From contig BLSF01000053.1 in NCBI GenBank assembly GCA_012862575.1, positions 186,001 to 250,000 of the forward strand: 64,000 bases of DNA, read 5' to 3'. Positions 1 through 64,000 of this stretch are shown here, in pieces; position 1 is the stretch's first letter, and every line of letters begins with the position of its first letter. Position numbers and translations under genes: made by a program. The DNA comes from Parietichytrium sp. I65-24A. Lineage: Eukaryota > Sar > Bigyra > Thraustochytrida > Thraustochytriidae. The notes beneath the pieces were generated by a model. That model did no database searches and was not told where the DNA came from. It saw only the letters and a program-made list of their open reading frames with translations.

Positions 1-1
1 G

Positions 2-2791
2 GAGTCCATGGGCCGATTTACGTTGGTGCACGACCCCAATGAGGGCGGCATTCCGCTTTTGAGCGGGAAATATCAAATTGTGGTAGGAGCCGCGAGCCTG
101 TCGCGGTACTCGATTACCGTCATGTGCGAAACTTGTAAACCTTTGCTCCAGGCGGAGGCAGAAGCCAGGGAGGAGGGCCTCGCTCTTGCGCAAGCCGTTA
201 AGGCTCTCGACAACGACTCTGAGAACCTGACGGTCAGTCTGTATCTCTCGCAACGAAAGGTTAAACTGGTAGAAAATCTAGTTCGTGAGGCAGAGGAACA
301 GTGCGAAAAGCTCGAACTGGAGATGTCGCAAGTTTCTCACTTTTTGCAGAAGCGAAAGGATGCGGAGGAGAGAGGGATGTATTTCGATGATGACGAAGAT
401 CCAGCAACGAAGCACTTCACAGCCAAGTTATTACTGAAGAAGGAAGCTGAATTTGACAAGTGGGTTCGGCTTTCAGCTTCAAGGCGCACTGAGTTGACTG
501 ATACGCGCACCGGCTCTGAAGAAATGGCCACGTTGAAGCGTTTGCGGGACGAAAGCAAGGTGGAAAAGCAGTTCAAGCTTGACGAATACCTCCGAAATGG
601 CCTTCTGACCCACGAAGACATCGTCTCCATGGAGAAGCAACGCGCCCAACACATCAAAGATCTTGAAAAGGCCAAAATAGACGAAAAAGGTGCGAAGAGG
701 AAAAGCCGCATGAAACAGCAAGTGAATCAAGAAGCATGCTGGGAAGACATTCAAACTGTCGTTTTCCCATCGCAGGCTGGATATGAAGCCCAGCAGTCTG
801 CGCGCTCCGAGTTTATTGGGGAGAATATGCCTTGCAGCCGCGAGGAGCTTCTTGCAATCATGTGTACGAAGGATGGCGAGCTGAAGAGGCCCAAGGCGAT
901 TGCATTACGGGACGTTATGCGGAGTAATGTGCCAGAAACCGTTCTCTGGAGGATAGACAATCCAATGCTTACAGAACCAAGGATGATGCGGTTGCCCAAG
1001 CTTCAGTTTGGATTCAAAAGCGAGGCGATGGAGACCGACATCGATCAACGTTGCAGGAACGTCCTGGCGGAACTTGAAAGGGCCAACGCTAGCACTGCTG
1101 CTTTCCTAGACTCCTCAATCCTTCATGGTTCGCGGCAACGATTTCCAGCTAGAATTCTTCGAAAGGAGCTCAATCGCGAGCTAGACAGGCTTCTTCTTCT
1201 TCAAGTCAAAGAGCAGGAGCGTTTCATCCTCAAAGAGTGGAAGAACGGTCTCGCAAGGGAAGTCTACCACAAATCGAAGAACGCGAGCAATCTGCTTGGT
1301 GACGACCAAGATTTTGAGGATTCCAGCTCGTCATCCGGGGAAGACTCCGAGGAAGATATACATGCCGGAGGCGATGATGCAGATACACGCACAAATGAAG
1401 AGAAGGAGTTAGACCAGCAGCTTTTGTTGAATGACGACGAGAAGAAACAGCGAGTTTCCTTTTGCAAAGCTTGCGAGACAAAGCCGTGCCAGTGGAAGCC
1501 CTCAATGGATCTTGTCGCACTTCAAGAGCGAACTTACGAGCTGCGATCAGAGCTGGACGTTCTCAGGCACATTGATGAAGGTGTTCGTTTCATCGAGACG
1601 AACGTGGCGCGAAGTGCCAAGAGCGGAGGCAATCCTCGAATGCTCCGCAAAGACGCGATCAATGAAATTACCATGGAGCTAACTGCACTCGAGCGCAAAG
1701 AACGTCTACTTATTGTAGATGAAGAACTGCACAGAGCTTATGCAAGCAAAGAAAATTTCATGGAGACCCAGGCTCTGCACGGTTACAAGCAGGTACAGTG
1801 GACGCACAATATCGTTTCTGCGCTGGAAATGGAGCGCCGCAAAATTATCGGGAAAGAGGTTGTACAAGATCTTGTCGACGGTATTCTACAATTTATGCTT
1901 GAAGGATGGATATTTGGAGAGCGAGAGACTGGAGGGGACGATCTGGCTCAATGTAATGATGAATCGAAAGCGAAGGCTCGGGAGTCCGCGGAAGAAAGAG
2001 TTGAGCCAGCCCAAAAGTGGCTTCAGATCTCGGAAGATCTCTCTACCCGCCAAAATCGAAAGAAAGCCGTAGAGCTTAATAAAGAGGTGTCTCATCAGCT
2101 TGGGGAAACGGAAACTACGCTCAAGTTTGGGTTATTTACTTTGACAATGATGTATTTTCGGGCAATGTCGCTTCTACGAAAGTCTCGGTTCGAGGGACCT
2201 CGCGTTGGTCAAAAGTCTCGCAGTCAGGACTCTGTCGCTACTGCAGAACGCCAACGCTTAGGGAAGATGAAGGTCAGAAGGGAAGCAAGACAGCGCGCCA
2301 TGGATCGGGCGAATGGCCTCGCTGCTGCGGGTGCTCGGAAGCGGGCTGAAAAGACAGAGCTCCGTCGTCTGGAAGAGCAGGAGCGCCTTCGCAAGCAGCT
2401 CAAGAAGGCCAAAGCAGAGGGCTTTGCTGCCGTTCATATTCAACGGCTGTACCGGGGACATCTCGGACGTAAGGCGGCTGAGAAATGGGCAATTCGACGC
2501 CTGGAAGAGATTGCGCAAGAAAATCTCGAATTTGCGGCCGCGATTGCAATCCAGCGGATCTTTCGTGGGTTTAGGGGACGAAAGTTGGCCGAAGATAAGC
2601 GCACAGAAATCGCCGAGTTCATCTCTCAGCTGCGGGCTGACGAAGCCAAGGAGGAGGAAGAGGAATATTGGCGCCGTAATCCGCTCAAGCGCTTCGTGCG
2701 GAATGCGAAGGCGCTTTTTGTGAAGCCTTCCAACAAAAATGAGCCATCGCAGGATAATTACCTGGACCCTGCGCCAGCCAAGGATTTTTAA
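2..2791 (+). CDS. IQ-motif coiled-coil protein, 5' partial
   Basis: The frame is open to the left edge of the window, so the ATG at 8 is probably internal and the gene starts upstream. From that ATG 927 residues can be read. Residues 20-40 (GKYQIVVGA...SRYSITV) look like the end of a beta-sandwich module, perhaps a PPC-like repeat; this is inference. Long charged coiled-coil segments follow (about 50-260 and 360-430), then an acidic Ser/Asp/Glu-rich patch near 430-470. A Cys motif C-x2-C-x4-C with CQWKP lies near residue 490. Near the C-terminus are two IQ motifs, IQRLYRGHLGRKA (about 809-821) and IQRIFRGFRGRKL (about 847-859), the usual calmodulin-binding consensus. A scaffold or cytoskeletal role regulated by calcium is likely for such proteins, but I do not recognise the family. 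The stop is TAA at 2789. Confidence 0.85.
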   Translation, partial: ESMGRFTLVHDPNEGGIPLLSGKYQIVVGAASLSRYSITVMCETCKPLLQAEAEAREEGLALAQAVKALDNDSENLTVSLYLSQRKVKLVENLVREAEEQCEKLELEMSQVSHFLQKRKDAEERGMYFDDDEDPATKHFTAKLLLKKEAEFDKWVRLSASRRTELTDTRTGSEEMATLKRLRDESKVEKQFKLDEYLRNGLLTHEDIVSMEKQRAQHIKDLEKAKIDEKGAKRKSRMKQQVNQEACWEDIQTVVFPSQAGYEAQQSARSEFIGENMPCSREELLAIMCTKDGELKRPKAIALRDVMRSNVPETVLWRIDNPMLTEPRMMRLPKLQFGFKSEAMETDIDQRCRNVLAELERANASTAAFLDSSILHGSRQRFPARILRKELNRELDRLLLLQVKEQERFILKEWKNGLAREVYHKSKNASNLLGDDQDFEDSSSSSGEDSEEDIHAGGDDADTRTNEEKELDQQLLLNDDEKKQRVSFCKACETKPCQWKPSMDLVALQERTYELRSELDVLRHIDEGVRFIETNVARSAKSGGNPRMLRKDAINEITMELTALERKERLLIVDEELHRAYASKENFMETQALHGYKQVQWTHNIVSALEMERRKIIGKEVVQDLVDGILQFMLEGWIFGERETGGDDLAQCNDESKAKARESAEERVEPAQKWLQISEDLSTRQNRKKAVELNKEVSHQLGETETTLKFGLFTLTMMYFRAMSLLRKSRFEGPRVGQKSRSQDSVATAERQRLGKMKVRREARQRAMDRANGLAAAGARKRAEKTELRRLEEQERLRKQLKKAKAEGFAAVHIQRLYRGHLGRKAAEKWAIRRLEEIAQENLEFAAAIAIQRIFRGFRGRKLAEDKRTEIAEFISQLRADEAKEEEEEYWRRNPLKRFVRNAKALFVKPSNKNEPSQDNYLDPAPAKDF

Positions 2792-3237
2792 AGAGCAAAC
2801 GATTAGGCAAACATTCGAGAGCGCTCAAACGCGATCTGAAAGCTTGATTTGGACACAACAAGCTTTGTGGGGCTTTTCTTTTTGTGTCTCAGCTCTGCAG
2901 TTAAAAAGTCAGGAAGTTGTGTTTCTCCGCCTTGTTTATTAGTGGAAGGGACACCCCACCTTCCGATAGAGTTTGTCTACGCTGCACTTCGTGGCTTCAC
3001 TTATGTGGAAGGGATGCTTCACGGGGCACTAATATGGTGTCTGTGCTGAAAATGTTCGGTGTCGGGTGCTGCCAACTATTTTAGAAGGGAGTAGCTTTCG
3101 GGAAGGAGTGGTGGTTAAATTTTTTTAATAAAAACTCGAATTTACCGAATAGTATGGTTCTGCAAAACAAGCATGTGATTATCTAACATGTGATTGTACA
3201 TTAATTTACTGAGCTAACCCCGCAAGTCCGCGTCGCG
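2792..3237. other. convergent intergenic gap, no gene seen
   Basis: This 446-bp stretch lies between the 3' ends of two convergent genes. It is AT-rich after 3100, with a poly-T/A run near 3119-3130 and AATAAA at about 3127 that could serve as a poly(A) signal for the upstream gene. No credible coding exon is visible. Confidence 0.5.
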
Positions 3238-4290
3238 CTACTCGAAGTGGGACGGAAACAAATAATCGTCCTCATGCAAGGCAATCAGAAAAGATGACAT
3301 GCTTCCATAGATGTCCCTGATGGCAGGCTCATCGATGCCAAGTGGTGGCTTGCTCATCGCCAGGCCCTTTTTGTAACATTTTGACCAGTCCTGGAAAGAA
3401 CGTGGCGTAGCGCAATGGCGCCGCTGAATTTCTGAAAGCGAGCGTTTGCAAACTTCCCGAAGATCCTTCAGCGCACCACTGCCCGGGTGCATACCTTTCA
3501 TATATTCTTTATATTGCAGAAGCGGACGGAGCTGGAGCACGTTGCGCCGAAACATGTCTTGCGCTAGCCCACAAAACACCCCGAGTGCCAAATCAAACCT
3601 ACTAACTCTGAGCCGCTCTAGTTTCGTGTTGCCCAGTAAGACCTCGAGCATCTCGTTCTCGCACGGGAACGGGAGGGAGTTGCCCGAAAGTGCCACACCG
3701 ACGAGCCGGAGGTCTTGCCCCTTGAGCTGATGCAACAACGCCAGCCCGCCGACTTGCTCCAGGTCGTTCTCCGACAAATCGAGTATGGTTAGTTGCTTTG
3801 ATAATGGGAGTGCGTTGGCAATTTGCTCCACGGACTCAGCTAAGGCATTCTTTCTTAACGTTACCGTTCCAAGCGCCGGATGGCGCTCGATGACCCTGGC
3901 CACAGCTCTTCCTCCGCGCGGCCCGATATTGTTCGCTGCCAAAGACAGATTCGTGAGCGATGTGTTGTTTTCTAAAGCAGCACAAAGCTTTTCTGCCCCT
4001 TCCGGGCCGGCGCAGCAATTGTACAAGTCCACAAGTTCCAAAGTGTTCTTCGCTTGAAAGTACTCCGCCAGGAGCTGCATACCATGGTCGCCTAACGGGT
4101 TCAGCCCCAGAAAGAGATGTGTCAGCGAGTCGGAAGTTTTCGCCCGGGTCATGATCCGATGTAGTGCAGAAGACTCGCCCTGTAGATTAGAAAAAGTCAA
4201 GTCTAGCAACTTGCAGCCCATATCAATCTGTGCGATCGCATCTCGTGCGTTGTGGTCCTCTGTGCTCGTGTACTCCGACTCTCCTTCCAT
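3238..4290 (-). CDS. Leucine-rich repeat protein (ribonuclease-inhibitor type)
   Basis: An intronless 350-residue protein. The open frame extends 10 codons upstream but begins with GTG; the first ATG, at 4290, gives the start MEGESEY. After a short acidic N-terminus the protein carries about six or seven LRRs of the RNI/NLRC3 kind with roughly 28-residue spacing, for example LTHLFLGLNPLGDHGMQLLA, LTNLSLAANNIGPRGGRAVA and LTILDLSENDLEQVGGLALL, covering about residues 40-230. The C-terminal 120 residues are not repeat-like and include basic segments. Such proteins are horseshoe-shaped binding scaffolds; the partner cannot be told from sequence. It is the same broad class as the exon-array gene at 60.3 kb but is uninterrupted and lacks the stereotyped LEKNTALTSL ending, so it is probably not a recent relative. 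Confidence 0.85.
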   Translation of the reverse strand: MEGESEYTSTEDHNARDAIAQIDMGCKLLDLTFSNLQGESSALHRIMTRAKTSDSLTHLFLGLNPLGDHGMQLLAEYFQAKNTLELVDLYNCCAGPEGAEKLCAALENNTSLTNLSLAANNIGPRGGRAVARVIERHPALGTVTLRKNALAESVEQIANALPLSKQLTILDLSENDLEQVGGLALLHQLKGQDLRLVGVALSGNSLPFPCENEMLEVLLGNTKLERLRVSRFDLALGVFCGLAQDMFRRNVLQLRPLLQYKEYMKGMHPGSGALKDLREVCKRSLSEIQRRHCATPRSFQDWSKCYKKGLAMSKPPLGIDEPAIRDIYGSMSSFLIALHEDDYLFPSHFE

Positions 4291-5340
4291 CTCCTGAACG
4301 CAACCGTAGGACCGAATCACAGTCTCACAATCTCACAAGGTTGACTTGAGTTAACTGTAAGTTAACAAAGAACAACAGTCAAAACTTCAAATCAAAAGTA
4401 GTAGTAGCCGCACTTGTTGTTTGTCACGATTAAACGCAACTCTCTTGTTCCGAAAGGTCGAATAAAATCTCTCCCAACCAACAGTAAACATATATCGACA
4501 CTCTCAATCAAGAGCTATTGGTTGAAGATACAAACCCAGCGACGCTCTTACTGCAACTGCAGACTATACAAATAATAGTTGGAATTGGCCCACCCAAAAG
4601 CGTCCCAGTCTCCTCTATACCCACTCTATGTGTCCCCGCGTACCCTTCCTTGCGAGCACCTTCGAACCAAAGTTTCCCCTCAAGATCCGCAAGACTCCAC
4701 TATTTCGCCAGGCGCACGGTGCGCGAGCGGGTGGCTGGGACTGATTTTCGGTCCGCGCGCACCCTTTTCTATAAAGAATCAATGGGGTGATACACTATAC
4801 GCATACGCAAAGTGTACGCGCACACACCGCCCGCGCCGCGCCTTGACTCCCGGGTTCGGGAGTGGAGAACAAAGAGCTATACACGAACAAAGAATTAATC
4901 TTTGCTTCCGGAACGCAACTGAAATGACCGTTCACCGAGCTTTTGCCAATTTTTTGCCATGTGTTTGCCATTTCACTTTTAAAATATTTTGACATTTTGG
5001 CATTTTGGCATTTTGCCAAAGCACGATCAATCTGTAGAGCACCGTATCAGACCCATTAAATATATATTATATCATTCTAAAGAGCACGCACTTTCGATAT
5101 ACATACAACAGCCAATCAATCAACACATTCCAGCTCTTCCAATGGCGCTTTTGATTGACAACCAAATTCAACCAAATTCCTCCCACACTCGCGCTCATAG
5201 GACTTCATACAACGCCACTACGCCCCGCACTCCAAAAATCGCAACTAGCACCCTCAACGAACAGACCGAACAAAATAGAACTTCTCCAAGAAATTCACCC
5301 TTACCATTACCCCTACCACCCGCGCTATCTAGCACCACCT

Positions 5341-5378
<38 letters not shown>

Positions 5379-5505
5379 TACTGTGTACGATAACTCGTAA
5401 GGGGACCGGACCCCTCAAGTACGGTGGCGTCCCGGCGCGCGTACACCCACCCTCCCTCTCTATCCCCACAGTGGCGAAGAGTAGTGAGTATTAGGGAAGG
5501 GAAGG
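4291..5505. other. divergent intergenic region with short tandem repeats
   Basis: 1.2 kb between divergent genes, so it probably holds both promoters. It contains a run of CATTTTGG units near 4989-5018, a TA-rich stretch at 5058-5070, and a (CT)15 microsatellite at 5344-5373 about 130 bp before the downstream ATG. No convincing exon was found. Pyrimidine-rich DNA before start codons also occurs upstream of RPL11 in this window. Confidence 0.5.
5344..5373 (+). repeat. (CT)n microsatellite
   Basis: An uninterrupted run of CT dinucleotides, about 15 units, in the 5' flank of the gene starting at 5506. Confidence 0.95.
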
Positions 5506-8349
5506 ATGGACGAGGCGCTGCACCGTCTGAATGCGTTCCTGGAGCCGGCGCAAGAGGCGGACGCGGCGGTTTCAGCAGCGACGCTGTCCGCGCTGCGTAC
5601 CCACGTGGCGGACCAGCAGCTGCTGGAGATCGCCATCCGCGAGCTGGACGCAGTGGGCGCCGTGCTCAAGAGGATTCGCGCCGTGTACGACTCCTTCTGC
5701 GCTTTCCACCACCTACAGGTGGACGAGCGTCCCATCCTGCTCCCCCTCGCGCACAGCTCTCGCGGGACGAATGGGACGACTGGGACGATTGGGACGATTG
5801 GGACACAATCGCCAGGGGTACGCGGGGACGGGCCGGCGGGCATAGCTGATCGTAGCGGGGACGCTGACACTGGTGGTGGGAATGGCGGAACTCAGAGCAA
5901 GGTTAAAGGGGCGAGAAATGGGGACAATGGGACGATTGGGACGAATGGGACACAATCTCCAGGGGTACGCGGAGGGGACGCTGACACTGGTGGTGGGAAT
6001 GGCGCGCGAAGGACGCGGTGGGACGGGGACGAGGACAAGCCGCGAGTGGTTTCTACAAAGGTTGTTCTGCGGGGCACGAACCCACGGTCGAAGACAGGTT
6101 TCCAGTTCCACGGAACGGATTTGAGCCACGCGGACGTGGACTGGGCCCGCGTGAGAGCCTGCGCGGGAAATCTCCACGGCGCGATGGAAGTTATTCCGAT
6201 GTATTCCCGCGCGTTTGAGCTTGTGTGCAAGCAGATTGCCTCGGAGAAACCCGTGCTGGCCAAACGGTTGTTGCAAGCATGGCAAACGTACCTGCAATTG
6301 CTGTTCGCGACGATCGTAAAGCTGAAAGCCGAGGGCGAGAGCAACCAGCGGCGCAAAAAGCTGTCGTTGGAGGTGGACAAGCTGACCAAGAAGCTGGAAA
6401 TTAGCACGTTCCGCGTGAATCAAGCGGTGGCGGAGGTGGAACGCATCAAAGCATCGCGAGAAGACCTGCGGAAGCGATCGGACGCGCAGAATGCGAGGCT
6501 CTTGGACCTCGTTTCGCGTGAAAGGCACCTGCTGGAGGAGCAGGTGGAGCTGGAGAACCGCGTGCTGCTCGTCAAACTGGCCATCGAGCGCGAGGAGAAA
6601 GGGCTCAGGGAAATGGAAAACTTTGCGCACGGCGAAGAGGACGACGATGACGAGACGGCGCCCGATAACACCTCACGCCAACGTCGCAAGCAAGGCAGGG
6701 ACAATAATACAACACAGAGGGCCGCGGTCGCGGAGACTATCGTCGAAGAAGCCAGCACGGAGGAGGATCATGCCTTGGAAGGCGGAGATGATGAAAACGA
6801 AAATGAAATTGATAATGAAGATGAAGATGGAGATGGAATTGGAGTCGACCAAGACGCAGGTGAGGATAGCAATGGGGATTCGGAGGACAACGAGGAGGCA
6901 GCAGATTCCGAGGGTCGCAGTCTTCGCAAAGTCGATGGATCGAGGCTCGAAGAACGAGCTGGAGAGAATGAAGACGAGGATGAATCCTCTCTCGGGGTGG
7001 ACGAAGAAGGCAGAGGGAGATTCGATGACGAGTACAGTTCGTTTGCGGAGTCCAGGGATGGCGCTCTCTCACCTACAAGTATGCAAAGCGATAGATCGAG
7101 GTCGTCTAAAAAGGAGTTTGGCGACTTCTTTCTCACTGATGTACTCGCTCAGAACATTGTAGATAGCAGCTCGGAAGAGGAGGACGACTCTGACGAAGCA
7201 AGCGGGATAGACAAAGAGCGCGAGCCGTCGGAAAAGGCTCGGCTCGGCTCAACGCACAAGTCCAACGTGGATGAGGACGACGATATTGGCGCAACCATTA
7301 TGGAAGGCGAGGCTGCTGCAGAGGGCGAGAAGGAACTCATGGATCTAAATCGAGAGATCAAGCGAGTGGAGAGGGTAGCTGCTCGCCAGCGCGACGCTCT
7401 GCGCCGGGAAAAGGAGGAGGAGAAGTCTCGTCAGATGATCAAGAATTCGGACGTACAAATGCTCAAAGACATCTTCAAAGAGGTAATGGAGCTCACTCAG
7501 GAGGTAGAGCGCACGGCTACCGAGAAGAGTGCTATGACACTGCACGAGAAAATCGATCACCGCTTGAATTGGGACACCACAGACAATGTTTTAGTTGCGC
7601 TCAAGCGATCAAAGAAGAAGAAGAAGAAAAAGAAAAAGCATGCGAGCGAGGGCGGAGGCCTCTTCGACTCTCCTCTGTGTTCGATCGGAGTTGCCTTTGA
7701 GTTTGTAAATATGCTGCGATCCGCGCAGGACGAACGTATTTTCGAAGGATATGGAAGGCGCGACTGGTCATTGCGGAATGTCCTTCGGGCGGTGAGAAAC
7801 TGCTTGCTGGCGGTGTCTCAGCGCAAGCCGCCAGCTTTGGGCGACCGGGAAAGCTATCGCGAGGTGGTTTATGCGGTATTTCTGTCACAATACGGCAATC
7901 TTAAAGTCGCAGAATGTGAACTCGTGAATTTTTTGCTTGGTATAAACCGCTTCGCGGCAAGCAGCTTAATGGTATGGCTGTTCCGCAACCTCTGCGAGCA
8001 CAATACCTCCGCGGCCAATAAATTTTTCAAATACTTTGCCAAATTAAAAAACATGGCTGAATCTGAAGACGGTGTCTGGTACACCTTGATGGAGGATGCA
8101 AGGGAGGTATTGGTCGCGGGATGCTTCGCAGTCAAGGCAAATCAAGTCAATCGCGAGGATCCGGAGCCTGAGAATGCGGACGAAATAGATCCCACCATGG
8201 AGGCTCCTCGTCCAATGAAGAAGAAGAAGTCTCTCGAGGACTACTCCGCAGACTTGGACTCACTGGCTACTGACGTTGGTCCGCAAAATCGCGAGATGGT
8301 CCCCGTTGAGGACCTTATGATGCTGTTGATGAACATGAAAGCAATTTAG
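5506..8349 (+). CDS. Unrecognised large coiled-coil, acidic protein
   Basis: A 947-residue intronless frame starting at ATG 5506. I do not recognise the family. Residues 1-85 are helical. Residues about 86-165 are a Gly/Thr/Asn low-complexity insert encoded by a tandem GGGACNATT-type minisatellite with two longer copies. A structured helical region (about 200-270) is followed by a strong coiled coil (about 270-375), a very acidic, Ser-rich disordered region (about 375-620), a second coiled coil (about 620-690), a run of nine lysines (about 704-712), and a folded-looking C-terminal block (about 720-880) with hydrophobic helices. The tail is basic (MKKKKS) and then ends hydrophobic (MMLLMNMKAI). 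The alternation of acidic and basic regions suggests a nuclear or cytoskeletal scaffold, but this is inference. The long open frame with sensible domains argues that it is real. Confidence 0.8.
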   Translation: MDEALHRLNAFLEPAQEADAAVSAATLSALRTHVADQQLLEIAIRELDAVGAVLKRIRAVYDSFCAFHHLQVDERPILLPLAHSSRGTNGTTGTIGTIGTQSPGVRGDGPAGIADRSGDADTGGGNGGTQSKVKGARNGDNGTIGTNGTQSPGVRGGDADTGGGNGARRTRWDGDEDKPRVVSTKVVLRGTNPRSKTGFQFHGTDLSHADVDWARVRACAGNLHGAMEVIPMYSRAFELVCKQIASEKPVLAKRLLQAWQTYLQLLFATIVKLKAEGESNQRRKKLSLEVDKLTKKLEISTFRVNQAVAEVERIKASREDLRKRSDAQNARLLDLVSRERHLLEEQVELENRVLLVKLAIEREEKGLREMENFAHGEEDDDDETAPDNTSRQRRKQGRDNNTTQRAAVAETIVEEASTEEDHALEGGDDENENEIDNEDEDGDGIGVDQDAGEDSNGDSEDNEEAADSEGRSLRKVDGSRLEERAGENEDEDESSLGVDEEGRGRFDDEYSSFAESRDGALSPTSMQSDRSRSSKKEFGDFFLTDVLAQNIVDSSSEEEDDSDEASGIDKEREPSEKARLGSTHKSNVDEDDDIGATIMEGEAAAEGEKELMDLNREIKRVERVAARQRDALRREKEEEKSRQMIKNSDVQMLKDIFKEVMELTQEVERTATEKSAMTLHEKIDHRLNWDTTDNVLVALKRSKKKKKKKKKHASEGGGLFDSPLCSIGVAFEFVNMLRSAQDERIFEGYGRRDWSLRNVLRAVRNCLLAVSQRKPPALGDRESYREVVYAVFLSQYGNLKVAECELVNFLLGINRFAASSLMVWLFRNLCEHNTSAANKFFKYFAKLKNMAESEDGVWYTLMEDAREVLVAGCFAVKANQVNREDPEPENADEIDPTMEAPRPMKKKKSLEDYSADLDSLATDVGPQNREMVPVEDLMMLLMNMKAI
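5761..6003 (+). repeat. coding minisatellite (Gly-Thr-rich), two long copies
   Basis: Short units of the form GGGACGATT/GGGACGAAT repeat in tandem. A longer block ending in GACGCTGACACTGGTGGTGG occurs twice (ending near 5886 and 6003). It reads in frame as GTNGTTGTIGT and SGDADTGGGNG/GGDADTGGGNG, so length changes in multiples of three would be tolerated. Confidence 0.8.
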
Positions 8350-8729
8350 CTAGTAGCTAGAGCTTGCGACAGATTCTGTAATTATATGTATTAGTTGCAA
8401 GCAGGCAGTATTTTTCTAAATCATTGGTCACCTTTTGGCTTTTGCTCTCGCTACAGAGTTTGTTAGATAAGAGAAGGCCCCCAATTTCTTTATCTCGAGT
8501 GCCGAAAGGCCGCAATGTCTGTATTTTGATTGTGCAGGCTGTGAACTTGCTGTCTTCGGCCTTCGGTTACCAACAACACTCGGAACTCAAGGAACTAACA
8601 CTGTCGGTAGGAGAACGATCCTTTTCCTCTATTGCAAACTGGCCAAAGCCTGAAAACGAGAAATTAAAAGCACCCTGATTGAAAACCACTTCACTGTAGT
8701 ACACTCTTGAGTCTTTTTCAATTACGGGG
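8350..8729. other. intergenic, 3' flank of the coiled-coil gene
   Basis: 380 bp without a convincing coding exon. It contains AT-rich 3' sequence just after the stop at 8347-8349. Confidence 0.4.
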
Positions 8730-9210
8730 ATGGATTTCATGTCCAAGGCAGACTGGGAGCCACAGCCCCAACCTGTGATTCGAGAGGAAAATTCAACCTT
8801 CTCACACCCACCCAAACGTGAAAACTCTCCCATCATTTGTGAGCCTTCAAGCCCTGCACTCCCTGCACCTGTAAGCAAAATCACTCCTATACACCGATCC
8901 CCGATGACAAAGTCGCCCATTCATTCTCGCATTGACTGCGATTCTGACCGTGAGTAATAGCTCCATTGGAAAAAAGGTCGGCAATCTTGCAATCCTGATG
9001 TAATGCACATCTGGTGCTATCTAGCTCGTACTAGAGAGTACTGTACTCTACACAGGCCCAGTAAGCTTCATTGCACGGCAAATTGGAGTTGCCGCGAGAG
9101 CTATGCGAAGAATGAAGTTTCTGAGTTGGGGATCGGAGTGCACCAGGACAGCAGAGGCCACATTAATGCAAATGAGATGCAAGTTTTTTTGCAAACTTGA
9201 GGCAGGTTGA
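8730..9210 (+). CDS. Possible two-exon small gene (weak)
   Basis: An ATG frame at 8730 encodes a Pro/Ser-rich, probably disordered N-terminus (DWEPQPQPVIREEN, PSSPALPAPVSK) and runs into a consensus donor GTGAGT at 8950. An acceptor CACAG ends at 9055. Joining 8730-8949 to 9056-9210 (intron 106 nt, close to other introns here) gives a 124-residue product whose second exon reads RPVSFIARQIGVAARAMRRM and ends at TGA 9208. I do not recognise the product. The splice sites fit, but two sites and an open frame of this length can arise by chance, so this is a candidate only. Confidence 0.22.
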
Positions 9211-10056
9211 AATGCCAAGAAATGCAGTTTTCGTCTTTTGATGGAATGAAAGCGTCGCCCTTGCGACTCTCACGCGCCATTTGGAAACCATTTGATAACC
9301 ATCTGAATTTTGGGAGCCAGTGGCTTGGCAGGATGCACAAAAGCGCCAGAAATGAAAGCTGCAGCTTCTGCGTTGGACACAGACACGGGGAGTAAAGAAA
9401 CGGCTGCGGCGTAGATGGGAAGGGTTTGGTGGCCGACACGGATCTTTGCACATCCTTTCTTGCTTGCGAGTCGAGTCAAGTAGAGATGAGATGAGCGTCG
9501 CGGAAACTTAATTCCGGCGACACACAGTTCGCTATCCGTTGCCACCGGAGTCCTCAGCTAGGCTTCGGCTTTCGACTTGTAAATGAGGATCCGACTAACC
9601 TTCTTTGGCACGTTTCTTAGAGAGGCTTGCTGTGGTTCGCTTGCCCCGCTCGTGCGAGAGATCGAGGTATCGAGAGATCGAGAGATTAAGCTCTCGCTTT
9701 GCCGAGTAAGAAGAAAGGGTGCGCGGGAGCCGGCTCAGAGGTTGCTAGGGGAAAATAGCAAGGACCTTCGAGAATGGTTGGAGGGATTTAAACTGCAGAA
9801 TGACAGTCTGGTGGACCGGTTCCTGATGGGAACGCAGGACACAACAAAAACGCGAGGCACACGACGGAGTACCATCTCCTTGGGCTCGGTAAAACACAGG
9901 ATTCCCCTCCGTCTTATCTGTCGCATGGGAATCAAACAACAACAAAGCGCAAAGCCACGTTGCTGCACATGGGCGGCCAAAGAAACAAACCCCAAATCGA
10001 GCCCAAGCAAAATCGAAGAGAACAATACCAGAGAGGAATTGCAACGAAGCCCAATC
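9211..10056. other. 5' flank of the spondin-domain gene
   Basis: 850 bp. The frame of the downstream gene stays open back to an ATG at 9583, but the residues encoded by 9583-10056 show no domain. The start at 10057 gives a clean signal peptide, so I treat this stretch as 5' UTR and promoter. It holds imperfect GAGATCGAG repeats near 9658-9690. Confidence 0.5.
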
Positions 10057-10887
10057 ATGAAGACCATCGCAGCAGCTTTGATCCTTCTCGTTGCTTCGGC
10101 ACGAGGTGAACCAATCCGAGAGGAGCGAGAACTTCGTCGATGCAAAAACAGCTTTGATTGTGGAGCCAACTCGCGCCAGAGCTGGTCCAAGTGCTACAGG
10201 AAGTTCGCCGACTGCAAATGCAGTTCGGGATACATGAAAGACTCTTCACTCGAGAGCTGTGTCAAGGAAATGCAGATCACCGTGAACAATCTCTCGTTCC
10301 AGCAACCTTTTTCGGGATTCTTTGTGATGGTTCACAGCAAAGACGTCGAGCCGTTGTTCGTTCCAGGAGAGCCAGCCTCTGAGGGCCTTGCTTTGTTGGC
10401 CGAAAGCGGGAATCCGACGATGCTTATGGAGAGCTATGTAAACATGACTGGCGTACTCTCCGTTACTCGGGAGGCCGGAGCTGGTCCTGGCGGCGAAACC
10501 ACCTTTTCTGTGCTTGTGAACGACGATTATGATCGCGTGACGATTGCCGCCATGGCAGTCAACACGAACGACGGTTTTGTTGCAATCAATGGCATGCAGC
10601 TCTCCAGCGGTCAAGAGCTGAACCTTCCAGGCTATGACGCAGGGAGCGAAGAAAATAATGAGCTTTGCACCAGCGTCCCTGGCCCAGCGTGTTCGTCTGC
10701 GAGTGGAAATGTGCGCTCTGGAAATGGAGAGGGCTTTGTGCACGTTCACCGCGGGTTTCACGGCGTCAATGAGGGACAAACCCTGTCGAACGCAGATGAC
10801 AATGGCGCAGACGGGGCCCCGCTCTCTGGTGCGCGACTGGATTGGCGCAATCCTATGATGCGAGTCTCTATCCAGGACGCCAACTAA
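10057..10887 (+). CDS. Secreted spondin-N-domain protein
   Basis: A 276-residue protein beginning at the ATG at 10057. Residues 1-17 (MKTIAAALILLVASARG) are a typical cleavable signal peptide, which is why this start was preferred over the in-frame ATG 158 codons upstream. A short Cys-rich segment follows (six cysteines in residues 28-68, including CKCSSGY). From about residue 72 the sequence matches the Spondin_N fold: a start like MQITVNNLSFQQPFSGFFVM, then the PxSEGLALLAESGNP stretch typical of the family, and acidic motifs in the second half. Spondin N domains are extracellular, calcium-dependent, C2-like folds. In animals they sit in F-spondin and mindin; bacteria and protists also have single-domain forms. 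A secreted or wall-associated role is inferred. The C-terminus ends about 15 residues after an Arg-Leu-Asp motif. Confidence 0.85.
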   Translation: MKTIAAALILLVASARGEPIREERELRRCKNSFDCGANSRQSWSKCYRKFADCKCSSGYMKDSSLESCVKEMQITVNNLSFQQPFSGFFVMVHSKDVEPLFVPGEPASEGLALLAESGNPTMLMESYVNMTGVLSVTREAGAGPGGETTFSVLVNDDYDRVTIAAMAVNTNDGFVAINGMQLSSGQELNLPGYDAGSEENNELCTSVPGPACSSASGNVRSGNGEGFVHVHRGFHGVNEGQTLSNADDNGADGAPLSGARLDWRNPMMRVSIQDAN

Positions 10888-11318
10888 GAAGGGAGAGGTG
10901 AATCCGCACCAGAAGTTGCAAATCAACGCATTTAACCTTTTTTCCAATTCAACCATAATCAACGATATAATCGCCATCCATCCATAATCCTTATTCGCGC
11001 TTCTTGGAGGAGGGCTTTCTTTTCGTGTGCGACGGTCTCCTGATACACGTTTAAAAAAAGAGAAAGAGGAATACTGCGCAGCTGCGGTATCCAGGGGCGC
11101 AGGTGCAATTCTATCAGAACGCATTTTACCATCCAGATTTTCCTTTCAAGTCGTCTCCGGCGCTTGAATCCCGGCATTGGGCAGCTTTGTTGATAGAATT
11201 GAAGAGGCAAACTTGTTTTCGAATACCACCGCTTAGGTATCAGCGAACCAGCCTTCAACATTTCGTTGATCTATAAAAAAAAAAAAGAAATCTAGTGCAA
11301 ACATTAAATGTATATTTA
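10888..11318. other. convergent intergenic gap
   Basis: 431 bp between the 3' ends of the spondin and coatomer zeta genes. It has an A-tract at 11275-11287. No gene was seen. Confidence 0.5.
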
Positions 11319-11852
11319 TTAGCCACGAAAGGATTTTGCAAATTGCTCCTTGGCGTTGCTCCAAGCCTGAGTAAGTGTGAGCTCTGCGACCGGTGTGTCG
11401 CTGGAAGCGCCTTTCATCAAAACGCGGTGCGCGATAGCTGAAGGGTCGGATTCTAGTATAAGCCCGCCATCTACGAGCTCGTCTGCGGTCAACAATACGA
11501 GGTCCAAGTTATCCAGCAGCGTCCTCTTCTCCAAGTGGCTACGCAGAATTCCATTCAATGCCTCGTACATGGCGTCCAAGACGGTGGTGAGGATTAGCTC
11601 ATTTTCGTTGATATCGCCGACCACATAGAACAGCACGTCTATCCCGGCGCGAAACACGCACACCGTATTCTCCAGCATCACAATCTCTGCTTCTGACCTA
11701 GCGTTCTGCCCGCGAGTTTTTGAAAACAAATTCCGCTCGAACGCCAGCTGCGCCGCAGAGGCCTTGAGCTCCTTCGCAAAGTACTTGGCATGCACGCGCG
11801 ATCCATCGCTGCTGTCCAAGATCAAAAGACCTTTCACTTTCGGCGTCGTCAT
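11319..11852 (-). CDS. COPZ: Coatomer subunit zeta (COPI)
   Basis: A 177-residue intronless protein, the usual length for the zeta subunit. It is the small longin-fold subunit of the COPI coat, paired with gamma-COP, and takes part in Golgi-to-ER retrograde transport at Golgi membranes. The sequence begins VKGLLILDSSDGSRVHAKYF, matching the family's first two strands, and continues with the conserved central segment VCVFRAGIDVLFYVVGDINE and ENELILTTVLDAMYEAL. The C-terminal part has LVLLTADELVDGGLILESDP, also typical. The start codon at 11852 fits known orthologs. On the coding strand the 5' flank is a long purine tract (see 11853-11995). AATAAA overlaps the stop codon on the minus strand. 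Confidence 0.96.
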   Translation of the reverse strand: MTTPKVKGLLILDSSDGSRVHAKYFAKELKASAAQLAFERNLFSKTRGQNARSEAEIVMLENTVCVFRAGIDVLFYVVGDINENELILTTVLDAMYEALNGILRSHLEKRTLLDNLDLVLLTADELVDGGLILESDPSAIAHRVLMKGASSDTPVAELTLTQAWSNAKEQFAKSFRG

Positions 11853-11995
11853 CCTGCTCTCCTTTTCTCCTTCTCTCCTTTTCTTTACTTTCTTTTTTTA
11901 CTTTCTCTGCTTTCTTTGCTTTCTCTTTTACTTTCTCTGCTTTTGCTTTCTTTCCTTTCTTTCCTTTCTCTGCTTTCTCTGCTTTCTGCACCCAA
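11853..11995 (-). repeat. polypurine/polypyrimidine tract in the COPZ 5' flank
   Basis: About 140 bp that is almost purely C/T on the + strand (A/G on the coding strand), made of imperfect CTTTCTCTG and CTTTC units, directly next to the COPZ start codon. Tracts of this kind can form triplexes or act as nucleosome-excluding promoter elements; that role is inference. Confidence 0.8.
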
Positions 11996-13811
11996 ACAAC
12001 TACCTCACAAAGACACACACACTTTGGCGCGAAATTTCTTGTGCGCTCCCACAACCGAGCACACCAGTCCTGTAATATACACCCCCCGCGGACACCTTCG
12101 CGCACGATAACTACTCCACCGTTACGCCGAGGACACTCTTCGCCTCTCGAAACCGTCGGTCGGCCTCTGCCTATCTATGCCTCTGCCTCCACCTACGCTT
12201 CCACCTACGCTCCAACTACGCGAAACGTACGCGGACTACGAAATTCCCGCCGAGATTTCCCGTCTTGGTGGCCCGCAGCTGTGTGGGGGGGAAAAGTGGT
12301 GGAAAGAGGAAGGGGAATTTGCCGATAGAGAGAGCGCGCTGGCGAATCTGAGCGGATGCTAGTGAGCTGCTATGTAGTTGCTAGCGTGCCAGGTGGAACG
12401 AGTAGCAGGGTCGTACCTTTTCATATCTTGGCCAGATCATTATGGTTTGTGGTAGGTACTGCTATGGATGATGGAGGATTTGTTTGTTTGTTTGTTTGTT
12501 TGTTTTGTTTTTCGTTCTTTTTGTTGGTCGGTTGTTATTTGTGGTTCAACGTTTATGGTCTCCTTGTTTCGTTTGAGAGGTTCTTATTTGACGGCTTTTG
12601 TTCACTCTCAAGAGGTTGAGCATACATTTGAACCAGCGGAGTTTGAATTCGCTCGCGCAGCTCCACAGAACCAACGCGTCGGTTTGTACTCGTACGGTTC
12701 CTCTGGTTCCTGGTTCTCACGATTTGCCTAGCACGGTATTCAGTATAAACGGTAGTGGTGAGGCGTGGAAGGAAGGATGGAAGGAAGCCGACCCGGGCTG
12801 CGGAACTCTTTATTCTCTTGAATTTTCGTAATTTGGTTGTTCGTATTGTTCGTATTGTTCTATGATGTTCTTTGTGATTGCTCTAGGCCGTTCGTTAGCC
12901 TTTAGAAGTAGAGCAGTCGGTACAGATTACCTTCACATCTAGTTGAGTTATATTAGGATTAAACACCGGTGCCCTGTTAGCAGTACGGTACAGTACTAGC
13001 TAGAGTGAAAATTTGAACGCGAGACGAGTCCCACTCTGAAACAATAGCACATCTCTAGCAGCTCAAAGAATAAGGGTTGTTCGCTATTCTGGATAGTAGA
13101 GAATGACCACCTGCCTTTGGTGATGCTTTCTAAGCTGCTCTTACTGTTTAGCCCAAGTGCTCATAGAGCGATGACGTAAAATGTGGGACGAACACTGTGC
13201 CGGGAGATTGGGCTTACGTACTTATCTATTCCCTTGATAAGAGTGCCCACGACTCACTGTCTCTCACAGAGCCGCTGCATAGGACTTCACACTATCCTGC
13301 GTCATATTTCTACCTATATTACCGTCATCCCATAACCTTACGCTAATGAACACAACAACTGCTTGCGTAAGCTCGGGTAGTGCTAGACTCCTTTAGCGAG
13401 TCTGTGGGGCTTAGGCTCGTGCTCTAGGTAGCCTACCACCTCGGCCTCCTAAGCTCCTCTACATCGTATAGTAATCATCTACTGCGTTCACGCCAGATCT
13501 ACAGCTGACGTCATCCTACCCCTTTCATATCTTCCACCCTAGTACCCCTTCGCCACCAACGAAGGAGGAGGGAAGAAAAAGCTTTTCCGCAGTGATCCCA
13601 TAACGTCCGCCTACCGCCCACCTAGGCCTCACCTACACCCACTCCCAACACATCCCTTAACTGCCCCGGGCCCGCGCTTACCCTCCCACCCTACCTCCCT
13701 CGCTTAGTCAGCCTCTAGAACCCCTGGCCAGGCTCTAACCGCCAGTAGTACCCGCTAGTCCAATTTGTCTCTTTTTGTCTTTTGTCTTTTTGTTTGCAAA
13801 GAGGAATTAGT

Positions 13812-13832
13812 GAGAGAGAGAGAGAGAGAGAG
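13812..13832 (+). repeat. (GA)n microsatellite
   Basis: About ten GA dinucleotides in a row; one of three GA arrays within 350 bp. Confidence 0.9.
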
Positions 13833-13963
13833 GGACTGCAGCGCCCAAGTTGCGCGGACCCATACTAGCGCTTCTCTAATACACACTAGTGGTACGCGCG
13901 TACGTTTAGGTGTACGCACGCGCACGCAGCTCCGCGAGGGATAGGCTGAGAGAGTGGGCGGCA

Positions 13964-13989
13964 GAGAGAGAGAGAGAGAGAGAGAGAGT
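13964..13989 (+). repeat. (GA)n microsatellite
   Basis: Thirteen GA dinucleotides in a row. Confidence 0.9.
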
Positions 13990-14030
13990 GGCGGATACGA
14001 GAGGAGATACGGGTGAGTACAAGTAGGTGG

Positions 14031-14079
14031 AAAGAGCGAAAGAGCGAAAGAGCGAAAGAGCGAAAGAGCGAAAGAGCGA
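14031..14079 (+). repeat. (AAAGAGCG)n octamer array
   Basis: Six tandem copies of AAAGAGCG, the last imperfect. Confidence 0.92.
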
Positions 14080-14128
14080 CGGCGGGACGTCTCGGCGCGA
14101 AAATAGCAAGCGCGAGAGCGGCTGCAAG

Positions 14129-14131
<3 letters not shown>

Positions 14132-14162
<31 letters not shown>
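14132..14162 (+). repeat. (GA)n microsatellite
   Basis: About fifteen GA dinucleotides in a row. Confidence 0.9.
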
Positions 14163-14165
<3 letters not shown>

Positions 14166-14243
14166 TCTCATCGCGGAGTGTGTTTGTGTGTGTGTTGTGT
14201 GTTTGTCTGTGTTTGTTTGTTCGTTCTTCTTGGTGGACAGAGA

Positions 14244-14281
14244 AGGCGAATCATTTGATCATTTGATCATTTGATCGGTTA

Positions 14282-14315
<34 letters not shown>

Positions 14316-14325
14316 CGATCGATCT
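14244..14325 (+). repeat. TTTGATCA and TTGA/GATC tandem arrays
   Basis: Three copies of CATTTGAT are followed by about ten ATTG tetramers, ending in GATC units. Confidence 0.85.
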
Positions 14326-14851
14326 GTGGGAGCTGAGATAGTTTGGCGAATAGGGCGCAAGTTGAAGGTTGTGGAGGACATATCTGTGGCGCGTCTGCCA
14401 GCGTGGTCATCGGCGGCAGGTCGACTCAAGCACTCACTTTTAGTGTTGGGGATTCAGGGATCTGGGGATCTGGGTTGAAGCGGCGATCTTTGGATCAGTA
14501 GGCTCGTATTGCGAGACGGTGGTTGATTAAGGGCGTTCTTGGGAGTGCATGGTGGCAATTTTGAGGCGTTAGATTGTATTGTTCTCGTCGCGGCAAGTCA
14601 TCGAGTAAGAAAAGTGTGCCGTGTGAGAGCCTGTCAGAGATCTTGGGCAGATTTGTGAAGCGTGGGTTAGCGGAACCGAAGTTTTGGCCTGTTTCGAACT
14701 GACTTCTCGGAGTCTTCTGGTCTCGGCGGGTCGCCGCAGGGATAGTACGCGAAGCAGCGAAGGTATAGAGGTTTGAAGATTGCCTTCGTTGCGTCGTTTT
14801 CGTTTGCGCGACGGAAAGTCAAAGTGCCTAGGGTTGCCAGCGGCTCTGCAT

Positions 14852-15943
14852 ATGAGTTCGCGGGAAGGAATGAACGGGAGCGGAGGAGCATCGATGAGCG
14901 CGATAAGTAGCGAAACGCGGAAGAGCTTCGCGGGCGGTTCGCCTGATGAAAGCAAGTCGCATACTGCCGAAGGGCAAACGATCAGCTACAGTGCAGAGAA
15001 GGTAATTGGGAACGGCTCGTTCGGAGTGGTGTTCAGAGCGACCGTGGTGCAAACTGGGGAGGTGGTTGCAATCAAAAAAGTGCTTCAGGACAAGCGCTTC
15101 AAGAACAGAGAACTTCAAATAATGAGGCAGTTAGATCACCCAAACATCGTGCAACTGAAACATTGCTTCTATTCGAATGGAGAGAGCGCTGACGAGCTGT
15201 ACCTTAACCTCGTTCTCGAGTATGTGCCCGAGACTGTGTATAGGGTCATTCGCTCGTATCAGAAAAACAAAGAGAGCATCCCGATCTTGCTAGTTAAGCT
15301 ATACGTGTACCAGTTGTGCCGCGCGCTTGCATACATACACGACCTTGGCATTTGCCACCGGGACATCAAGCCGCAAAATCTGCTCTTGAATCCGGCGGAT
15401 CATACCCTGAAACTTTGTGACTTTGGAAGCGCGAAAATGCTCGTTGAAGGAGAGCCTAACGTCGCGTACATTTGCTCAAGGTTCTATCGTGCCCCTGAGC
15501 TCATCTTTGGGTCCACAGAATACACCACAGCAATCGACATCTGGTCTCTAGGGTGTGTCTTTGGTGAACTGCTTCTTGGCCAACCACTCTTCCCCGGAGG
15601 CACCGGCGTTGATCAGCTCGTAGAGATCATTAAAGTATTAGGGACACCTTCGCGCGGTGAGATTGAAGCCATGAATCGCTACTACACAGAGTTCAAGTTT
15701 CCGCAAATTAAAGCTCATCCGTGGAAGCTCATTTTCCGCGCTAATACCCCTGCGGAAGGAATCGAGCTCGTATCAAAAATGCTGGAATACAAACCACTTT
15801 GCCGCGTCAAGCCTCTTGAGGCTCTTAAGCACCCATTCTTTGACGAGCTTCGTGACGAGCAAACAGTGTTGCCAAACGGCAACCCCCTACCAAAGCAACT
15901 TTTGCAGTACACCTCTGCGGAAGCAAACCTGTTCAACGAGTAA
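14852..15943 (+). CDS. GSK3: Glycogen synthase kinase 3 (CMGC Ser/Thr kinase)
   Basis: 363 residues from ATG 14852. The open frame extends further but begins with TTG, and in-frame ATGs at 14870 and 14894 are alternatives. It has all the kinase landmarks: glycine loop GNGSFGVV, catalytic lysine in [24 protein letters not shown], and the GSK3-specific activation segment [11 protein letters not shown] with the autophosphorylated tyrosine. It also has the CMGC insert and the family C-terminal segment [17 protein letters not shown]3 phosphorylates primed substrates in signalling and glycogen control, in cytosol and nucleus. The N-terminal extension contains TRKSFAGG (Ser25), which resembles the region around the inhibitory Ser9 of animal GSK3-beta (TTSFAE); that equivalence is inference. 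No introns are needed. Confidence 0.97.
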
Positions 15944-16841
15944 AAACGAATACCCAGGTGTCAGGTGTATGAATCATTTAGTGGGAACCAGGTATCACAG
16001 GGAGCAACCATGATATTTGGCTCAGGCCTGAGGACTCTACTTTGTGCGCTCTGGCTTGTTGTTGGGAACACTGGTACTGCACACTAGTCTCCCTAGCTAG
16101 CGGAGCTCTGTGCTTCAAAAGCCATGCCCTCGTTGCTGGCCTCTTACGACTTGGACAAGCAGTGCCTGCAAACTAATACTACGAGTCGCGTCATTTGAGT
16201 CGGCGGCCCCACTAGATAGGTTTCAAGATCTGGTTCACTGATCGGAATGCGACTTGCAGCCCAAAGCACTTGAAAGAGGACAGGATATCGAGGTGCTCCG
16301 TTGAAGGGACATCGGCATAGGGTGAGTGAGCAGCTTTACTTTCACCGGCTCTCTCGGTCACTCTCTGTCTTTGAGTTTTTTTTTAAGTTGTTCAGATGCC
16401 AATGACCCGTGGCATCGCCCGTCTCGTCAGTGACCTCTGTGGTATCAGCTGCTGTACTTTCTTGCATACTCGATTCATCTCTCACGTCCCATTTCTATTC
16501 ATTTCCACTACAATATACATACATCCTCCGCCCAACCCAATCCAGCAACTGTGACATTATGATAGGCAATTTATTTTATCAACGTCTTCTTACATGTTTG
16601 ACAAAGTCGCACCCTTTTTGACCTCTTTCATGCGTTCGATGCAAAAAAGCAATTGGCTGGCACCTTCGCGCAAAGTTGGGGTGGAGTTCATTTTGCAATG
16701 CATTCTCGTAGGAATGAATTTGCCTCTTTGCAAATGGAGCGTTTCGCGAGGTCTGCCTATTTGCTTGCAGCTTGCAATGTTGAATGTATAAACATCGTCG
16801 AGTCAAGGAGCAGCGACTCGTTCAAAAAAAAGGCAGCCAAT
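15944..16841. other. convergent intergenic gap
   Basis: 898 bp between the 3' ends of GSK3 and the giant surface-protein gene. There are no credible exons. A poly-T run lies at 16376-16384. Confidence 0.5.
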
Positions 16842-19800
16842 CTAAATCACAGAAAAGACGGACCATTCCGTCTGGCGCTCTGTGGGGACCAACAGCGCTG
16901 CGTCGTTTGTGGACGCAGCTAGAAATACACAGTACGTGCTATTTTCTGCTTGCAGCTGCTCCTCGTAGGAGCTGATTGAGTCCGAAGAGGTTGACAGCAC
17001 GCAAATATTTCCGCTTGAGGTGAACTCGAACTGAGCCGCGGAACTCACAGAGTCGGAGCTCGAAGTGGTTTCAATGAGGATAAGATTCTGCTCACTGTCT
17101 GCTGCTACCACGTATGAGGTCCCTTCGCTACTGAGCTGTACCTCCAGGTGTCTATTCCCAGCGTTATAGATGAAGTACTGAGCCTCCGTGTCTTCATCAC
17201 AAACGTTTGAAATCAGCATCCCACGGACTGCATTCGCCTCGAGGCAGAGATTTGTGCTCGTGAGGCGCATATAAAATTTTGTGCACGTTACCGCACGACA
17301 ATTCGTCGCACCACCAGCGTTGCATGTGCATCCCATCTCAGAGGCGGTGGAGTTCAAGGTTGGATAGTTTCCCCCAACCTGGCAATCGTCCAAGAATTCA
17401 AGTGCTGTTACTGCACCGGTATGCTCTAAGGTCTCTGACCCTGCCAGGGTCAACAAGTATCTCCAGCCAGAGCCAGGGGGGAGGCTGCTCTGTGCAGAGC
17501 CATAAGCCTTTGCGTAAAAGCCGTTGGAAGGGTCCGTGTCTGTATCGATGTACCATGTCAGCGTGGAATCATCAAGGTACAGATGAATTTGCTCCCCGTA
17601 TCCCTGAAACATCGTGTCGAGCTTCGTGTACCAGATAGTGCTCTCCATTCCTCGAAAATCTTGTTTCTTGTAGACCGTGCGGCTGTAAGTTGCGCTTACA
17701 CTGACGGCTGTAATACCTCCACAGTTCTGGATGTTTCGATGAAATGAGCATCTGTACACATATTCTTGATCCGAGTTGAGATACTCCACATAAAACACGG
17801 CTTCGCATGTCTCGCTCGCGGTACATAGAGCCATGCATTCGTTCTCTGCGGTAGAAGGATCCTCCATGTACATATACCAGCTCATGAGTCCAGTGCTAGG
17901 GTTCTCCAGCCGAACTTGGCACGTGCTTCCGGTTCCGACGACGTGTCCAGGATAAGTTTTGTACTCCACAGAGCTTGAATCAACATACCTGCGAATATAC
18001 GCCCCATTCAAGTCTGGAACGGTTACTTCGTCGTTACGGACAAACTTGGCCCGCAGACCGCTCACTTTAATGTATGAACAGTCGCTGGAAGCTGGACAGT
18101 CTGTAGACATCCCGAGCATCTGCCCGCGGTAGGCAAAGTAGCGCGGGGCAGGAAAGTCGTAAAGTTGAGGTGTCGAGCCAAGAGCATTGATGCAGAAAGA
18201 CCGAAAGTATGTGGACGAGTCGCTAGCTTCGCCAGACACAAACTCGTGGCCGTCAAAGTAGTTCATCGTCTCAGAAGAATCCGGAAGCTCGTAGGTGGCA
18301 ACCAGCCCCGCATCAGTGTAGACCCTAATGACGGTCTCTGACTCTTCCATGGGTAGAAGTGTCTCAGTGCCGGTCTCGTTTTCAGCAATGGCCTCGTAAA
18401 ACGGCTTGTAATTAATTGATTTGTCACTGTTGCAGTGGTAAGTCTCGTTTCCACATCTCAAATTTGGCCCGCAGCATGGCTTTTCCTCCGGACAGGTGGC
18501 CAGCAGACCGTTTGCAGAGAGCAGATCAGGGCGATTGCAGTACAGATCCGAGCGAAACTCCTGCGTCCAATCTGTGTTGAGAAATCTTCGATAATCGATC
18601 GAATATCGGGTGTTGCAATAGAATTCGGACAGTCCACAATATCCGCTAGTGATATGGCAACAAGGGCGAAGTGCAGAGGTCCCGTCTTCCCAAGCCACCG
18701 TAATGGGGGGACATTGTGCTGGAGTGCCGTCGTCCAGGGGATAGAGTGGTCCACAACGGCCATCATCACGATGCTTTTTGTAGTCTGATGACGCCACGGG
18801 GCGGTTCCGAGCAACGTAAAAGACATAACTAGTTTCCCGAATCTCCTTCAGGTAGATCACTTGCGTGTACATTCCCGTGAGTGGATCCGCAGATGTGTCC
18901 ATGCGCAATACCTGCGAACCACTGCAGCTGCATGCCCCATCCGATAACAGCTTCGCGCTCACTGTGCAACGATCTCCGTCGAGACTGGACAAAAAGCTTA
19001 CTACAATGTCCAGATCTTCCGCCAGAGTCTCCATGGCCACAATGATTGTACCTTCCGCCAGTTCGCCGGTAACCTGCATTTGAACTTCCTTGTCCTCCTC
19101 CTCTATGTTGACATACATCACCCGTGTGGAGAACTCGATATCGGAGACCAGAGACGCCCCGCTTTCAAGCTGTGCACTAGCTACTTCGTCGCTGTACTCG
19201 ACCACGACGGTGTAAGATCCCGGCGAAAGTTCATCAAACTGGAACGCACTTTTTTGAATCGTCACCGCGCTATCACTCGTTTCAACGCTGCTGTAGAATG
19301 AACTTGCACATTCCGTACTGACTGATTCAGAGTCGCTCCCAAGCGACGAGCTCGTAAATGTGAGGATGGCATCCGCCGTTGCAAAAACAGTTCGGGACTG
19401 ATAGGCCGGGACAACACCGCGGTACAAGGACACCTTGGCCTGAACGCCTGCTCCGGTCACTGAGTCGATTATCGTTCCATTTAGCGAGTACGTGCTTAAA
19501 GCGCGATGCGAAGTTGACTTTGTCGTTCCCACGTAGACGCTGTCTGGTATGCAAAGATCAAAAGAAAATTCCCGGAGAGGACTAACTTTACGGTTGTACA
19601 ATGCGCAGTACGACTTTGCCCACTTGTGATAATACTTTGCAATCTCCGTACTGTCCCCAGTTACAAATGGCCTCGAGTCTCGAGGAAACCCAACTTGATC
19701 ATCGTAATTGGACCACAGCCAAGGATTTGTGTCATTGACGAGGTCTGATACGTTCCCGTACAGCTTGAAATGCTCGTTTATCAGGTGCTCTCCGTCCAAG

Positions 19801-22800
19801 CTTGACCAGTTATCCAGCATCATGGATGTTGCCGAGAAGTTTGAAGGCAAAGTACCAGCAGTGTACTTGTAGTACAGATAAGTTTCGCCTCCAATGTCAT
19901 ACTTCCACATCTTGTTGTACTTGAACAGTTCGTCTATTGCTGACGATCCAAAGTTGAGGCGTACTTGGCAGTCGAATTGATGAAACACGGTTACCCAGTC
20001 TCCATTGGAGCAGCCTGTCAGGTTCTCCGTGTAGTCAAAGTCCTGTTCATATTCGCATAGTAGTGCATGAGTTACGCAAGCATTTTCAGAACTGCAAATC
20101 GCCTGAATTGCCACTCCAGCATTCTTGCCCCCGACATAGTCGCGCGGAATACACGTGAGTGTTTCCGCGGTGCTATTTGAAGCTCCATCAACGCTCGAGG
20201 TTTGAATGCTACAATCGTATCCAGAATAGTCGTCGTTGCAAAAGCAGACTCCAATATCAGGACAAAGCGTGGAATACTGTGCTAGCTCATCGCAACAGAC
20301 ACCATTCCCAGAGCAGGTCTTGGACGCAGGGCAGGTCTCCACGACTGGGTTTGAAGCTGAAGGGAAGTCCCTAAAGAAACTCTCGTCGTCCGCAAACTTG
20401 ATATTTTGCAATACCTCCTGAAACTCCAAGATCTTCTCGTTGATGAGGCTGGTGTACGGTTCTTCAATCGCCAGCTCGACAGTATATTCGCCCGTCATAG
20501 CAACATTACTTGGCCCAGAGATGTCTTCAGCAGTCCATCCGGACCAGCAACCCATGTTGAAGTAGATTAAGTTGTTGATGAGAACGTCAGAATCCACTGA
20601 AGGGTGAGGCGACGATACCCTTTGGTCAATTGCATACGCGTCTCCTTTACTTTGAACAGAGAGCTCGATCGTCACAGAGACAATATTTCCAGATATGCTA
20701 ACTTCGACTTGGCACGAGTCCGGATCTAGGGCGTCCATGCATCTTGCATACTGGAGTGATGACTTCGTTTCGCTTAGGTCCAGCGAGCATACCGTGCCAT
20801 TTGGCACTTCAAGATCAAAGGTCTCCGTCCAATTCACTACGAAGCCCGAGATCGAGGCGAAGTCCTCACTTCTCGCAACGTCCTCACTCGTGCCCTTAAC
20901 AATCGCCTCGATCTTCTCGTAAACGGTTGAGATCCATGTGAAATCCTCGCTTTCGAAGCTGAATTGTACAAAGGGTTCTTTCATCTCGATCGGAGCTGTA
21001 GTCGGATAACTTGTTGGGCTCTTTGTTGGAGCGAGCGTTGGTGAGTCAGTTGGAGAACTCGTCGGAGCACTCGTTGGTGCAGCAGACGGTGATTTCGATG
21101 GAGAGTTTGTGGGAGCGACTGTAGGCGAAAGAGATGGTGCTGCTGTCGGCGCGTCTGTTGGTGCAGAGCTTGGAGCAGAGCTTGGCGCGAAAGTTGGTGT
21201 ATCAGTTGGAGCTGCAGTCGGTTCAGCTGTTGGCGCATCAGTCGGAGCTGCAGTCGGAGCGGCAGTCGGTGCAGCAGTCGGAGCATCAGTCGGAGCTGCT
21301 GTTGGTGCAGCAGTCGGTGCAGCAGTTGGTGTGTCAGTCGGAGCATCAGTCGGAGCTGCTGTTGGTGCAGCAGTCGGTGCAGCAGTTGGTGTGTCAGTTG
21401 GAGCATCAGTCGGAGCTGCTGTTGGTGCAGCAGTCGGTGCAGCAGTTGGTGTGTCAGTTGGAGCATCAGTCGGAGCTGCTGTTGGTGCAGCAGTCGGTGC
21501 AGCAGTCGGTGCAGCAGTCGGTGCAGCAGTCGGTTGAGCTGTTGGTGTGTCCGTCGGAGCTGCTGTAGGAGCGGCTGTCGGTACATCAGATGGAGCATGA
21601 GTCGGAGCTGCTGTTGGTGCAGCAGTCGGTGCAGCAGTCGGTTGAGCTGTTGGTGTGTCCGTCGGAGCTGCTGTAGGAGCGGCTGTCGGTGTATCAGATG
21701 GAGCATCAGTCGGAGCTGCTGTTGGTGCAGCAGTCGGTGCAGCAGTCGGAGCAGCAGTCGGTGCAGCAGTCGGTTGAGCTGTTGGTGTGTCCGTCGGAGC
21801 TGCTGTAGGAGCGGCTGTCGGTGCATCAGATGGAGCATCAGTCGGAGCTGCTGTTGGTGCAGCAGTTGGTGTGTCAGTCGGTTGAGCTGTTGGTGTACCA
21901 GTCGGAGCAGTAGTCGGGGCAAATGTCGGTGCATTGGTCGGAGCTGCAGTTGGTTCAGCTGTTGTCGGTGTTCCAGTTGGAGCTGCAGTCGGAGCAAACG
22001 TGGGCGATTGGGAGGGGCTGTTTGATGGCGACACGGTAGGCACGAATCCAGGAGAATGAGTTGGACTTTGAGTTACTAGATTCTCAAAGTCGTGAGACAG
22101 CATATGACCCACAGCCGGGTTGAACCAAGGGTCCGATATGTACACTGGTGCGTTGTCTGCGCCTAAAAAGGTGCCTGATAGTTCTTTTGTGCATAAGACG
22201 TTGCCATCAGCCTTCACTGTGAGAGTTCCAACATAAAGAACGATCTCCACTTCAATATCGGTATCCAAAGCCAACTCTTCAGAGGCATCGCAACCCTCGT
22301 TGTAGCTTGCCGATGTGGAAACACGAACGTAGAGGGTTGTGGTCCATGGCCGGAACCAGATCGCTGGTAAGCGCTCGTTTTTTTGAGAGCCAACGTGGAT
22401 TATGTTTGCCCATGCCCCGAGCGCTTTCTCGACTCTTATCACAAAGCTTAACTTCCAATTCTCCGTCAATGTGATATAATTAACGAGAGTATTTTTCGTT
22501 AGACGCGTGCTGGAAGAGACTGGAGCGCGTGTTGCGCGATCTGAAATGTTGTCGAGATAAAAGTCCTCAATGGCAGCATAAGCGGGCCTGTACCACGGAT
22601 CAGAAATGTAGATTGGACGTTCTCCCAGCACAGCAAAGGGAGATGTTAGCACTTTGTGACAAACGAGCTCCCCATCATAAAAGACTTTCAGATGCAGCCC
22701 AAATAGCTCAAATCGAACGTCGTACGTCTGGCCAAGCTCCAACGTTACTGACGGGTCACACCCATCGTTGTAGTACTCCTCCGTGGAAACTCGAAAGTGC

Positions 22801-25800
22801 AGACGAGCTTTATTTGGATACACAAAAACCGCAGGAGAGCGCTCTCTGTTCGTACTACCTACATGAATGGCACTTGCCCAAGTGGAGACGATCTTGGATA
22901 TCGTTATTTTGAATGTCATCTCCCAGTCCAGCCCCAGCGTTATTACTCCGGCTTCTGCTCCTCGCTCCAGCACAGCCGGTGCAGCCACGGGTTGTGGCGT
23001 TGGACGGTCTTCGATGTTCGTAAAATTAAAGTCCAAAACATCAGCAAACGCTGGGGAGTACCAAGGGTCGGATATGTAGACCTTTCGTTGAGTCAACGGA
23101 GCTGAATGACTGGGCAAATACCCGCTTTCGCACACCACTTCGTCATTTATGTAGACCGTTAAGGTGTCCACAAAGTACTCTATCACAACCTGGTACCAGA
23201 CGCCAAGCTCCAGTTCAGTAGACGGATCACACCCATCGTTCCAATAAGTCTTTGAGCCGAATCGGATGTGAAGCCGCGTTGATCCTGGGCGGAACCAAAT
23301 TGCCGGGTACCGCTCCCGATTACTATTCCCAACATGCACAAGGTTTGACCAACTGGACATTGTATCGTACACGGCGACTGCGAACGACATATTCCAATTA
23401 ATGCCCACGTCTACGGTATCCACTAATGTGCCCTTTGTGAGTTGCGGGGTTGGTCCAGTCGGAGGCGGTGTGGGCCGGTTTGTGATGTTTTGAAATGCCA
23501 AGTCCTCCACTAGTCCGATTGCCGGAGTGTAGTACGGGTCCGACATGTAGATTGGTCTGTTCCCGTAGACCAAAAACTGGCCGCTTAGACTGCTCGAACA
23601 CACCTCCACCCCATCCATAAAAACTGTGAGGGTCCGAAGAAACACTTCAACGGTGATTTCATGGGTGTGACCGAGAACTAGCTCTTGGAGGGGATCGCAG
23701 CCATCATTCCAATTGGAAACTGTGCTCACGCGGATATGAAGCCGTGCCGAATTTGGGCGCACAAAGATAGCTGGAACCCTTTCCTTGTTGGCACTTCCGA
23801 CTCTTAGAACGCTCTGCCACGAGCTCTGTTTGGCAAACAGCGTAAAATTGAACGAAACTTCCCAGTTCTCTTCTAGCCGAACGTAGCCCTCGATGTGACC
23901 CTTCTCTAACAGGTTGTCAGGGTATGCCCGAGTGGGAGACATTGTTGGCGCCATTGTTATCTCGTTCGCACAGGACTTGAGGTTTTGGGTCGCGCTACAC
24001 TGCACGTTGGAAGCTTTTTTGGAGCACACTCGTGTGATTGGGTTGATACAGAGGGTGTCATCCGTGCTGATACCCTCTTCCGCAAAAGTTGCACATTCGC
24101 AAGCCTCCGGAGTGGCTGGACCCATGTATAACCCGGTAAGCTTGTTCGTCTCGCCCGGGGTGGCAAAGTATACATTTCCCTGACTAGTTAGGTAGTCGTC
24201 GTGCGAAGCGCTATACTCCAGACGGTAGAGGTCTCCATCGCTGATCACATCCATGTCGGGAATCGTGAAACTAAAGTATCCGTTTTCGTCAGAGTAGGCT
24301 ACTAAAGAAGTATCGGATGCAGATGTGCCAGTGCAAGAGTTCCAAGCGATTCCAGGAGTCTCCTCCCATTCGCAACAAGACGAAGCAACGCACGCGCTGT
24401 ACAAATTGTCGAGTGACTCGCAAGTCTGATCCTTGCAGTTTCCATTCGTCTTTACTGCAGAGCAGTTCCCGCCTCTGTAGCCCCACAATCGCACAACTGC
24501 ATTTTCTACCGGCGTGGACTTGGTGCTGTAAACGTAGCCTTGTATGTTCGTTGACTGAAAGCGTGAGAGAGCCACGACTTCCGAGGTTGAGTACAAAAAC
24601 AAAGTCACAGCTGAAGCATCGCGACGTACCACAGGGATGCCCGAAGAGCTGTCCACCGAGCACGATTGTGGATAAACCACGATGTCTGGCTTTCCTGATT
24701 TGTAGGATCGCTTAACAATGACCTTTGTATCGCTAGGCTGAGTTACTTTTGCGTCGTTTTCGGCCACAACGACAAATCGGTAATCATCGGAAACCGTGAA
24801 GGTCGAGACAATCGTGAACAGATATGGCCAGACATCTGCTGCGTACTCTAGCGCTCGACTGGCGCAGGAAAGAGCCCGCAGCCCTCTGTGACGTGTCAGA
24901 GAGGCAGGAAGCTGCAGAAGTCGTCTCTCAGTTGCGTTCTCGTTCACAATTTCATCATCGGATGATGCTTGCGAGATTTGGCCGACTGCGGAAACAGAGT
25001 CAGATTCCGAGAAGAGATCGTTCAGAGCGACTCCATCACCTGTCATCACGCTAGCATTCGTGGATTGTGTGGTGATAGGAACTATTTGCTGGCAGGTATT
25101 CGCCTCTGGCAAGAAAAAATTGCTCTCTGCCAACTCGAGATCGATGATGGTCTGCAGAGCCTCCGTAAGATAATCCTGGGTCCAACAAAAGAGCGAATCT
25201 GCGCAATCATCGTTGGCAGTGCATTTCTTTTCAAAGCCACACTTCTTCACACAATGGCTTCCGCCACAGTCTACGTCAGTCTCGGAACCATCCTGGATAT
25301 TGTTGTCGCACGACGCACAAGTCCCATTGTAGCAGATGTTGGAGTCACAATCCCAGTCGCTCTCACAAGTCTTGCCATCTGCACAAGTTCCTCCTATGGT
25401 GGGGCAAAGAGATCCACCGCAATCTATGTCTGTTTCGTGCAGGCTAAGAACGCCGTCTGAGCATTCTGCTGAGATTTGCGTCACGTCCACAGAGGAGTCT
25501 GTCAGTGAGTTCTCTGCGCTACTGGTTGTCCCGTAAATTGACTCACAGATCCCCCATCCACACACTCCCGATGAGCAATTTGAGCTGCAGCGTTCTGTGA
25601 CACAGTCAAATTTGAACTGACACGTTTGCCCTACCTTGCAGCGTTTCGAGCACACGACGCCTCCGCAGTCAACATCGGTCTCGTCGCCGTCTTGAATTCC
25701 GTTAGAACACGAAACACAGACTCCGAGATCTTCGCTACAAATACCACTAGAACACTGAGACGGAGATGTACAGGTTCTGTTGTCCTTGCACAGACCTTCA

Positions 25801-27902
25801 GAGTCAGAGTTTTCGGCGTGTAGGGGAGCTATAGCGGCAAAGTCCGAAGGTGAGTTCTCCGGATAGGTTCGATAGTAGATTTGGCAATATGGCGATCCAC
25901 AGTCCACGTCCCCTTCCTCGCTATTCTGTGTGTTATCATGACAACCACCGCAATATCCGCCATCACAAAGTCCGGATGCGCAGTCGTCGTTGACAAGGCA
26001 ATGCACTCCAAAGTCGCACAAGAAGGACTTGTCCGGGTCCGGAAGACTTTCGAGAGAATCCATAAGCTTGCGACAGTCTGCACCACCACAATCCGTGCCA
26101 GTCTCAAGACCGTCGCGCCGACCGTTTGTGCACTTCTCGTAGGTCGTAGGGCTTCTGCACAACAACGTGGTTGAATTGCAGTAGCCAGAGGAGCAATCAG
26201 TGTCACGTAGGCATCCTTTCCCGACCGCGCATCGCGCTTCACATCCGCCATACAGGGAATCGCCTCCACAGTCCACAGCAGTTTCGTTCCCGTCTTTAGC
26301 TCCATTCAAGCAAGAGTGCAAGGAGACATTCAGCGTTGTTTTAATGGCAACTTCACTGGTGGCGTCCACATCGATTGCAGAGACGACTTGTGACTTCTCC
26401 ACCCGGAGCGAAGAGGAATTGAAGTATACTGATAGAGCAATCACGGCTCCGATGATCATGAACGCAAGAGACATGACAAGAACTTGTGCATGGCGCCGAC
26501 TCACATATTTGACCTTGTCCGATTGGGGCGGAGAGTTAAAAAGGAGCCAAAGGTCAGCTCGGATGGAGATGAGGATGCAGATGACCAGCATAGAGAGACC
26601 GTAGAGCAGGATAGACGTGTGCTGATGAAGAAGATTCACTAGGACCTGACAACAAGATTCATTCAAACAGCCCTCCAACGACGACCCCGTGGTGGAGTAT
26701 TCCCAAGCAAAGGCAACCGAGTCTGCGTTTGGACACCTAGCAGACTCGCCAACGCCAGATGAAGTGATCACATATGTGCCAGAGCTCTCGTCGTAGCTCT
26801 CCACTTGAGCCCCCATCGCTGCGCCCCCGTATTTGGTGCATCCGACCGTGGCATTCCACCAGTCTTTGTTCATGATTTGCATGATTGATCGACAATCATT
26901 GGTAATCAGGGAGTCTAAATTTACAATCGCAACGGCGATGATTACCCCGATGATACAGACAAATAGCACTACCATGCTGGCCATGTGTAGCTTGATGAGC
27001 GAGTTGTTCTCTATGAGGGCTGCTCCAAAGCCCATAATGCTCAAGATGATGAGAAGGATGCACAATGAGATAAAAAAGTGGAAGGTCGTGAGCAATGTCG
27101 TATCAAAAGACTGCTCCGCCAAGAATTCTCCATATTCTAGCAACGAAAAAGCGACAAAGAGGCCCAAGACGCCAACGCCGACAAGGATGGTTGAGAAGGT
27201 TTCCAGGAAACTCTGTGAGATTTCGTAAGCCGTAACCACAAGAATAGTGGACCGCAAGGTCGCTAGAGCGAGAAGCGCCAGGAGCAAGCACGTTACAGCG
27301 CTTGCTTTCGCGTATGTTGCAGCGCCGCCATACGCGCCGTCGTTGAGGAACGAGTCGCTGTCTGTAAGAATAGCCAGAGAGATCGGAAAGAGCACTAGTG
27401 AAACTGCGCAAGAGATGTGAAAATAGGCTTGAAGCAGGTTTTGGCCAGGGGTACCTAGGCCATCATCGTCCATAGCCACATCCTCCTTTACTCGCTGAGC
27501 ACCGTACGCCCCAAGAGTGGCCGAGAACAGAGCAAAGGAACCCGCTGCAATCATTATTTTGCCGACCCCTCCAGAGCTCCCGTCCTCCTGCGCGGCGTTC
27601 CGCTGCAAGGTGCCAAAAGCAATCAGAACAATAGAAAGAAAGCACATGCCGAAAAGCATAATACTCAGGTGTGTATGCGTCCACTTCTCCATGACATGTT
27701 TCCGCGCCTCTATCATCGGCGTCGAGCCGTGCATCATGCTCCCTCTAAATTTCGCTTGCGTGGCTGACACTCTCCTCCTCGGCGCGGCCTGTTTCACATT
27801 CTGCAAGAAATCAGCGATCTTATCTTCCTCCAAATGCGGCTCTGGGTTCACTTTACGCCCCTGCAAAACGCCGCTCTCCTGCTCCTGATCATCGCCGCTC
27901 AT
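16842..27902 (-). CDS. Giant multi-pass mosaic surface protein
   Basis: One uninterrupted frame of 3,686 residues. The frame opens at a TTG nine codons upstream; the first ATG (27902) was used. Order: cytosolic basic N-terminus; nine predicted membrane segments (about 79-99, 115-135, 159-179, 200-224, 236-255, 272-296, 308-329, 429-449, 472-494) with a tetraspanin-like Cys-containing loop (ESCCQ) before segment 8; six Cys-rich repeats of the form CxNGxxDGxETDVDCGGxxC (about 527-914); a carboxypeptidase-regulatory-like fold (about 1116); four lectin-like repeats (about 1334-1946); a Pro-Thr stalk (about 1947-2304); an EGF-like segment (about 2524-2564); a second regulatory-like fold (about 2804); two hevein-like Cys patterns (about 3046-3160); a PAN/apple-like region (about 3324-3396); and a beta-trefoil-like tail (about 3538-3680). 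Nine spans with a cytosolic N-terminus put the 3,100-residue ectodomain outside the cell. Adhesion or sugar binding is inferred. Module names other than the Cys repeats and stalk are by eye. Confidence 0.92.
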   Translation of the reverse strand: MSGDDQEQESGVLQGRKVNPEPHLEEDKIADFLQNVKQAAPRRRVSATQAKFRGSMMHGSTPMIEARKHVMEKWTHTHLSIMLFGMCFLSIVLIAFGTLQRNAAQEDGSSGGVGKIMIAAGSFALFSATLGAYGAQRVKEDVAMDDDGLGTPGQNLLQAYFHISCAVSLVLFPISLAILTDSDSFLNDGAYGGAATYAKASAVTCLLLALLALATLRSTILVVTAYEISQSFLETFSTILVGVGVLGLFVAFSLLEYGEFLAEQSFDTTLLTTFHFFISLCILLIILSIMGFGAALIENNSLIKLHMASMVVLFVCIIGVIIAVAIVNLDSLITNDCRSIMQIMNKDWWNATVGCTKYGGAAMGAQVESYDESSGTYVITSSGVGESARCPNADSVAFAWEYSTTGSSLEGCLNESCCQVLVNLLHQHTSILLYGLSMLVICILISIRADLWLLFNSPPQSDKVKYVSRRHAQVLVMSLAFMIIGAVIALSVYFNSSSLRVEKSQVVSAIDVDATSEVAIKTTLNVSLHSCLNGAKDGNETAVDCGGDSLYGGCEARCAVGKGCLRDTDCSSGYCNSTTLLCRSPTTYEKCTNGRRDGLETGTDCGGADCRKLMDSLESLPDPDKSFLCDFGVHCLVNDDCASGLCDGGYCGGCHDNTQNSEEGDVDCGSPYCQIYYRTYPENSPSDFAAIAPLHAENSDSEGLCKDNRTCTSPSQCSSGICSEDLGVCVSCSNGIQDGDETDVDCGGVVCSKRCKVGQTCQFKFDCVTERCSSNCSSGVCGWGICESIYGTTSSAENSLTDSSVDVTQISAECSDGVLSLHETDIDCGGSLCPTIGGTCADGKTCESDWDCDSNICYNGTCASCDNNIQDGSETDVDCGGSHCVKKCGFEKKCTANDDCADSLFCWTQDYLTEALQTIIDLELAESNFFLPEANTCQQIVPITTQSTNASVMTGDGVALNDLFSESDSVSAVGQISQASSDDEIVNENATERRLLQLPASLTRHRGLRALSCASRALEYAADVWPYLFTIVSTFTVSDDYRFVVVAENDAKVTQPSDTKVIVKRSYKSGKPDIVVYPQSCSVDSSSGIPVVRRDASAVTLFLYSTSEVVALSRFQSTNIQGYVYSTKSTPVENAVVRLWGYRGGNCSAVKTNGNCKDQTCESLDNLYSACVASSCCEWEETPGIAWNSCTGTSASDTSLVAYSDENGYFSFTIPDMDVISDGDLYRLEYSASHDDYLTSQGNVYFATPGETNKLTGLYMGPATPEACECATFAEEGISTDDTLCINPITRVCSKKASNVQCSATQNLKSCANEITMAPTMSPTRAYPDNLLEKGHIEGYVRLEENWEVSFNFTLFAKQSSWQSVLRVGSANKERVPAIFVRPNSARLHIRVSTVSNWNDGCDPLQELVLGHTHEITVEVFLRTLTVFMDGVEVCSSSLSGQFLVYGNRPIYMSDPYYTPAIGLVEDLAFQNITNRPTPPPTGPTPQLTKGTLVDTVDVGINWNMSFAVAVYDTMSSWSNLVHVGNSNRERYPAIWFRPGSTRLHIRFGSKTYWNDGCDPSTELELGVWYQVVIEYFVDTLTVYINDEVVCESGYLPSHSAPLTQRKVYISDPWYSPAFADVLDFNFTNIEDRPTPQPVAAPAVLERGAEAGVITLGLDWEMTFKITISKIVSTWASAIHVGSTNRERSPAVFVYPNKARLHFRVSTEEYYNDGCDPSVTLELGQTYDVRFELFGLHLKVFYDGELVCHKVLTSPFAVLGERPIYISDPWYRPAYAAIEDFYLDNISDRATRAPVSSSTRLTKNTLVNYITLTENWKLSFVIRVEKALGAWANIIHVGSQKNERLPAIWFRPWTTTLYVRVSTSASYNEGCDASEELALDTDIEVEIVLYVGTLTVKADGNVLCTKELSGTFLGADNAPVYISDPWFNPAVGHMLSHDFENLVTQSPTHSPGFVPTVSPSNSPSQSPTFAPTAAPTGTPTTAEPTAAPTNAPTFAPTTAPTGTPTAQPTDTPTAAPTAAPTDAPSDAPTAAPTAAPTDTPTAQPTAAPTAAPTAAPTAAPTAAPTDAPSDTPTAAPTAAPTDTPTAQPTAAPTAAPTAAPTHAPSDVPTAAPTAAPTDTPTAQPTAAPTAAPTAAPTAAPTAAPTDAPTDTPTAAPTAAPTAAPTDAPTDTPTAAPTAAPTAAPTDAPTDTPTAAPTAAPTAAPTDAPTAAPTAAPTAAPTDAPTAEPTAAPTDTPTFAPSSAPSSAPTDAPTAAPSLSPTVAPTNSPSKSPSAAPTSAPTSSPTDSPTLAPTKSPTSYPTTAPIEMKEPFVQFSFESEDFTWISTVYEKIEAIVKGTSEDVARSEDFASISGFVVNWTETFDLEVPNGTVCSLDLSETKSSLQYARCMDALDPDSCQVEVSISGNIVSVTIELSVQSKGDAYAIDQRVSSPHPSVDSDVLINNLIYFNMGCWSGWTAEDISGPSNVAMTGEYTVELAIEEPYTSLINEKILEFQEVLQNIKFADDESFFRDFPSASNPVVETCPASKTCSGNGVCCDELAQYSTLCPDIGVCFCNDDYSGYDCSIQTSSVDGASNSTAETLTCIPRDYVGGKNAGVAIQAICSSENACVTHALLCEYEQDFDYTENLTGCSNGDWVTVFHQFDCQVRLNFGSSAIDELFKYNKMWKYDIGGETYLYYKYTAGTLPSNFSATSMMLDNWSSLDGEHLINEHFKLYGNVSDLVNDTNPWLWSNYDDQVGFPRDSRPFVTGDSTEIAKYYHKWAKSYCALYNRKVSPLREFSFDLCIPDSVYVGTTKSTSHRALSTYSLNGTIIDSVTGAGVQAKVSLYRGVVPAYQSRTVFATADAILTFTSSSLGSDSESVSTECASSFYSSVETSDSAVTIQKSAFQFDELSPGSYTVVVEYSDEVASAQLESGASLVSDIEFSTRVMYVNIEEEDKEVQMQVTGELAEGTIIVAMETLAEDLDIVVSFLSSLDGDRCTVSAKLLSDGACSCSGSQVLRMDTSADPLTGMYTQVIYLKEIRETSYVFYVARNRPVASSDYKKHRDDGRCGPLYPLDDGTPAQCPPITVAWEDGTSALRPCCHITSGYCGLSEFYCNTRYSIDYRRFLNTDWTQEFRSDLYCNRPDLLSANGLLATCPEEKPCCGPNLRCGNETYHCNSDKSINYKPFYEAIAENETGTETLLPMEESETVIRVYTDAGLVATYELPDSSETMNYFDGHEFVSGEASDSSTYFRSFCINALGSTPQLYDFPAPRYFAYRGQMLGMSTDCPASSDCSYIKVSGLRAKFVRNDEVTVPDLNGAYIRRYVDSSSVEYKTYPGHVVGTGSTCQVRLENPSTGLMSWYMYMEDPSTAENECMALCTASETCEAVFYVEYLNSDQEYVYRCSFHRNIQNCGGITAVSVSATYSRTVYKKQDFRGMESTIWYTKLDTMFQGYGEQIHLYLDDSTLTWYIDTDTDPSNGFYAKAYGSAQSSLPPGSGWRYLLTLAGSETLEHTGAVTALEFLDDCQVGGNYPTLNSTASEMGCTCNAGGATNCRAVTCTKFYMRLTSTNLCLEANAVRGMLISNVCDEDTEAQYFIYNAGNRHLEVQLSSEGTSYVVAADSEQNLILIETTSSSDSVSSAAQFEFTSSGNICVLSTSSDSISSYEEQLQAENSTYCVFLAASTNDAALLVPTERQTEWSVFSVI
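20990..22060 (-). repeat. coding Pro-Thr stalk with nested tandem repeats
   Basis: The short unit is 12 bp (Ala-Pro-Thr-x on the coding strand). Higher-order copies are also visible: three exact-length 60-bp units (21301-21480) differing at one or two bases, and three longer units starting near 21532, 21640 and 21772 (108 and 132 bp apart). The product is a mucin-like rod with many potential O-glycosylation sites. Confidence 0.95.
22065..23902 (-). repeat. four tandem lectin-like modules (coding)
   Basis: Four copies of about 150 residues each in the giant protein. Each keeps W-x-S/N/A near a VGS/VGN turn, ERxPAI/V-F/W, LHIRVS or a variant, YNDGCDP or a variant, LTVxxDG-x-VC and YISDPWYxPA, followed by a short Pro/Thr linker. 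I see no database-familiar name; a concanavalin A/LamG-like jelly roll is my guess. Confidence 0.85.
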
Positions 27903-29647
27903 CTCGTCCTCCGAACCCGAGCGAACCAATCACGTTTTCCTTCGCCCTTACGACAACCCAGCTCCCACTTTCCAACTTTTTAAACTTTCAACACCAACCC
28001 CAAACGAACCACGTCTCTCTCTTTATCTCTCTATCTCTCTATCTCTTTATCTCTGTATCTCTGTATTTCTGTCTCTCTCCTCACAAGAAGTTGGAATCAG
28101 AGCACAGCAGAACTAGCAGAACTAGCAGAACAGCAGGAAGGCTCTCTCACAACACTCGGCGACCGCGGCCTTTTACCCTTCCTTCTCCTCCCGCGAGGAC
28201 ACACCGTGTCTTGTGTGTATTTTGCCGACCGTTCCTCTCGGACCCGCCTTGTTCTTCCTTCCCTCCCTCCCTCCCTCCGCCCGATAGTTTAGCCAGCCCA
28301 AGCGCGAAACGTTGGCGCGCTTAGCGCAATCGCTAACGGTGGTTAGGACTCTGGACAGTCTGAACGGAAAAAGGAGTTGTGACAGTTGGGAATGGGTTCC
28401 CCGGGGGTGGGATCAGCGATTGCAAGTGATTGGGCGTATGATTGGGATAAGTGGGATGAGTTCCGCTGTCGGTTCCGTGCGGGCGAACCGGACGGTTGGT
28501 AATAGTCCTACGCCACGTACCAGTACGAAATCACCCGGGTGGGTTCTGAATGACTACTGTTTACGATAGTAGAGGGCACGATATCTAGTAGAACGGCACT
28601 ATGAGGTAGTAGGACACCCTGTTCAGACGTTTTGGGATGATGACTATGGTTTCCTATGCAACTGTTAAGAAAGAGACGCTACGTACGGAAGTGCTATGGT
28701 ATCGTCTATTGGCACTCTTACTGGGAGCGGGCGGTATAGCACTCTATCCAGATATAAAGGACATTTATTAGTCTTATTTTATGTCTTGAGATAACACAAA
28801 ACTAAAGTCTTTCGTTCATTGTTTTGTTTTGATTGATTGAGATTGAGATTGATTTGTTGATTTGATTGAACCTATTGAACCACTGAAAAACAAAAACAAG
28901 AAAGAAAACAAAGAACAAAGAATAAAGAAAAGAAACAGAAAAGACTGTGAAAACGAAAAGGAACAAACAAAAGAGAGAGCGAAAAAGATGTCTGCATACA
29001 TATACGCTTCACAGTCAATGATCATCTCTAACACTGCCTTATGCCGGTGAGTCCTCGAGTACTCACACTCGATCCTCTGTGAGTACGTACCCTACTCACT
29101 CTCAGTGCTCGCACACCACACACTATCAGAACTACGCACGTACGTGCACGTACGCGTGTGTACGTACGTATACGCGATCAATATTTAACTCCTACGGAGC
29201 TCGAAACAAGGAAGGCGACAGACTACTATTTTGAGAAAGGGGCTCTCCCTCGTTCAGAGTGACTGAGCGGATTGGAAGAGGGGCGCAGCGAAGGGGTGTC
29301 CTCGCTCAAATACCGAACTTTCGTGTCCGCGGAGCTCCAATTCGGGGACGTTGTACGGTACGTACATGCAGTCTCCAGCGAGGACAGCGGAAAAGGGATT
29401 CGTTCAAGTTGGGAGACAAGGGCAGTTATTGTGAATTGGCATTGGCATTGGCATTGGCATTGACATTGGCTTTGGCGTTGGCGTTGGCATTGGAATTGAC
29501 ATTGGCATTGACATTGACATTGGCTTTGGCTTTGGCTTTGGCGTTGGCGTTGGCACTGGGATCACTCAGGTTTCGCGAGGTTCGGTGTCGTGTGTGGCGA
29601 CTGCGAGTTGGTTTCTGACACAGCTTCTCTGGTTGCAGGCGGCGGAA
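27903..29647. other. divergent intergenic region, promoter side of two genes
   Basis: 1.7 kb. It has a TATCTCTC array at about 28018-28080, a short GGAA/CCCT run near 28255, an AAAGAAAAC-rich stretch (28885-28990), a perfect 16-bp palindrome (29139-29154), GTAC-rich DNA, and a hexamer array (29437-29560). No exon is convincing. Frames that translate the hexamer array give only Leu-Ala repeats. Confidence 0.5.
29437..29560 (+). repeat. (ATTGGC/ATTGAC)n hexamer array
   Basis: About 20 hexamers of the family ATTGGC, ATTGAC, TTTGGC and GTTGGC, ending some 90 bp before the PrpF start codon. The same hexamer family is seen at 33652-33682 and, as a coding repeat, at 48078-48130. Confidence 0.9.
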
Positions 29648-30912
29648 ATGAGCGGGCTCCTGAGGCTCGGGGTGCGTCTCATGCGCGGCGGCACGAGCAA
29701 GGGCGTGTTTATTGACAGGGATGCTCTTGCTCGGGTGTGCTGCGAGGGCGCAAACAAGAAGAGCAACAGCAACAGCATCAGCCGCGATGATGTTCTGCGC
29801 AAGCTCATGTGTGGTAATGACCCGACCGGAATGCAGCTGGACGGCCTTGGAGGCGGCGTCAGCAGCACTTCCAAGGTTGCAGTGATGGGCTTGTTCAAAG
29901 GTAGCGAAGATATGAAAGGTATGAAAGATATGGACGGGGTGGTGGAATACAACTTTGCGCAGGTGTCCATCGGCAGCGCAGTTGTGGACTGGGAAGCCAG
30001 CTGCGGGAACCTTGCTGCTGCTGCTGGGTTGTACGCAAAGGAGGTGGGGATTGGGGCCGAAACGGTGTCGTCGTGGTCGGCGTCGCACTGCGTGAAGCGA
30101 GTGTGGCAGGCGAACCACAAGTACATGATCCACGTACACGTGCCTCAGACCGAAGAATCTGTCTCACGACAGGACTGGATCAGCATTGCTGGCGTGCCTG
30201 GCTCCGCGCCGCCGATTCTGGTGGAGATCATTGAAGGCGAGAATGCAAAGCCTTTGTTTCCGACCGGAAAGGTTCGCGAGACACTCGCGCTTAGAGATGG
30301 AACGCCCGTGGAGGCGACGCTGTTGGTGGCGACCAACCCAACCGTTTTCATTTCCGCCAAAGCGCTTGGACTCAATGGCAGCGAGCTCCCGAAGGAGCTA
30401 CCATACGCGGAGAAGATTCTGCCAGAAGTGGACCATCTCATCGCCCAGGCAAGCGAAAGAATGGGAATCCCAGTCTCTTCTGCCACTCGCATTTGCTGGG
30501 TCGCTCCACCTGCAACGTACGTAGCTTCGAATGGTTCGACGATCGAGCAGGCTGATTATACAATACAATCCCGAATTACTACTGAAGGGAGAGTGCATCA
30601 TGCGCACACCGCCACGGGGGCGCTTAACCTAGGCATCGCAGCATCAATTCCAGGGACAATTCCTGAAGAGTTCAATGTCACAAAAGGAGATCATTCTATC
30701 ACCATTGGCCATCCAGCAGGAGGTAAGTTTGCTCGCAATATTCGAGGTCTCGCGACTTGGCAACCAAATTTTAAACTAATATGGTCACAGTCCTGCAAGT
30801 CTTTCCTAAAGTTCGCCAGGCAGGTCCAGACTGGTTTCTGGAGAGTGTAGGGACTCTGCGAACTGCCCGAACCTTGATGGTCGGCGAGGCAAGTATTGTC
30901 CTCGACGAATAA
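29648..30912 (+). CDS. PrpF-family isomerase (methylaconitate isomerase-like)
   Basis: Two exons, 29648-30722 and 30791-30912, make 398 residues. The 68-nt intron has donor GTAAGT and acceptor CACAG. Reading through instead ends in unrelated residues, whereas splicing gives HPAG-VLQVFPKV and then GTLRTARTLMVGEA, the conserved PrpF C-terminus; this supports the intron. The N-terminus has the family signature LMRGGTSKGVF, followed by GNDPTGMQLDGLGG and SSTSKV. Further motifs are CGNLAAAAG and VHHAHTATGALNLG. PrpF proteins have a diaminopimelate-epimerase-like fold and isomerise 2-methylaconitate or related aconitates; the substrate here is unknown. The open frame extends upstream only with a GTG start, so ATG 29648 was chosen; an upstream exon ending in the acceptor-like TTGCAG at 29638 cannot be excluded. 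Confidence 0.93.
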
Positions 30913-31453
30913 AAGGTACCGATCATTGATGCCTAGTGAGTGAACTCTTTTCATCTTGGTCTCCGCAAGCAGAGACGCTCTCAAGGAGGGTTACGTTCTG
31001 ATTGATTACCGCCGAGCATCTTATAGCTCTTCACGTCAATTGAAGTGACAATTTCGTGGACCAAGCGAACACCACAATAAGACCATTTAAAGAAGACAAA
31101 GCTCAGCAGACTTGTGTGCTCTGCCAAGCAGTCGCTTCATCGGTGCAGCCAAAGGCAAGCTGTATTCAAAGTTAATGCGGCCGGACTGAACCTGGCCAAG
31201 TCGGAGTGTGAGTATTATCGTATGGGCGTGGCACTAAACGTTGCTCGAGTCACGGGTGATGGTTCAAATAAATTACAGTTCATGCTCGCCTTGGTTTCAA
31301 GTCAATGCTGACTAGCAAGGAGATCTCTTGGCAAGGGAGGTGACGGACAGAAACGTAGTGTATCTCTAAAGTTCTAACAACTAACACAGCTCCAAAATGA
31401 TTTTTCGAGATTAAAATGAATTTCTGAAACGAGGCTTTTGCATGGGTACTTAC
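30913..31453. other. convergent intergenic gap
   Basis: 541 bp between convergent 3' ends. No gene was seen; small open frames here lack any recognisable features. Confidence 0.5.
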
Positions 31454-33298
31454 TTACTTTCTCGAGACAGCTTTGGACTTGTGCTTGCGACCCTTTGCAG
31501 CACCGGGGCTGTTCACGAGGCTGTTCTGCGATCCTGGGCTCGCAAATCCTCCTTGTGGACGACTGTGAGCCTGCTGGCGATTCGATACAGGCTGCTCCAC
31601 TGCAGACTTTCGCTTTCTGCGAGTCTTTTTCTCGTGAGTCTGAATAATAGTTTGTGAAGCCTTCTTGATTCTGTCCCTGGTGAGCTCCTCCTCGCCATCC
31701 TCATCTATTGGAATATCGATGCTTTCCACATCATTGTTCTCGTCCAGATCAACGGCTCGAGTGTCTAGCCTATTGTATTCTTCCAGGTGGTCTGGTAAAT
31801 TGACGCGCTGGTTGAACGGCCGGCTCGCGACCATGTCGTCATCATTAAATGTCGACAAGAGCGCGTTTTTGAACTCCGGCTTGTCAGGGTCAATGTCAGA
31901 TTCTCTCATTTTGTTCAACAGCACACACAGAGTGTTCTCGCACGCCACGAGAACATCCACAACCGTGTCATCGTTCATGACGATGTGCTTATTATCCTGC
32001 TGGACGGCCTGTAGTTTCTCGCTGAGGTGAGCAATACCAGCCTTGACATTGATGAGCATGGAGCCCAGCCGATCGTAGCGAAGGCGGCAGCGCTCCAGTT
32101 TGGCGAGTGACTGAGCCAGGTTTTCTTCATGGTCGTCGACCATTTTCCTGCGATGTCCGCCGCCTGTTCCGCTGTATTTAATCTCTTCGACTCTGTGAGC
32201 AAGCTTGTTCTTCTCAGACTGCAATTGCTCGATCTTTTCCTGGTTTTCTCTGATGAGATCTTGCAGGTTTCGTTGTGTGTCTTCTTGTGAAATAATCTTC
32301 TGAATCACCTCGTTGACGTCGGACACGCCAGTAGCGTCCTTTATTTTCCTGAAGGCCTCCTCGTAGATGTCGATCTTTGCGCGCTGGTGCTTTGAGTCCT
32401 CTTGCATCTTGGACTGGGTTATCTGGTTGAGGGCATGCGAGGTCTTGAGGTCTTTCTCCTCCTGCTCGCTCAGGTCGCCATTGGCTCGAGCAATGTGGTC
32501 GTTCCTGCGCTGTTCCATTTTTTCTAGCTGGGAGACAATGTCGGAGCGTGTATTGACGAGGTCTTTCTTTGCCTTGAGCTCCGCCTTCCTGCGGTCGACG
32601 GCGAATTTCGCGTTCTCACGCGCCTTGTTCAGGTCTTGCTGAGCCACGTCCTTGGCGTGGTTGGCGTCTCCGGAGAGCAGCAAGAGCTCCTCAAAGTCGT
32701 TGCTCTTGGCCTGCAGGGTCCTCTCCAGCGCGGCGAGCTGGTTGTCGAAGCCCACCCGCTCTTCCTTGAGCCGCTTGACGATTTGTTCATACGTTTTGCG
32801 GATGCTCTGGGCCTCGTTGTACTTGATCATGGCCTTGTCGAGCCTGTTCTCCAGCATTCTAATCTTGCGAGTGAGCGGGGAGTCCTCCATGTTGGGGCGC
32901 TTTGCTTCCAGCTCCAGCTCTTCGGCTTCGTCGCGCAGCTTGCGTAGAGCGAGGCGCTTATCGTCCACGTTCGCTTTGAGGCTGTCGTAGTTCTTGCGCA
33001 GAGTCATCACATGCTTTTCGAGGCTCACGACTTCCTTGTCCGCTGTGAGCTCCCCGGAGGTGCGCGACGCTGACCGTGCCTGTCTCTGTACATTCGAGAG
33101 CTTCTGCCGAAGCGACTTGTTATTGTCTCGGAACTGCGCGATCAGCCGCTTATTCTCCTTCATCGTGTGCATCGACATCTCGTAATACGCCTTCCGGTCG
33201 CCCTCCAGCAGCTGGAACTTTTGCCGCAAGTCGCCCAGCTCCGACTCCGTCACATTGCTCGCCTCCATCGTGTCTGCGTACCCACTGCCTCTTCCCAT
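31454..33298 (-). CDS. Outer dynein arm docking protein, CCDC151/ODA10-like
   Basis: A 614-residue, almost entirely coiled-coil protein (about residues 20-440). The frame begins three codons earlier with GTG; ATG 33298 is the first. The N-terminal sequence LRQKFQLLEGDRKAYYEMS closely matches the signature of CCDC151/ODAD3 (Chlamydomonas ODA10), and the length is close to that family. The family helps assemble outer dynein arms on axonemal doublets, so it is evidence that this organism makes motile flagella. The C-terminal 100 residues are acidic (DEDGEEEL), then basic and disordered (KKTRRKRKS), ending in a KGRKHKSKAVSRK tail. CCDC63/ODAD1 is the nearest alternative, less likely from the N-terminal signature. 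Confidence 0.85.
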   Translation of the reverse strand: MGRGSGYADTMEASNVTESELGDLRQKFQLLEGDRKAYYEMSMHTMKENKRLIAQFRDNNKSLRQKLSNVQRQARSASRTSGELTADKEVVSLEKHVMTLRKNYDSLKANVDDKRLALRKLRDEAEELELEAKRPNMEDSPLTRKIRMLENRLDKAMIKYNEAQSIRKTYEQIVKRLKEERVGFDNQLAALERTLQAKSNDFEELLLLSGDANHAKDVAQQDLNKARENAKFAVDRRKAELKAKKDLVNTRSDIVSQLEKMEQRRNDHIARANGDLSEQEEKDLKTSHALNQITQSKMQEDSKHQRAKIDIYEEAFRKIKDATGVSDVNEVIQKIISQEDTQRNLQDLIRENQEKIEQLQSEKNKLAHRVEEIKYSGTGGGHRRKMVDDHEENLAQSLAKLERCRLRYDRLGSMLINVKAGIAHLSEKLQAVQQDNKHIVMNDDTVVDVLVACENTLCVLLNKMRESDIDPDKPEFKNALLSTFNDDDMVASRPFNQRVNLPDHLEEYNRLDTRAVDLDENNDVESIDIPIDEDGEEELTRDRIKKASQTIIQTHEKKTRRKRKSAVEQPVSNRQQAHSRPQGGFASPGSQNSLVNSPGAAKGRKHKSKAVSRK

Positions 33299-34624
33299 TG
33301 TGCCCACGTCGCCTTCTCCACTACTCAGCAGGACTCAAGCTAAACTGCTACTCCGCAACCCTTCAAGTTCTGCCCCTTTGACCTGCGCTCTCCGCATGCA
33401 CGGCAGTCACTCGCGTTTGCGGCAGACAGACCAGACAGACCAGACAGACAGAGATGGACACGGTCGCTGGCACTGACTCTGCGAGTGCTTGTGCTAGCTC
33501 GCGACTTGGTCTTTTCGTTTCGACTGTATTGCTTTGCTTTGCTTTGCTTTGTATTGTATTGTATTGTATTGCTTTGCTTTGTATTGTTTTGTAGTTGGAG
33601 CAGATTGCAATGTATGCATGCACGTTTTACGTCGAAGCTGGACTGTAGATTGACATTGATATTGGCATTGACTGGCATTGAAACGAAATCGACAAGGTTG
33701 TAAGATGCGACAGAAATTCTGATTTCAATTTTTGAGAAACGAAAACAAAGAAAGAAAAGAAAAAGAAGATGGAAGATTATAAAAGAAATTGGAAATAGAA
33801 ATGGGCGTTTATTTCAGAGTAACTCTGAAAAACTCATTGCTTTCTTTGCTATGGCAGTGAGTGTAATAGTATAATATATTTTTTGCTCGTTGACTTGCGA
33901 GGTTACCGTTGATAACCTAACCGAAAAATGGAGAAGACCTAACCTAAACATAGCTAATATTCGCGCAACTAGTCTGAGGGATGGTGTGCTATTATGCGAC
34001 GTGGGGTATCGCCGCGACAAGATTTGAGCCTCTGAGTCCGCTGACGCTAAAATTTGGGCATTTCACAGTTCAATTTTGGATTTGTTTCGAGAAGGTTGAA
34101 AGTGTGTTCGCAGATGCCCATAAAAAGAAGAAAAACCTTTGACAATCTCTGGTCATTTTTTTTTTCAAAATTCAGCTTTCAAGGGCTCCTCTTTACGCTT
34201 CCTTTTTGCTTTGCGGGTTTCTTGCATGCGTTCGCAAGGCGCGGCTTTTTCTGTGAAGGGCAAGGACGCTCAGCTGCCTCTTGCTTCGGAGAGGCGTGCC
34301 TGCACTGGAGGCGCCGCTGTGAAATGTGAGAGCCCACTTTTGATGTTGCAGCTGTTGAGCGAATTTCCTTTTTGTATAATCAAAAATCAAAGTCCGAGAA
34401 CAGATAAAATTTAGTCTTGGGTTGTACAAATAAGAGAAGAGAAGAGTGAGTGGGAGAGGGACGGAGGGACAAACGAACAGAGGTTCATTGTTTTGAACAG
34501 ATGCATTAGAAAGAAATGCCGCCGTCGCAGAGCTATGAAGCATTGCATTGCATGGAATAGTCCGCTTCAGCAGGGAGCGAGTCAGGGGAAAAAATGTTGT
34601 GCCTCTGCTACCACACCCATTGCT
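33299..34624. other. intergenic region with pentamer and CAGA repeats
   Basis: 1.3 kb upstream of the ODA10-like gene and downstream of the membrane-protein gene. It contains a GACCAGACA array (33427-33452), TTTGC/TATTG pentamers (33528-33594), a short ATTGAC/ATTGGC stretch (33652-33682) and AT-rich DNA around 33720-33900. No exon was seen. Confidence 0.5.
33528..33594 (+). repeat. (TTTGC/TATTG)n pentamer array
   Basis: Tandem five-base units changing from CTTTG to TATTG and back, about 13 units. Confidence 0.9.
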
Positions 34625-35185
34625 CTAAATCCTACCGCTCGAGCGAAGCTTGCGAAGCGCCTCTCTCTTTGCAATACTACGCAGTACTTCGTCCGAAACA
34701 CGCTCGGGAACCTCTGCATCGTCAGCAGACTCATCGCTCGCCGATGACTGCGCGTCCACGTACCGCTCGTGCTTCTTCTTGCGCTCTTCCACTATCTCTG
34801 TATACTCGATCTCCTTCTGCTTCCCATCCACGCACTTGAAATAGAAGAATACCAGCACTGCGCACGACAAGATTGCCGCGAAGCAGATGCCCATAATCAA
34901 ATACAGCTGATGCCGATTCGAGTCCGACGTCGGCATGCCCGCTTCAGGCTCGGGTTCTGACACCGAAAACGCCTCCGATTTCGACTTGGTTTCTATCAAC
35001 GCTCCGCTGCCCTCTTCGCCGTCATCCGTTTTCTGCACATTCTGCACATTCACACTGGCCGAGTCGTATTCTTCTCCGTGTTCCAGCGCCAAGTGCTGCC
35101 TCAGCGCGTACCCGCTCGCGGCAATTATCATCTCCAACGCGCATACTCCCACCGCCGCGAGCTGCCGCCGACCCCGCACCGGCAT
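34625..35185 (-). CDS. Small single-pass membrane protein, unrecognised
   Basis: 186 residues. The N-terminus (MPVRGRRQLAAVGVCALEMI and on to IAASGYA) looks like a signal peptide. An acidic, Ser-rich presumed lumenal or extracellular segment (about 30-95) follows. One strong membrane span (LYLIMGICFAAILSCAVLVF, about residues 94-113) comes next, then a charged tail of about 70 residues, beginning with KCVDGKQKE and rich in Lys/Arg/Glu, with an acidic Ser/Asp patch. This is a type I topology. I do not recognise the family; a receptor tail or vesicle cargo adaptor would fit, but nothing shows it. It is convincing as a gene because the signal peptide, span and tail all lie in one ATG-started frame. 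Confidence 0.65.
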   Translation of the reverse strand: MPVRGRRQLAAVGVCALEMIIAASGYALRQHLALEHGEEYDSASVNVQNVQKTDDGEEGSGALIETKSKSEAFSVSEPEPEAGMPTSDSNRHQLYLIMGICFAAILSCAVLVFFYFKCVDGKQKEIEYTEIVEERKKKHERYVDAQSSASDESADDAEVPERVSDEVLRSIAKREALRKLRSSGRI

Positions 35186-35242
35186 CTCTCACCTGCTCCC
35201 TGCCGGCCGACGCATTCAGGGTGCGCGCACCCCCCCACCTTC

Positions 35243-35290
35243 TGGCCCCACACCTCACACCTCACACCTCACACCTCACACCCCACACCT
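35243..35290 (+). repeat. (ACACCTC)n heptamer array
   Basis: About six tandem heptamers ACACCTC. This is not a known telomere repeat in the orientation seen, and it lies inside the contig. Confidence 0.88.
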
Positions 35291-35338
35291 AGCCCGGCCT
35301 TTTCTCCTTCTGCTCCTCGTGCTTTATTTGCCCACCAC

Positions 35339-35363
35339 GATAGATAGATAGATAGATAGATAG
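35339..35363 (+). repeat. (GATA)n microsatellite
   Basis: Six GATA tetramers. Confidence 0.9.
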
Positions 35364-35455
35364 GGTGTGCGCTGCCTGCCGCTGCAGGTGCGGGCTGCCG
35401 GGTCGGCGCGTACGGGCGGGCGGGGTTTTACCTGAGGGGTTTCTTGTGGGGCGGC

Positions 35456-35502
35456 TGTGTTGTGAGTGTTGTGAGTGTTGTGAGTGTTGTGAGTGTTGTG
35501 AG
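35456..35502 (+). repeat. (GTTGTGAGT)n array
   Basis: About five tandem copies of the nine-base unit GTTGTGAGT. Confidence 0.88.
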
Positions 35503-35902
35503 GGAGGGAGGAATGGAGGTGTGGTGAGGGGGAAGAAGGAAAGATTTCAAAGTATTGATTGATTGGTTGATTGAGAGAGAGTTAGTTCTAAATTCTAAGT
35601 TCTAAATTCTAAATTCTAGTTCTCTGGGGATTAGCCATGTGGTGGAGGAAACCGTAGCGAGAGGAGATCTCCCTCTCGTGGAGATTAGAGAAGATTAGGG
35701 ATTTAGATAGGAGGGACTGGTGTTTGAATTCGGTCCCCTCTCCATCCCTCACACGTTGGATGGGTATTGAGTACGATCGCTTAGAGGAATGCATGCTGTC
35801 GAGTACCAGGAGCTTCTTGGAAAAAATGTGGAGGATCGAATTTTCTTTGCTTTTTTTATAAAAAATTTTATATTTATTGATTTTGGAGTGTTGTTAACAG
35901 CC

Positions 35903-35952
35903 AATGGTTCAATGGTTCAATGGTTCAATGGTTCAATGGTTCAATGGTTCAA
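35903..35952 (+). repeat. (CAATGGTT)n octamer array
   Basis: Six tandem octamers. Confidence 0.92.
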
Positions 35953-37204
35953 TTATTCAGTTGTTCAATCGAAATGATCATGAACATGGAAGAGAAGTGA
36001 AGGTGGAGCGCAATTGAAAGAGAGAAATGAAATTTTCTTATTCTTCAACTGCAGTTCTATCTGTCTCTCTTCCTCTTCCCTCTTCCCGAGTATTGACATT
36101 TCTCACAGTAAGCTTACAGTCCAAAAAAGAAATTGAACTCGAATGAATTTCGAAGGCACTTTCACTTTTTTTAACGCTCATTCATTCATTCATTCAGAAA
36201 AAGAAAGGTTTTAAGTTTAAAAACCATGGTATACCGACCCATACGTCTATCAATCAATAAGAAGTGGGACTCGCGCATTTATTTTCTTCTCCCCATCTTA
36301 CCAGACATTGAAGTCTTAGACGGAGTCACTCAGTCCTGCGAATCGTTGTGAGAGGGGAAGAAGTCCCCCTCACAGCAGTCGCAATCGCTTATTACCAGTG
36401 TTAGCATTACGATAAGCTTACAGCGCGTTTGTAGAACAAGTGTGTTACCCGCGATTAAAGTTTGAAGTAATAGAAAATCTTTCGTGTTATAAGCGACTTC
36501 TATCTGCTAAAGTAGCAGTGAGCGAATTGCGCTAAGAGTAGCAGTGTAAGTTGAATTGAGCTCCTACGTAATTCTATAGCAGAAACACACCGAGGAAGCC
36601 ATTGATAGTGTCGATACAGATACGTCTATAAGAGTGTTTTGCGATGCGGCTCTCTTCTCTGTCTCTTAGTGAGGTTGTAGAGGAGGTTGAAGAGAAGCTG
36701 CCCCGCTCTTACGCCAGCCGCTTGCGTTTGTAAAGGGCTACAATGAGGATATATTCAATAATGACGAGTACTGATGACGTCACGGAGAACGAAGTGATCT
36801 GTTGGGAATTGCAATTCAGCAATCGATGATACTTTATTTCCCACTTTTTCTATTTTTTGCCAAGGAGAAGGGTTTGAAGTTTCGCATGATTGCGAAATTG
36901 AAGGAATGTTATCGTTGACGGTCGTCGCTACTGGTAACCAAAATTACATGCTCTGAACCTTGTCTTCGAAGCGCACATGTTTTGCTGTGATCACTGATCA
37001 CTGATCTCTGATCGCCCGGGTTTTGTTCGTATTGGTTTTTAGCCGCATGGAAATTTGATGCGTCTGCTCCAGACCTCCTGTCAAAGTCGAGTCGCCAACG
37101 AAACGAGAGAAAGCGCCGCGATAGCTTCCCACTTCCGCCAGAAGCACGCTCATATCGCAACAATAGCAACCACGACCCCACAACATCAAGCACGGATTGG
37201 CTCC

Positions 37205-37320
37205 GCATGCTCCTGATAAGAAAACCCAGAACCCAGAACCCAAAACTCAAACCTAGAAGCAAGAAGCAAGACCAAGAACCAAGAACCAGGAGCCCAGAAC
37301 CAAGAACCAAGAACCCGCCC
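37205..37320 (+). repeat. AGAACCC/AGAACCA degenerate minisatellite
   Basis: Units such as AGAACCC, AGAACCA and AGAAGCA repeat about 15 times in the 5' flank of the pseudouridine synthase gene. Confidence 0.8.
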
Positions 37321-37618
37321 GGTTCTCCCCACTCCTTCTCTGCACATGCACCCGGTTCCGACTAGCATTATCCAGCATAAACCAGTAGCACTCACGGGTG
37401 GCACAGGCCATTTCTCTCTCTCCGGTTCCCCGTCGGAACCTCTCACGAGTGTGTACGCGAGGATGCCGCGGACACTACTCCCGTCCTCGCCCGTCGCACA
37501 TTGCACATCGCACATTAAAGACCGGCTCTCGATAGAGTAACGAGTAACGAGTAACGAGCAACAAGAGCTGCGGTGGCAGCATTTACAGCCAAGTGCATCA
37601 CACATTGCGAACCATAAA

Positions 37619-38830
37619 ATGGCGGTCGGCACGGTTGCGCGTACCGCGGCGTACGCGGTGGCGTACGCGTCGGCGTACGCGCGCGTGGGACGAAATGCGG
37701 GTGCTCAATGGAGAAGCATGGCGAGCTTTAGCGATAGGGGAGACGGGCGCGCTTGGGGACGGGGCAGAAGGCCGATGCAGAAAGATGGTCGCATGGCGGA
37801 TGAAGAATGGCAATGGCGGCGGAGAGAAGGCGATGGACATGGAGAATCCAATGCGCACAGTGCGCGAGGGAGAAGCGCGTTACACAGTGGCGAGGACGAC
37901 CAAAGGAGATCGATGTTGAGCTTTATGAGAAACTCCGGCAATGCGATTTCGCATTCGATTTCGCATTCGGATGTGGGAAATGTCTACGGTGCTTCCATCG
38001 CGTCTGATGGGAGCTTGGAAGGGAATGTTGGCGACGCAAAATCTCTCGCCAGCAAGGAGGCGGGAAATGCCAGACGTTCTTCGGCGAATGGGGAGAGCAT
38101 GCATGTGACGAGGTGGTTGGCGCTGGAAGGACTGTGCTCGCGACGCGAAGCTGACGGCTTCCTCATGCGGGGCTTGGTGCGAATCGACGGCCAGACTGCA
38201 GGGCCGGGTGCAAGAGTCTTTCCGGGTCAGCGCGCGTGGCTCGCGGACGAAGCTGTGGCGACGAAAGGCAGGCATCTTACGTTCCTGGTGCACAAACCTG
38301 TCGGGTACGTGAGCAGCCAACCCCGCCACGATGGTCAGGTGCCAGCTGTGCGCCTGCTTCACGACAAGTCTCGTTGTGCGGAATTCTCAGAGGATCTGAT
38401 TTTGCGCCAGAGCCCTTTTCGCTACACCAAAGGTCTGGCGCCGTGTGGAAGGTTGGACGTTGATAGCTCGGGCTTGCTGATCCTCAGCTCGGACGGTCGA
38501 GTGGCCAGACGCCTGGTTGGCGATAGAGAGGTGGAAAAGGAGTACATGGTGACAGTATCGGGCGAAATTGCCCCTGGCGGGTTGCAGCTTTTGAATCACG
38601 GCCTTGAGCTGGATGGAAGAAAGCTGAGGCCCGCCGAGGTGGAATGGGTGGGGGATCAAAAGCTACGATTTGTACTTCACGAAGGCAGATACCGCCAAAT
38701 TCGCCGTATGTGCGAGCTGGTTGGGCTAAAGGTGGTTACCCTAGTGCGAGTGAGAATCGGCAAAATAAAGCTTGACATTCCGGTAGGAATGTGGCGTGTT
38801 TTCAACCCGGACAAGGAGTCATTCGGTTGA
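37619..38830 (+). CDS. Pseudouridine synthase, RsuA/RluB/RluF family, likely organellar
   Basis: 403 residues, intronless. The first 150 residues are not conserved; the start (VARTAAYAVAYASAYARVGR) is rich in Ala and Arg with almost no acidic residues, like a mitochondrial or plastid presequence. An S4-type RNA-binding segment covers about residues 161-195 (RWLALEGLCSRREADGFLMR). The catalytic domain begins with FLVHKPVGYVSS and has the family's GRLDVDSSGLLIL motif (about residue 277), with the catalytic aspartate, then EKEYMV and EGRYRQIRRMCELVG near the end. The family converts uridine to pseudouridine in rRNA, or in RluF's case also in tRNA. Organellar rRNA is the likely target by inference from the presequence; the exact site cannot be read from sequence. 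Confidence 0.93.
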   Translation: MAVGTVARTAAYAVAYASAYARVGRNAGAQWRSMASFSDRGDGRAWGRGRRPMQKDGRMADEEWQWRRREGDGHGESNAHSARGRSALHSGEDDQRRSMLSFMRNSGNAISHSISHSDVGNVYGASIASDGSLEGNVGDAKSLASKEAGNARRSSANGESMHVTRWLALEGLCSRREADGFLMRGLVRIDGQTAGPGARVFPGQRAWLADEAVATKGRHLTFLVHKPVGYVSSQPRHDGQVPAVRLLHDKSRCAEFSEDLILRQSPFRYTKGLAPCGRLDVDSSGLLILSSDGRVARRLVGDREVEKEYMVTVSGEIAPGGLQLLNHGLELDGRKLRPAEVEWVGDQKLRFVLHEGRYRQIRRMCELVGLKVVTLVRVRIGKIKLDIPVGMWRVFNPDKESFG

Positions 38831-41740
38831 GCTGCATTGCTCCAAGCGTGTTTTCGTTTTGCTCGGACTGCTCGTGATGGCACGAGACTCCGAGACCCGG
38901 TCGACATCGGAAACTCCCTCTAGTGAACGTCAACCCCCTCTTCCCGGCAAGAATCGTTTGTGTTGTCTGTCTAACGAAGATGACCTCGGTGCCCAACTTC
39001 CTCTCAAGGTTCTGATGCTCAAAATGCACCCACAAGCTCTCAACTTCCCTTTGAGCCGTGTATCTAGCCTCTACTAGGTAGATAAAGAGAGCTTCTGTAC
39101 TTGCTCTGAATTGTTCGTTCTCCGTGTCGGTACTTCGCGTCCCGCCTCGGCAGTTCCGTTCGCATACTTTTGCGAAGTGCGAATTCATCTGTGAGTTACT
39201 TTTTTCTACAAGGAAGAATGCTCCATTCTGTCAATCCTCTTTATTTTGTGACTACGAACAAAAGATATATACAGTGTCCGCTTCTCTCGTTCCCATTTTC
39301 TGTTTCCTGTCAGCTAGTTTACTCAGCAGCTGCTTGCTTTCACAATCTCTTCACAATCTCTTGCATCATTTTTTTTTCCTGCCTCCAAATTCTCCAAATG
39401 ACCAGTACCGGTACTCTATCACCGCAGTTCGCTAAGACCTCGTCCAGTACGTGTAATGTTAGCGCTGCGAGACCAGCACAGCTTGCATCATCGAGTCCGA
39501 CTCAGCATCTTCCCCACACCTGGTCATCTCGACATTGCGCACTGCAGCCAACCACCGTCGCTGATGAGTGCAAATGCACCGATCACCCGTCCATGGTGTC
39601 CATTGTGCCCATGACACAACCACAGCGCCGGCACGAAAACGTTTCACGACTTTTACGAAGACGTCTGACATACAGTGCCTTGACGCACATCCTTCTGAGC
39701 TGTGATTTCTGCTACGATGCCAGGGTCCTGACTTGACTGCATGCGAGGGCACAATGTGCACTGTGCACTGTGCACTCCGTATCGCCTTAGGTGCAGACTA
39801 TCAGTACCTGTACTTGTACTTTGCACACCCAGGGATAAGCCAAACGCCGAGATGCGAGACGGAAACAGACAAAACAGACAAAACAGACCACTAAAAGAAC
39901 TAAACGCATCAAAATTCCCACGGACTGACGATCTGGCGCTCTGAAATTATGTTTACGTTTACGCTCATGTCCATGTCCATGTCCATGTCCACGTCCATGT
40001 TCAATTTCAAGCGACATCAACACAAGCGCCGGCCTCGAACGTTTCCTTCATTCAGTGGTACTCAGTACTCGAGTACTCTCAAAAGTCGGTGATGGCCTCC
40101 TCAAAATAGCTTTGCAGCTACCACCCTTTGCATTTTGCAGTCTGTCTTTTTTGCATTGTTGTATTTTGATTTCACTACTAAGAGAGACAGAGTTCCCAAC
40201 GAGCAGTTTAATCATTGCTGAATTCATAAACAGTGCAGGTTCAAAATAATTCATTCGAAAGTCGTCAATCAAATCAAACTAAAAACGGAACCTAAAAACA
40301 ACGTCGGAGACCTTTGCGCTGCGTCACCACCGTCCCCTCTGACCCGTCCCGCACGACCTGCGACGTCACCCTTTCCCCGCGCGCCTATTCACTCCTATCC
40401 ACCCTAATCGTTTACGTTAATACAAATTACCCCCGCGTTAGGATCTACAAGGAGTAGTCGTGTATAAGAGTGGACTAGTGAGGAAGACGAGGAAGATGAG
40501 CAAGGTGGGGGTGGAGATTGCTAGTGAAATCGGTAGGTGGTGTGTAGAGGAATTTGGGAGAGCTGGTCTGCGGTATTAGGGATTGTGGTATATATGCTTA
40601 GGGGAATAAGGTGGGATGTGAGGCGGGATGGACCGGTGCAACCTTGCTCCCAGCACGAGTCTGTTATCAGCAGCACCATCTTTTAATAAGCATCTACTCC
40701 CATAAGGTGGTACGACTTTGGGTAACTGATAAAGGAGAGCAAAACCGGAGAGATGCCACCAGACTCCGCGCAAGTGTGTTGGATATTGAGAGCGAACATT
40801 TTCCCTTTGTCAATCAATCATTCTCTCTCTCCAAAGCCAGGACCAAAAAGTGCAGTCAAACTAAACAAGAAAGTGATACCTTCACTTATTTAAAGTCAAA
40901 AGATGTCCAAAGTCTCATCTTTTTAATTGCAAAACTATAACAATTTAAATAAATTCATGCTATCTCTCCCCAACCAATGAAGCTCCATGTCAAGCATGGT
41001 GCACGCTCTTCTTAGAAAACCGGTGAGAAGCTTAGCGACAAACGATACGTCGACGAAGACGACCAAAACGTGAACAAGCTGAGAACTTGGAATTCATAGA
41101 ATTCATAGAATCTGGGGAAAAGTATTTATGAATGAATGAATAATGGCAGTGCAAATTGCAAACTGCAAATTATCAGCAACCTCTCTCTCCGATACATGAG
41201 ACCATGAGACAAGACATCCATATGATCCACCGTCCGAGAAGGATGGATCGATGATGTGACAATAAGTTACTTAGTGCTCATCACGAGAGCGGATACAGAG
41301 AGAGAGAGAGAGAGAGAGCAACAACAACAACACATCATCATCAACAACAAACAACAGCCAACAACAGACAGGAACGTTGTAAGAGTAGTGAGAAGAAGAG
41401 GCTACAGCTTCATACTGCTTCTAACAACTTCACTGTGCTTGAAGACTTGCAACGCGCAGTGGGATAGTGAGTGAGTGAGTGAGTGATTGCCTTGCTTGTG
41501 ATCCGCGAGGCAGCTGGCAAAACCTTAATTGACGAGCGCGTGTTCGTGTGTATATTTGTGCGATTGTGCTGTGGCGAAGATCGTGGACTGGTCGCGTGGC
41601 TTGTGTGTTTGGCGTCCTGTTCTATCTTTCGCTCTCTCCCTGGTTCGTGGCTGGCGGCTTTGGTGTCTGTTTGACTGTTTGACGTTTGACTGTTTGACGG
41701 GGAAAAAGTCAGCGGGAGCGGACGGTGCCGGTGGCGAGGG
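38831..41740. other. long intergenic region, no gene seen
   Basis: 2.9 kb between two + strand genes. It contains an ATGTCC array (39966-40005), a GTAC-rich palindrome (40064-40077), a (GA)10 run (41298-41318), CAACAA repeats (41318-41370) and a GTGA run (41466-41485). Open frames near 39170-39736 show no domain and are Ser/Thr-biased; I do not call them. The last 200 bp are probably the 5' UTR and promoter of the carrier gene. Confidence 0.5.
39966..40005 (+). repeat. (CATGTC)n hexamer array
   Basis: About six hexamers CATGTC, slightly degenerate. Confidence 0.85.
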
Positions 41741-42898
41741 ATGCTGCAAATGAAGTCAGAGAGCTCGATGAAGAGTGTGGCGGAGTCGGTGCAGCCGTTT
41801 GTGTGCGGTGGGCTCTCGGCGTGCTTTGCGTCGACGGTGATCCATCCAATTGATTTGACCAAGGTGAGACTTCAGCTCGCGGGAGAAAACTTGGCGCCGG
41901 GACAGGCGAAACCAAGCACCGTTCAGGTGATCAAGTCCGCTCTGCAACAGGATGGAATCAAGGGCCTGTACTCCGGGCTGACCGCTTCGCTAACGCGCCA
42001 AGCCACCTACGGAACCGCGCGCATCGGGCTCCATCGCTCATTCTCGGACAAGCTCGTTCAGCTCAACAATGGGGCAGAAATTCCGTTCTGGCAGAAAACT
42101 CTCAGTGGGCTCACAAGTGGCGCAATTGCGTAAGTTTACACTGCTTCTCGTTCTGGCGCAATGCATGGCTTTTATTGTTGTAAACACTGACCTTTGTTAC
42201 TTATCGTGCGTCATCCATACCTGCGTTCGGTTGAACGAAACAGCGTGTGCATCGGAACCCCGTTTGACGTTGCTCTCGTGCGCATGCAGTCGGACGGAAC
42301 CAAACCAGTTGACCAGAGGCGCAACTACAAGAACGTTTTTGATGCGCTTGCTCGCATTAGCCAGCAGGAAGGACTTCGCGGCCTGTGGAGCGGGCTTCTC
42401 CCCAACATCCTTCGCGGAATGAGCATGAACGTTGGTATGCTCGCCTGCTACGACGAGGCCAAGCAAGCTATTGTCAAGGTTACCAAAGAACCAGATTCAC
42501 TCACCACTCGCCTCGCTTCCAGCGCTGTTGCCGGATTCTGCTGCGCGTTCCTTTCCCTGCCTTTTGACATGATTAAGTCGCGTCTCCAGAACATGCGCGC
42601 AGACCCAGTGACTGGCCTCAAGCCATACTCTGGCGTCATGGACTGCGCGACCAAGACTATTCAGAAGGAGGGATTTCTGTCCCTATGGACCGGTTTTGGA
42701 GCGTACTATGGCCGTTGCGCACCACACGCTATGATCATTTTGCTGTCGGTGGAGCAAATCACGACAATATATAAGAGCGCATTCGGGCTCGACGGCGGAG
42801 AGCATTCCCTGTCTTCTGCAGCTCGTTTCACTTCCACTGGTTCTGTACACAATTACGTCGATGGCGACGAGGACAATGACGAAGAGTTCGACGATTAG
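41741..42898 (+). CDS. Mitochondrial carrier, 2-oxoglutarate/malate type
   Basis: Two exons, 41741-42129 and 42244-42898, give 347 residues; the 114-nt intron has GTAAGT and AACAG ends and splits an alanine codon. The product has three carrier repeats with the signatures PIDLTKVRLQ, PFDVALVRMQ and PFDMIKSRLQ. The second repeat contains SDGTKPVDQRRNYKNVFDAL, very close to the oxoglutarate carrier (SLC25A11/OGC), which exchanges 2-oxoglutarate for malate or other dicarboxylates across the inner membrane. The C-terminal 50 residues are an acidic extension (DGDEDNDEEFDD) not usual in the family. The start at 41741 gives MLQMKSESS; ATG 41750 is an alternative. A dicarboxylate carrier is the main alternative. 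Confidence 0.93.
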
Positions 42899-43910
42899 AC
42901 TCGCCTTCATCTCCTAAACTTGCACACTTTAACGACTAATCATAACACACTTGCTGATCCTGATCTCGTCAATCAACGTGGGAACCTTTCGACAGCTCTG
43001 CATCGCGCCATTCCATTTTGAGCCATGTCTTTCCATTATTAATTTTCAAACCAATCATTCGACTGTGAACAACAAACAATCTGCAATCTGCAATCTGCAA
43101 TCTGCAATCTGCAATCTGCAATCTGCAATCTGCAATCTGCAATCTGCAATCTGCAATCTGCAATTTGCAATTTGCGGACAGCACACGCACCAAATAAATG
43201 CATTGCTTTCCGAAAACAAAGTCAAACAAGGTCATTGACCTGCCCGTTCACCACCAGCTCTGTCTCGCACATGCGTTTCGTCATCCAGCCAAACAATAGA
43301 GTGTGCCATTTCCTTCTCCAATCGAATAGGCAAACAAAGCAGAACAAACAAACAAAGAGAAGAGAGAAACGGGAAAAAGAAAAGTGGTTGTTGTACAATC
43401 TCTTGCAAGCTTTGCACTCACTGCACACATTTCTGAACTCTTACTACTTCACACATCCAACATTCGCTCATTGCGGCACCGTGTCCGGTACAGGCAAGCC
43501 ATCACCACCAACATCCTTCAATCCAACAACCCTTCATGTTCCGAACGGTCAAAAACTCCATACTTAACCGTATACAAACAATACGAGACCAGGACTCTGT
43601 GCGTCGTGTCGTGCCTGTCATCACCGAGATCCACATCCGCAACCAGAAAAAACAGCGCTCAATTACTTGCGCGCACGTCCTCGCGGACCCTGATCAAGCC
43701 AAACCTAACCTCACCTAACCTAACCAAAGCGTCGTGCCATCAGCAGGAGACCCACATCGGCGGCAAGAGACTCGTCCTCGCGGGCCTTGTATCAAACGCC
43801 GCGAAGACAGACTCATCCTTTTGTCCACTCTTCGGTTTCATCTATCCATCCATCCATCCATTTACCATTGAAGTTTTACACATCAGTGAGCTCCAAAGTC
43901 GCGAGGAAAG
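42899..43910. other. intergenic region with heptamer array
   Basis: 1.0 kb between two + strand genes. It holds a CTGCAAT heptamer array (43077-43165), CAAACAAAG repeats (43330-43360), CCTAACC repeats (43703-43730) and CATC repeats just before the next start codon. No exon was recognised. Confidence 0.5.
43077..43165 (+). repeat. (CAATCTG)n heptamer array
   Basis: Twelve tandem heptamers, the last two changed to CAATTTG. Confidence 0.95.
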
Positions 43911-45941
43911 ATGGCCCAGCAAGCGAGCGCCGTTTTGATCGGCATGCGTGGCGCCGGAAAGTCCACTCTTGGGGCCGCTGGCGCCGAGGCTCTTGGCCTT
44001 CCGCACGTGGACATGGACGTGGAACTCGAGGCGCGGCAGCAAAAGTCCTGCGGAGACATCGTGGCCCAGGTGGGATGGGACGGTTTCCGGAAATTGGAGC
44101 TGGAAGCGCTGGAGCAAGTTCTCAGTGAAAGGCCTTTCGGGACTGTGATCTCTTGCGGCGGCGGAATCGTGGAGACCGAGCCTGCCAGAATGGCATTGCA
44201 ACGCTACGACGGCCCGGTGGTCCACGTGGACAGGCAGGCCGAAGATGTGGTGGCGTACTTGGAGGGGCGCGAAGCGGTGCAGGCAGCTTCTGGCAATGCG
44301 GACAAAGACACAGCGGATGCCAAGGATTCTGAGGCTGACAGTGATAATGCAGTGACCTCATCAGAGTCGCTTGCCAGAAGGCCAAAGTACGGCGAATCCG
44401 TGCTTGACGTGTGCAAGCGCCGGCAGCCGTTGTACGAGGCTTGCCGAACCCACGTGTTCACAATGTCAAAGGGCGAGAGCGACTGGTCACGCATCACAAC
44501 CGAGTTTCGCGAGTTCTTCCTGTCCCTCTATTGCCAGCCTACGCCAGACGTGGTTGCGCCTGGTGCTTGCTTTTCCTCCTGCCGAGCCTCAGAGCAGCTA
44601 GCGCTTGGCGACGAAAGCCCGGACGCGCTTCTGGTATCTGAGTGCTCGACAAGCTTGGAAATTGCTGCATTGCGCCGGCACACCAGGTGCCCCTTAATTT
44701 TGGATGCGCGCGCGAAACCTTCCGAGATGGTAAAGCTCGCGCTTGAGGCCTCGCTCCCTTATGTGGTCGTGCCCGTTTCGGAGGCCGCTCTGCTCGAGAC
44801 CCTCTCAGTAAGGTGGAGAGGCACGACGCGATTCATCGCAGCAGTCTCGAGCGAGTTCGCTTCTCACGACGAATCATGGCTTGACAAAGTCAATTGCGGC
44901 AGATTTCACGCAGTGCTCGCCCAGGATGTCGAGGTTCTTAATAAGCTTGTACAGGCTGACCTTGCACTTCCGATCATTGCTTGCTACGCAGAGTCAGAGA
45001 GTATGCAGACTTTGGCGGAGGTTTGGAGCGAGCGCGGGCCGGTCGTGGTTTCCCACGGTTTAGACGCTGCTAGTCAGCTACGAAGGTACTGTGCAGAGAA
45101 AGAGGAATTGCGCCTGATTGATCATTACTGCCTCTTTGGACATCCGATCCAGTTGTCGCCGTCTCCAGCGATGCACAACGCTGGGTTCAAGGCGCTGTCA
45201 CTGACTAAGCGCTACACTCTCTGCGACACCTCAGATATCTCTCGAATTCAACAGATCCTCCGCACGAAACGCTTTCGCGGAGCATCGGTCACCATTCCAC
45301 ACAAGGAGGCAGTGCAGCCAATGCTCGGTTCTTTATCAGATGCGGCCAAAGCGATTGGCGCTGTCAACACCATCATCAAGTCGGATGGCGGAGAACTGCT
45401 CGGCGATAACACCGACTGGTTTGGAATTTACAACTTGCTGAATGGCCCCCTCAAGGCGAGACAGACGTCCGGTTCTGACATTGCTTTAGTTATTGGTGCC
45501 GGCGGAACCGCACTCGCAGCTAGTTACTGCGTCCAGCAACTCGGACTGCAATTGGTCGTCTACAACCGAACGCTCGAGAAAGCCCAAAAGGTGGCCGACA
45601 AGTTTGGAGGCAAGGCGATCAGCGACCTGTCTGGCTTGAGCAACCTGGCCGCAGTGATCGGCACGATTCCAGCTAGTTCCAAATTCAAATTTCCGGACGA
45701 AGAGGTCTTGCGCAAGTATACTCCAGTGGTCTTTGATGCCGCTTATCGGCCCAGAGTAACAGAGCTGCTGAAACAGGCTAAGGAGTGTGGCTGCCAGACC
45801 TTTGAAGGCATTGATATGCTTGTCGAGCAAGGTCTCCGCCAGATGGAATTGTGGTCCGGAAAAGATGCTCCTCGGGAGGAGATGAATGCGGCTGCGAGAA
45901 AGTTTTATGATGACACTGACCCTGCGAAAAATGCCACTTAA
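43911..45941 (+). CDS. Shikimate kinase / dehydroquinase-like / shikimate dehydrogenase fusion
   Basis: 676 residues, intronless. Residues 1-185 are a shikimate kinase domain: P-loop GMRGAGKST, substrate aspartate in HVDMDVE, FRKLE, and CGGGIV. Residues about 215-395 align by order and spacing with the type I 3-dehydroquinase domain of fungal AROM, but the positions of the catalytic His (AVSSEF where AROM has ASWHD) and the Schiff-base Lys (FHAVLAQ where AROM has DIVKLVG) are not conserved. Residues about 400-676 are shikimate dehydrogenase: GHPIQLSPSPAMHN, catalytic Lys in VTIPHKEAV, Asp in GDNTDWFG, and the NADP loop IGAGGTA. The domain order matches the last three domains of AROM, and also the fungal QUTR/qa-1S repressor. 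Kinase and dehydrogenase activity look intact. No synthase or EPSP-synthase domains are joined to it here. Confidence 0.93.
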   Translation: MAQQASAVLIGMRGAGKSTLGAAGAEALGLPHVDMDVELEARQQKSCGDIVAQVGWDGFRKLELEALEQVLSERPFGTVISCGGGIVETEPARMALQRYDGPVVHVDRQAEDVVAYLEGREAVQAASGNADKDTADAKDSEADSDNAVTSSESLARRPKYGESVLDVCKRRQPLYEACRTHVFTMSKGESDWSRITTEFREFFLSLYCQPTPDVVAPGACFSSCRASEQLALGDESPDALLVSECSTSLEIAALRRHTRCPLILDARAKPSEMVKLALEASLPYVVVPVSEAALLETLSVRWRGTTRFIAAVSSEFASHDESWLDKVNCGRFHAVLAQDVEVLNKLVQADLALPIIACYAESESMQTLAEVWSERGPVVVSHGLDAASQLRRYCAEKEELRLIDHYCLFGHPIQLSPSPAMHNAGFKALSLTKRYTLCDTSDISRIQQILRTKRFRGASVTIPHKEAVQPMLGSLSDAAKAIGAVNTIIKSDGGELLGDNTDWFGIYNLLNGPLKARQTSGSDIALVIGAGGTALAASYCVQQLGLQLVVYNRTLEKAQKVADKFGGKAISDLSGLSNLAAVIGTIPASSKFKFPDEEVLRKYTPVVFDAAYRPRVTELLKQAKECGCQTFEGIDMLVEQGLRQMELWSGKDAPREEMNAAARKFYDDTDPAKNAT

Positions 45942-46219
45942 AAAGACTTGTAGCAAGGCTGTGAAATAGGTTCAACTGTGTAGTTCCTTTCTCTCCTCCT
46001 TTGATGTTTATTAGGAAGATTTTTTTTTCATGAGATATTATTATCTTTCACGTTGTGTTTTTTTATTTAAATATTGGAGTGAGTTTCTTGCGATTTGCCG
46101 CAAGAACCGGATTTGGCATACTCAACTATATACATTATACGATGCGAGATATGGAAGTTGTACGCTCCGCAGTACGGTGGAGAGAAAATCCACCAGCAAA
46201 AGTCAATGATTCACTACTT
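45942..46219. other. convergent intergenic gap
   Basis: 278 bp, AT-rich, with no gene. Poly-T runs lie at 46020-46030 and 46058-46070. Confidence 0.5.
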
Positions 46220-48574
46220 TCATTTCACTGCCAGAAGCTTCATCATAGCAATCGTGCGGTTCACGCCGCGTCTATTCAGCTCTTCCCAAAGCGAGTCAGT
46301 GTCACGGCCGGCCACCTCGGCTGCAATGGCTAATTCTGTGAGGCGGTTTTTCGAGTCTTCTGATATGCTTTGCACCTGCCCATATCGGCCTACAACCTGA
46401 TTCTCTATTGCAATGATGGTGTCAAATGCTCGCTTGATCTCTTCTGCACTGCTCTGGGCGCTCTTTGCTGTCGAACGGGCGGTCCCAAAATGTATTCTGA
46501 AGACAACATCAATATCACCTTCAGAACATAAACCAAGCCGTGCCAAATGCGCGAGGGCAGTGCGCGCCTGCAGCTCCCGTTTCGCTTGAGCGCTTTGGGA
46601 CCCCGTCACAGATTCGCTTGAGCGCCGCAACCCTAACAGCGGAACTGGTAGATTATCTATGCGAGAACCCATTGCGGTACATCTGAGCCACATGTCGTAG
46701 TCTTCGGCCATCTGTGTCTCGTCGTAGCCGCCAGCGCTGAGAACCATACTCCGTCTCGTCAAAATCGTGGGATGTATCACACAGCAGGCAAAATGAAGAC
46801 TCCAAGCGACGAAGGCACCGGACACATCCTCTCGTGCAAACGCAGGTTTGGCTTCCTTGTAAGTACAAGCGGCAGTTGCGCTCAGCTCACGGAAAAAGTC
46901 GTCCGTGGTGGTGGATGCAGGAAGGAAGTAGGCGCCTGACCCTATGGCGTCGCAAGAGGGATTTTGCTTTAGGTAGTCCAATTGCGTCGCAAATCGGTTT
47001 GGGGTGCAAATATCGTCGGCATCCATCCGAGCAATGAGTTTGCTAGAGACCACTGCCATACCTGCGTTTAAGGCACGTGCCACTCGACCTTGCCCACTTG
47101 GGCATTGAATTGCATGTGCTTGATGATCTCGCGAGCTCACAACATCCAACCTCAGGGAGCCAGGGTTAGGGATACGAGATGTTTCCGCGGCGAGAACTGC
47201 AGCTGCCACTTGTGCTGTATTGTCATCCGAATCATCATCGACGACGACAATTTGCATCGTGGTCGGCGTTTCCATTGTGTTTCTCTGCGCCAAAACGGAG
47301 CAGAGACAACCCTCGAGGGTTTTGGAGGCGTTCCTCGCAGGAATAAGGACCGCGACATCATACAACGGGACTGTTTCGTAGAAACCGATATGTACACGGT
47401 CAAACGATTGGCGAGCAAAGGCAGGCAGGTGGTACTGCTGCACGCCGAGGAGGGGGTTCAGGTCAATTTGATCCTCACAGGATCGGTTCTGCTCGTCCGA
47501 CGCACCATAAACGGGATTGGCAAAGTGATCTTGCACTCTATTGACGGTCACAACTGCCATTCTCTGAGGGCCTTGGAACATGCCGGCACGAGCTCTGATG
47601 ATCTGGCTGCCTGAATGGCGCCTTTCGACAGCGCTGGAGAAGGCCTTGGCGCCGTTCACCTCGAGCAAGTTCGGATGACCATATTGCTCGTGATCCAGCG
47701 CATCCAGTAGCGCCATCACGTCTCGCTGCCAGTACATGGATGAGCACAAATCCCATGGGTAATTCCAATCATATGTGCCAACGCCGAGCGGAAAACTCAT
47801 CGTCCCGTCTGCCCTCCTTTCAAACGATCCGGGTGGTGGCGGGTCCATGGTCTTCCCAGCGGGATGGCAAAATCCCATGCTCTCTGCAAGCTTAAAGTGG
47901 AACACCGCGACCCTTGCGTCATCCTCCATCAACCGCGATGCAGCACCGATGTCTACGGCCCTGAAGAACACCGCATCGTCGACGCAAAAGAGCACGAACT
48001 TGCACCTCGTCGCGGCGGCAGAGGCCCGCTCGTCCGCGGTTCCACTCCCACCATCGACCACATTTCCCCCGGAAACGTCAACATCAACATCAACATCAAC
48101 ATCAACGTCAACGTCAACGTCAACATGAACATGATGCCGTCGCTGGCTATACCCTCGGCCGAGCCGTAAAATGCCTTTAAGGTCCTGCTGAAAGTTCTCT
48201 TCGCGCACAAATACCGCCCACGCATGCTCCGCCTCAACAGCGTCGTACAATCTCTGCATCTCCACACCGCTGCTCTTATACAGCACGAACACATTTCGCG
48301 TCGACTTGGTCCCAGAGAAAGTCACTGCCACGGAGCGCAGCAGCTCCGCCAGCTGGAACGCGCGGTCCTTTGAGAACACCACCACCTGCACGTCCTGCAC
48401 GTTCTGCACGTTCTGCGATTCACATCGAGTGTCCTCGCTCCGTATGCCGCGCGTACGCTTGCCAGCACATTCCGCTCCCCCGCACTTGCTGTCCTCGCCG
48501 CCCAGGAAAGCCGAGATTCGACCTAGGAGCTGCGCGTCTTGGCCCACGCGCGCGCCAGAACTGTCCCCGCGCAT
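46220..48574 (-). CDS. Two-domain glycosyltransferase with Val-Asp repeat insert
   Basis: 784 residues. The N-terminal half begins (about residue 65) with VQVVVFSKDRAFQLAELLRS and has FVLFCVDDAVFF and a YPWDLCSSMYW segment, like a group of protist GT-A-fold glycosyltransferases. Between them is an insert of alternating Val-Asp (about residues 147-165) encoded by a hexamer repeat. The C-terminal half (about 395 onwards) is a GT2-family domain: YDVAVLIPARNASKTLEGCL, VVVDDDSDDNT, GRVARALNAGM, the metal-binding ARMDADDICTPNR, then GGYDETQMAEDYDMWLRC. The last feature matches the B3GNTL1 and bacterial beta-1,3-transferase branch of GT2. No signal anchor or membrane span is evident, so a cytosolic, or unrecognised N-terminal, location is possible. 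Donor and acceptor are unknown. The start is ATG 48574. Confidence 0.88.
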   Translation of the reverse strand: MRGDSSGARVGQDAQLLGRISAFLGGEDSKCGGAECAGKRTRGIRSEDTRCESQNVQNVQDVQVVVFSKDRAFQLAELLRSVAVTFSGTKSTRNVFVLYKSSGVEMQRLYDAVEAEHAWAVFVREENFQQDLKGILRLGRGYSQRRHHVHVDVDVDVDVDVDVDVDVSGGNVVDGGSGTADERASAAATRCKFVLFCVDDAVFFRAVDIGAASRLMEDDARVAVFHFKLAESMGFCHPAGKTMDPPPPGSFERRADGTMSFPLGVGTYDWNYPWDLCSSMYWQRDVMALLDALDHEQYGHPNLLEVNGAKAFSSAVERRHSGSQIIRARAGMFQGPQRMAVVTVNRVQDHFANPVYGASDEQNRSCEDQIDLNPLLGVQQYHLPAFARQSFDRVHIGFYETVPLYDVAVLIPARNASKTLEGCLCSVLAQRNTMETPTTMQIVVVDDDSDDNTAQVAAAVLAAETSRIPNPGSLRLDVVSSRDHQAHAIQCPSGQGRVARALNAGMAVVSSKLIARMDADDICTPNRFATQLDYLKQNPSCDAIGSGAYFLPASTTTDDFFRELSATAACTYKEAKPAFAREDVSGAFVAWSLHFACCVIHPTILTRRSMVLSAGGYDETQMAEDYDMWLRCTAMGSRIDNLPVPLLGLRRSSESVTGSQSAQAKRELQARTALAHLARLGLCSEGDIDVVFRIHFGTARSTAKSAQSSAEEIKRAFDTIIAIENQVVGRYGQVQSISEDSKNRLTELAIAAEVAGRDTDSLWEELNRRGVNRTIAMMKLLAVK
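48078..48130 (-). repeat. coding hexamer array (Val-Asp repeat)
   Basis: About nine GTTGAT/GTTGAC hexamers on the coding strand produce alternating Val and Asp inside the glycosyltransferase. It is the same general kind of hexamer as the intergenic arrays at 29437 and 33652. Confidence 0.92.
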
Positions 48575-48746
48575 GCCCGTGCGCGGACACCTGCGCGGAC
48601 ACTCTTATGTATGTATGTATGTACGGTATCTCGCAACCCCACTTCCCTTTGGGGGATACGAGAAGAGAAGAGAAGATACTCACACCCACCCACGCAGTGT
48701 CCGCTGTGGGGCCTTGTTCAAGTGTGGGGTCCGCGCTAACAACAAT

Positions 48747-48777
<31 letters not shown>

Positions 48778-49023
48778 GCAAAGGAAAAAGAAGGAGAATT
48801 TGCCGCGGACCCCTGTTCCGGCGCTTTTGGAAATGATTTTTTTCATACGAAGTCACCAGAAATGGGTCCACTCTCACGTATGTTTTCTGCAACGGCGAAT
48901 GCGGGAACAATTGAATGATTTTGTTGATTTTGTAGCCAGGAGGACTCGGGAGAGCCGGGAAGGAAATGAAAGAGGGCCTTTTCATGGCGAGAATCGGTCA
49001 AGTGGTTGAAAAGATACGAGGGT
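48575..49023. other. intergenic with TATG, GAGAA and CAA repeats
   Basis: 449 bp upstream of the glycosyltransferase. It has a TATG array (48606-48624), AGAAG repeats (48658-48677), and (CAA)n at 48738-48778. No exon was seen. Confidence 0.5.
48738..48778 (+). repeat. (CAA)n microsatellite
   Basis: Thirteen CAA-type triplets, one interrupted as CAATAA. Confidence 0.9.
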
Positions 49024-50459
49024 TCAAAGTGGTTCAAAGTTGGTGTTTTTATTTGGTGGAAATGCTCTTGGAGGAATTTCTTGTGCTTCTCTACCGTATA
49101 CAGAACCGATGGCACGGTGTAAAAGGATGGGTCTAAGCTTGTTCCAGCCGAACCGGAGCTCGTGGGGAACAAGCTCTGAGCTCTTGTTCTTTGTTCTGAG
49201 GGAATTGACCTTGCTGGAGATCTTCGCAAGAGAGAAAAAGTCCTCGGGAAGGGTTCCTTCGAGGGATTTATCCTTCCAGCTCTTGATAAAGACCTCTGCG
49301 ATTCGCTTGCCAGTTGGGTTTTCAGTCGATGCGATCAGATCCTCCAGCTCTCTCACGTAATGGTCTGGCCACTTGTAGCGATTGCTTGCCGTCTCTTGCA
49401 GGCCTTGCTTTGCCCGTCGCTTTGCGCTCTCCTCCGCCTTCTTCTGCTGCTGAAATAGCGATCTCTCGCCTAATTTCAATCTCGCCAGGCAGAGTGTAAT
49501 AACCTGGGTACCTCTTGCGCAGAGCATTTAACATCATTGAGGAATTCATTTTCTCACTACTGCTCTCCTTGCCCTTCAAAAAGAACTCCTTGATCTCATC
49601 TCGGTAACTCTCTTTGTATGTGCACCCATAGCTCGATCCTCCGATTGGTCGCCTTGCCCAGCCTCGACACAGTGATGCTCTGGCTGTATTTGATGCAAGC
49701 CTGTACTCTGGCATATTGCTTTGCCCGTCGCAAACATTGAAGTCTTCGTGGTGACTGCAGAACTGTAGCGCAGACTCCACGGCGAATGATAGGATGTCTT
49801 TTTTGCCAGTGAGATTGCGCATGAGGCGCGCAAGTATCATTGATAAGCATGCCCACAACATAGTCAACAGCGGTGAGCAATCTCTCGTCTCCATTCGTCA
49901 CAGCATCCAAAATCTTGCGAAAACTGCTTTCACTTATTCGCAAGTCCTTTGTTCGACCCTCTGCATCGCAGATCCTGCAATACTCGCTGTAGATTAGCTT
50001 GAATGGCTTTCGGCAAGTCAAACTTGGAAGTCGAATCACCTTCTTCCCCACGGAGATCGGCCTGGTCCCCCATGATACTGCGCCAACGTGCTTCTCAAGC
50101 AGCATGACCTTTAGCGCGTGCTCCACGGCCTCTGGCTTATACTCCATGCGGGAAAACTTGGTTTTGGTAAGTTCTGCCGCGTAATAGTTTGCCTGGTCAC
50201 TATCATTCTCGACACGCCTGCGCTCCCATCCATGCCGGATTCGTGCACCATCAAAAGGTTCGTGACGTTGGGCGTGAATTCGTATGAAAAATCGTGTTAA
50301 AAAACAGAAGTTATAAATTGTTGATGATGGTGGCGATGAGCGCTTGGCGCATGGCGCTTGGCTCGGCGAAGTGAAATGAACGAGAGATGAAGTCAATAAA
50401 CACTGGAAACTGTTTGTTTGCTTGTTTCTCGATTCGATTTTGAAAATTAGCAGTGCCAT
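49024..50459 (-). pseudogene. Broken coding region of unknown family, three overlapping frames
   Basis: Three minus-strand frames overlap in sequence: 49596-50459, 49322-49894 and 49024-49527. Each contains protein-like text that dies out where the next takes over, for example KPFKLIYSEYCRICDAEGRT in the first, LRKRYPGYYTLPGEIEI in the second, and NRYKWPDHYVRELEDLIAST in the third. Together they look like one old gene of roughly 400 codons. I do not recognise the family, and I cannot tell whether it was a host gene or part of a mobile element; no terminal repeats are obvious. Short introns or sequencing errors are alternatives to decay. The first 45 codons of the upstream frame (from ATG 50459) are not persuasive. 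Confidence 0.45.
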
Positions 50460-50489
50460 GAATCATCGATTAAAAAGAATGGCTTCTTT

Positions 50490-50516
50490 GTCGTTGTTGT
50501 TGTTGTTGTTGTCGTT

Positions 50517-50557
<41 letters not shown>

Positions 50558-50605
50558 CGTTGATGTTGTTGATGTTGTTGTTGATGATGATGATGATGAT
50601 GTTCG
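50490..50605 (+). repeat. (TTG)n and (GATGAT)n microsatellite
   Basis: About 25 TTG triplets with GTCGTT interruptions, followed by TTGATG and GATGAT units. Confidence 0.92.
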
Positions 50606-51291
50606 ATGTCCGTGTTCACTGAAGTTGTTGGGCTTGTTTGCTCTGAACGCTGGGGAACCGAACCAAGACCTAGGCCACCATAGACCGGCGAAGGCCAGTT
50701 CGGCCCGGTTCTCCAGCAGAGAACCCGAGGAACTCTTCCTTCTTCATCAGGGTTAGGGTAATCTGGGCTCCTTCGTCGTTTTCTCAGAGTTACCAGTCGG
50801 ACGCCTCCATCGACGCTCTTACCCTCATTCTTGGGGGATTATTAACGGTATCTGTTATTGATTAATAATTGAAACGCCCCCAGGATCTCCCTCCATTCTC
50901 GGTTTAGTTGTAGGGTTTCATTTGGAAAGATGCTTACCCTCCCCCGCCATGCACTGGCCGCACCATCCATTAGATCACTCTTACCTCCACATAATCTTCC
51001 CCTATCACTTCTTCCTACCCCGCCGTCTAAGTCCCATTACAGCAGAGCGTCCACCGCCTTAAAAATCTCAGACTCGCTCGAATTCTGGCACATCCACTTC
51101 CCAGCTAGTCCATCCATTAGCAATAGCTATTCAAGAGCGCAATAGGAGGGTGGAATCGCGGACTTGGGCGTGGGCGACGGGCCCTTGGGCGCCACAGAAA
51201 AGTGGAGGGTCCTAGCCCGGGCCAAACGAAGCGTAAAGGCTGGCAAAGTTTTCCCTTTCGTAGGTGCTGCTTACGGGTCTGCGTAGCGGAG

Positions 51292-51650
51292 GGGACTCGT
51301 GGTGCTTGTCCAGCGGTGCCGAGTCGTACCGTTTCGCGTACCACGGCGCCCACAACTCGGCTCAATCATTCATTCATTCATTCATCTCCCTCTCTCTCTC
51401 TCTCTCTCTTTCTCTCTCTATCAGTAGTACACGCATCACGTCCTTCGTCTTCTCTCTCTCTCTCTCTCTCNGGGACTCGTGGTGCTTGTCCAGCGGTGCC
51501 GAGTCGTACCGTTTCGCGTACCACGGCGCCCACAACTCGGCTCAATCATTCATTCATTCATTCATCTCCCTCTCTCTCTCTCTCTTTCTCTCTCTATCAG
51601 GTAGTACACGCATCACGTCCTTTGCTTTCTCTCTCTCTCTCTACTCTCAC
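51292..51650 (+). repeat. two ~180-bp direct copies separated by one N
   Basis: The block 51292-51470 recurs at 51472-51650. The first 120 bp or so are identical; later differences include the length of the CT run and GTCTTC versus GCTTTC. A single N at 51471 sits exactly at the junction, so two allelic or overlapping contigs may have been joined. A genuine tandem duplication is the alternative. Confidence 0.9.
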
Positions 51651-51756
51651 TCACTCACTCTCACTCACTCTGTCTCTGTGTCTCTCTGTGCAGCGACAGG
51701 AGCAGCACGGCAGGCAGTCAGTCAGGCAGACGCGGCAGTCTCAGCAGCGATTCAAG

Positions 51757-52602
51757 ATGGTAAGTGCGAATGTGCGAATGTGCGATGTGCGATGTGGAAG
51801 ACGGGCGCCCTCGACTGCTCGACTGTGGTCACAAGTGGCTCCGTTTTTGCGGGTGGAGATGGCATTGGTTGTGTTGAATTGGTTGTATTATATGCTGGGT
51901 GAGCGGGAATGTGCTGAGTGCGGTCGTGGGATCGTGGGATCGCGCGAATGTGATCATGTGATTGTGCGGCTGTGGCTGCGCGCTGTTGTGCGAGGTGATG
52001 GGTGGCGGGAAAGATGGGTTTGTGGTCGGGCTGGATGGTTGCTGACGATATGGTGTTGCCTTTTGTTTGGATGGACGTAGGGCGAGAAGAACAAGTTGGA
52101 GAACCCTATGCGCGAGCTTCGCGTTGAGAAGCTCGTGCTCAACATCTCTGTGGGAGAGTCTGGCGATAGGCTTACTCGTGCATGCAAGGTGCTCGAGCAG
52201 CTCTCTGAGCAGAAGGTTGTGCAGTCCAAGGCTCGCTACACACTCCGTGGATTCGGTATCCGCAGAAATGAGAAGATTGCTTGCCACGTTACCGTGCGCG
52301 GAGACAGAGCTATGGAGATCCTCGAGCGCGGCCTCAAGGTCAAGGAGTACGAGTTGGAGAAGAAGAACTTCTCTGAGACCGGAAACTTTGGATTCGGAAT
52401 CACCGAGCACATCGATCTTGGATTGAAATACGACCCAAACACTGGAATCTACGGAATGGACTTCTTCGTTGTCATGGGCAGGAAAGGATGGCGCGTCGCC
52501 AAGCGCAAGAAGTGCCGCAGGAGGCTCGGATCTGGACACAAGATCGATAAGCAGGAGACCATGGCATGGTTCACCAAGAAGTTCGAAGGTATCCTCTCCT
52601 AA
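51757..52602 (+). CDS. RPL11: 60S ribosomal protein L11 (uL5)
   Basis: Exons are 51757-51759 and 52081-52602, giving 174 residues. Exon 1 contributes only the start codon; the 321-nt intron begins GTAAGT and ends ACGTAG, with a CTGAC branch-like motif 39-43 nt upstream. Exon 2 is the rest: [68 protein letters not shown] and [13 protein letters not shown] are all close to eukaryotic L11. The protein sits in the large subunit central protuberance beside 5S rRNA. Without exon 1 the first in-frame ATG would cut off the family's N-terminal residues. Upstream of the start is a long CT-rich tract, partly duplicated. Confidence 0.97.
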
Positions 52603-53005
52603 ATTATAACCATGTGCCTTCATTGTTTGCGTTTGTTTTGTTTTCACCGTCAAATCTCTTTTTGGTCCTTGGTCCTTTTTTTTTGGCTTGTGCAGGTACA
52701 ATTGTAGTGCACTGCTTTTGGTAGAAGTCGTGGTGGCTTCGGCATTGTGCGTCATGAACAATTGTCTCGAAGAAAAAGAATGTTGAAGGGTAGTTTAAGC
52801 TGGCATTCGCTGCACTAACTGAGCCATCGATTCCGTGCTTCAGTCGATGAGTGCAGAAGCAACCTTACATTGGTTTTTTCATTCCCCATCTTTCTCTTCC
52901 ATGAAAATGGCGCAGAAAAAATCTCAAAACTGTTCATCTGATAACTGTATTGATTGATGAGCATTGATTGAAAGCTTTTGATCATCTGCAAACGATTCAA
53001 ATTAA
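52603..53005. other. 3' flank of RPL11, no gene seen
   Basis: 403 bp with T-rich runs (52672-52685). Nothing else was recognised. Confidence 0.4.
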
Positions 53006-53552
53006 CCATTAGTGTACATGGAACGGGCTAAATTATCAGATTTAAGAGGCTTCTTGTTGAGTAAGAAGAAACAGCCCGCTGCGGAGACATTCGTGGACCG
53101 GCAATGATCACAAGGTCCCTTGCGTTTTGTGCAAGTCAACAAGTACAAGTCAACAACGTTGAAAAGATTCTTCCGAACCCTCCAAACTACTGCCGGAGGG
53201 GCGGAACACGCATCAAAATCAAAGAAGACAGCATTGCCTTGGCCATTTGGTGCTGTGGTGTTTATTTCAAATTCCCGGCCTGTGATGCCAAGGTTCAAGC
53301 GTTCAAGTGCTACGTCGGTTCACCTGCTCTTTGATACATTCTGCTGAAGCGCCTCAAGAGCACTTGGGCTCCTCTGAGAATGGCATCCATCCTCTCCCCA
53401 CACTCGCAATTGCTGACTCCAGCCAGCCTGAATTCTAAAATTCGATCGAGCCCTATGCCCAGCAACGACTCCCCACCACGTCGACCCTGGTAATCGCCGA
53501 GAATCTGTGATATATCATGATCTGACATTCCCAGATGAGTTGGATTTGGCGA
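53003..53552 (-). CDS. Possible spliced gene or gene fragment (weak)
   Basis: On the minus strand an open segment from about 53552 (SPNPTHLGMSDHDISQIL) continues through LGIGLDRILEFRLAGVSNCE and VLLRRFSRMYQRAG to a GT at 53323. The text resumes with an acceptor CACAG at 53280 and reads FEINTTAPNGQGNAVFFDFD, VRKNLFNVVDLYLL and CTKRKGPCDHC before TAA. The implied intron is only 44 nt, shorter than any other in the window, and the true 5' end is not visible. Base composition looks coding-like. I do not recognise the product, so this is a weak call. Confidence 0.25.
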
Positions 53553-56500
53553 CTAGACTGAAGCACCCACAAAGCATTTCTTGCTGCAGATGCAAGCTGG
53601 AGGCGTTCAAAGCTTTTCTCCCTTTTTACATTCACTCTTGCTGCCTTTCAAAAAAAGAGCTTCCCGAAGCAAACGACTTCGACCATTCGTCACTTCTCTC
53701 CGAAGGCGAGGTCAATTCGAGTTGTCATCGTCTGGTTTTGGGTGCCTTTTCTGACTGCTGCACTCGCACAATGGACACTCGCCAGTCAAGGAGTGCTAAA
53801 AATCCCGCGTCGTAAACACACATTTTCCGGCTTTCTCGATTCGGTCAGCTCCGAATGCCACGTTTGGCAACAACTGGCGAGAGCATTGCACTCTTGGCAA
53901 CTGGAAGAGAGAGCAGACGTGCGTGCGATACTCACAGCCAGTGCTCAATTTGAACGTCAGCAACAACGCTGTTCCTGGCAGTCAAGAAATGGCGCCGCAT
54001 CGTCTCGATGGAAAATTGAAGGCGAGTTCCCCCCTTCTTAATTATTCGCAGTCTTCAAGACTTCCAAGACTTCACTAGAACTTGCAATGTCTTTCACGCC
54101 TCTCATTGTGGCGCCATTCTCTGCCAATCTTGAAAATCTTACTCCTCTTCGGGGGTCTTTGGCGCAATAAGCTTACGTGCACTTTCTCACGCAACCCTCT
54201 GATTTCCTCGTTAGGTCAAGAGGATTGAGCGGAAGGCAGTGGAAGGGCGTTTCACCTCTCTTAATTAACCTGCCAGGAACAATGGAGCGAATGGCCCTCT
54301 GTCAGTCTTTTGCTAAGTTTATTGCAACCACTTCTTCCACAAGCCGCCTTCCGGCGCGGAGGAAGAAAACGCTTCCACGTGAGCGAGTGGCACAGACCGG
54401 TCAGGTCAGGTCAGGTCGGTTCAGTTCAGGTGAGAGCTTCAAGTTCTCAACGCCATCAACCATCATCATCTAACCACCATCAACCGACGTAACGTAAATG
54501 CACAAACCGGATGACTGGTTGTTGTCTTCACCGTCCTTCACAATCTAAAACAGTACGCGCACTCACAGCCAGCGTCACAGATAACTAACTTGGTGAGTGG
54601 AGTGAGTGGCTTACAACCCAACCCAACCAAATCCAATCCAATCCCTGCCAACCAATCGCTCCTTTCCGGGCCGGAGGGCCTCGAGCAGGAGAAACGGTAT
54701 CCTTGGAATGGTATTGGTGAGCGGTCCTACTCCACGAGCCACCCGTTCGTCCTGCTCGCGAGCTGAGCACAGTGTCACATCCATGCAACCAACAGCGAAG
54801 ATATTTCCATGCAGAAGAGAAAGAGAAAGAGAAAGAGAGAGAGGACAAGCGACGATTCAATCAAAACAACACATTTCGCCAGCAATCTGAGATGTTTGAG
54901 AGACGCCGAACAGATTCGTCATGATTCGTCTACTGTTGGTTGATTCAGAAGCGGTGGGTGGCCCAAAGTAGGCGAGCGGCGATGGTTGGAGATGGTTGGA
55001 GATGATGGTTGGTGATGATGGTTGGAAAATGTTGGAAAGGTTCCATCATGATCTCAGCTTCGAAACGTTGAACAACGATTGACTCACTTGAAGTACAGTA
55101 GTACAGTGCTTGCCGCACGGACACGAGCACACTGCCGTCCACCCATCTCGGATGAAAACTTTTGGAGCTGTACAAGCTATGCAAGCTGTGCAGTAACTTC
55201 AACTTACCCCGCGCTCCATCCGCCAGTCATTCGCGCTCACGGAGTCAAAGAAGTCAAAGCCAAATGCTAGCAACCAACCACCTGTTGTTCCCCACATTTT
55301 GTCTTGTGCTGTTTTGACTGATTTCATTTCTTTTCATACATGCCACGCACTGACTGATTGCTTCATCATTCACTTATATTCATTGATGATTCATTTTATT
55401 GATTGATTGGTCGGCTGAGCACACGTACTGTAGCTGCTTCACTCTCTCCGCCAATGCAAATGCTTTTTCAAAGCTCACCATCCATCGAAAATATTTATTG
55501 CCGGCGATGCTTTGCCTACTGCACGAGTTAGCAGTACATTATCCTAGTACTTGTAGTGTACCTCACTCTCCGTCAGCTAGCAGATACTAAGAACCCGCGT
55601 AGGACGGCCATGTAACGACTGCCCTCGAGAAGCGAGAACGAACCATTTTCCGTGTGTGTCGCTACTAGCGTTTCGAATACTGGAGGAGCTATGCTTCGGT
55701 GGAAAAGTAGGGGGAGATTCTTTTTGAGCTCCTTTTCCTTCTTAGTTAGAGTGCGAGCACGCTTTCGTTTAAAAACCTGTAGGAGAATCATTTGAAAAGT
55801 TGAAAAGTTGAAAAACCTCCTTGATTGAAGAATGAAGAGTAGAGAAGGATAGAAAAAAAAGAAATGAGATTTCTTTTCTGTGGCTAACAGAAAAGAAAAG
55901 ATTAAATCCTCCTCTCTCTTCCTCGCCACGGTCCACCTTGTCGTACCTAGATAGGACTCTCTACACAGCAATCTACGGCTCAAAGTAGCATTCCTTAGCG
56001 CACTCCGCCACCAGTGGTGCACAACTAGTGCTTGGCTAGTCGCCAATAAGACACTGGTCTTACGAATTGCATTATGTGATAATTAAGAGTGAATGCCTGG
56101 CGCGAAGTTGAGCTACGATGCTAGGCTAAATCGATAACTGTCTGTTAATAGCAGGGGACTCATAGCACGGCCTCGAGTGGCGCTATGATGAGGCACTACG
56201 CAAATGCATATCTGTCCAGTAGTTTATAAGCGTTCATACACATTCATACACCCTCAATACCCACAATCGCATTCACCTTAGCGGATGCTATCCCAATACC
56301 GTAGCAGGGTGCCCTTGCGGAGGCTAGCAACCAATAATCCTTCAAGTAAGCCCTGGCCGCCCTCTCTCTTTTGTGTGATTTTCGTGAGCGCACTTACCGC
56401 AGACTAAGCCATATCCCTAGCCTTCTGAGTGGAGGAGGGAAGTCACTGGTGGAGGGAGGAGTGAAGAAATAGGAGTGAGAGAGGGGGAAAGAGAAGGGAC

Positions 56501-57775
56501 AGCGGACAGCGGTGTATTTTGATTTAATTTTTTGAATTTGGAAGGACTCACTTCGAAGACTGACTTGGCTTGCTTGCCAACAAACTAAAATCAAAACAAA
56601 ATGCAAAAATTCAATAAAGTGCTGCAATTTGACAGCGTAAAGAGCGTTCAATTTGCCAACTATTCTGTAACATTATATCAAAATCAGAACAGATTTGAGA
56701 AGCAAACGACTTCGAACCCACCGCAGAGAGAGAGCGGCTAGAAGGAAGGAAGAGAGAAAGAAGAAAAGACTTGATGGAAAGTATTGCAAAGTAACGCGCA
56801 GTAAAAGCAAAGCAAAGGATAAAACCAAAACAACACAAAAAAGCAAAAGAAAAACACCAAAAAGCTCACTTCTACCCGCTCACCCACCCAATCCCTTAGA
56901 ACTCCACCCCCATCCTCGCCCTGGCGGGTGCTATCCTCCTTTCCTACTTCAAACGGTAGCAATGGCGGGTGTGGTGTGAGCACCAACGAAAAGCCGAGTA
57001 GCACGAGTAAGACACAGTAAGACCGCGTAAGGTGACCAACCAAAAGTTTTAGAGGCAAAAGAGGCAAAAAGGCAAAAGTGGAACCTCTGTTTTCTCTGTT
57101 TTCTCTCTTTGACGTTCATTCCAACTGAGCAACACGATTGAACAATTGAACAATTGAACATTGAACAACTGATTGAAGCAAACGAAAGAGCGCTGGCAAG
57201 TTGGCAAGTTCACAAGTTCACAAGTGCGCGACACAGCAATACAAAGCGATACACAGCGATACACAGCGATACAGCAGTGCATGTGAAGCGTTCGTTGACG
57301 CCAGGCAATCCGTCCAACTGGGATTGGACAACATCGAGTGTGGCGGTGATCGCGGTTGGCGAGCGATTTGAAGGTTCGCGTGCGAGCTGGAGTGCCAAGT
57401 TCGAAGTGCCAAGTGCGACTTGGCGGACTGTCTGAGTGGGTGGGTGCGCTCGTTGCTGGGCAGAGGAGTCCACTCGATTGAATTTTGGAGTTCAGACTGG
57501 CTGGAGTCAGCAAGTGCGAGGAAGTTGGGAGCTTGAGGTGCGGAGGATCGCCGGTCTTAGTGTGCACGTCGCAGGGTCGCTCTCTGCTGTGACGTGCTTG
57601 TTCTCAAGCCGTGCACCACGTTTTGCCGAACGCAGTGTGAATGAAGGCAGGCGGCTGGAATCTGCAGGAGGATTGGAGACTTCAACTGGCAGTTTCAGGC
57701 CTTTTCTTGTAAATCACTGATTGTTGGTCCTGGCGACAGGAACGCTCCCGCGACGGCTGGGAGAGGCGTTTCAAG
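53553..57775. other. long intergenic region, no gene called
   Basis: 4.2 kb. It contains CAGGTCAGGT repeats (54400-54428), GAAAGAGAGA runs (54815-54845), a GATGGTTGGAGAT array (54981-55025), AATTGAACA repeats (57138-57170), GATACACAGC repeats (57246-57273), and a palindrome-rich GTAC stretch near 55095-55560. A + strand frame at 53742-54041 has plausible codon use but no domain. AT-rich DNA with poly-A lies at 56690-56880. The last 600 bp lead into the ankyrin gene and are probably its promoter and 5' UTR. Confidence 0.5.
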
Positions 57776-59278
57776 ATGAAAAATGCCCCCGGACTCGGGA
57801 ACGTAGCGCAGCACACAGGTCATGTTGGATCGCCCACGACGGTCGATGGCGTCCAAGATGCCTTTGAGAAGGTGTCTCTTAAAAAGAGAGTACGGAAACG
57901 AGTGTCGTTCGTGCTCCCTGTTGAGAAGAAGCGCGCGAGAACCATTTCCTGGGGAGAAGATGAGGAGGAAGCAAAACCGGACATGCCCGTCAGTGCCACT
58001 AGTGTCTTGCCAACGGACACCGCGGAGCATGCTGTCGATGCGAGCGCGGGGCTTTGCTTAAAACAGGTCTGCGTTACATGCAACTCTTCTTTGGGTAGCT
58101 GCTCCTGTAATTGTAACATATCCAAGCCAATGGCAATCAACGAGTCGCGTTCAGGATCGAACAGGCCACCTTCCGGGCTTTCTGCGCAATTGCGACCTTC
58201 ATCGAGTTCCTCCTCCCAATGTAGTGGCATCAGTCGCGACAGCAGCCATGATGATGACGAGGAACGAGATCAGGTCGGGTCTTTAGTCTGCTTTGTATCA
58301 GCGCCAAAGGCTGTCAGCTTCAGTCTCGACGAGTCTGTGTTGTGCGTCAGCGAGCGCATGAAGGTCGCTTTCGGCTCTACAGAAAGCAATTCGAGCGAGT
58401 CCCCAGTCCATGCGAGGTGCGGCGGGCTCGGACTCACCCCACTTATGAAGGCCGCCAGGGACGGCGACCTTTCCAAGGCCAAGAAAATCCTAAAGTGTGG
58501 TGCAGACCCCGGCATCAACGACAAGAGAGGCTACGACGCCCTCATGTACGCCGTGCGGGACGGCTATGTCGATATGACGAGGCTGCTCCTAGCCTCCATT
58601 CGGCAGCATGTTATGCGCGAGGGACGCAAGGGATACAGGTTTCGAAACAAGCACCGACTAACTCATATGCTCTACGCGGCATTGAACGGTAACCACGAAT
58701 GTGTCAGGGCCCTCGCAGAATTCGGTAGCAAGATTGACTTGTGTGATATCTCCGGCGTGACTCCTCTAATGGCTGCCGCACACAACAATCACCTAGAGAG
58801 CGTCCGGACGCTCGTTGAGCTAGGCGCAAACCTTGAGCTGCAGGATAGGACGGGCTGCACGGCTTTGATGTGGGCAATTCGAGGCGGTAGCGTTCCTGCT
58901 GCCAAGATGCTCTTACAATATGGTGCTGACCCGAACGCAAAAGACAAAACTGGTCGATCTCCACTTCTGATTGCAGTCTTGCAAAAAGACTCGCCGATGG
59001 GCGAAGTTCTGCTCGATCATGGCGCCACAGTGTGCGACAATGTCCGTCTTGCGGTCTTGCGCTCCCACATCGAAAAGGAGCGGTCAGCCGACTCGAAACA
59101 CTTGGACGAAGTTGGGCCGCCTGGGGATGCTCCGCATGCCGAGACTGCCATCGACGGAGGCAATCTTCTGCTTTTGCAAGAGGAGAAGTCTTCGTCGAGC
59201 GGGCGCTCCGACTCTTCAGAGTTCGAATCATCCTCGTCAAGTTCCCACGCCGCCACTCTGCACTCGCAAGTGGTTTGA
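57776..59278 (+). CDS. Ankyrin-repeat protein
   Basis: 500 residues, no introns. The N-terminal 220 residues are disordered, with a basic stretch (KKRVRKRVSFVLPVEKKRAR, about residues 38-57) that could be a nuclear-localisation or RVxF-type phosphatase-docking motif (RVSFV); this is inference. About six ankyrin repeats cover residues 220-425, for example GLTPLMKAARDGDLSKAKKI, GVTPLMAAAHNNHLESVRTL and GCTALMWAIRGGSVPAAKML; the third repeat (THMLYAALNGNHECVRALAE) is degenerate. A Ser-rich tail (SSSGRSDSSEFESSSSSS) ends the protein. Ankyrin arrays bind protein partners; no enzyme domain is visible. The RVSFV plus ankyrin layout recalls myosin-phosphatase-targeting subunits (there RVxF precedes the repeats), but the remaining hallmarks were not checked. 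Confidence 0.9.
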   Translation: MKNAPGLGNVAQHTGHVGSPTTVDGVQDAFEKVSLKKRVRKRVSFVLPVEKKRARTISWGEDEEEAKPDMPVSATSVLPTDTAEHAVDASAGLCLKQVCVTCNSSLGSCSCNCNISKPMAINESRSGSNRPPSGLSAQLRPSSSSSSQCSGISRDSSHDDDEERDQVGSLVCFVSAPKAVSFSLDESVLCVSERMKVAFGSTESNSSESPVHARCGGLGLTPLMKAARDGDLSKAKKILKCGADPGINDKRGYDALMYAVRDGYVDMTRLLLASIRQHVMREGRKGYRFRNKHRLTHMLYAALNGNHECVRALAEFGSKIDLCDISGVTPLMAAAHNNHLESVRTLVELGANLELQDRTGCTALMWAIRGGSVPAAKMLLQYGADPNAKDKTGRSPLLIAVLQKDSPMGEVLLDHGATVCDNVRLAVLRSHIEKERSADSKHLDEVGPPGDAPHAETAIDGGNLLLLQEEKSSSSGRSDSSEFESSSSSSHAATLHSQVV

Positions 59279-59782
59279 GCCATATATTAACTCTCCTGTA
59301 CTATATTTTATATCACCACAGAACATGATCCTCTTCAGGGGCTGTTTTTTATTCTATTTTTTTGTTTTGTGGCCAAAGGCTGACATACTGCAACTCTCTC
59401 TTCACGATCATGGCAGTCGGAGCCTCTTCAAGTCATCCGACTGTCCTCGTCTCCACATTTCCGTCGCCAAAGCCAGAACGTTTCACGGACGAAAAACTCG
59501 GCCCAGATTTGCTAAGCCCTTGCCTGGTACTGCTTTGCATGGCGCTTCTCAATTACCAAAAGCTATGCAATATCCAAAAAAAAGAGTGCCTTACCGTCCT
59601 TCGAAGTTGCCAGGCATTAAAGCAGGCGGAGTGAAACAGTGAATTTGCAAAAGCAGACTGGGAGGTGATGATGTACTCTGAATTCTGAATTGAATAAACG
59701 ATAAATGCATTGAACTTTATGATTGTGGATAGTTCCCCGTATGTTCTCCTCTTCTTGCTCGTTCGTTCTTGTTGATCTCAAG
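59279..59782. other. 3' flank of the ankyrin gene
   Basis: 504 bp. AATAAA at 59693 is a plausible poly(A) signal. No gene was seen. Confidence 0.45.
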
Positions 59783-60060
59783 TCTTCAACACAATAAAAT
59801 TGGAGATGGAGGAGCATCAGCAATTTGTCGCGAGGTGGAGACGAACTCTACGTTGACGTCCTTGAAGTGCGTGTGCGACTTTGGCTCTGGTTTCGCGAAA
59901 GAGTCGAGTCCTTTGATTGAACTTGTCTGTGCTTTGCGGCTGACAATTTTTTATTGTCGTCTCTGCTGAAAATAGCATTGGCGAAAATGGTGTATTAGCT
60001 ATCTGTCTTGGATCCTGGTCCACACTCCACTCGCACACCTTTGACGGTAATGGAATAATT
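59783..60060 (+). pseudogene. orphan LRR unit and a decayed second unit
   Basis: An 84-nt LRR exon-like unit (59783-59866) has an AG acceptor before it and reads LQHNKIGDGGASAI and ETNSTLTSL. It is followed by an intron-like spacer with the same CTTTGCGGCTGAC motif as in the main array. A second unit follows GAAAATAG at about 59975, reads NSIGENGVLAI, and then loses the repeat pattern. No start codon or first exon lies upstream, so these look like stranded copies from the neighbouring gene's repeat family. Confidence 0.7.
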
Positions 60061-60320
60061 GGATGACGGACTCCTAACGACATCACTACTAAATGACGTA
60101 GCAGCTTGTTAAAATGCAAGGACTACTAATAGCAGTCGTATATATGCCTTTAGCAGCTGTTGTGAAAATGTAGGATAGACTTAGACAAAATTGTAATGAA
60201 TAATGCATTGCTCATCAATGGTCATTTCATTCACATTCATGTTCAAGTGAAAGAAAGAGAGAGAGAAAGAAAGAAAGACAGATAAAGAGGGAGAGACGTG
60301 ACAAGAGAAGGAAAGCAAAG
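60061..60320. other. 5' flank of the LRR array gene
   Basis: 260 bp with GAAAGAAAGA-type repeats (60248-60290) just before the start codon. This is presumably the promoter and 5' UTR. Confidence 0.5.
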
Positions 60321-63300
60321 ATGGGGCGTTTCGAGGACGTTGAATTGGATGAAATGCCGCCATTGAGTTGGATGTCGGGGACGTTGGAAGATGCGCTTGA
60401 GGCGATGGGGCGAGAAAGTGCCGTGATGTGAGTGGTTGTGACTTTGTTGCCTGACGGCCAAGGGTGTCAGGGTGAGTTGCCTTACTTGGTCTTTTCTTCC
60501 GCGCACAGGGTTGTTCGTCTTTTCCAACATTCGCTGGGGCCGAGCGCAGCGATGAAGCTTGCGTTGGCAATCCATGGCAACCAAATGCTCCAATACTTAT
60601 CGTGAGTCACGAAGTTGTTTTGAGAATTCTGATGTGAAGGTTAGAGCTTCAGGACATAGTTCGATACCTTTACCGACTTTGGTTATGCTCTGCGATTGAC
60701 AATATTTTTTGTCGTTTCTGGAAATAGTCTTGACGGCCATGACATTGGAGATGAAGGGGTATCGGCGATTGGTCGCGCGTTGGAGAAGAACACTGCGCTG
60801 GTTGCATTGGAGTACGTGTGAAGTTGGTCCCGGTATCGCAAAGATACTCGAGCACCTTTATCGAAACTGTTCGTGCTTTGCGGCTGACGACTTTCTTGTC
60901 GTTTCTGGAAATAGTCTTGTCAGCAATGGCATTGGCGCGGAAGGAGCATCAGCGATCGGTCGCGTGTTGGAGAAAAACACTCTGCTGAAGTCATTGAAGT
61001 ACGTGAGACGTTGGCCCCGGTATCGCGAAATACTCGAGTTCTTTATCGAACCTGTTCGTAATTTGCGACTAATAATTCTCTTGTCATTTCTGAAATAGTC
61101 TTGAAGGCAATGGCATTGGCCATGAAGGAGCATCAGCGATCGCTTGCGCGTTGGAGAAAAACACGGTGCTGACGTTCTTGAGGTACGCGTAACCTTGACC
61201 CCGATTCTGTGGTGTGCTCGAGCACCTCAAACGAACCTGTTCGTGCTTTGCGGCTGACATCTTTCTTGGCATTTCTGGAAATAGTCTTGGTGGTAATGGC
61301 ATTGGTGCCGAAGGAGCATCAGCGATCTCTCACGCGTTGGAGAAGAACTCTGCGCTGACTTCATTGAAGCACGTGTGACGTTGGCCCCGGTATCGCACAA
61401 AACTTGAGTACCTTTACTGTACCTGTTTGTGCTTTGCGGCTGACTTTTTTTTAATCGTTTCTGGGAATAGTCTTGTCGACAATCAAATTGGAGATGAAGG
61501 AGCATCTGCGATCGGTCTCGCATTGAAGAAAAACACAGCTCTGACGTCCTTGGAGTACGTTTGACATCGGCCCCCGTTTCGAGAAATACCCTAGTACTGA
61601 ACTTGTTTGTGCTTTGCGACGGACGATGTTGTTGTCATTTCTGGAAATAGTCTTTCCAGGAGTAGCATCGGCGACGAGGGAGTTTCAGCGATGGGTGTCG
61701 CATTGGAGAAGAACACTGCGCTGGCGTCCTTACGGTACGTGTGACTTTGGCCCTAATTTCGGGACTTACTCAGGCAAGACTACTGAACTCGTTTGTGCTT
61801 TGTCGTTCCTTAAACAGTCTTCGGGAAAATTATATTCGCGGTGAAGGAGCAACAGCGATCGGGCGCTTGTTGGCGAAGAACACTGCGCTGACTTCATTGA
61901 AGTACGTGTGACGTTGGCCTTGGTATCGCGAAATATCGAGTACATTTATCGAACATGCTCGTTCATTGCGGCTGACGGTTTCTTGCCATTTTGGGATATA
62001 GTCTTGTCATGAATTATATTGGCAATGAAGGAGCATCGGCGATCGTTCGCATGTTGGAGCAGAATACTGTGCTGACTTCATTGAAGTACGTGTGGCGTTG
62101 GCCCCCGTATCGCGAAATACTCGAGTACCTTTCTCAAACCCGTTTGTGCTTTTCGGCTAACAAATTTCTTGTTGTTTCTGGGAATAGTCTTTCCGACAAT
62201 CGCATTGGCGATGGAGGCGCGTCAGCGATCGGCCGCATGTTGGAGAAGAACACTATGCTGGTTTCATTGAAGTACGTGTGACGTTGGCCCTGGTAACGCG
62301 AATACTCGCGTACCTTTGTTGAACCTGTTCGTGCTTTGCGGCTGACGAATTTCTTGTCATTCCTGGAATTAGTCTTGACTCCAATAATATTGAAGATGAA
62401 GGAGGATCGGCGATCGGTCGCGCGTTGGAGAAGAATACTGCGCTAGCGTTCTTGAGGCACGTGTGACATTGGCCCCGGGTTCGTGATGTACTCGAGCCCT
62501 TTTACCCAACTTGTTTGTGCTTTGCGGCTGACGTTTTTTTGTCGTTTCCTGCACTAGTCTTAATCACAATGACATTGGAGGTAAAGGAGCATTAGCCATC
62601 AGTTGCGCGCTGAAGAAAAACACAGCGCTGACGTCCTTGAAGTATGTTTGAAATTCGCCCCCGTTTCAAGTTACCTTAGTGCTTGTGCTTTGCGGCTGAC
62701 GAATTTCTTGTCATTCCTGGAATTAGTCTTGACTCCAATAATATTGAAGATGAAGGAGGATCAGCGATTGGTCTCGCATTGGAGAAGAACAGCACGCTGG
62801 TGTCCTTGAGGTACGTTTGACTCTGGCCCTTCTTTCGTGAAGTACTCAAGTCTACTGAACTCGTTTGTGCTTTGCGGCTGACGACAATAATGTCGTTCCT
62901 GAAAAAAGTCTTCGGAGTGATTCCATTGGGAATGAAGGAGCATTAGCGATCGGTGTTGCGTTGGAGAAGAATATTGCGCTGACCTCTTTGGAGTAAGTGT
63001 GGCGTTGGACCCGATTTTGTGAATTTCTCGAGTTCCTTTACTGAACTAGTTTGTGCTTTTCCGGCTTACAATATATTTGTCATTCTGGAAATAGTCTTCG
63101 CTACAATTATAGTATCGGCGGCGAAGGAGCATCGGCGATCGGTATTGCGTTGGAGAAGAATACTGCGCTGACGTCCTTGAGGTAAGTGCAACGTTGGTCA
63201 CGGTCTCGTGAATCGCTCGAGTAGCCTTACTGAACGTGTTTGTGCTTTGCGGCTGACTTTTGCATGTATATGAATAGTCTCCCTCTGAATGACGTTAGCG

Positions 63301-63371
63301 ATGAATTTGAATCAAAGATGTATGCCGCTTTGGATAGGAACGCTGCGCTGGTGTCCTTGCAGTACGTATGA
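60321..63371 (+). CDS. Multi-exon LRR protein, one 28-residue LRR per exon
   Basis: Predicted exons: 60321-60427, 60509-60601, then fifteen LRR exons, 60728-60811, 60915-60998, 61099-61182, 61285-61368, 61471-61554, 61651-61734, 61818-61901, 62002-62085, 62188-62271, 62373-62456, 62558-62641, 62727-62810, 62909-62992, 63095-63181 and 63278-63361, ending at TGA 63369-63371. Fourteen LRR exons are exactly 84 nt and one is 87; all introns are phase 2, so any exon can be lost or gained in frame. The conceptual product is 490 residues. Each repeat follows L-x-x-N-x-I-G-x-E-G-A-S-A-I-G-x-x-L-E-K-N-T-x-L-x-S-L, the ribonuclease-inhibitor/NLRC3 type. The N-terminal 67 residues are acidic (MGRFEDVELDEMPPLSW) and have no known fold. 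No internal stops are seen. Decayed units follow, so the true 3' end could be further on. The role is unknown; a protein-binding solenoid is likely. Confidence 0.85.
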
Positions 63372-64000
63372 CGCTGGTCCATATTTCGTGAAAAACCTCA
63401 GTACCTTTACTGACTGACCTTGTTGTGCTTTGCGGCAAACAAAATTTACCCTTGTGTGGAAAAAAAATTATTTATTCCTGAAGAAGAAGACCGCTCTGTC
63501 CGCTTTAGAGCAGACGTGGCTATGGCCTCGCTTTCATGAAAAGCTCGCGTGCCTTCTAGATCCGACCTTGCTCCAGCTTTGCGGCTGTCGGTCTATTTTC
63601 GTTTCATGGGAATAATCTCGAGACAATTGGAGTGGACCGCGTCTCGTTGGAGAAAAACAATGCGCTGATCACTCTGAACTCGTGTGTGATCAGTTTCGGA
63701 AACATCAATCCGGGCGCTACTCAATGCGGGGAAGTCTTTCGCATCATTCAAATCACTGAACGTTTTGTTTCTTTATTCCTGACAATAATTCGTCTTGCGA
63801 TTGTTTTACAAGTACGGCGCCAGGCTCGCGCTTGCGCACAGACACTTCCATTAACGTGGCCCCAGTCTCTTCGAGTCTCATTCGTCTGGCACCGACTCTG
63901 GACTAGTCCGCTCATCAATACTCACCATGAATGCATCACATCAAGTAACTCTTTCCTTGCTCTCGCTGGAAAGGCACAAGAAATTTACACAAACAGAAAT
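63372..64000. other. decayed LRR units and window end
   Basis: 629 bp. A truncated unit at about 63480-63508 (KKKTALSAL) and another at about 63611-63679 (LETIGVDRVSLEKNNALITL) share the array's pattern but lack proper splice sites or a full repeat. The last 300 bp show nothing recognisable. The LRR family may continue beyond the window. Confidence 0.55.

Follow-up and report, generated by a model that had tools for sequence, protein, structure and literature searches.

A thraustochytrid gene with one leucine-rich repeat per phase-2 exon is one member of a genome-wide, probably diversifying family

A gene at positions 60321-63371 of a 64,000-nt stretch of DNA from Parietichytrium sp. I65-24A carries fifteen leucine-rich repeats (LRRs), each in an exon of its own. 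The whole stretch analysed, here called the window, corresponds to positions 186001-250000 of contig C53 in a genome assembly of 42.5 Mb and 172 contigs. The window gene is not a lone oddity; it is one member of a genome-wide family. It likely belongs, as an LRR-only or short-tailed member, to a large diversifying family of probable intracellular recognition proteins. The label "immune", when applied to this family, is an analogy.

Direct reading and a script parse both fitted a 17-exon model to 60321-63371, with two leader exons followed by fifteen single-LRR exons. The features of this model are as follows.

60321..60427, plus strand: leader exon 1 with the ATG; open frame, ends in phase 2, donor GTGAGT
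60509..60601, plus strand: leader exon 2, an N-terminal LRR-like cap; phase 2 at both ends
60728..63361, plus strand: array of 15 exons with one LRR each, every one in phase 2 and separated by introns of 83-103 nt
60728, 60915, 61099, 61285, 61471, 61651, 61818 and 62002, plus strand: starts of LRR exons 1-8
62188, 62373, 62558, 62727, 62909, 63095 and 63278, plus strand: starts of LRR exons 9-15
61369..61370, plus strand: GC donor (GC-AG intron), found by direct reading and script parse
62457..62458, plus strand: GC donor (GC-AG intron), found by direct reading and script parse
63369..63371, plus strand: in-frame stop (Q-Y-V-stop) reached by read-through of the last donor; end of the interval first proposed for the gene

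The LRR exons were 84 nt long in 14 of 15 cases and 87 nt in one (63095-63181), all fifteen were entered in phase 2, and the unit spacings were 187, 184, 186, 186, 180, 167, 184, 186, 185, 185, 169, 182, 186 and 183 bp. Re-reading and parsing thus both reproduced the original prediction of fifteen LRR exons of 84 or 87 nt, in phase 2 and regularly spaced. AG preceded every LRR exon, whereas GT followed 13 of the 15 and GC the other two; GC donors occurred in 5 of 301 mapped unit hits from the window and 20 stretches sampled across the genome. An alternative gene end is provided by a 151-aa open stretch from 63577, with an AG at 63576.

Tandem Repeats Finder independently reported a 186-bp array of 14.1 copies (score 1477). 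Mean pairwise identity was 71.4% among the 14 window introns and 70.6% among the 14 window exons of 84 nt, suggesting that the duplication unit takes in the intron. These data agree with the earlier proposals that the introns resemble each other as the exons do and that an exon plus its intron, about 185 bp, is the unit of duplication. Conservation across the introns covers the donor (GTACGTGTGAC) and the acceptor side; a CTTTGCGGCTGAC stretch in them may serve as branch site, and they would be spliced at the predicted borders.

The predicted window protein is 490 aa long with repeats of 28 residues. In a Pfam search the spliced protein matched LRR_6 with 251 bits against a cut-off of 23.4 (E 5.4e-78), and its repeats follow the 28-29-residue LxxLxLxx(N/C)xL pattern, so that by sequence it is a ribonuclease-inhibitor-type LRR protein. 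Pfam recognised no family besides LRR in the 490 aa, neither Roc-COR nor NACHT nor another end or signalling domain. The 67-aa leader has no hydrophobic stretch, as judged by eye, suggesting that the protein is soluble. We infer that the window protein is most likely a soluble LRR recognition protein that would bind a ligand, with relatives that would signal via TIR-ROCO or kinase ends. In this model, each 84-nt phase-2 exon would supply 28 residues, a single turn of a solenoid of the ribonuclease-inhibitor type, and neighbouring exons would meet inside the predicted beta-strand. With one turn per exon and the border so placed, units of about 185 bp could be gained, lost or partly swapped with frame and fold untouched.

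We also examined the flanks of the array, where further LRR units were found.

59783..59866, plus strand: orphan LRR unit, a profile hit with intact splice borders; no leader found
59931-60008: second, decayed LRR fragment upstream of the gene, 27 bits
63479..63678, plus strand: two degenerate units 3' of the array, 18 and 31 bits

Both upstream remnants sit between an ankyrin-repeat ORF (57776-59278) and the window gene. On the 3' side, a paralog comes after the degenerate units; it has leader exons of its own and another array, in which 7 units exceed 25 bits. No long 3' exon of the ROCO-locus or kinase-locus type was found between the window gene and the leader of this paralog. Directly past the paralog, one exon encodes a 1545-aa protein kinase that also has CAP_GLY and RCC1 repeats (L009:3775-8409); it looks like a separate gene. 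On the other side, several neighbours of the gene (window 1-59300) each consist of one long ORF without interruption, of up to 3695 aa, whereas the LRR gene has 16 introns in 3 kb; the genome may be intron-poor outside the LRR arrays. One ORF of this region (window 43911-45938) combines shikimate kinase and shikimate dehydrogenase domains in an AROM-like fusion, and a dehydroquinase domain gave no match in this ORF at E 0.001. Another, the 3695-aa minus-strand ORF at 16842-27929, contains a long degenerate in-frame repeat with periods of 60 to 132 bp (window 21192-21954).

Searching the array DNA against the genome gave at least 80 matches, its own included. A 29-base pattern taken from the conserved unit core, with up to 3 mismatches allowed, matched the genome 678 times, and the reversed-pattern control matched 0 times; the pattern recovers 265 of the 295 units that we read individually. 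Those units come from the window and 20 stretches of up to 10 kb; two further stretches of 4 kb were also read. With a profile of the 15 units in the window, 330 hits were obtained from the 20 stretches plus the window; 301 could be mapped at both exon ends and 29 could not, and removal of 6 duplicates from overlapping stretches left 295 units. Exon length was a multiple of three in 290 of 295 units, whereas intron length was so in 76 of 254, which is chance level (binomial p 0.26). Fully intact units, with AG, GT or GC, frame and no stop, made up 287 of the 295, and 276 were intact and exactly 84 nt; since the profile is biased towards well-preserved units, this share of intact ones is to be taken as a maximum. 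Two separate 90-unit samples gave omega values of 0.57 and 0.54 at the scaffold codons, suggesting that the arrays are under coding constraint. The leaders are related across loci as well. The first exons of L012, L013, L016, L020 (ROCO-TIR), L022, L026 and L027 (kinase) are relatives of exon 1 in the window gene; these loci lie on contigs C40, C41, C47, C12 (ROCO-TIR), C35 and C8 (two loci, one of them the kinase locus), and in all seven comparisons at most 1 of 500 shuffles scored as high. Leader residues 16-67, which come from both exons, were 48% identical to C41:44680-44838.

The degenerate units on both sides of the array raise the question of whether the array is decaying or silent, either as a pseudogene or as a reservoir of LRR units feeding expressed relatives by gene conversion. 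No C-terminal domain is recognised in the window gene, and some relatives are broken: L023 changes frame before its Roc exon, and L009 has a unit with a stop. LRR-only genes of brown algae have also been proposed as a reservoir (PMC11378527). We nevertheless regard decay or a reservoir role as unlikely, given that all 17 window exons are open with splice borders, that leader and start codon are present, and that scaffold omega is about 0.55, a figure that holds for the family as a whole rather than for the window gene alone.

The number of units varies between relatives. On contig C40, four tandem paralogs have 16, 13, 10 and 20 units (counted by eye; the 20 includes two off-length end units), in line with the expectation that such genes change length in whole repeats while keeping frame. 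In L017 and L018 we found internal multi-unit repeats whose peptides are the same or nearly so. The window array itself contains a duplicated tract.

62331..62408, plus strand: 78-bp tract, copy 1, running from an intron into an LRR exon; identical to 62685-62762
62685..62762, plus strand: 78-bp tract, copy 2; exact match to copy 1

This tract is common to the units at 62373 and 62727, which diverge beyond it, and the next-longest exact match in the window array between units not sharing one intron is 27 bp. Judged from this pattern of identity, the tract is a recombination or conversion patch with one end inside the exon, suggesting that the array does not change by whole-repeat steps alone.

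Exchange between arrays was analysed on a FastTree tree of 270 units, read irrespective of branch support. The nearest neighbour lay in the same array for 12 of 14 window-array units and in the same locus for 166 of all 270. Locus labels required 104 changes on the tree (minimum 20; mean 213.8 in 100 shuffles), and the three classes of ROCO, kinase and short-ended loci required 15 changes versus 30.1 for 200 shuffles. These counts suggest that units are mostly local and that some are spread across loci and classes, in a test that does not separate old shared ancestry from recent exchange. Some arrays lie near contig ends, and we therefore considered a subtelomeric position, which we rejected: no telomere-like repeat array was present at the 5 contig ends examined, and at least one array (L025) runs off its contig, so that assembly breaks explain a contig-end location equally well.

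Variation within the units is concentrated at a few codons. At codons 2, 3, 5 and 26, the entropy of bases 1 and 2 was 1.46-1.90 bits, which is near-maximal, whereas codon 8 was intermediate, the remaining codons reached at most 1.20 bits at these bases and the intron columns averaged 0.96 bits. The four codons were chosen for their variability and coincide with the exposed strand positions expected in LRRs; they correspond to x in LTxL-N/D-LxxNxI, the motif around the predicted beta-strand, and are predicted to lie on the concave face. The suggestion that the gene encodes a fast-changing protein fits this hypervariability. Across 60 independent pairs of units, selected because their introns and cores are close, differences were seen at 94 of 240 hypervariable and 98 of 1320 scaffold codons, and the ratio of nonsynonymous to synonymous changes was 87:7 at hypervariable codons but 50:48 at scaffold codons (Fisher p 5e-11). 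Codon models fitted to two non-overlapping samples of 90 out of 255 distinct exons gave an omega of 1.95 and 1.69 at the hypervariable codons and a rate 8.2 and 7.7 times that of the scaffold, under a tree assumption that gene conversion breaks. The likelihood-ratio figure was 11.2 for the first sample and at most about 8.1 for the second, an upper bound since kappa was not optimised under the null. Counting against an omega above 1, pairwise omega at the hypervariable codons, which are near saturation, was only 0.39-1.04, with 0.81 over 127 pairs and 0.75 within the window, and the 19 most recent pairs showed no excess of changes at these codons.

Because the variable codons have near-identical flanks, we considered hypermutation and rejected it. 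Among close pairs that differ at one or two codons, 15 of the 20 changes were single-base; four-fold third positions differed in 3 of 61 cases at the variable codons versus 9 of 110 at codons 1, 4, 6 and 7 and 23 of 632 in the core; and the newest pairs lacked an excess at variable codons. Taken together, these comparisons suggest that the exposed face was probably diversified focally by positive selection and not by a mutator. The concave face would bind variable partners, such as microbes, prey or self/non-self markers, and selection by the bound partners would drive the codon variation.

A housekeeping or structural role, for example in cilia, would leave the repetitive exons without adaptive meaning. 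Solved relatives do include the ciliary proteins DRC5, LRRC34 and radial spoke protein 15, along with NLRPs and ribonuclease inhibitor, and the window contains an ODAD1-like ORF, suggesting that the cell is probably ciliated. However, at least 678 unit matches spread over many contigs, repeat numbers that differ among paralogs, hypervariable exposed codons, and relatives with TIR-ROCO or kinase ends all argue against a structural role, which we consider very unlikely.

Those ends were identified in long frames behind the arrays. Pfam found Roc, COR-A and TIR_2 in an 853-aa frame behind the L020 array. L029 has a 698-aa frame with Roc, COR-A and TIR, and L023 has frames of 802 and 526 aa as two tandem copies, the former with Roc-COR-TIR and the latter with COR-A and TIR but without Roc. 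Only in L020 did we see a frame open from the phase-2 acceptor through the TIR domain; in L023 the frame shifts between the array tail and the Roc part. Behind the arrays of L019, L027 and L028 are frames of 976-1045 aa with a partial protein-kinase match in Pfam, and L024 has a kinase-type frame by similarity (66.5% over 460 aa to L028; partly masked). These kinase ends are described as coiled-coil kinase exons. At L019:1-2925, another kinase frame runs off the contig start; it is related to that behind the array. In the whole genome, COR-A occurred at 11 places and TIR_2 at 38. Searches for a chlorophyll-binding protein gene and for FabA found none here, with nine bacterial controls scoring in the FabA search; elicitin gave no match either, in a search in which no control scored. 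The protist is TIR-rich; several of the TIR_2 places are tandem pairs and most are not beside COR-A. Examples of TIR_2 places are listed here.

C30:359025-359882: TIR_2 place
C45:343206-344063: TIR_2 place
C139:36384-37241: TIR_2 place
C1:346723-347493: TIR_2 place

Among the titles and abstracts listed in literature searches, which included LRR-exon and TIR-ROCO architectures, we noticed no LRR-ROCO-TIR genes with one-LRR exons.

The symmetry of the exons bears on whether the gene is a combinatorial receptor, in which alternative splicing or programmed rearrangement would yield many isoforms within a cell or a population. Since every exon is phase 2, any subset of exons stays in frame, whereas an intron left in the transcript brings the frame to an immediate stop (for 194 of 276 units, at the fourth codon counting from the split codon). 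Alternative splicing of LRR exons has been reported for brown-algal ROCO genes (PMC11378527) and human NLRP3 (PMC6642158). Symmetric phase is a plain by-product of unit duplication too, however, and we rate a combinatorial receptor as quite unlikely. A bolder scheme can be drawn up, though we hold it to be distinctly improbable: behind a shared leader, interchangeable 84-nt LRR exons from a single pool would equip at least three kinds of receptor in this single-celled organism, namely TIR-ROCO GTPases, coiled-coil kinases and LRR-only proteins. The pool, swapped among them by recombination and diversified further by exon choice in splicing, would form an anticipatory recognition repertoire similar in logic to the variable lymphocyte receptors of lampreys.

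For the window gene, a member of a family of recognition proteins remains our preferred reading. The family adds a further lineage to those with arrays of one LRR per phase-2 exon, and it places the same kind of array and a related leader on different signalling ends, TIR-ROCO and kinase. Shared arrays on differing ends offer a testable case of how single-celled eukaryotes evolve recognition repertoires, and they raise the question of whether cassette exons are a common solution in ciliates, stramenopiles and animals. Long reads from different strains would allow both repeat number and ligand-face residues to be scored directly.

The design of one LRR per exon is already known from ciliates, brown algae and animals, and the window gene adds a variant. 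The earlier statement that it is unusual in a protist does not hold, since LRR exons of 90 bp are known from Tetrahymena (PMC6564038) and of 72 bp from brown-algal ROCO genes (PMC11378527). Nearly 50,000 LRR exons of exactly 90 bp, mostly in phase 2, have been described over 10 Tetrahymena species; in the group II/III genes, over 96-98% of the single-LRR exons are phase 2, the arrays spread by unequal crossing-over, and some are fused to a protein kinase (PMC6564038). Like these group II/III arrays, those described here consist of fixed-length, single-LRR, phase-2 exons spread across a protist genome, but the exons are 84/87 nt rather than 90 bp and the copy number in Tetrahymena is far higher (PMC6564038). 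In its main text, that paper uses none of the terms TIR, ROCO or positive selection (PMC6564038). Brown-algal LRR-ROCO genes have one LRR per 72-bp phase-2 exon, exon shuffling, diversifying selection at concave-face sites, a Roc-COR end and LRR-only relatives, and they are candidate immune receptors (PMC11378527). The window gene likewise has one LRR per phase-2 exon, but its exons are 84 nt and its LRR is of another type (PMC11378527). It also lacks the Roc-COR of the brown-algal genes, whereas its relatives L020, L023 and L029 have Roc-COR plus TIR; "TIR domain" occurs zero times in the main text of the brown-algal paper (PMC11378527).

Most NOD/NLRC genes have one 28-aa LRR per frame-preserving exon with the border fixed in the beta-strand (PMC6642158), and the window gene shares the single 28-aa LRR per frame-preserving exon and, by prediction, a border inside the beta-strand (PMC6642158). 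The LRR class is also shared, since Pfam and PDB matches place the window protein, with NOD/NLRC proteins and ribonuclease inhibitor, in the RI type. Unlike NOD/NLRC proteins, the window protein has no nucleotide-binding (NACHT) or effector domain recognised by Pfam, and its units are near-duplicates in a multi-locus array that is still moving. The variable lymphocyte receptors of jawless vertebrates consist of LRR modules in which a constant scaffold carries variable concave residues, and they are assembled somatically. Here the exons are germline exons of a single-celled organism in which no assembly step is known, but the predicted protein resembles those receptors in carrying variable concave residues on a fixed LRR scaffold.
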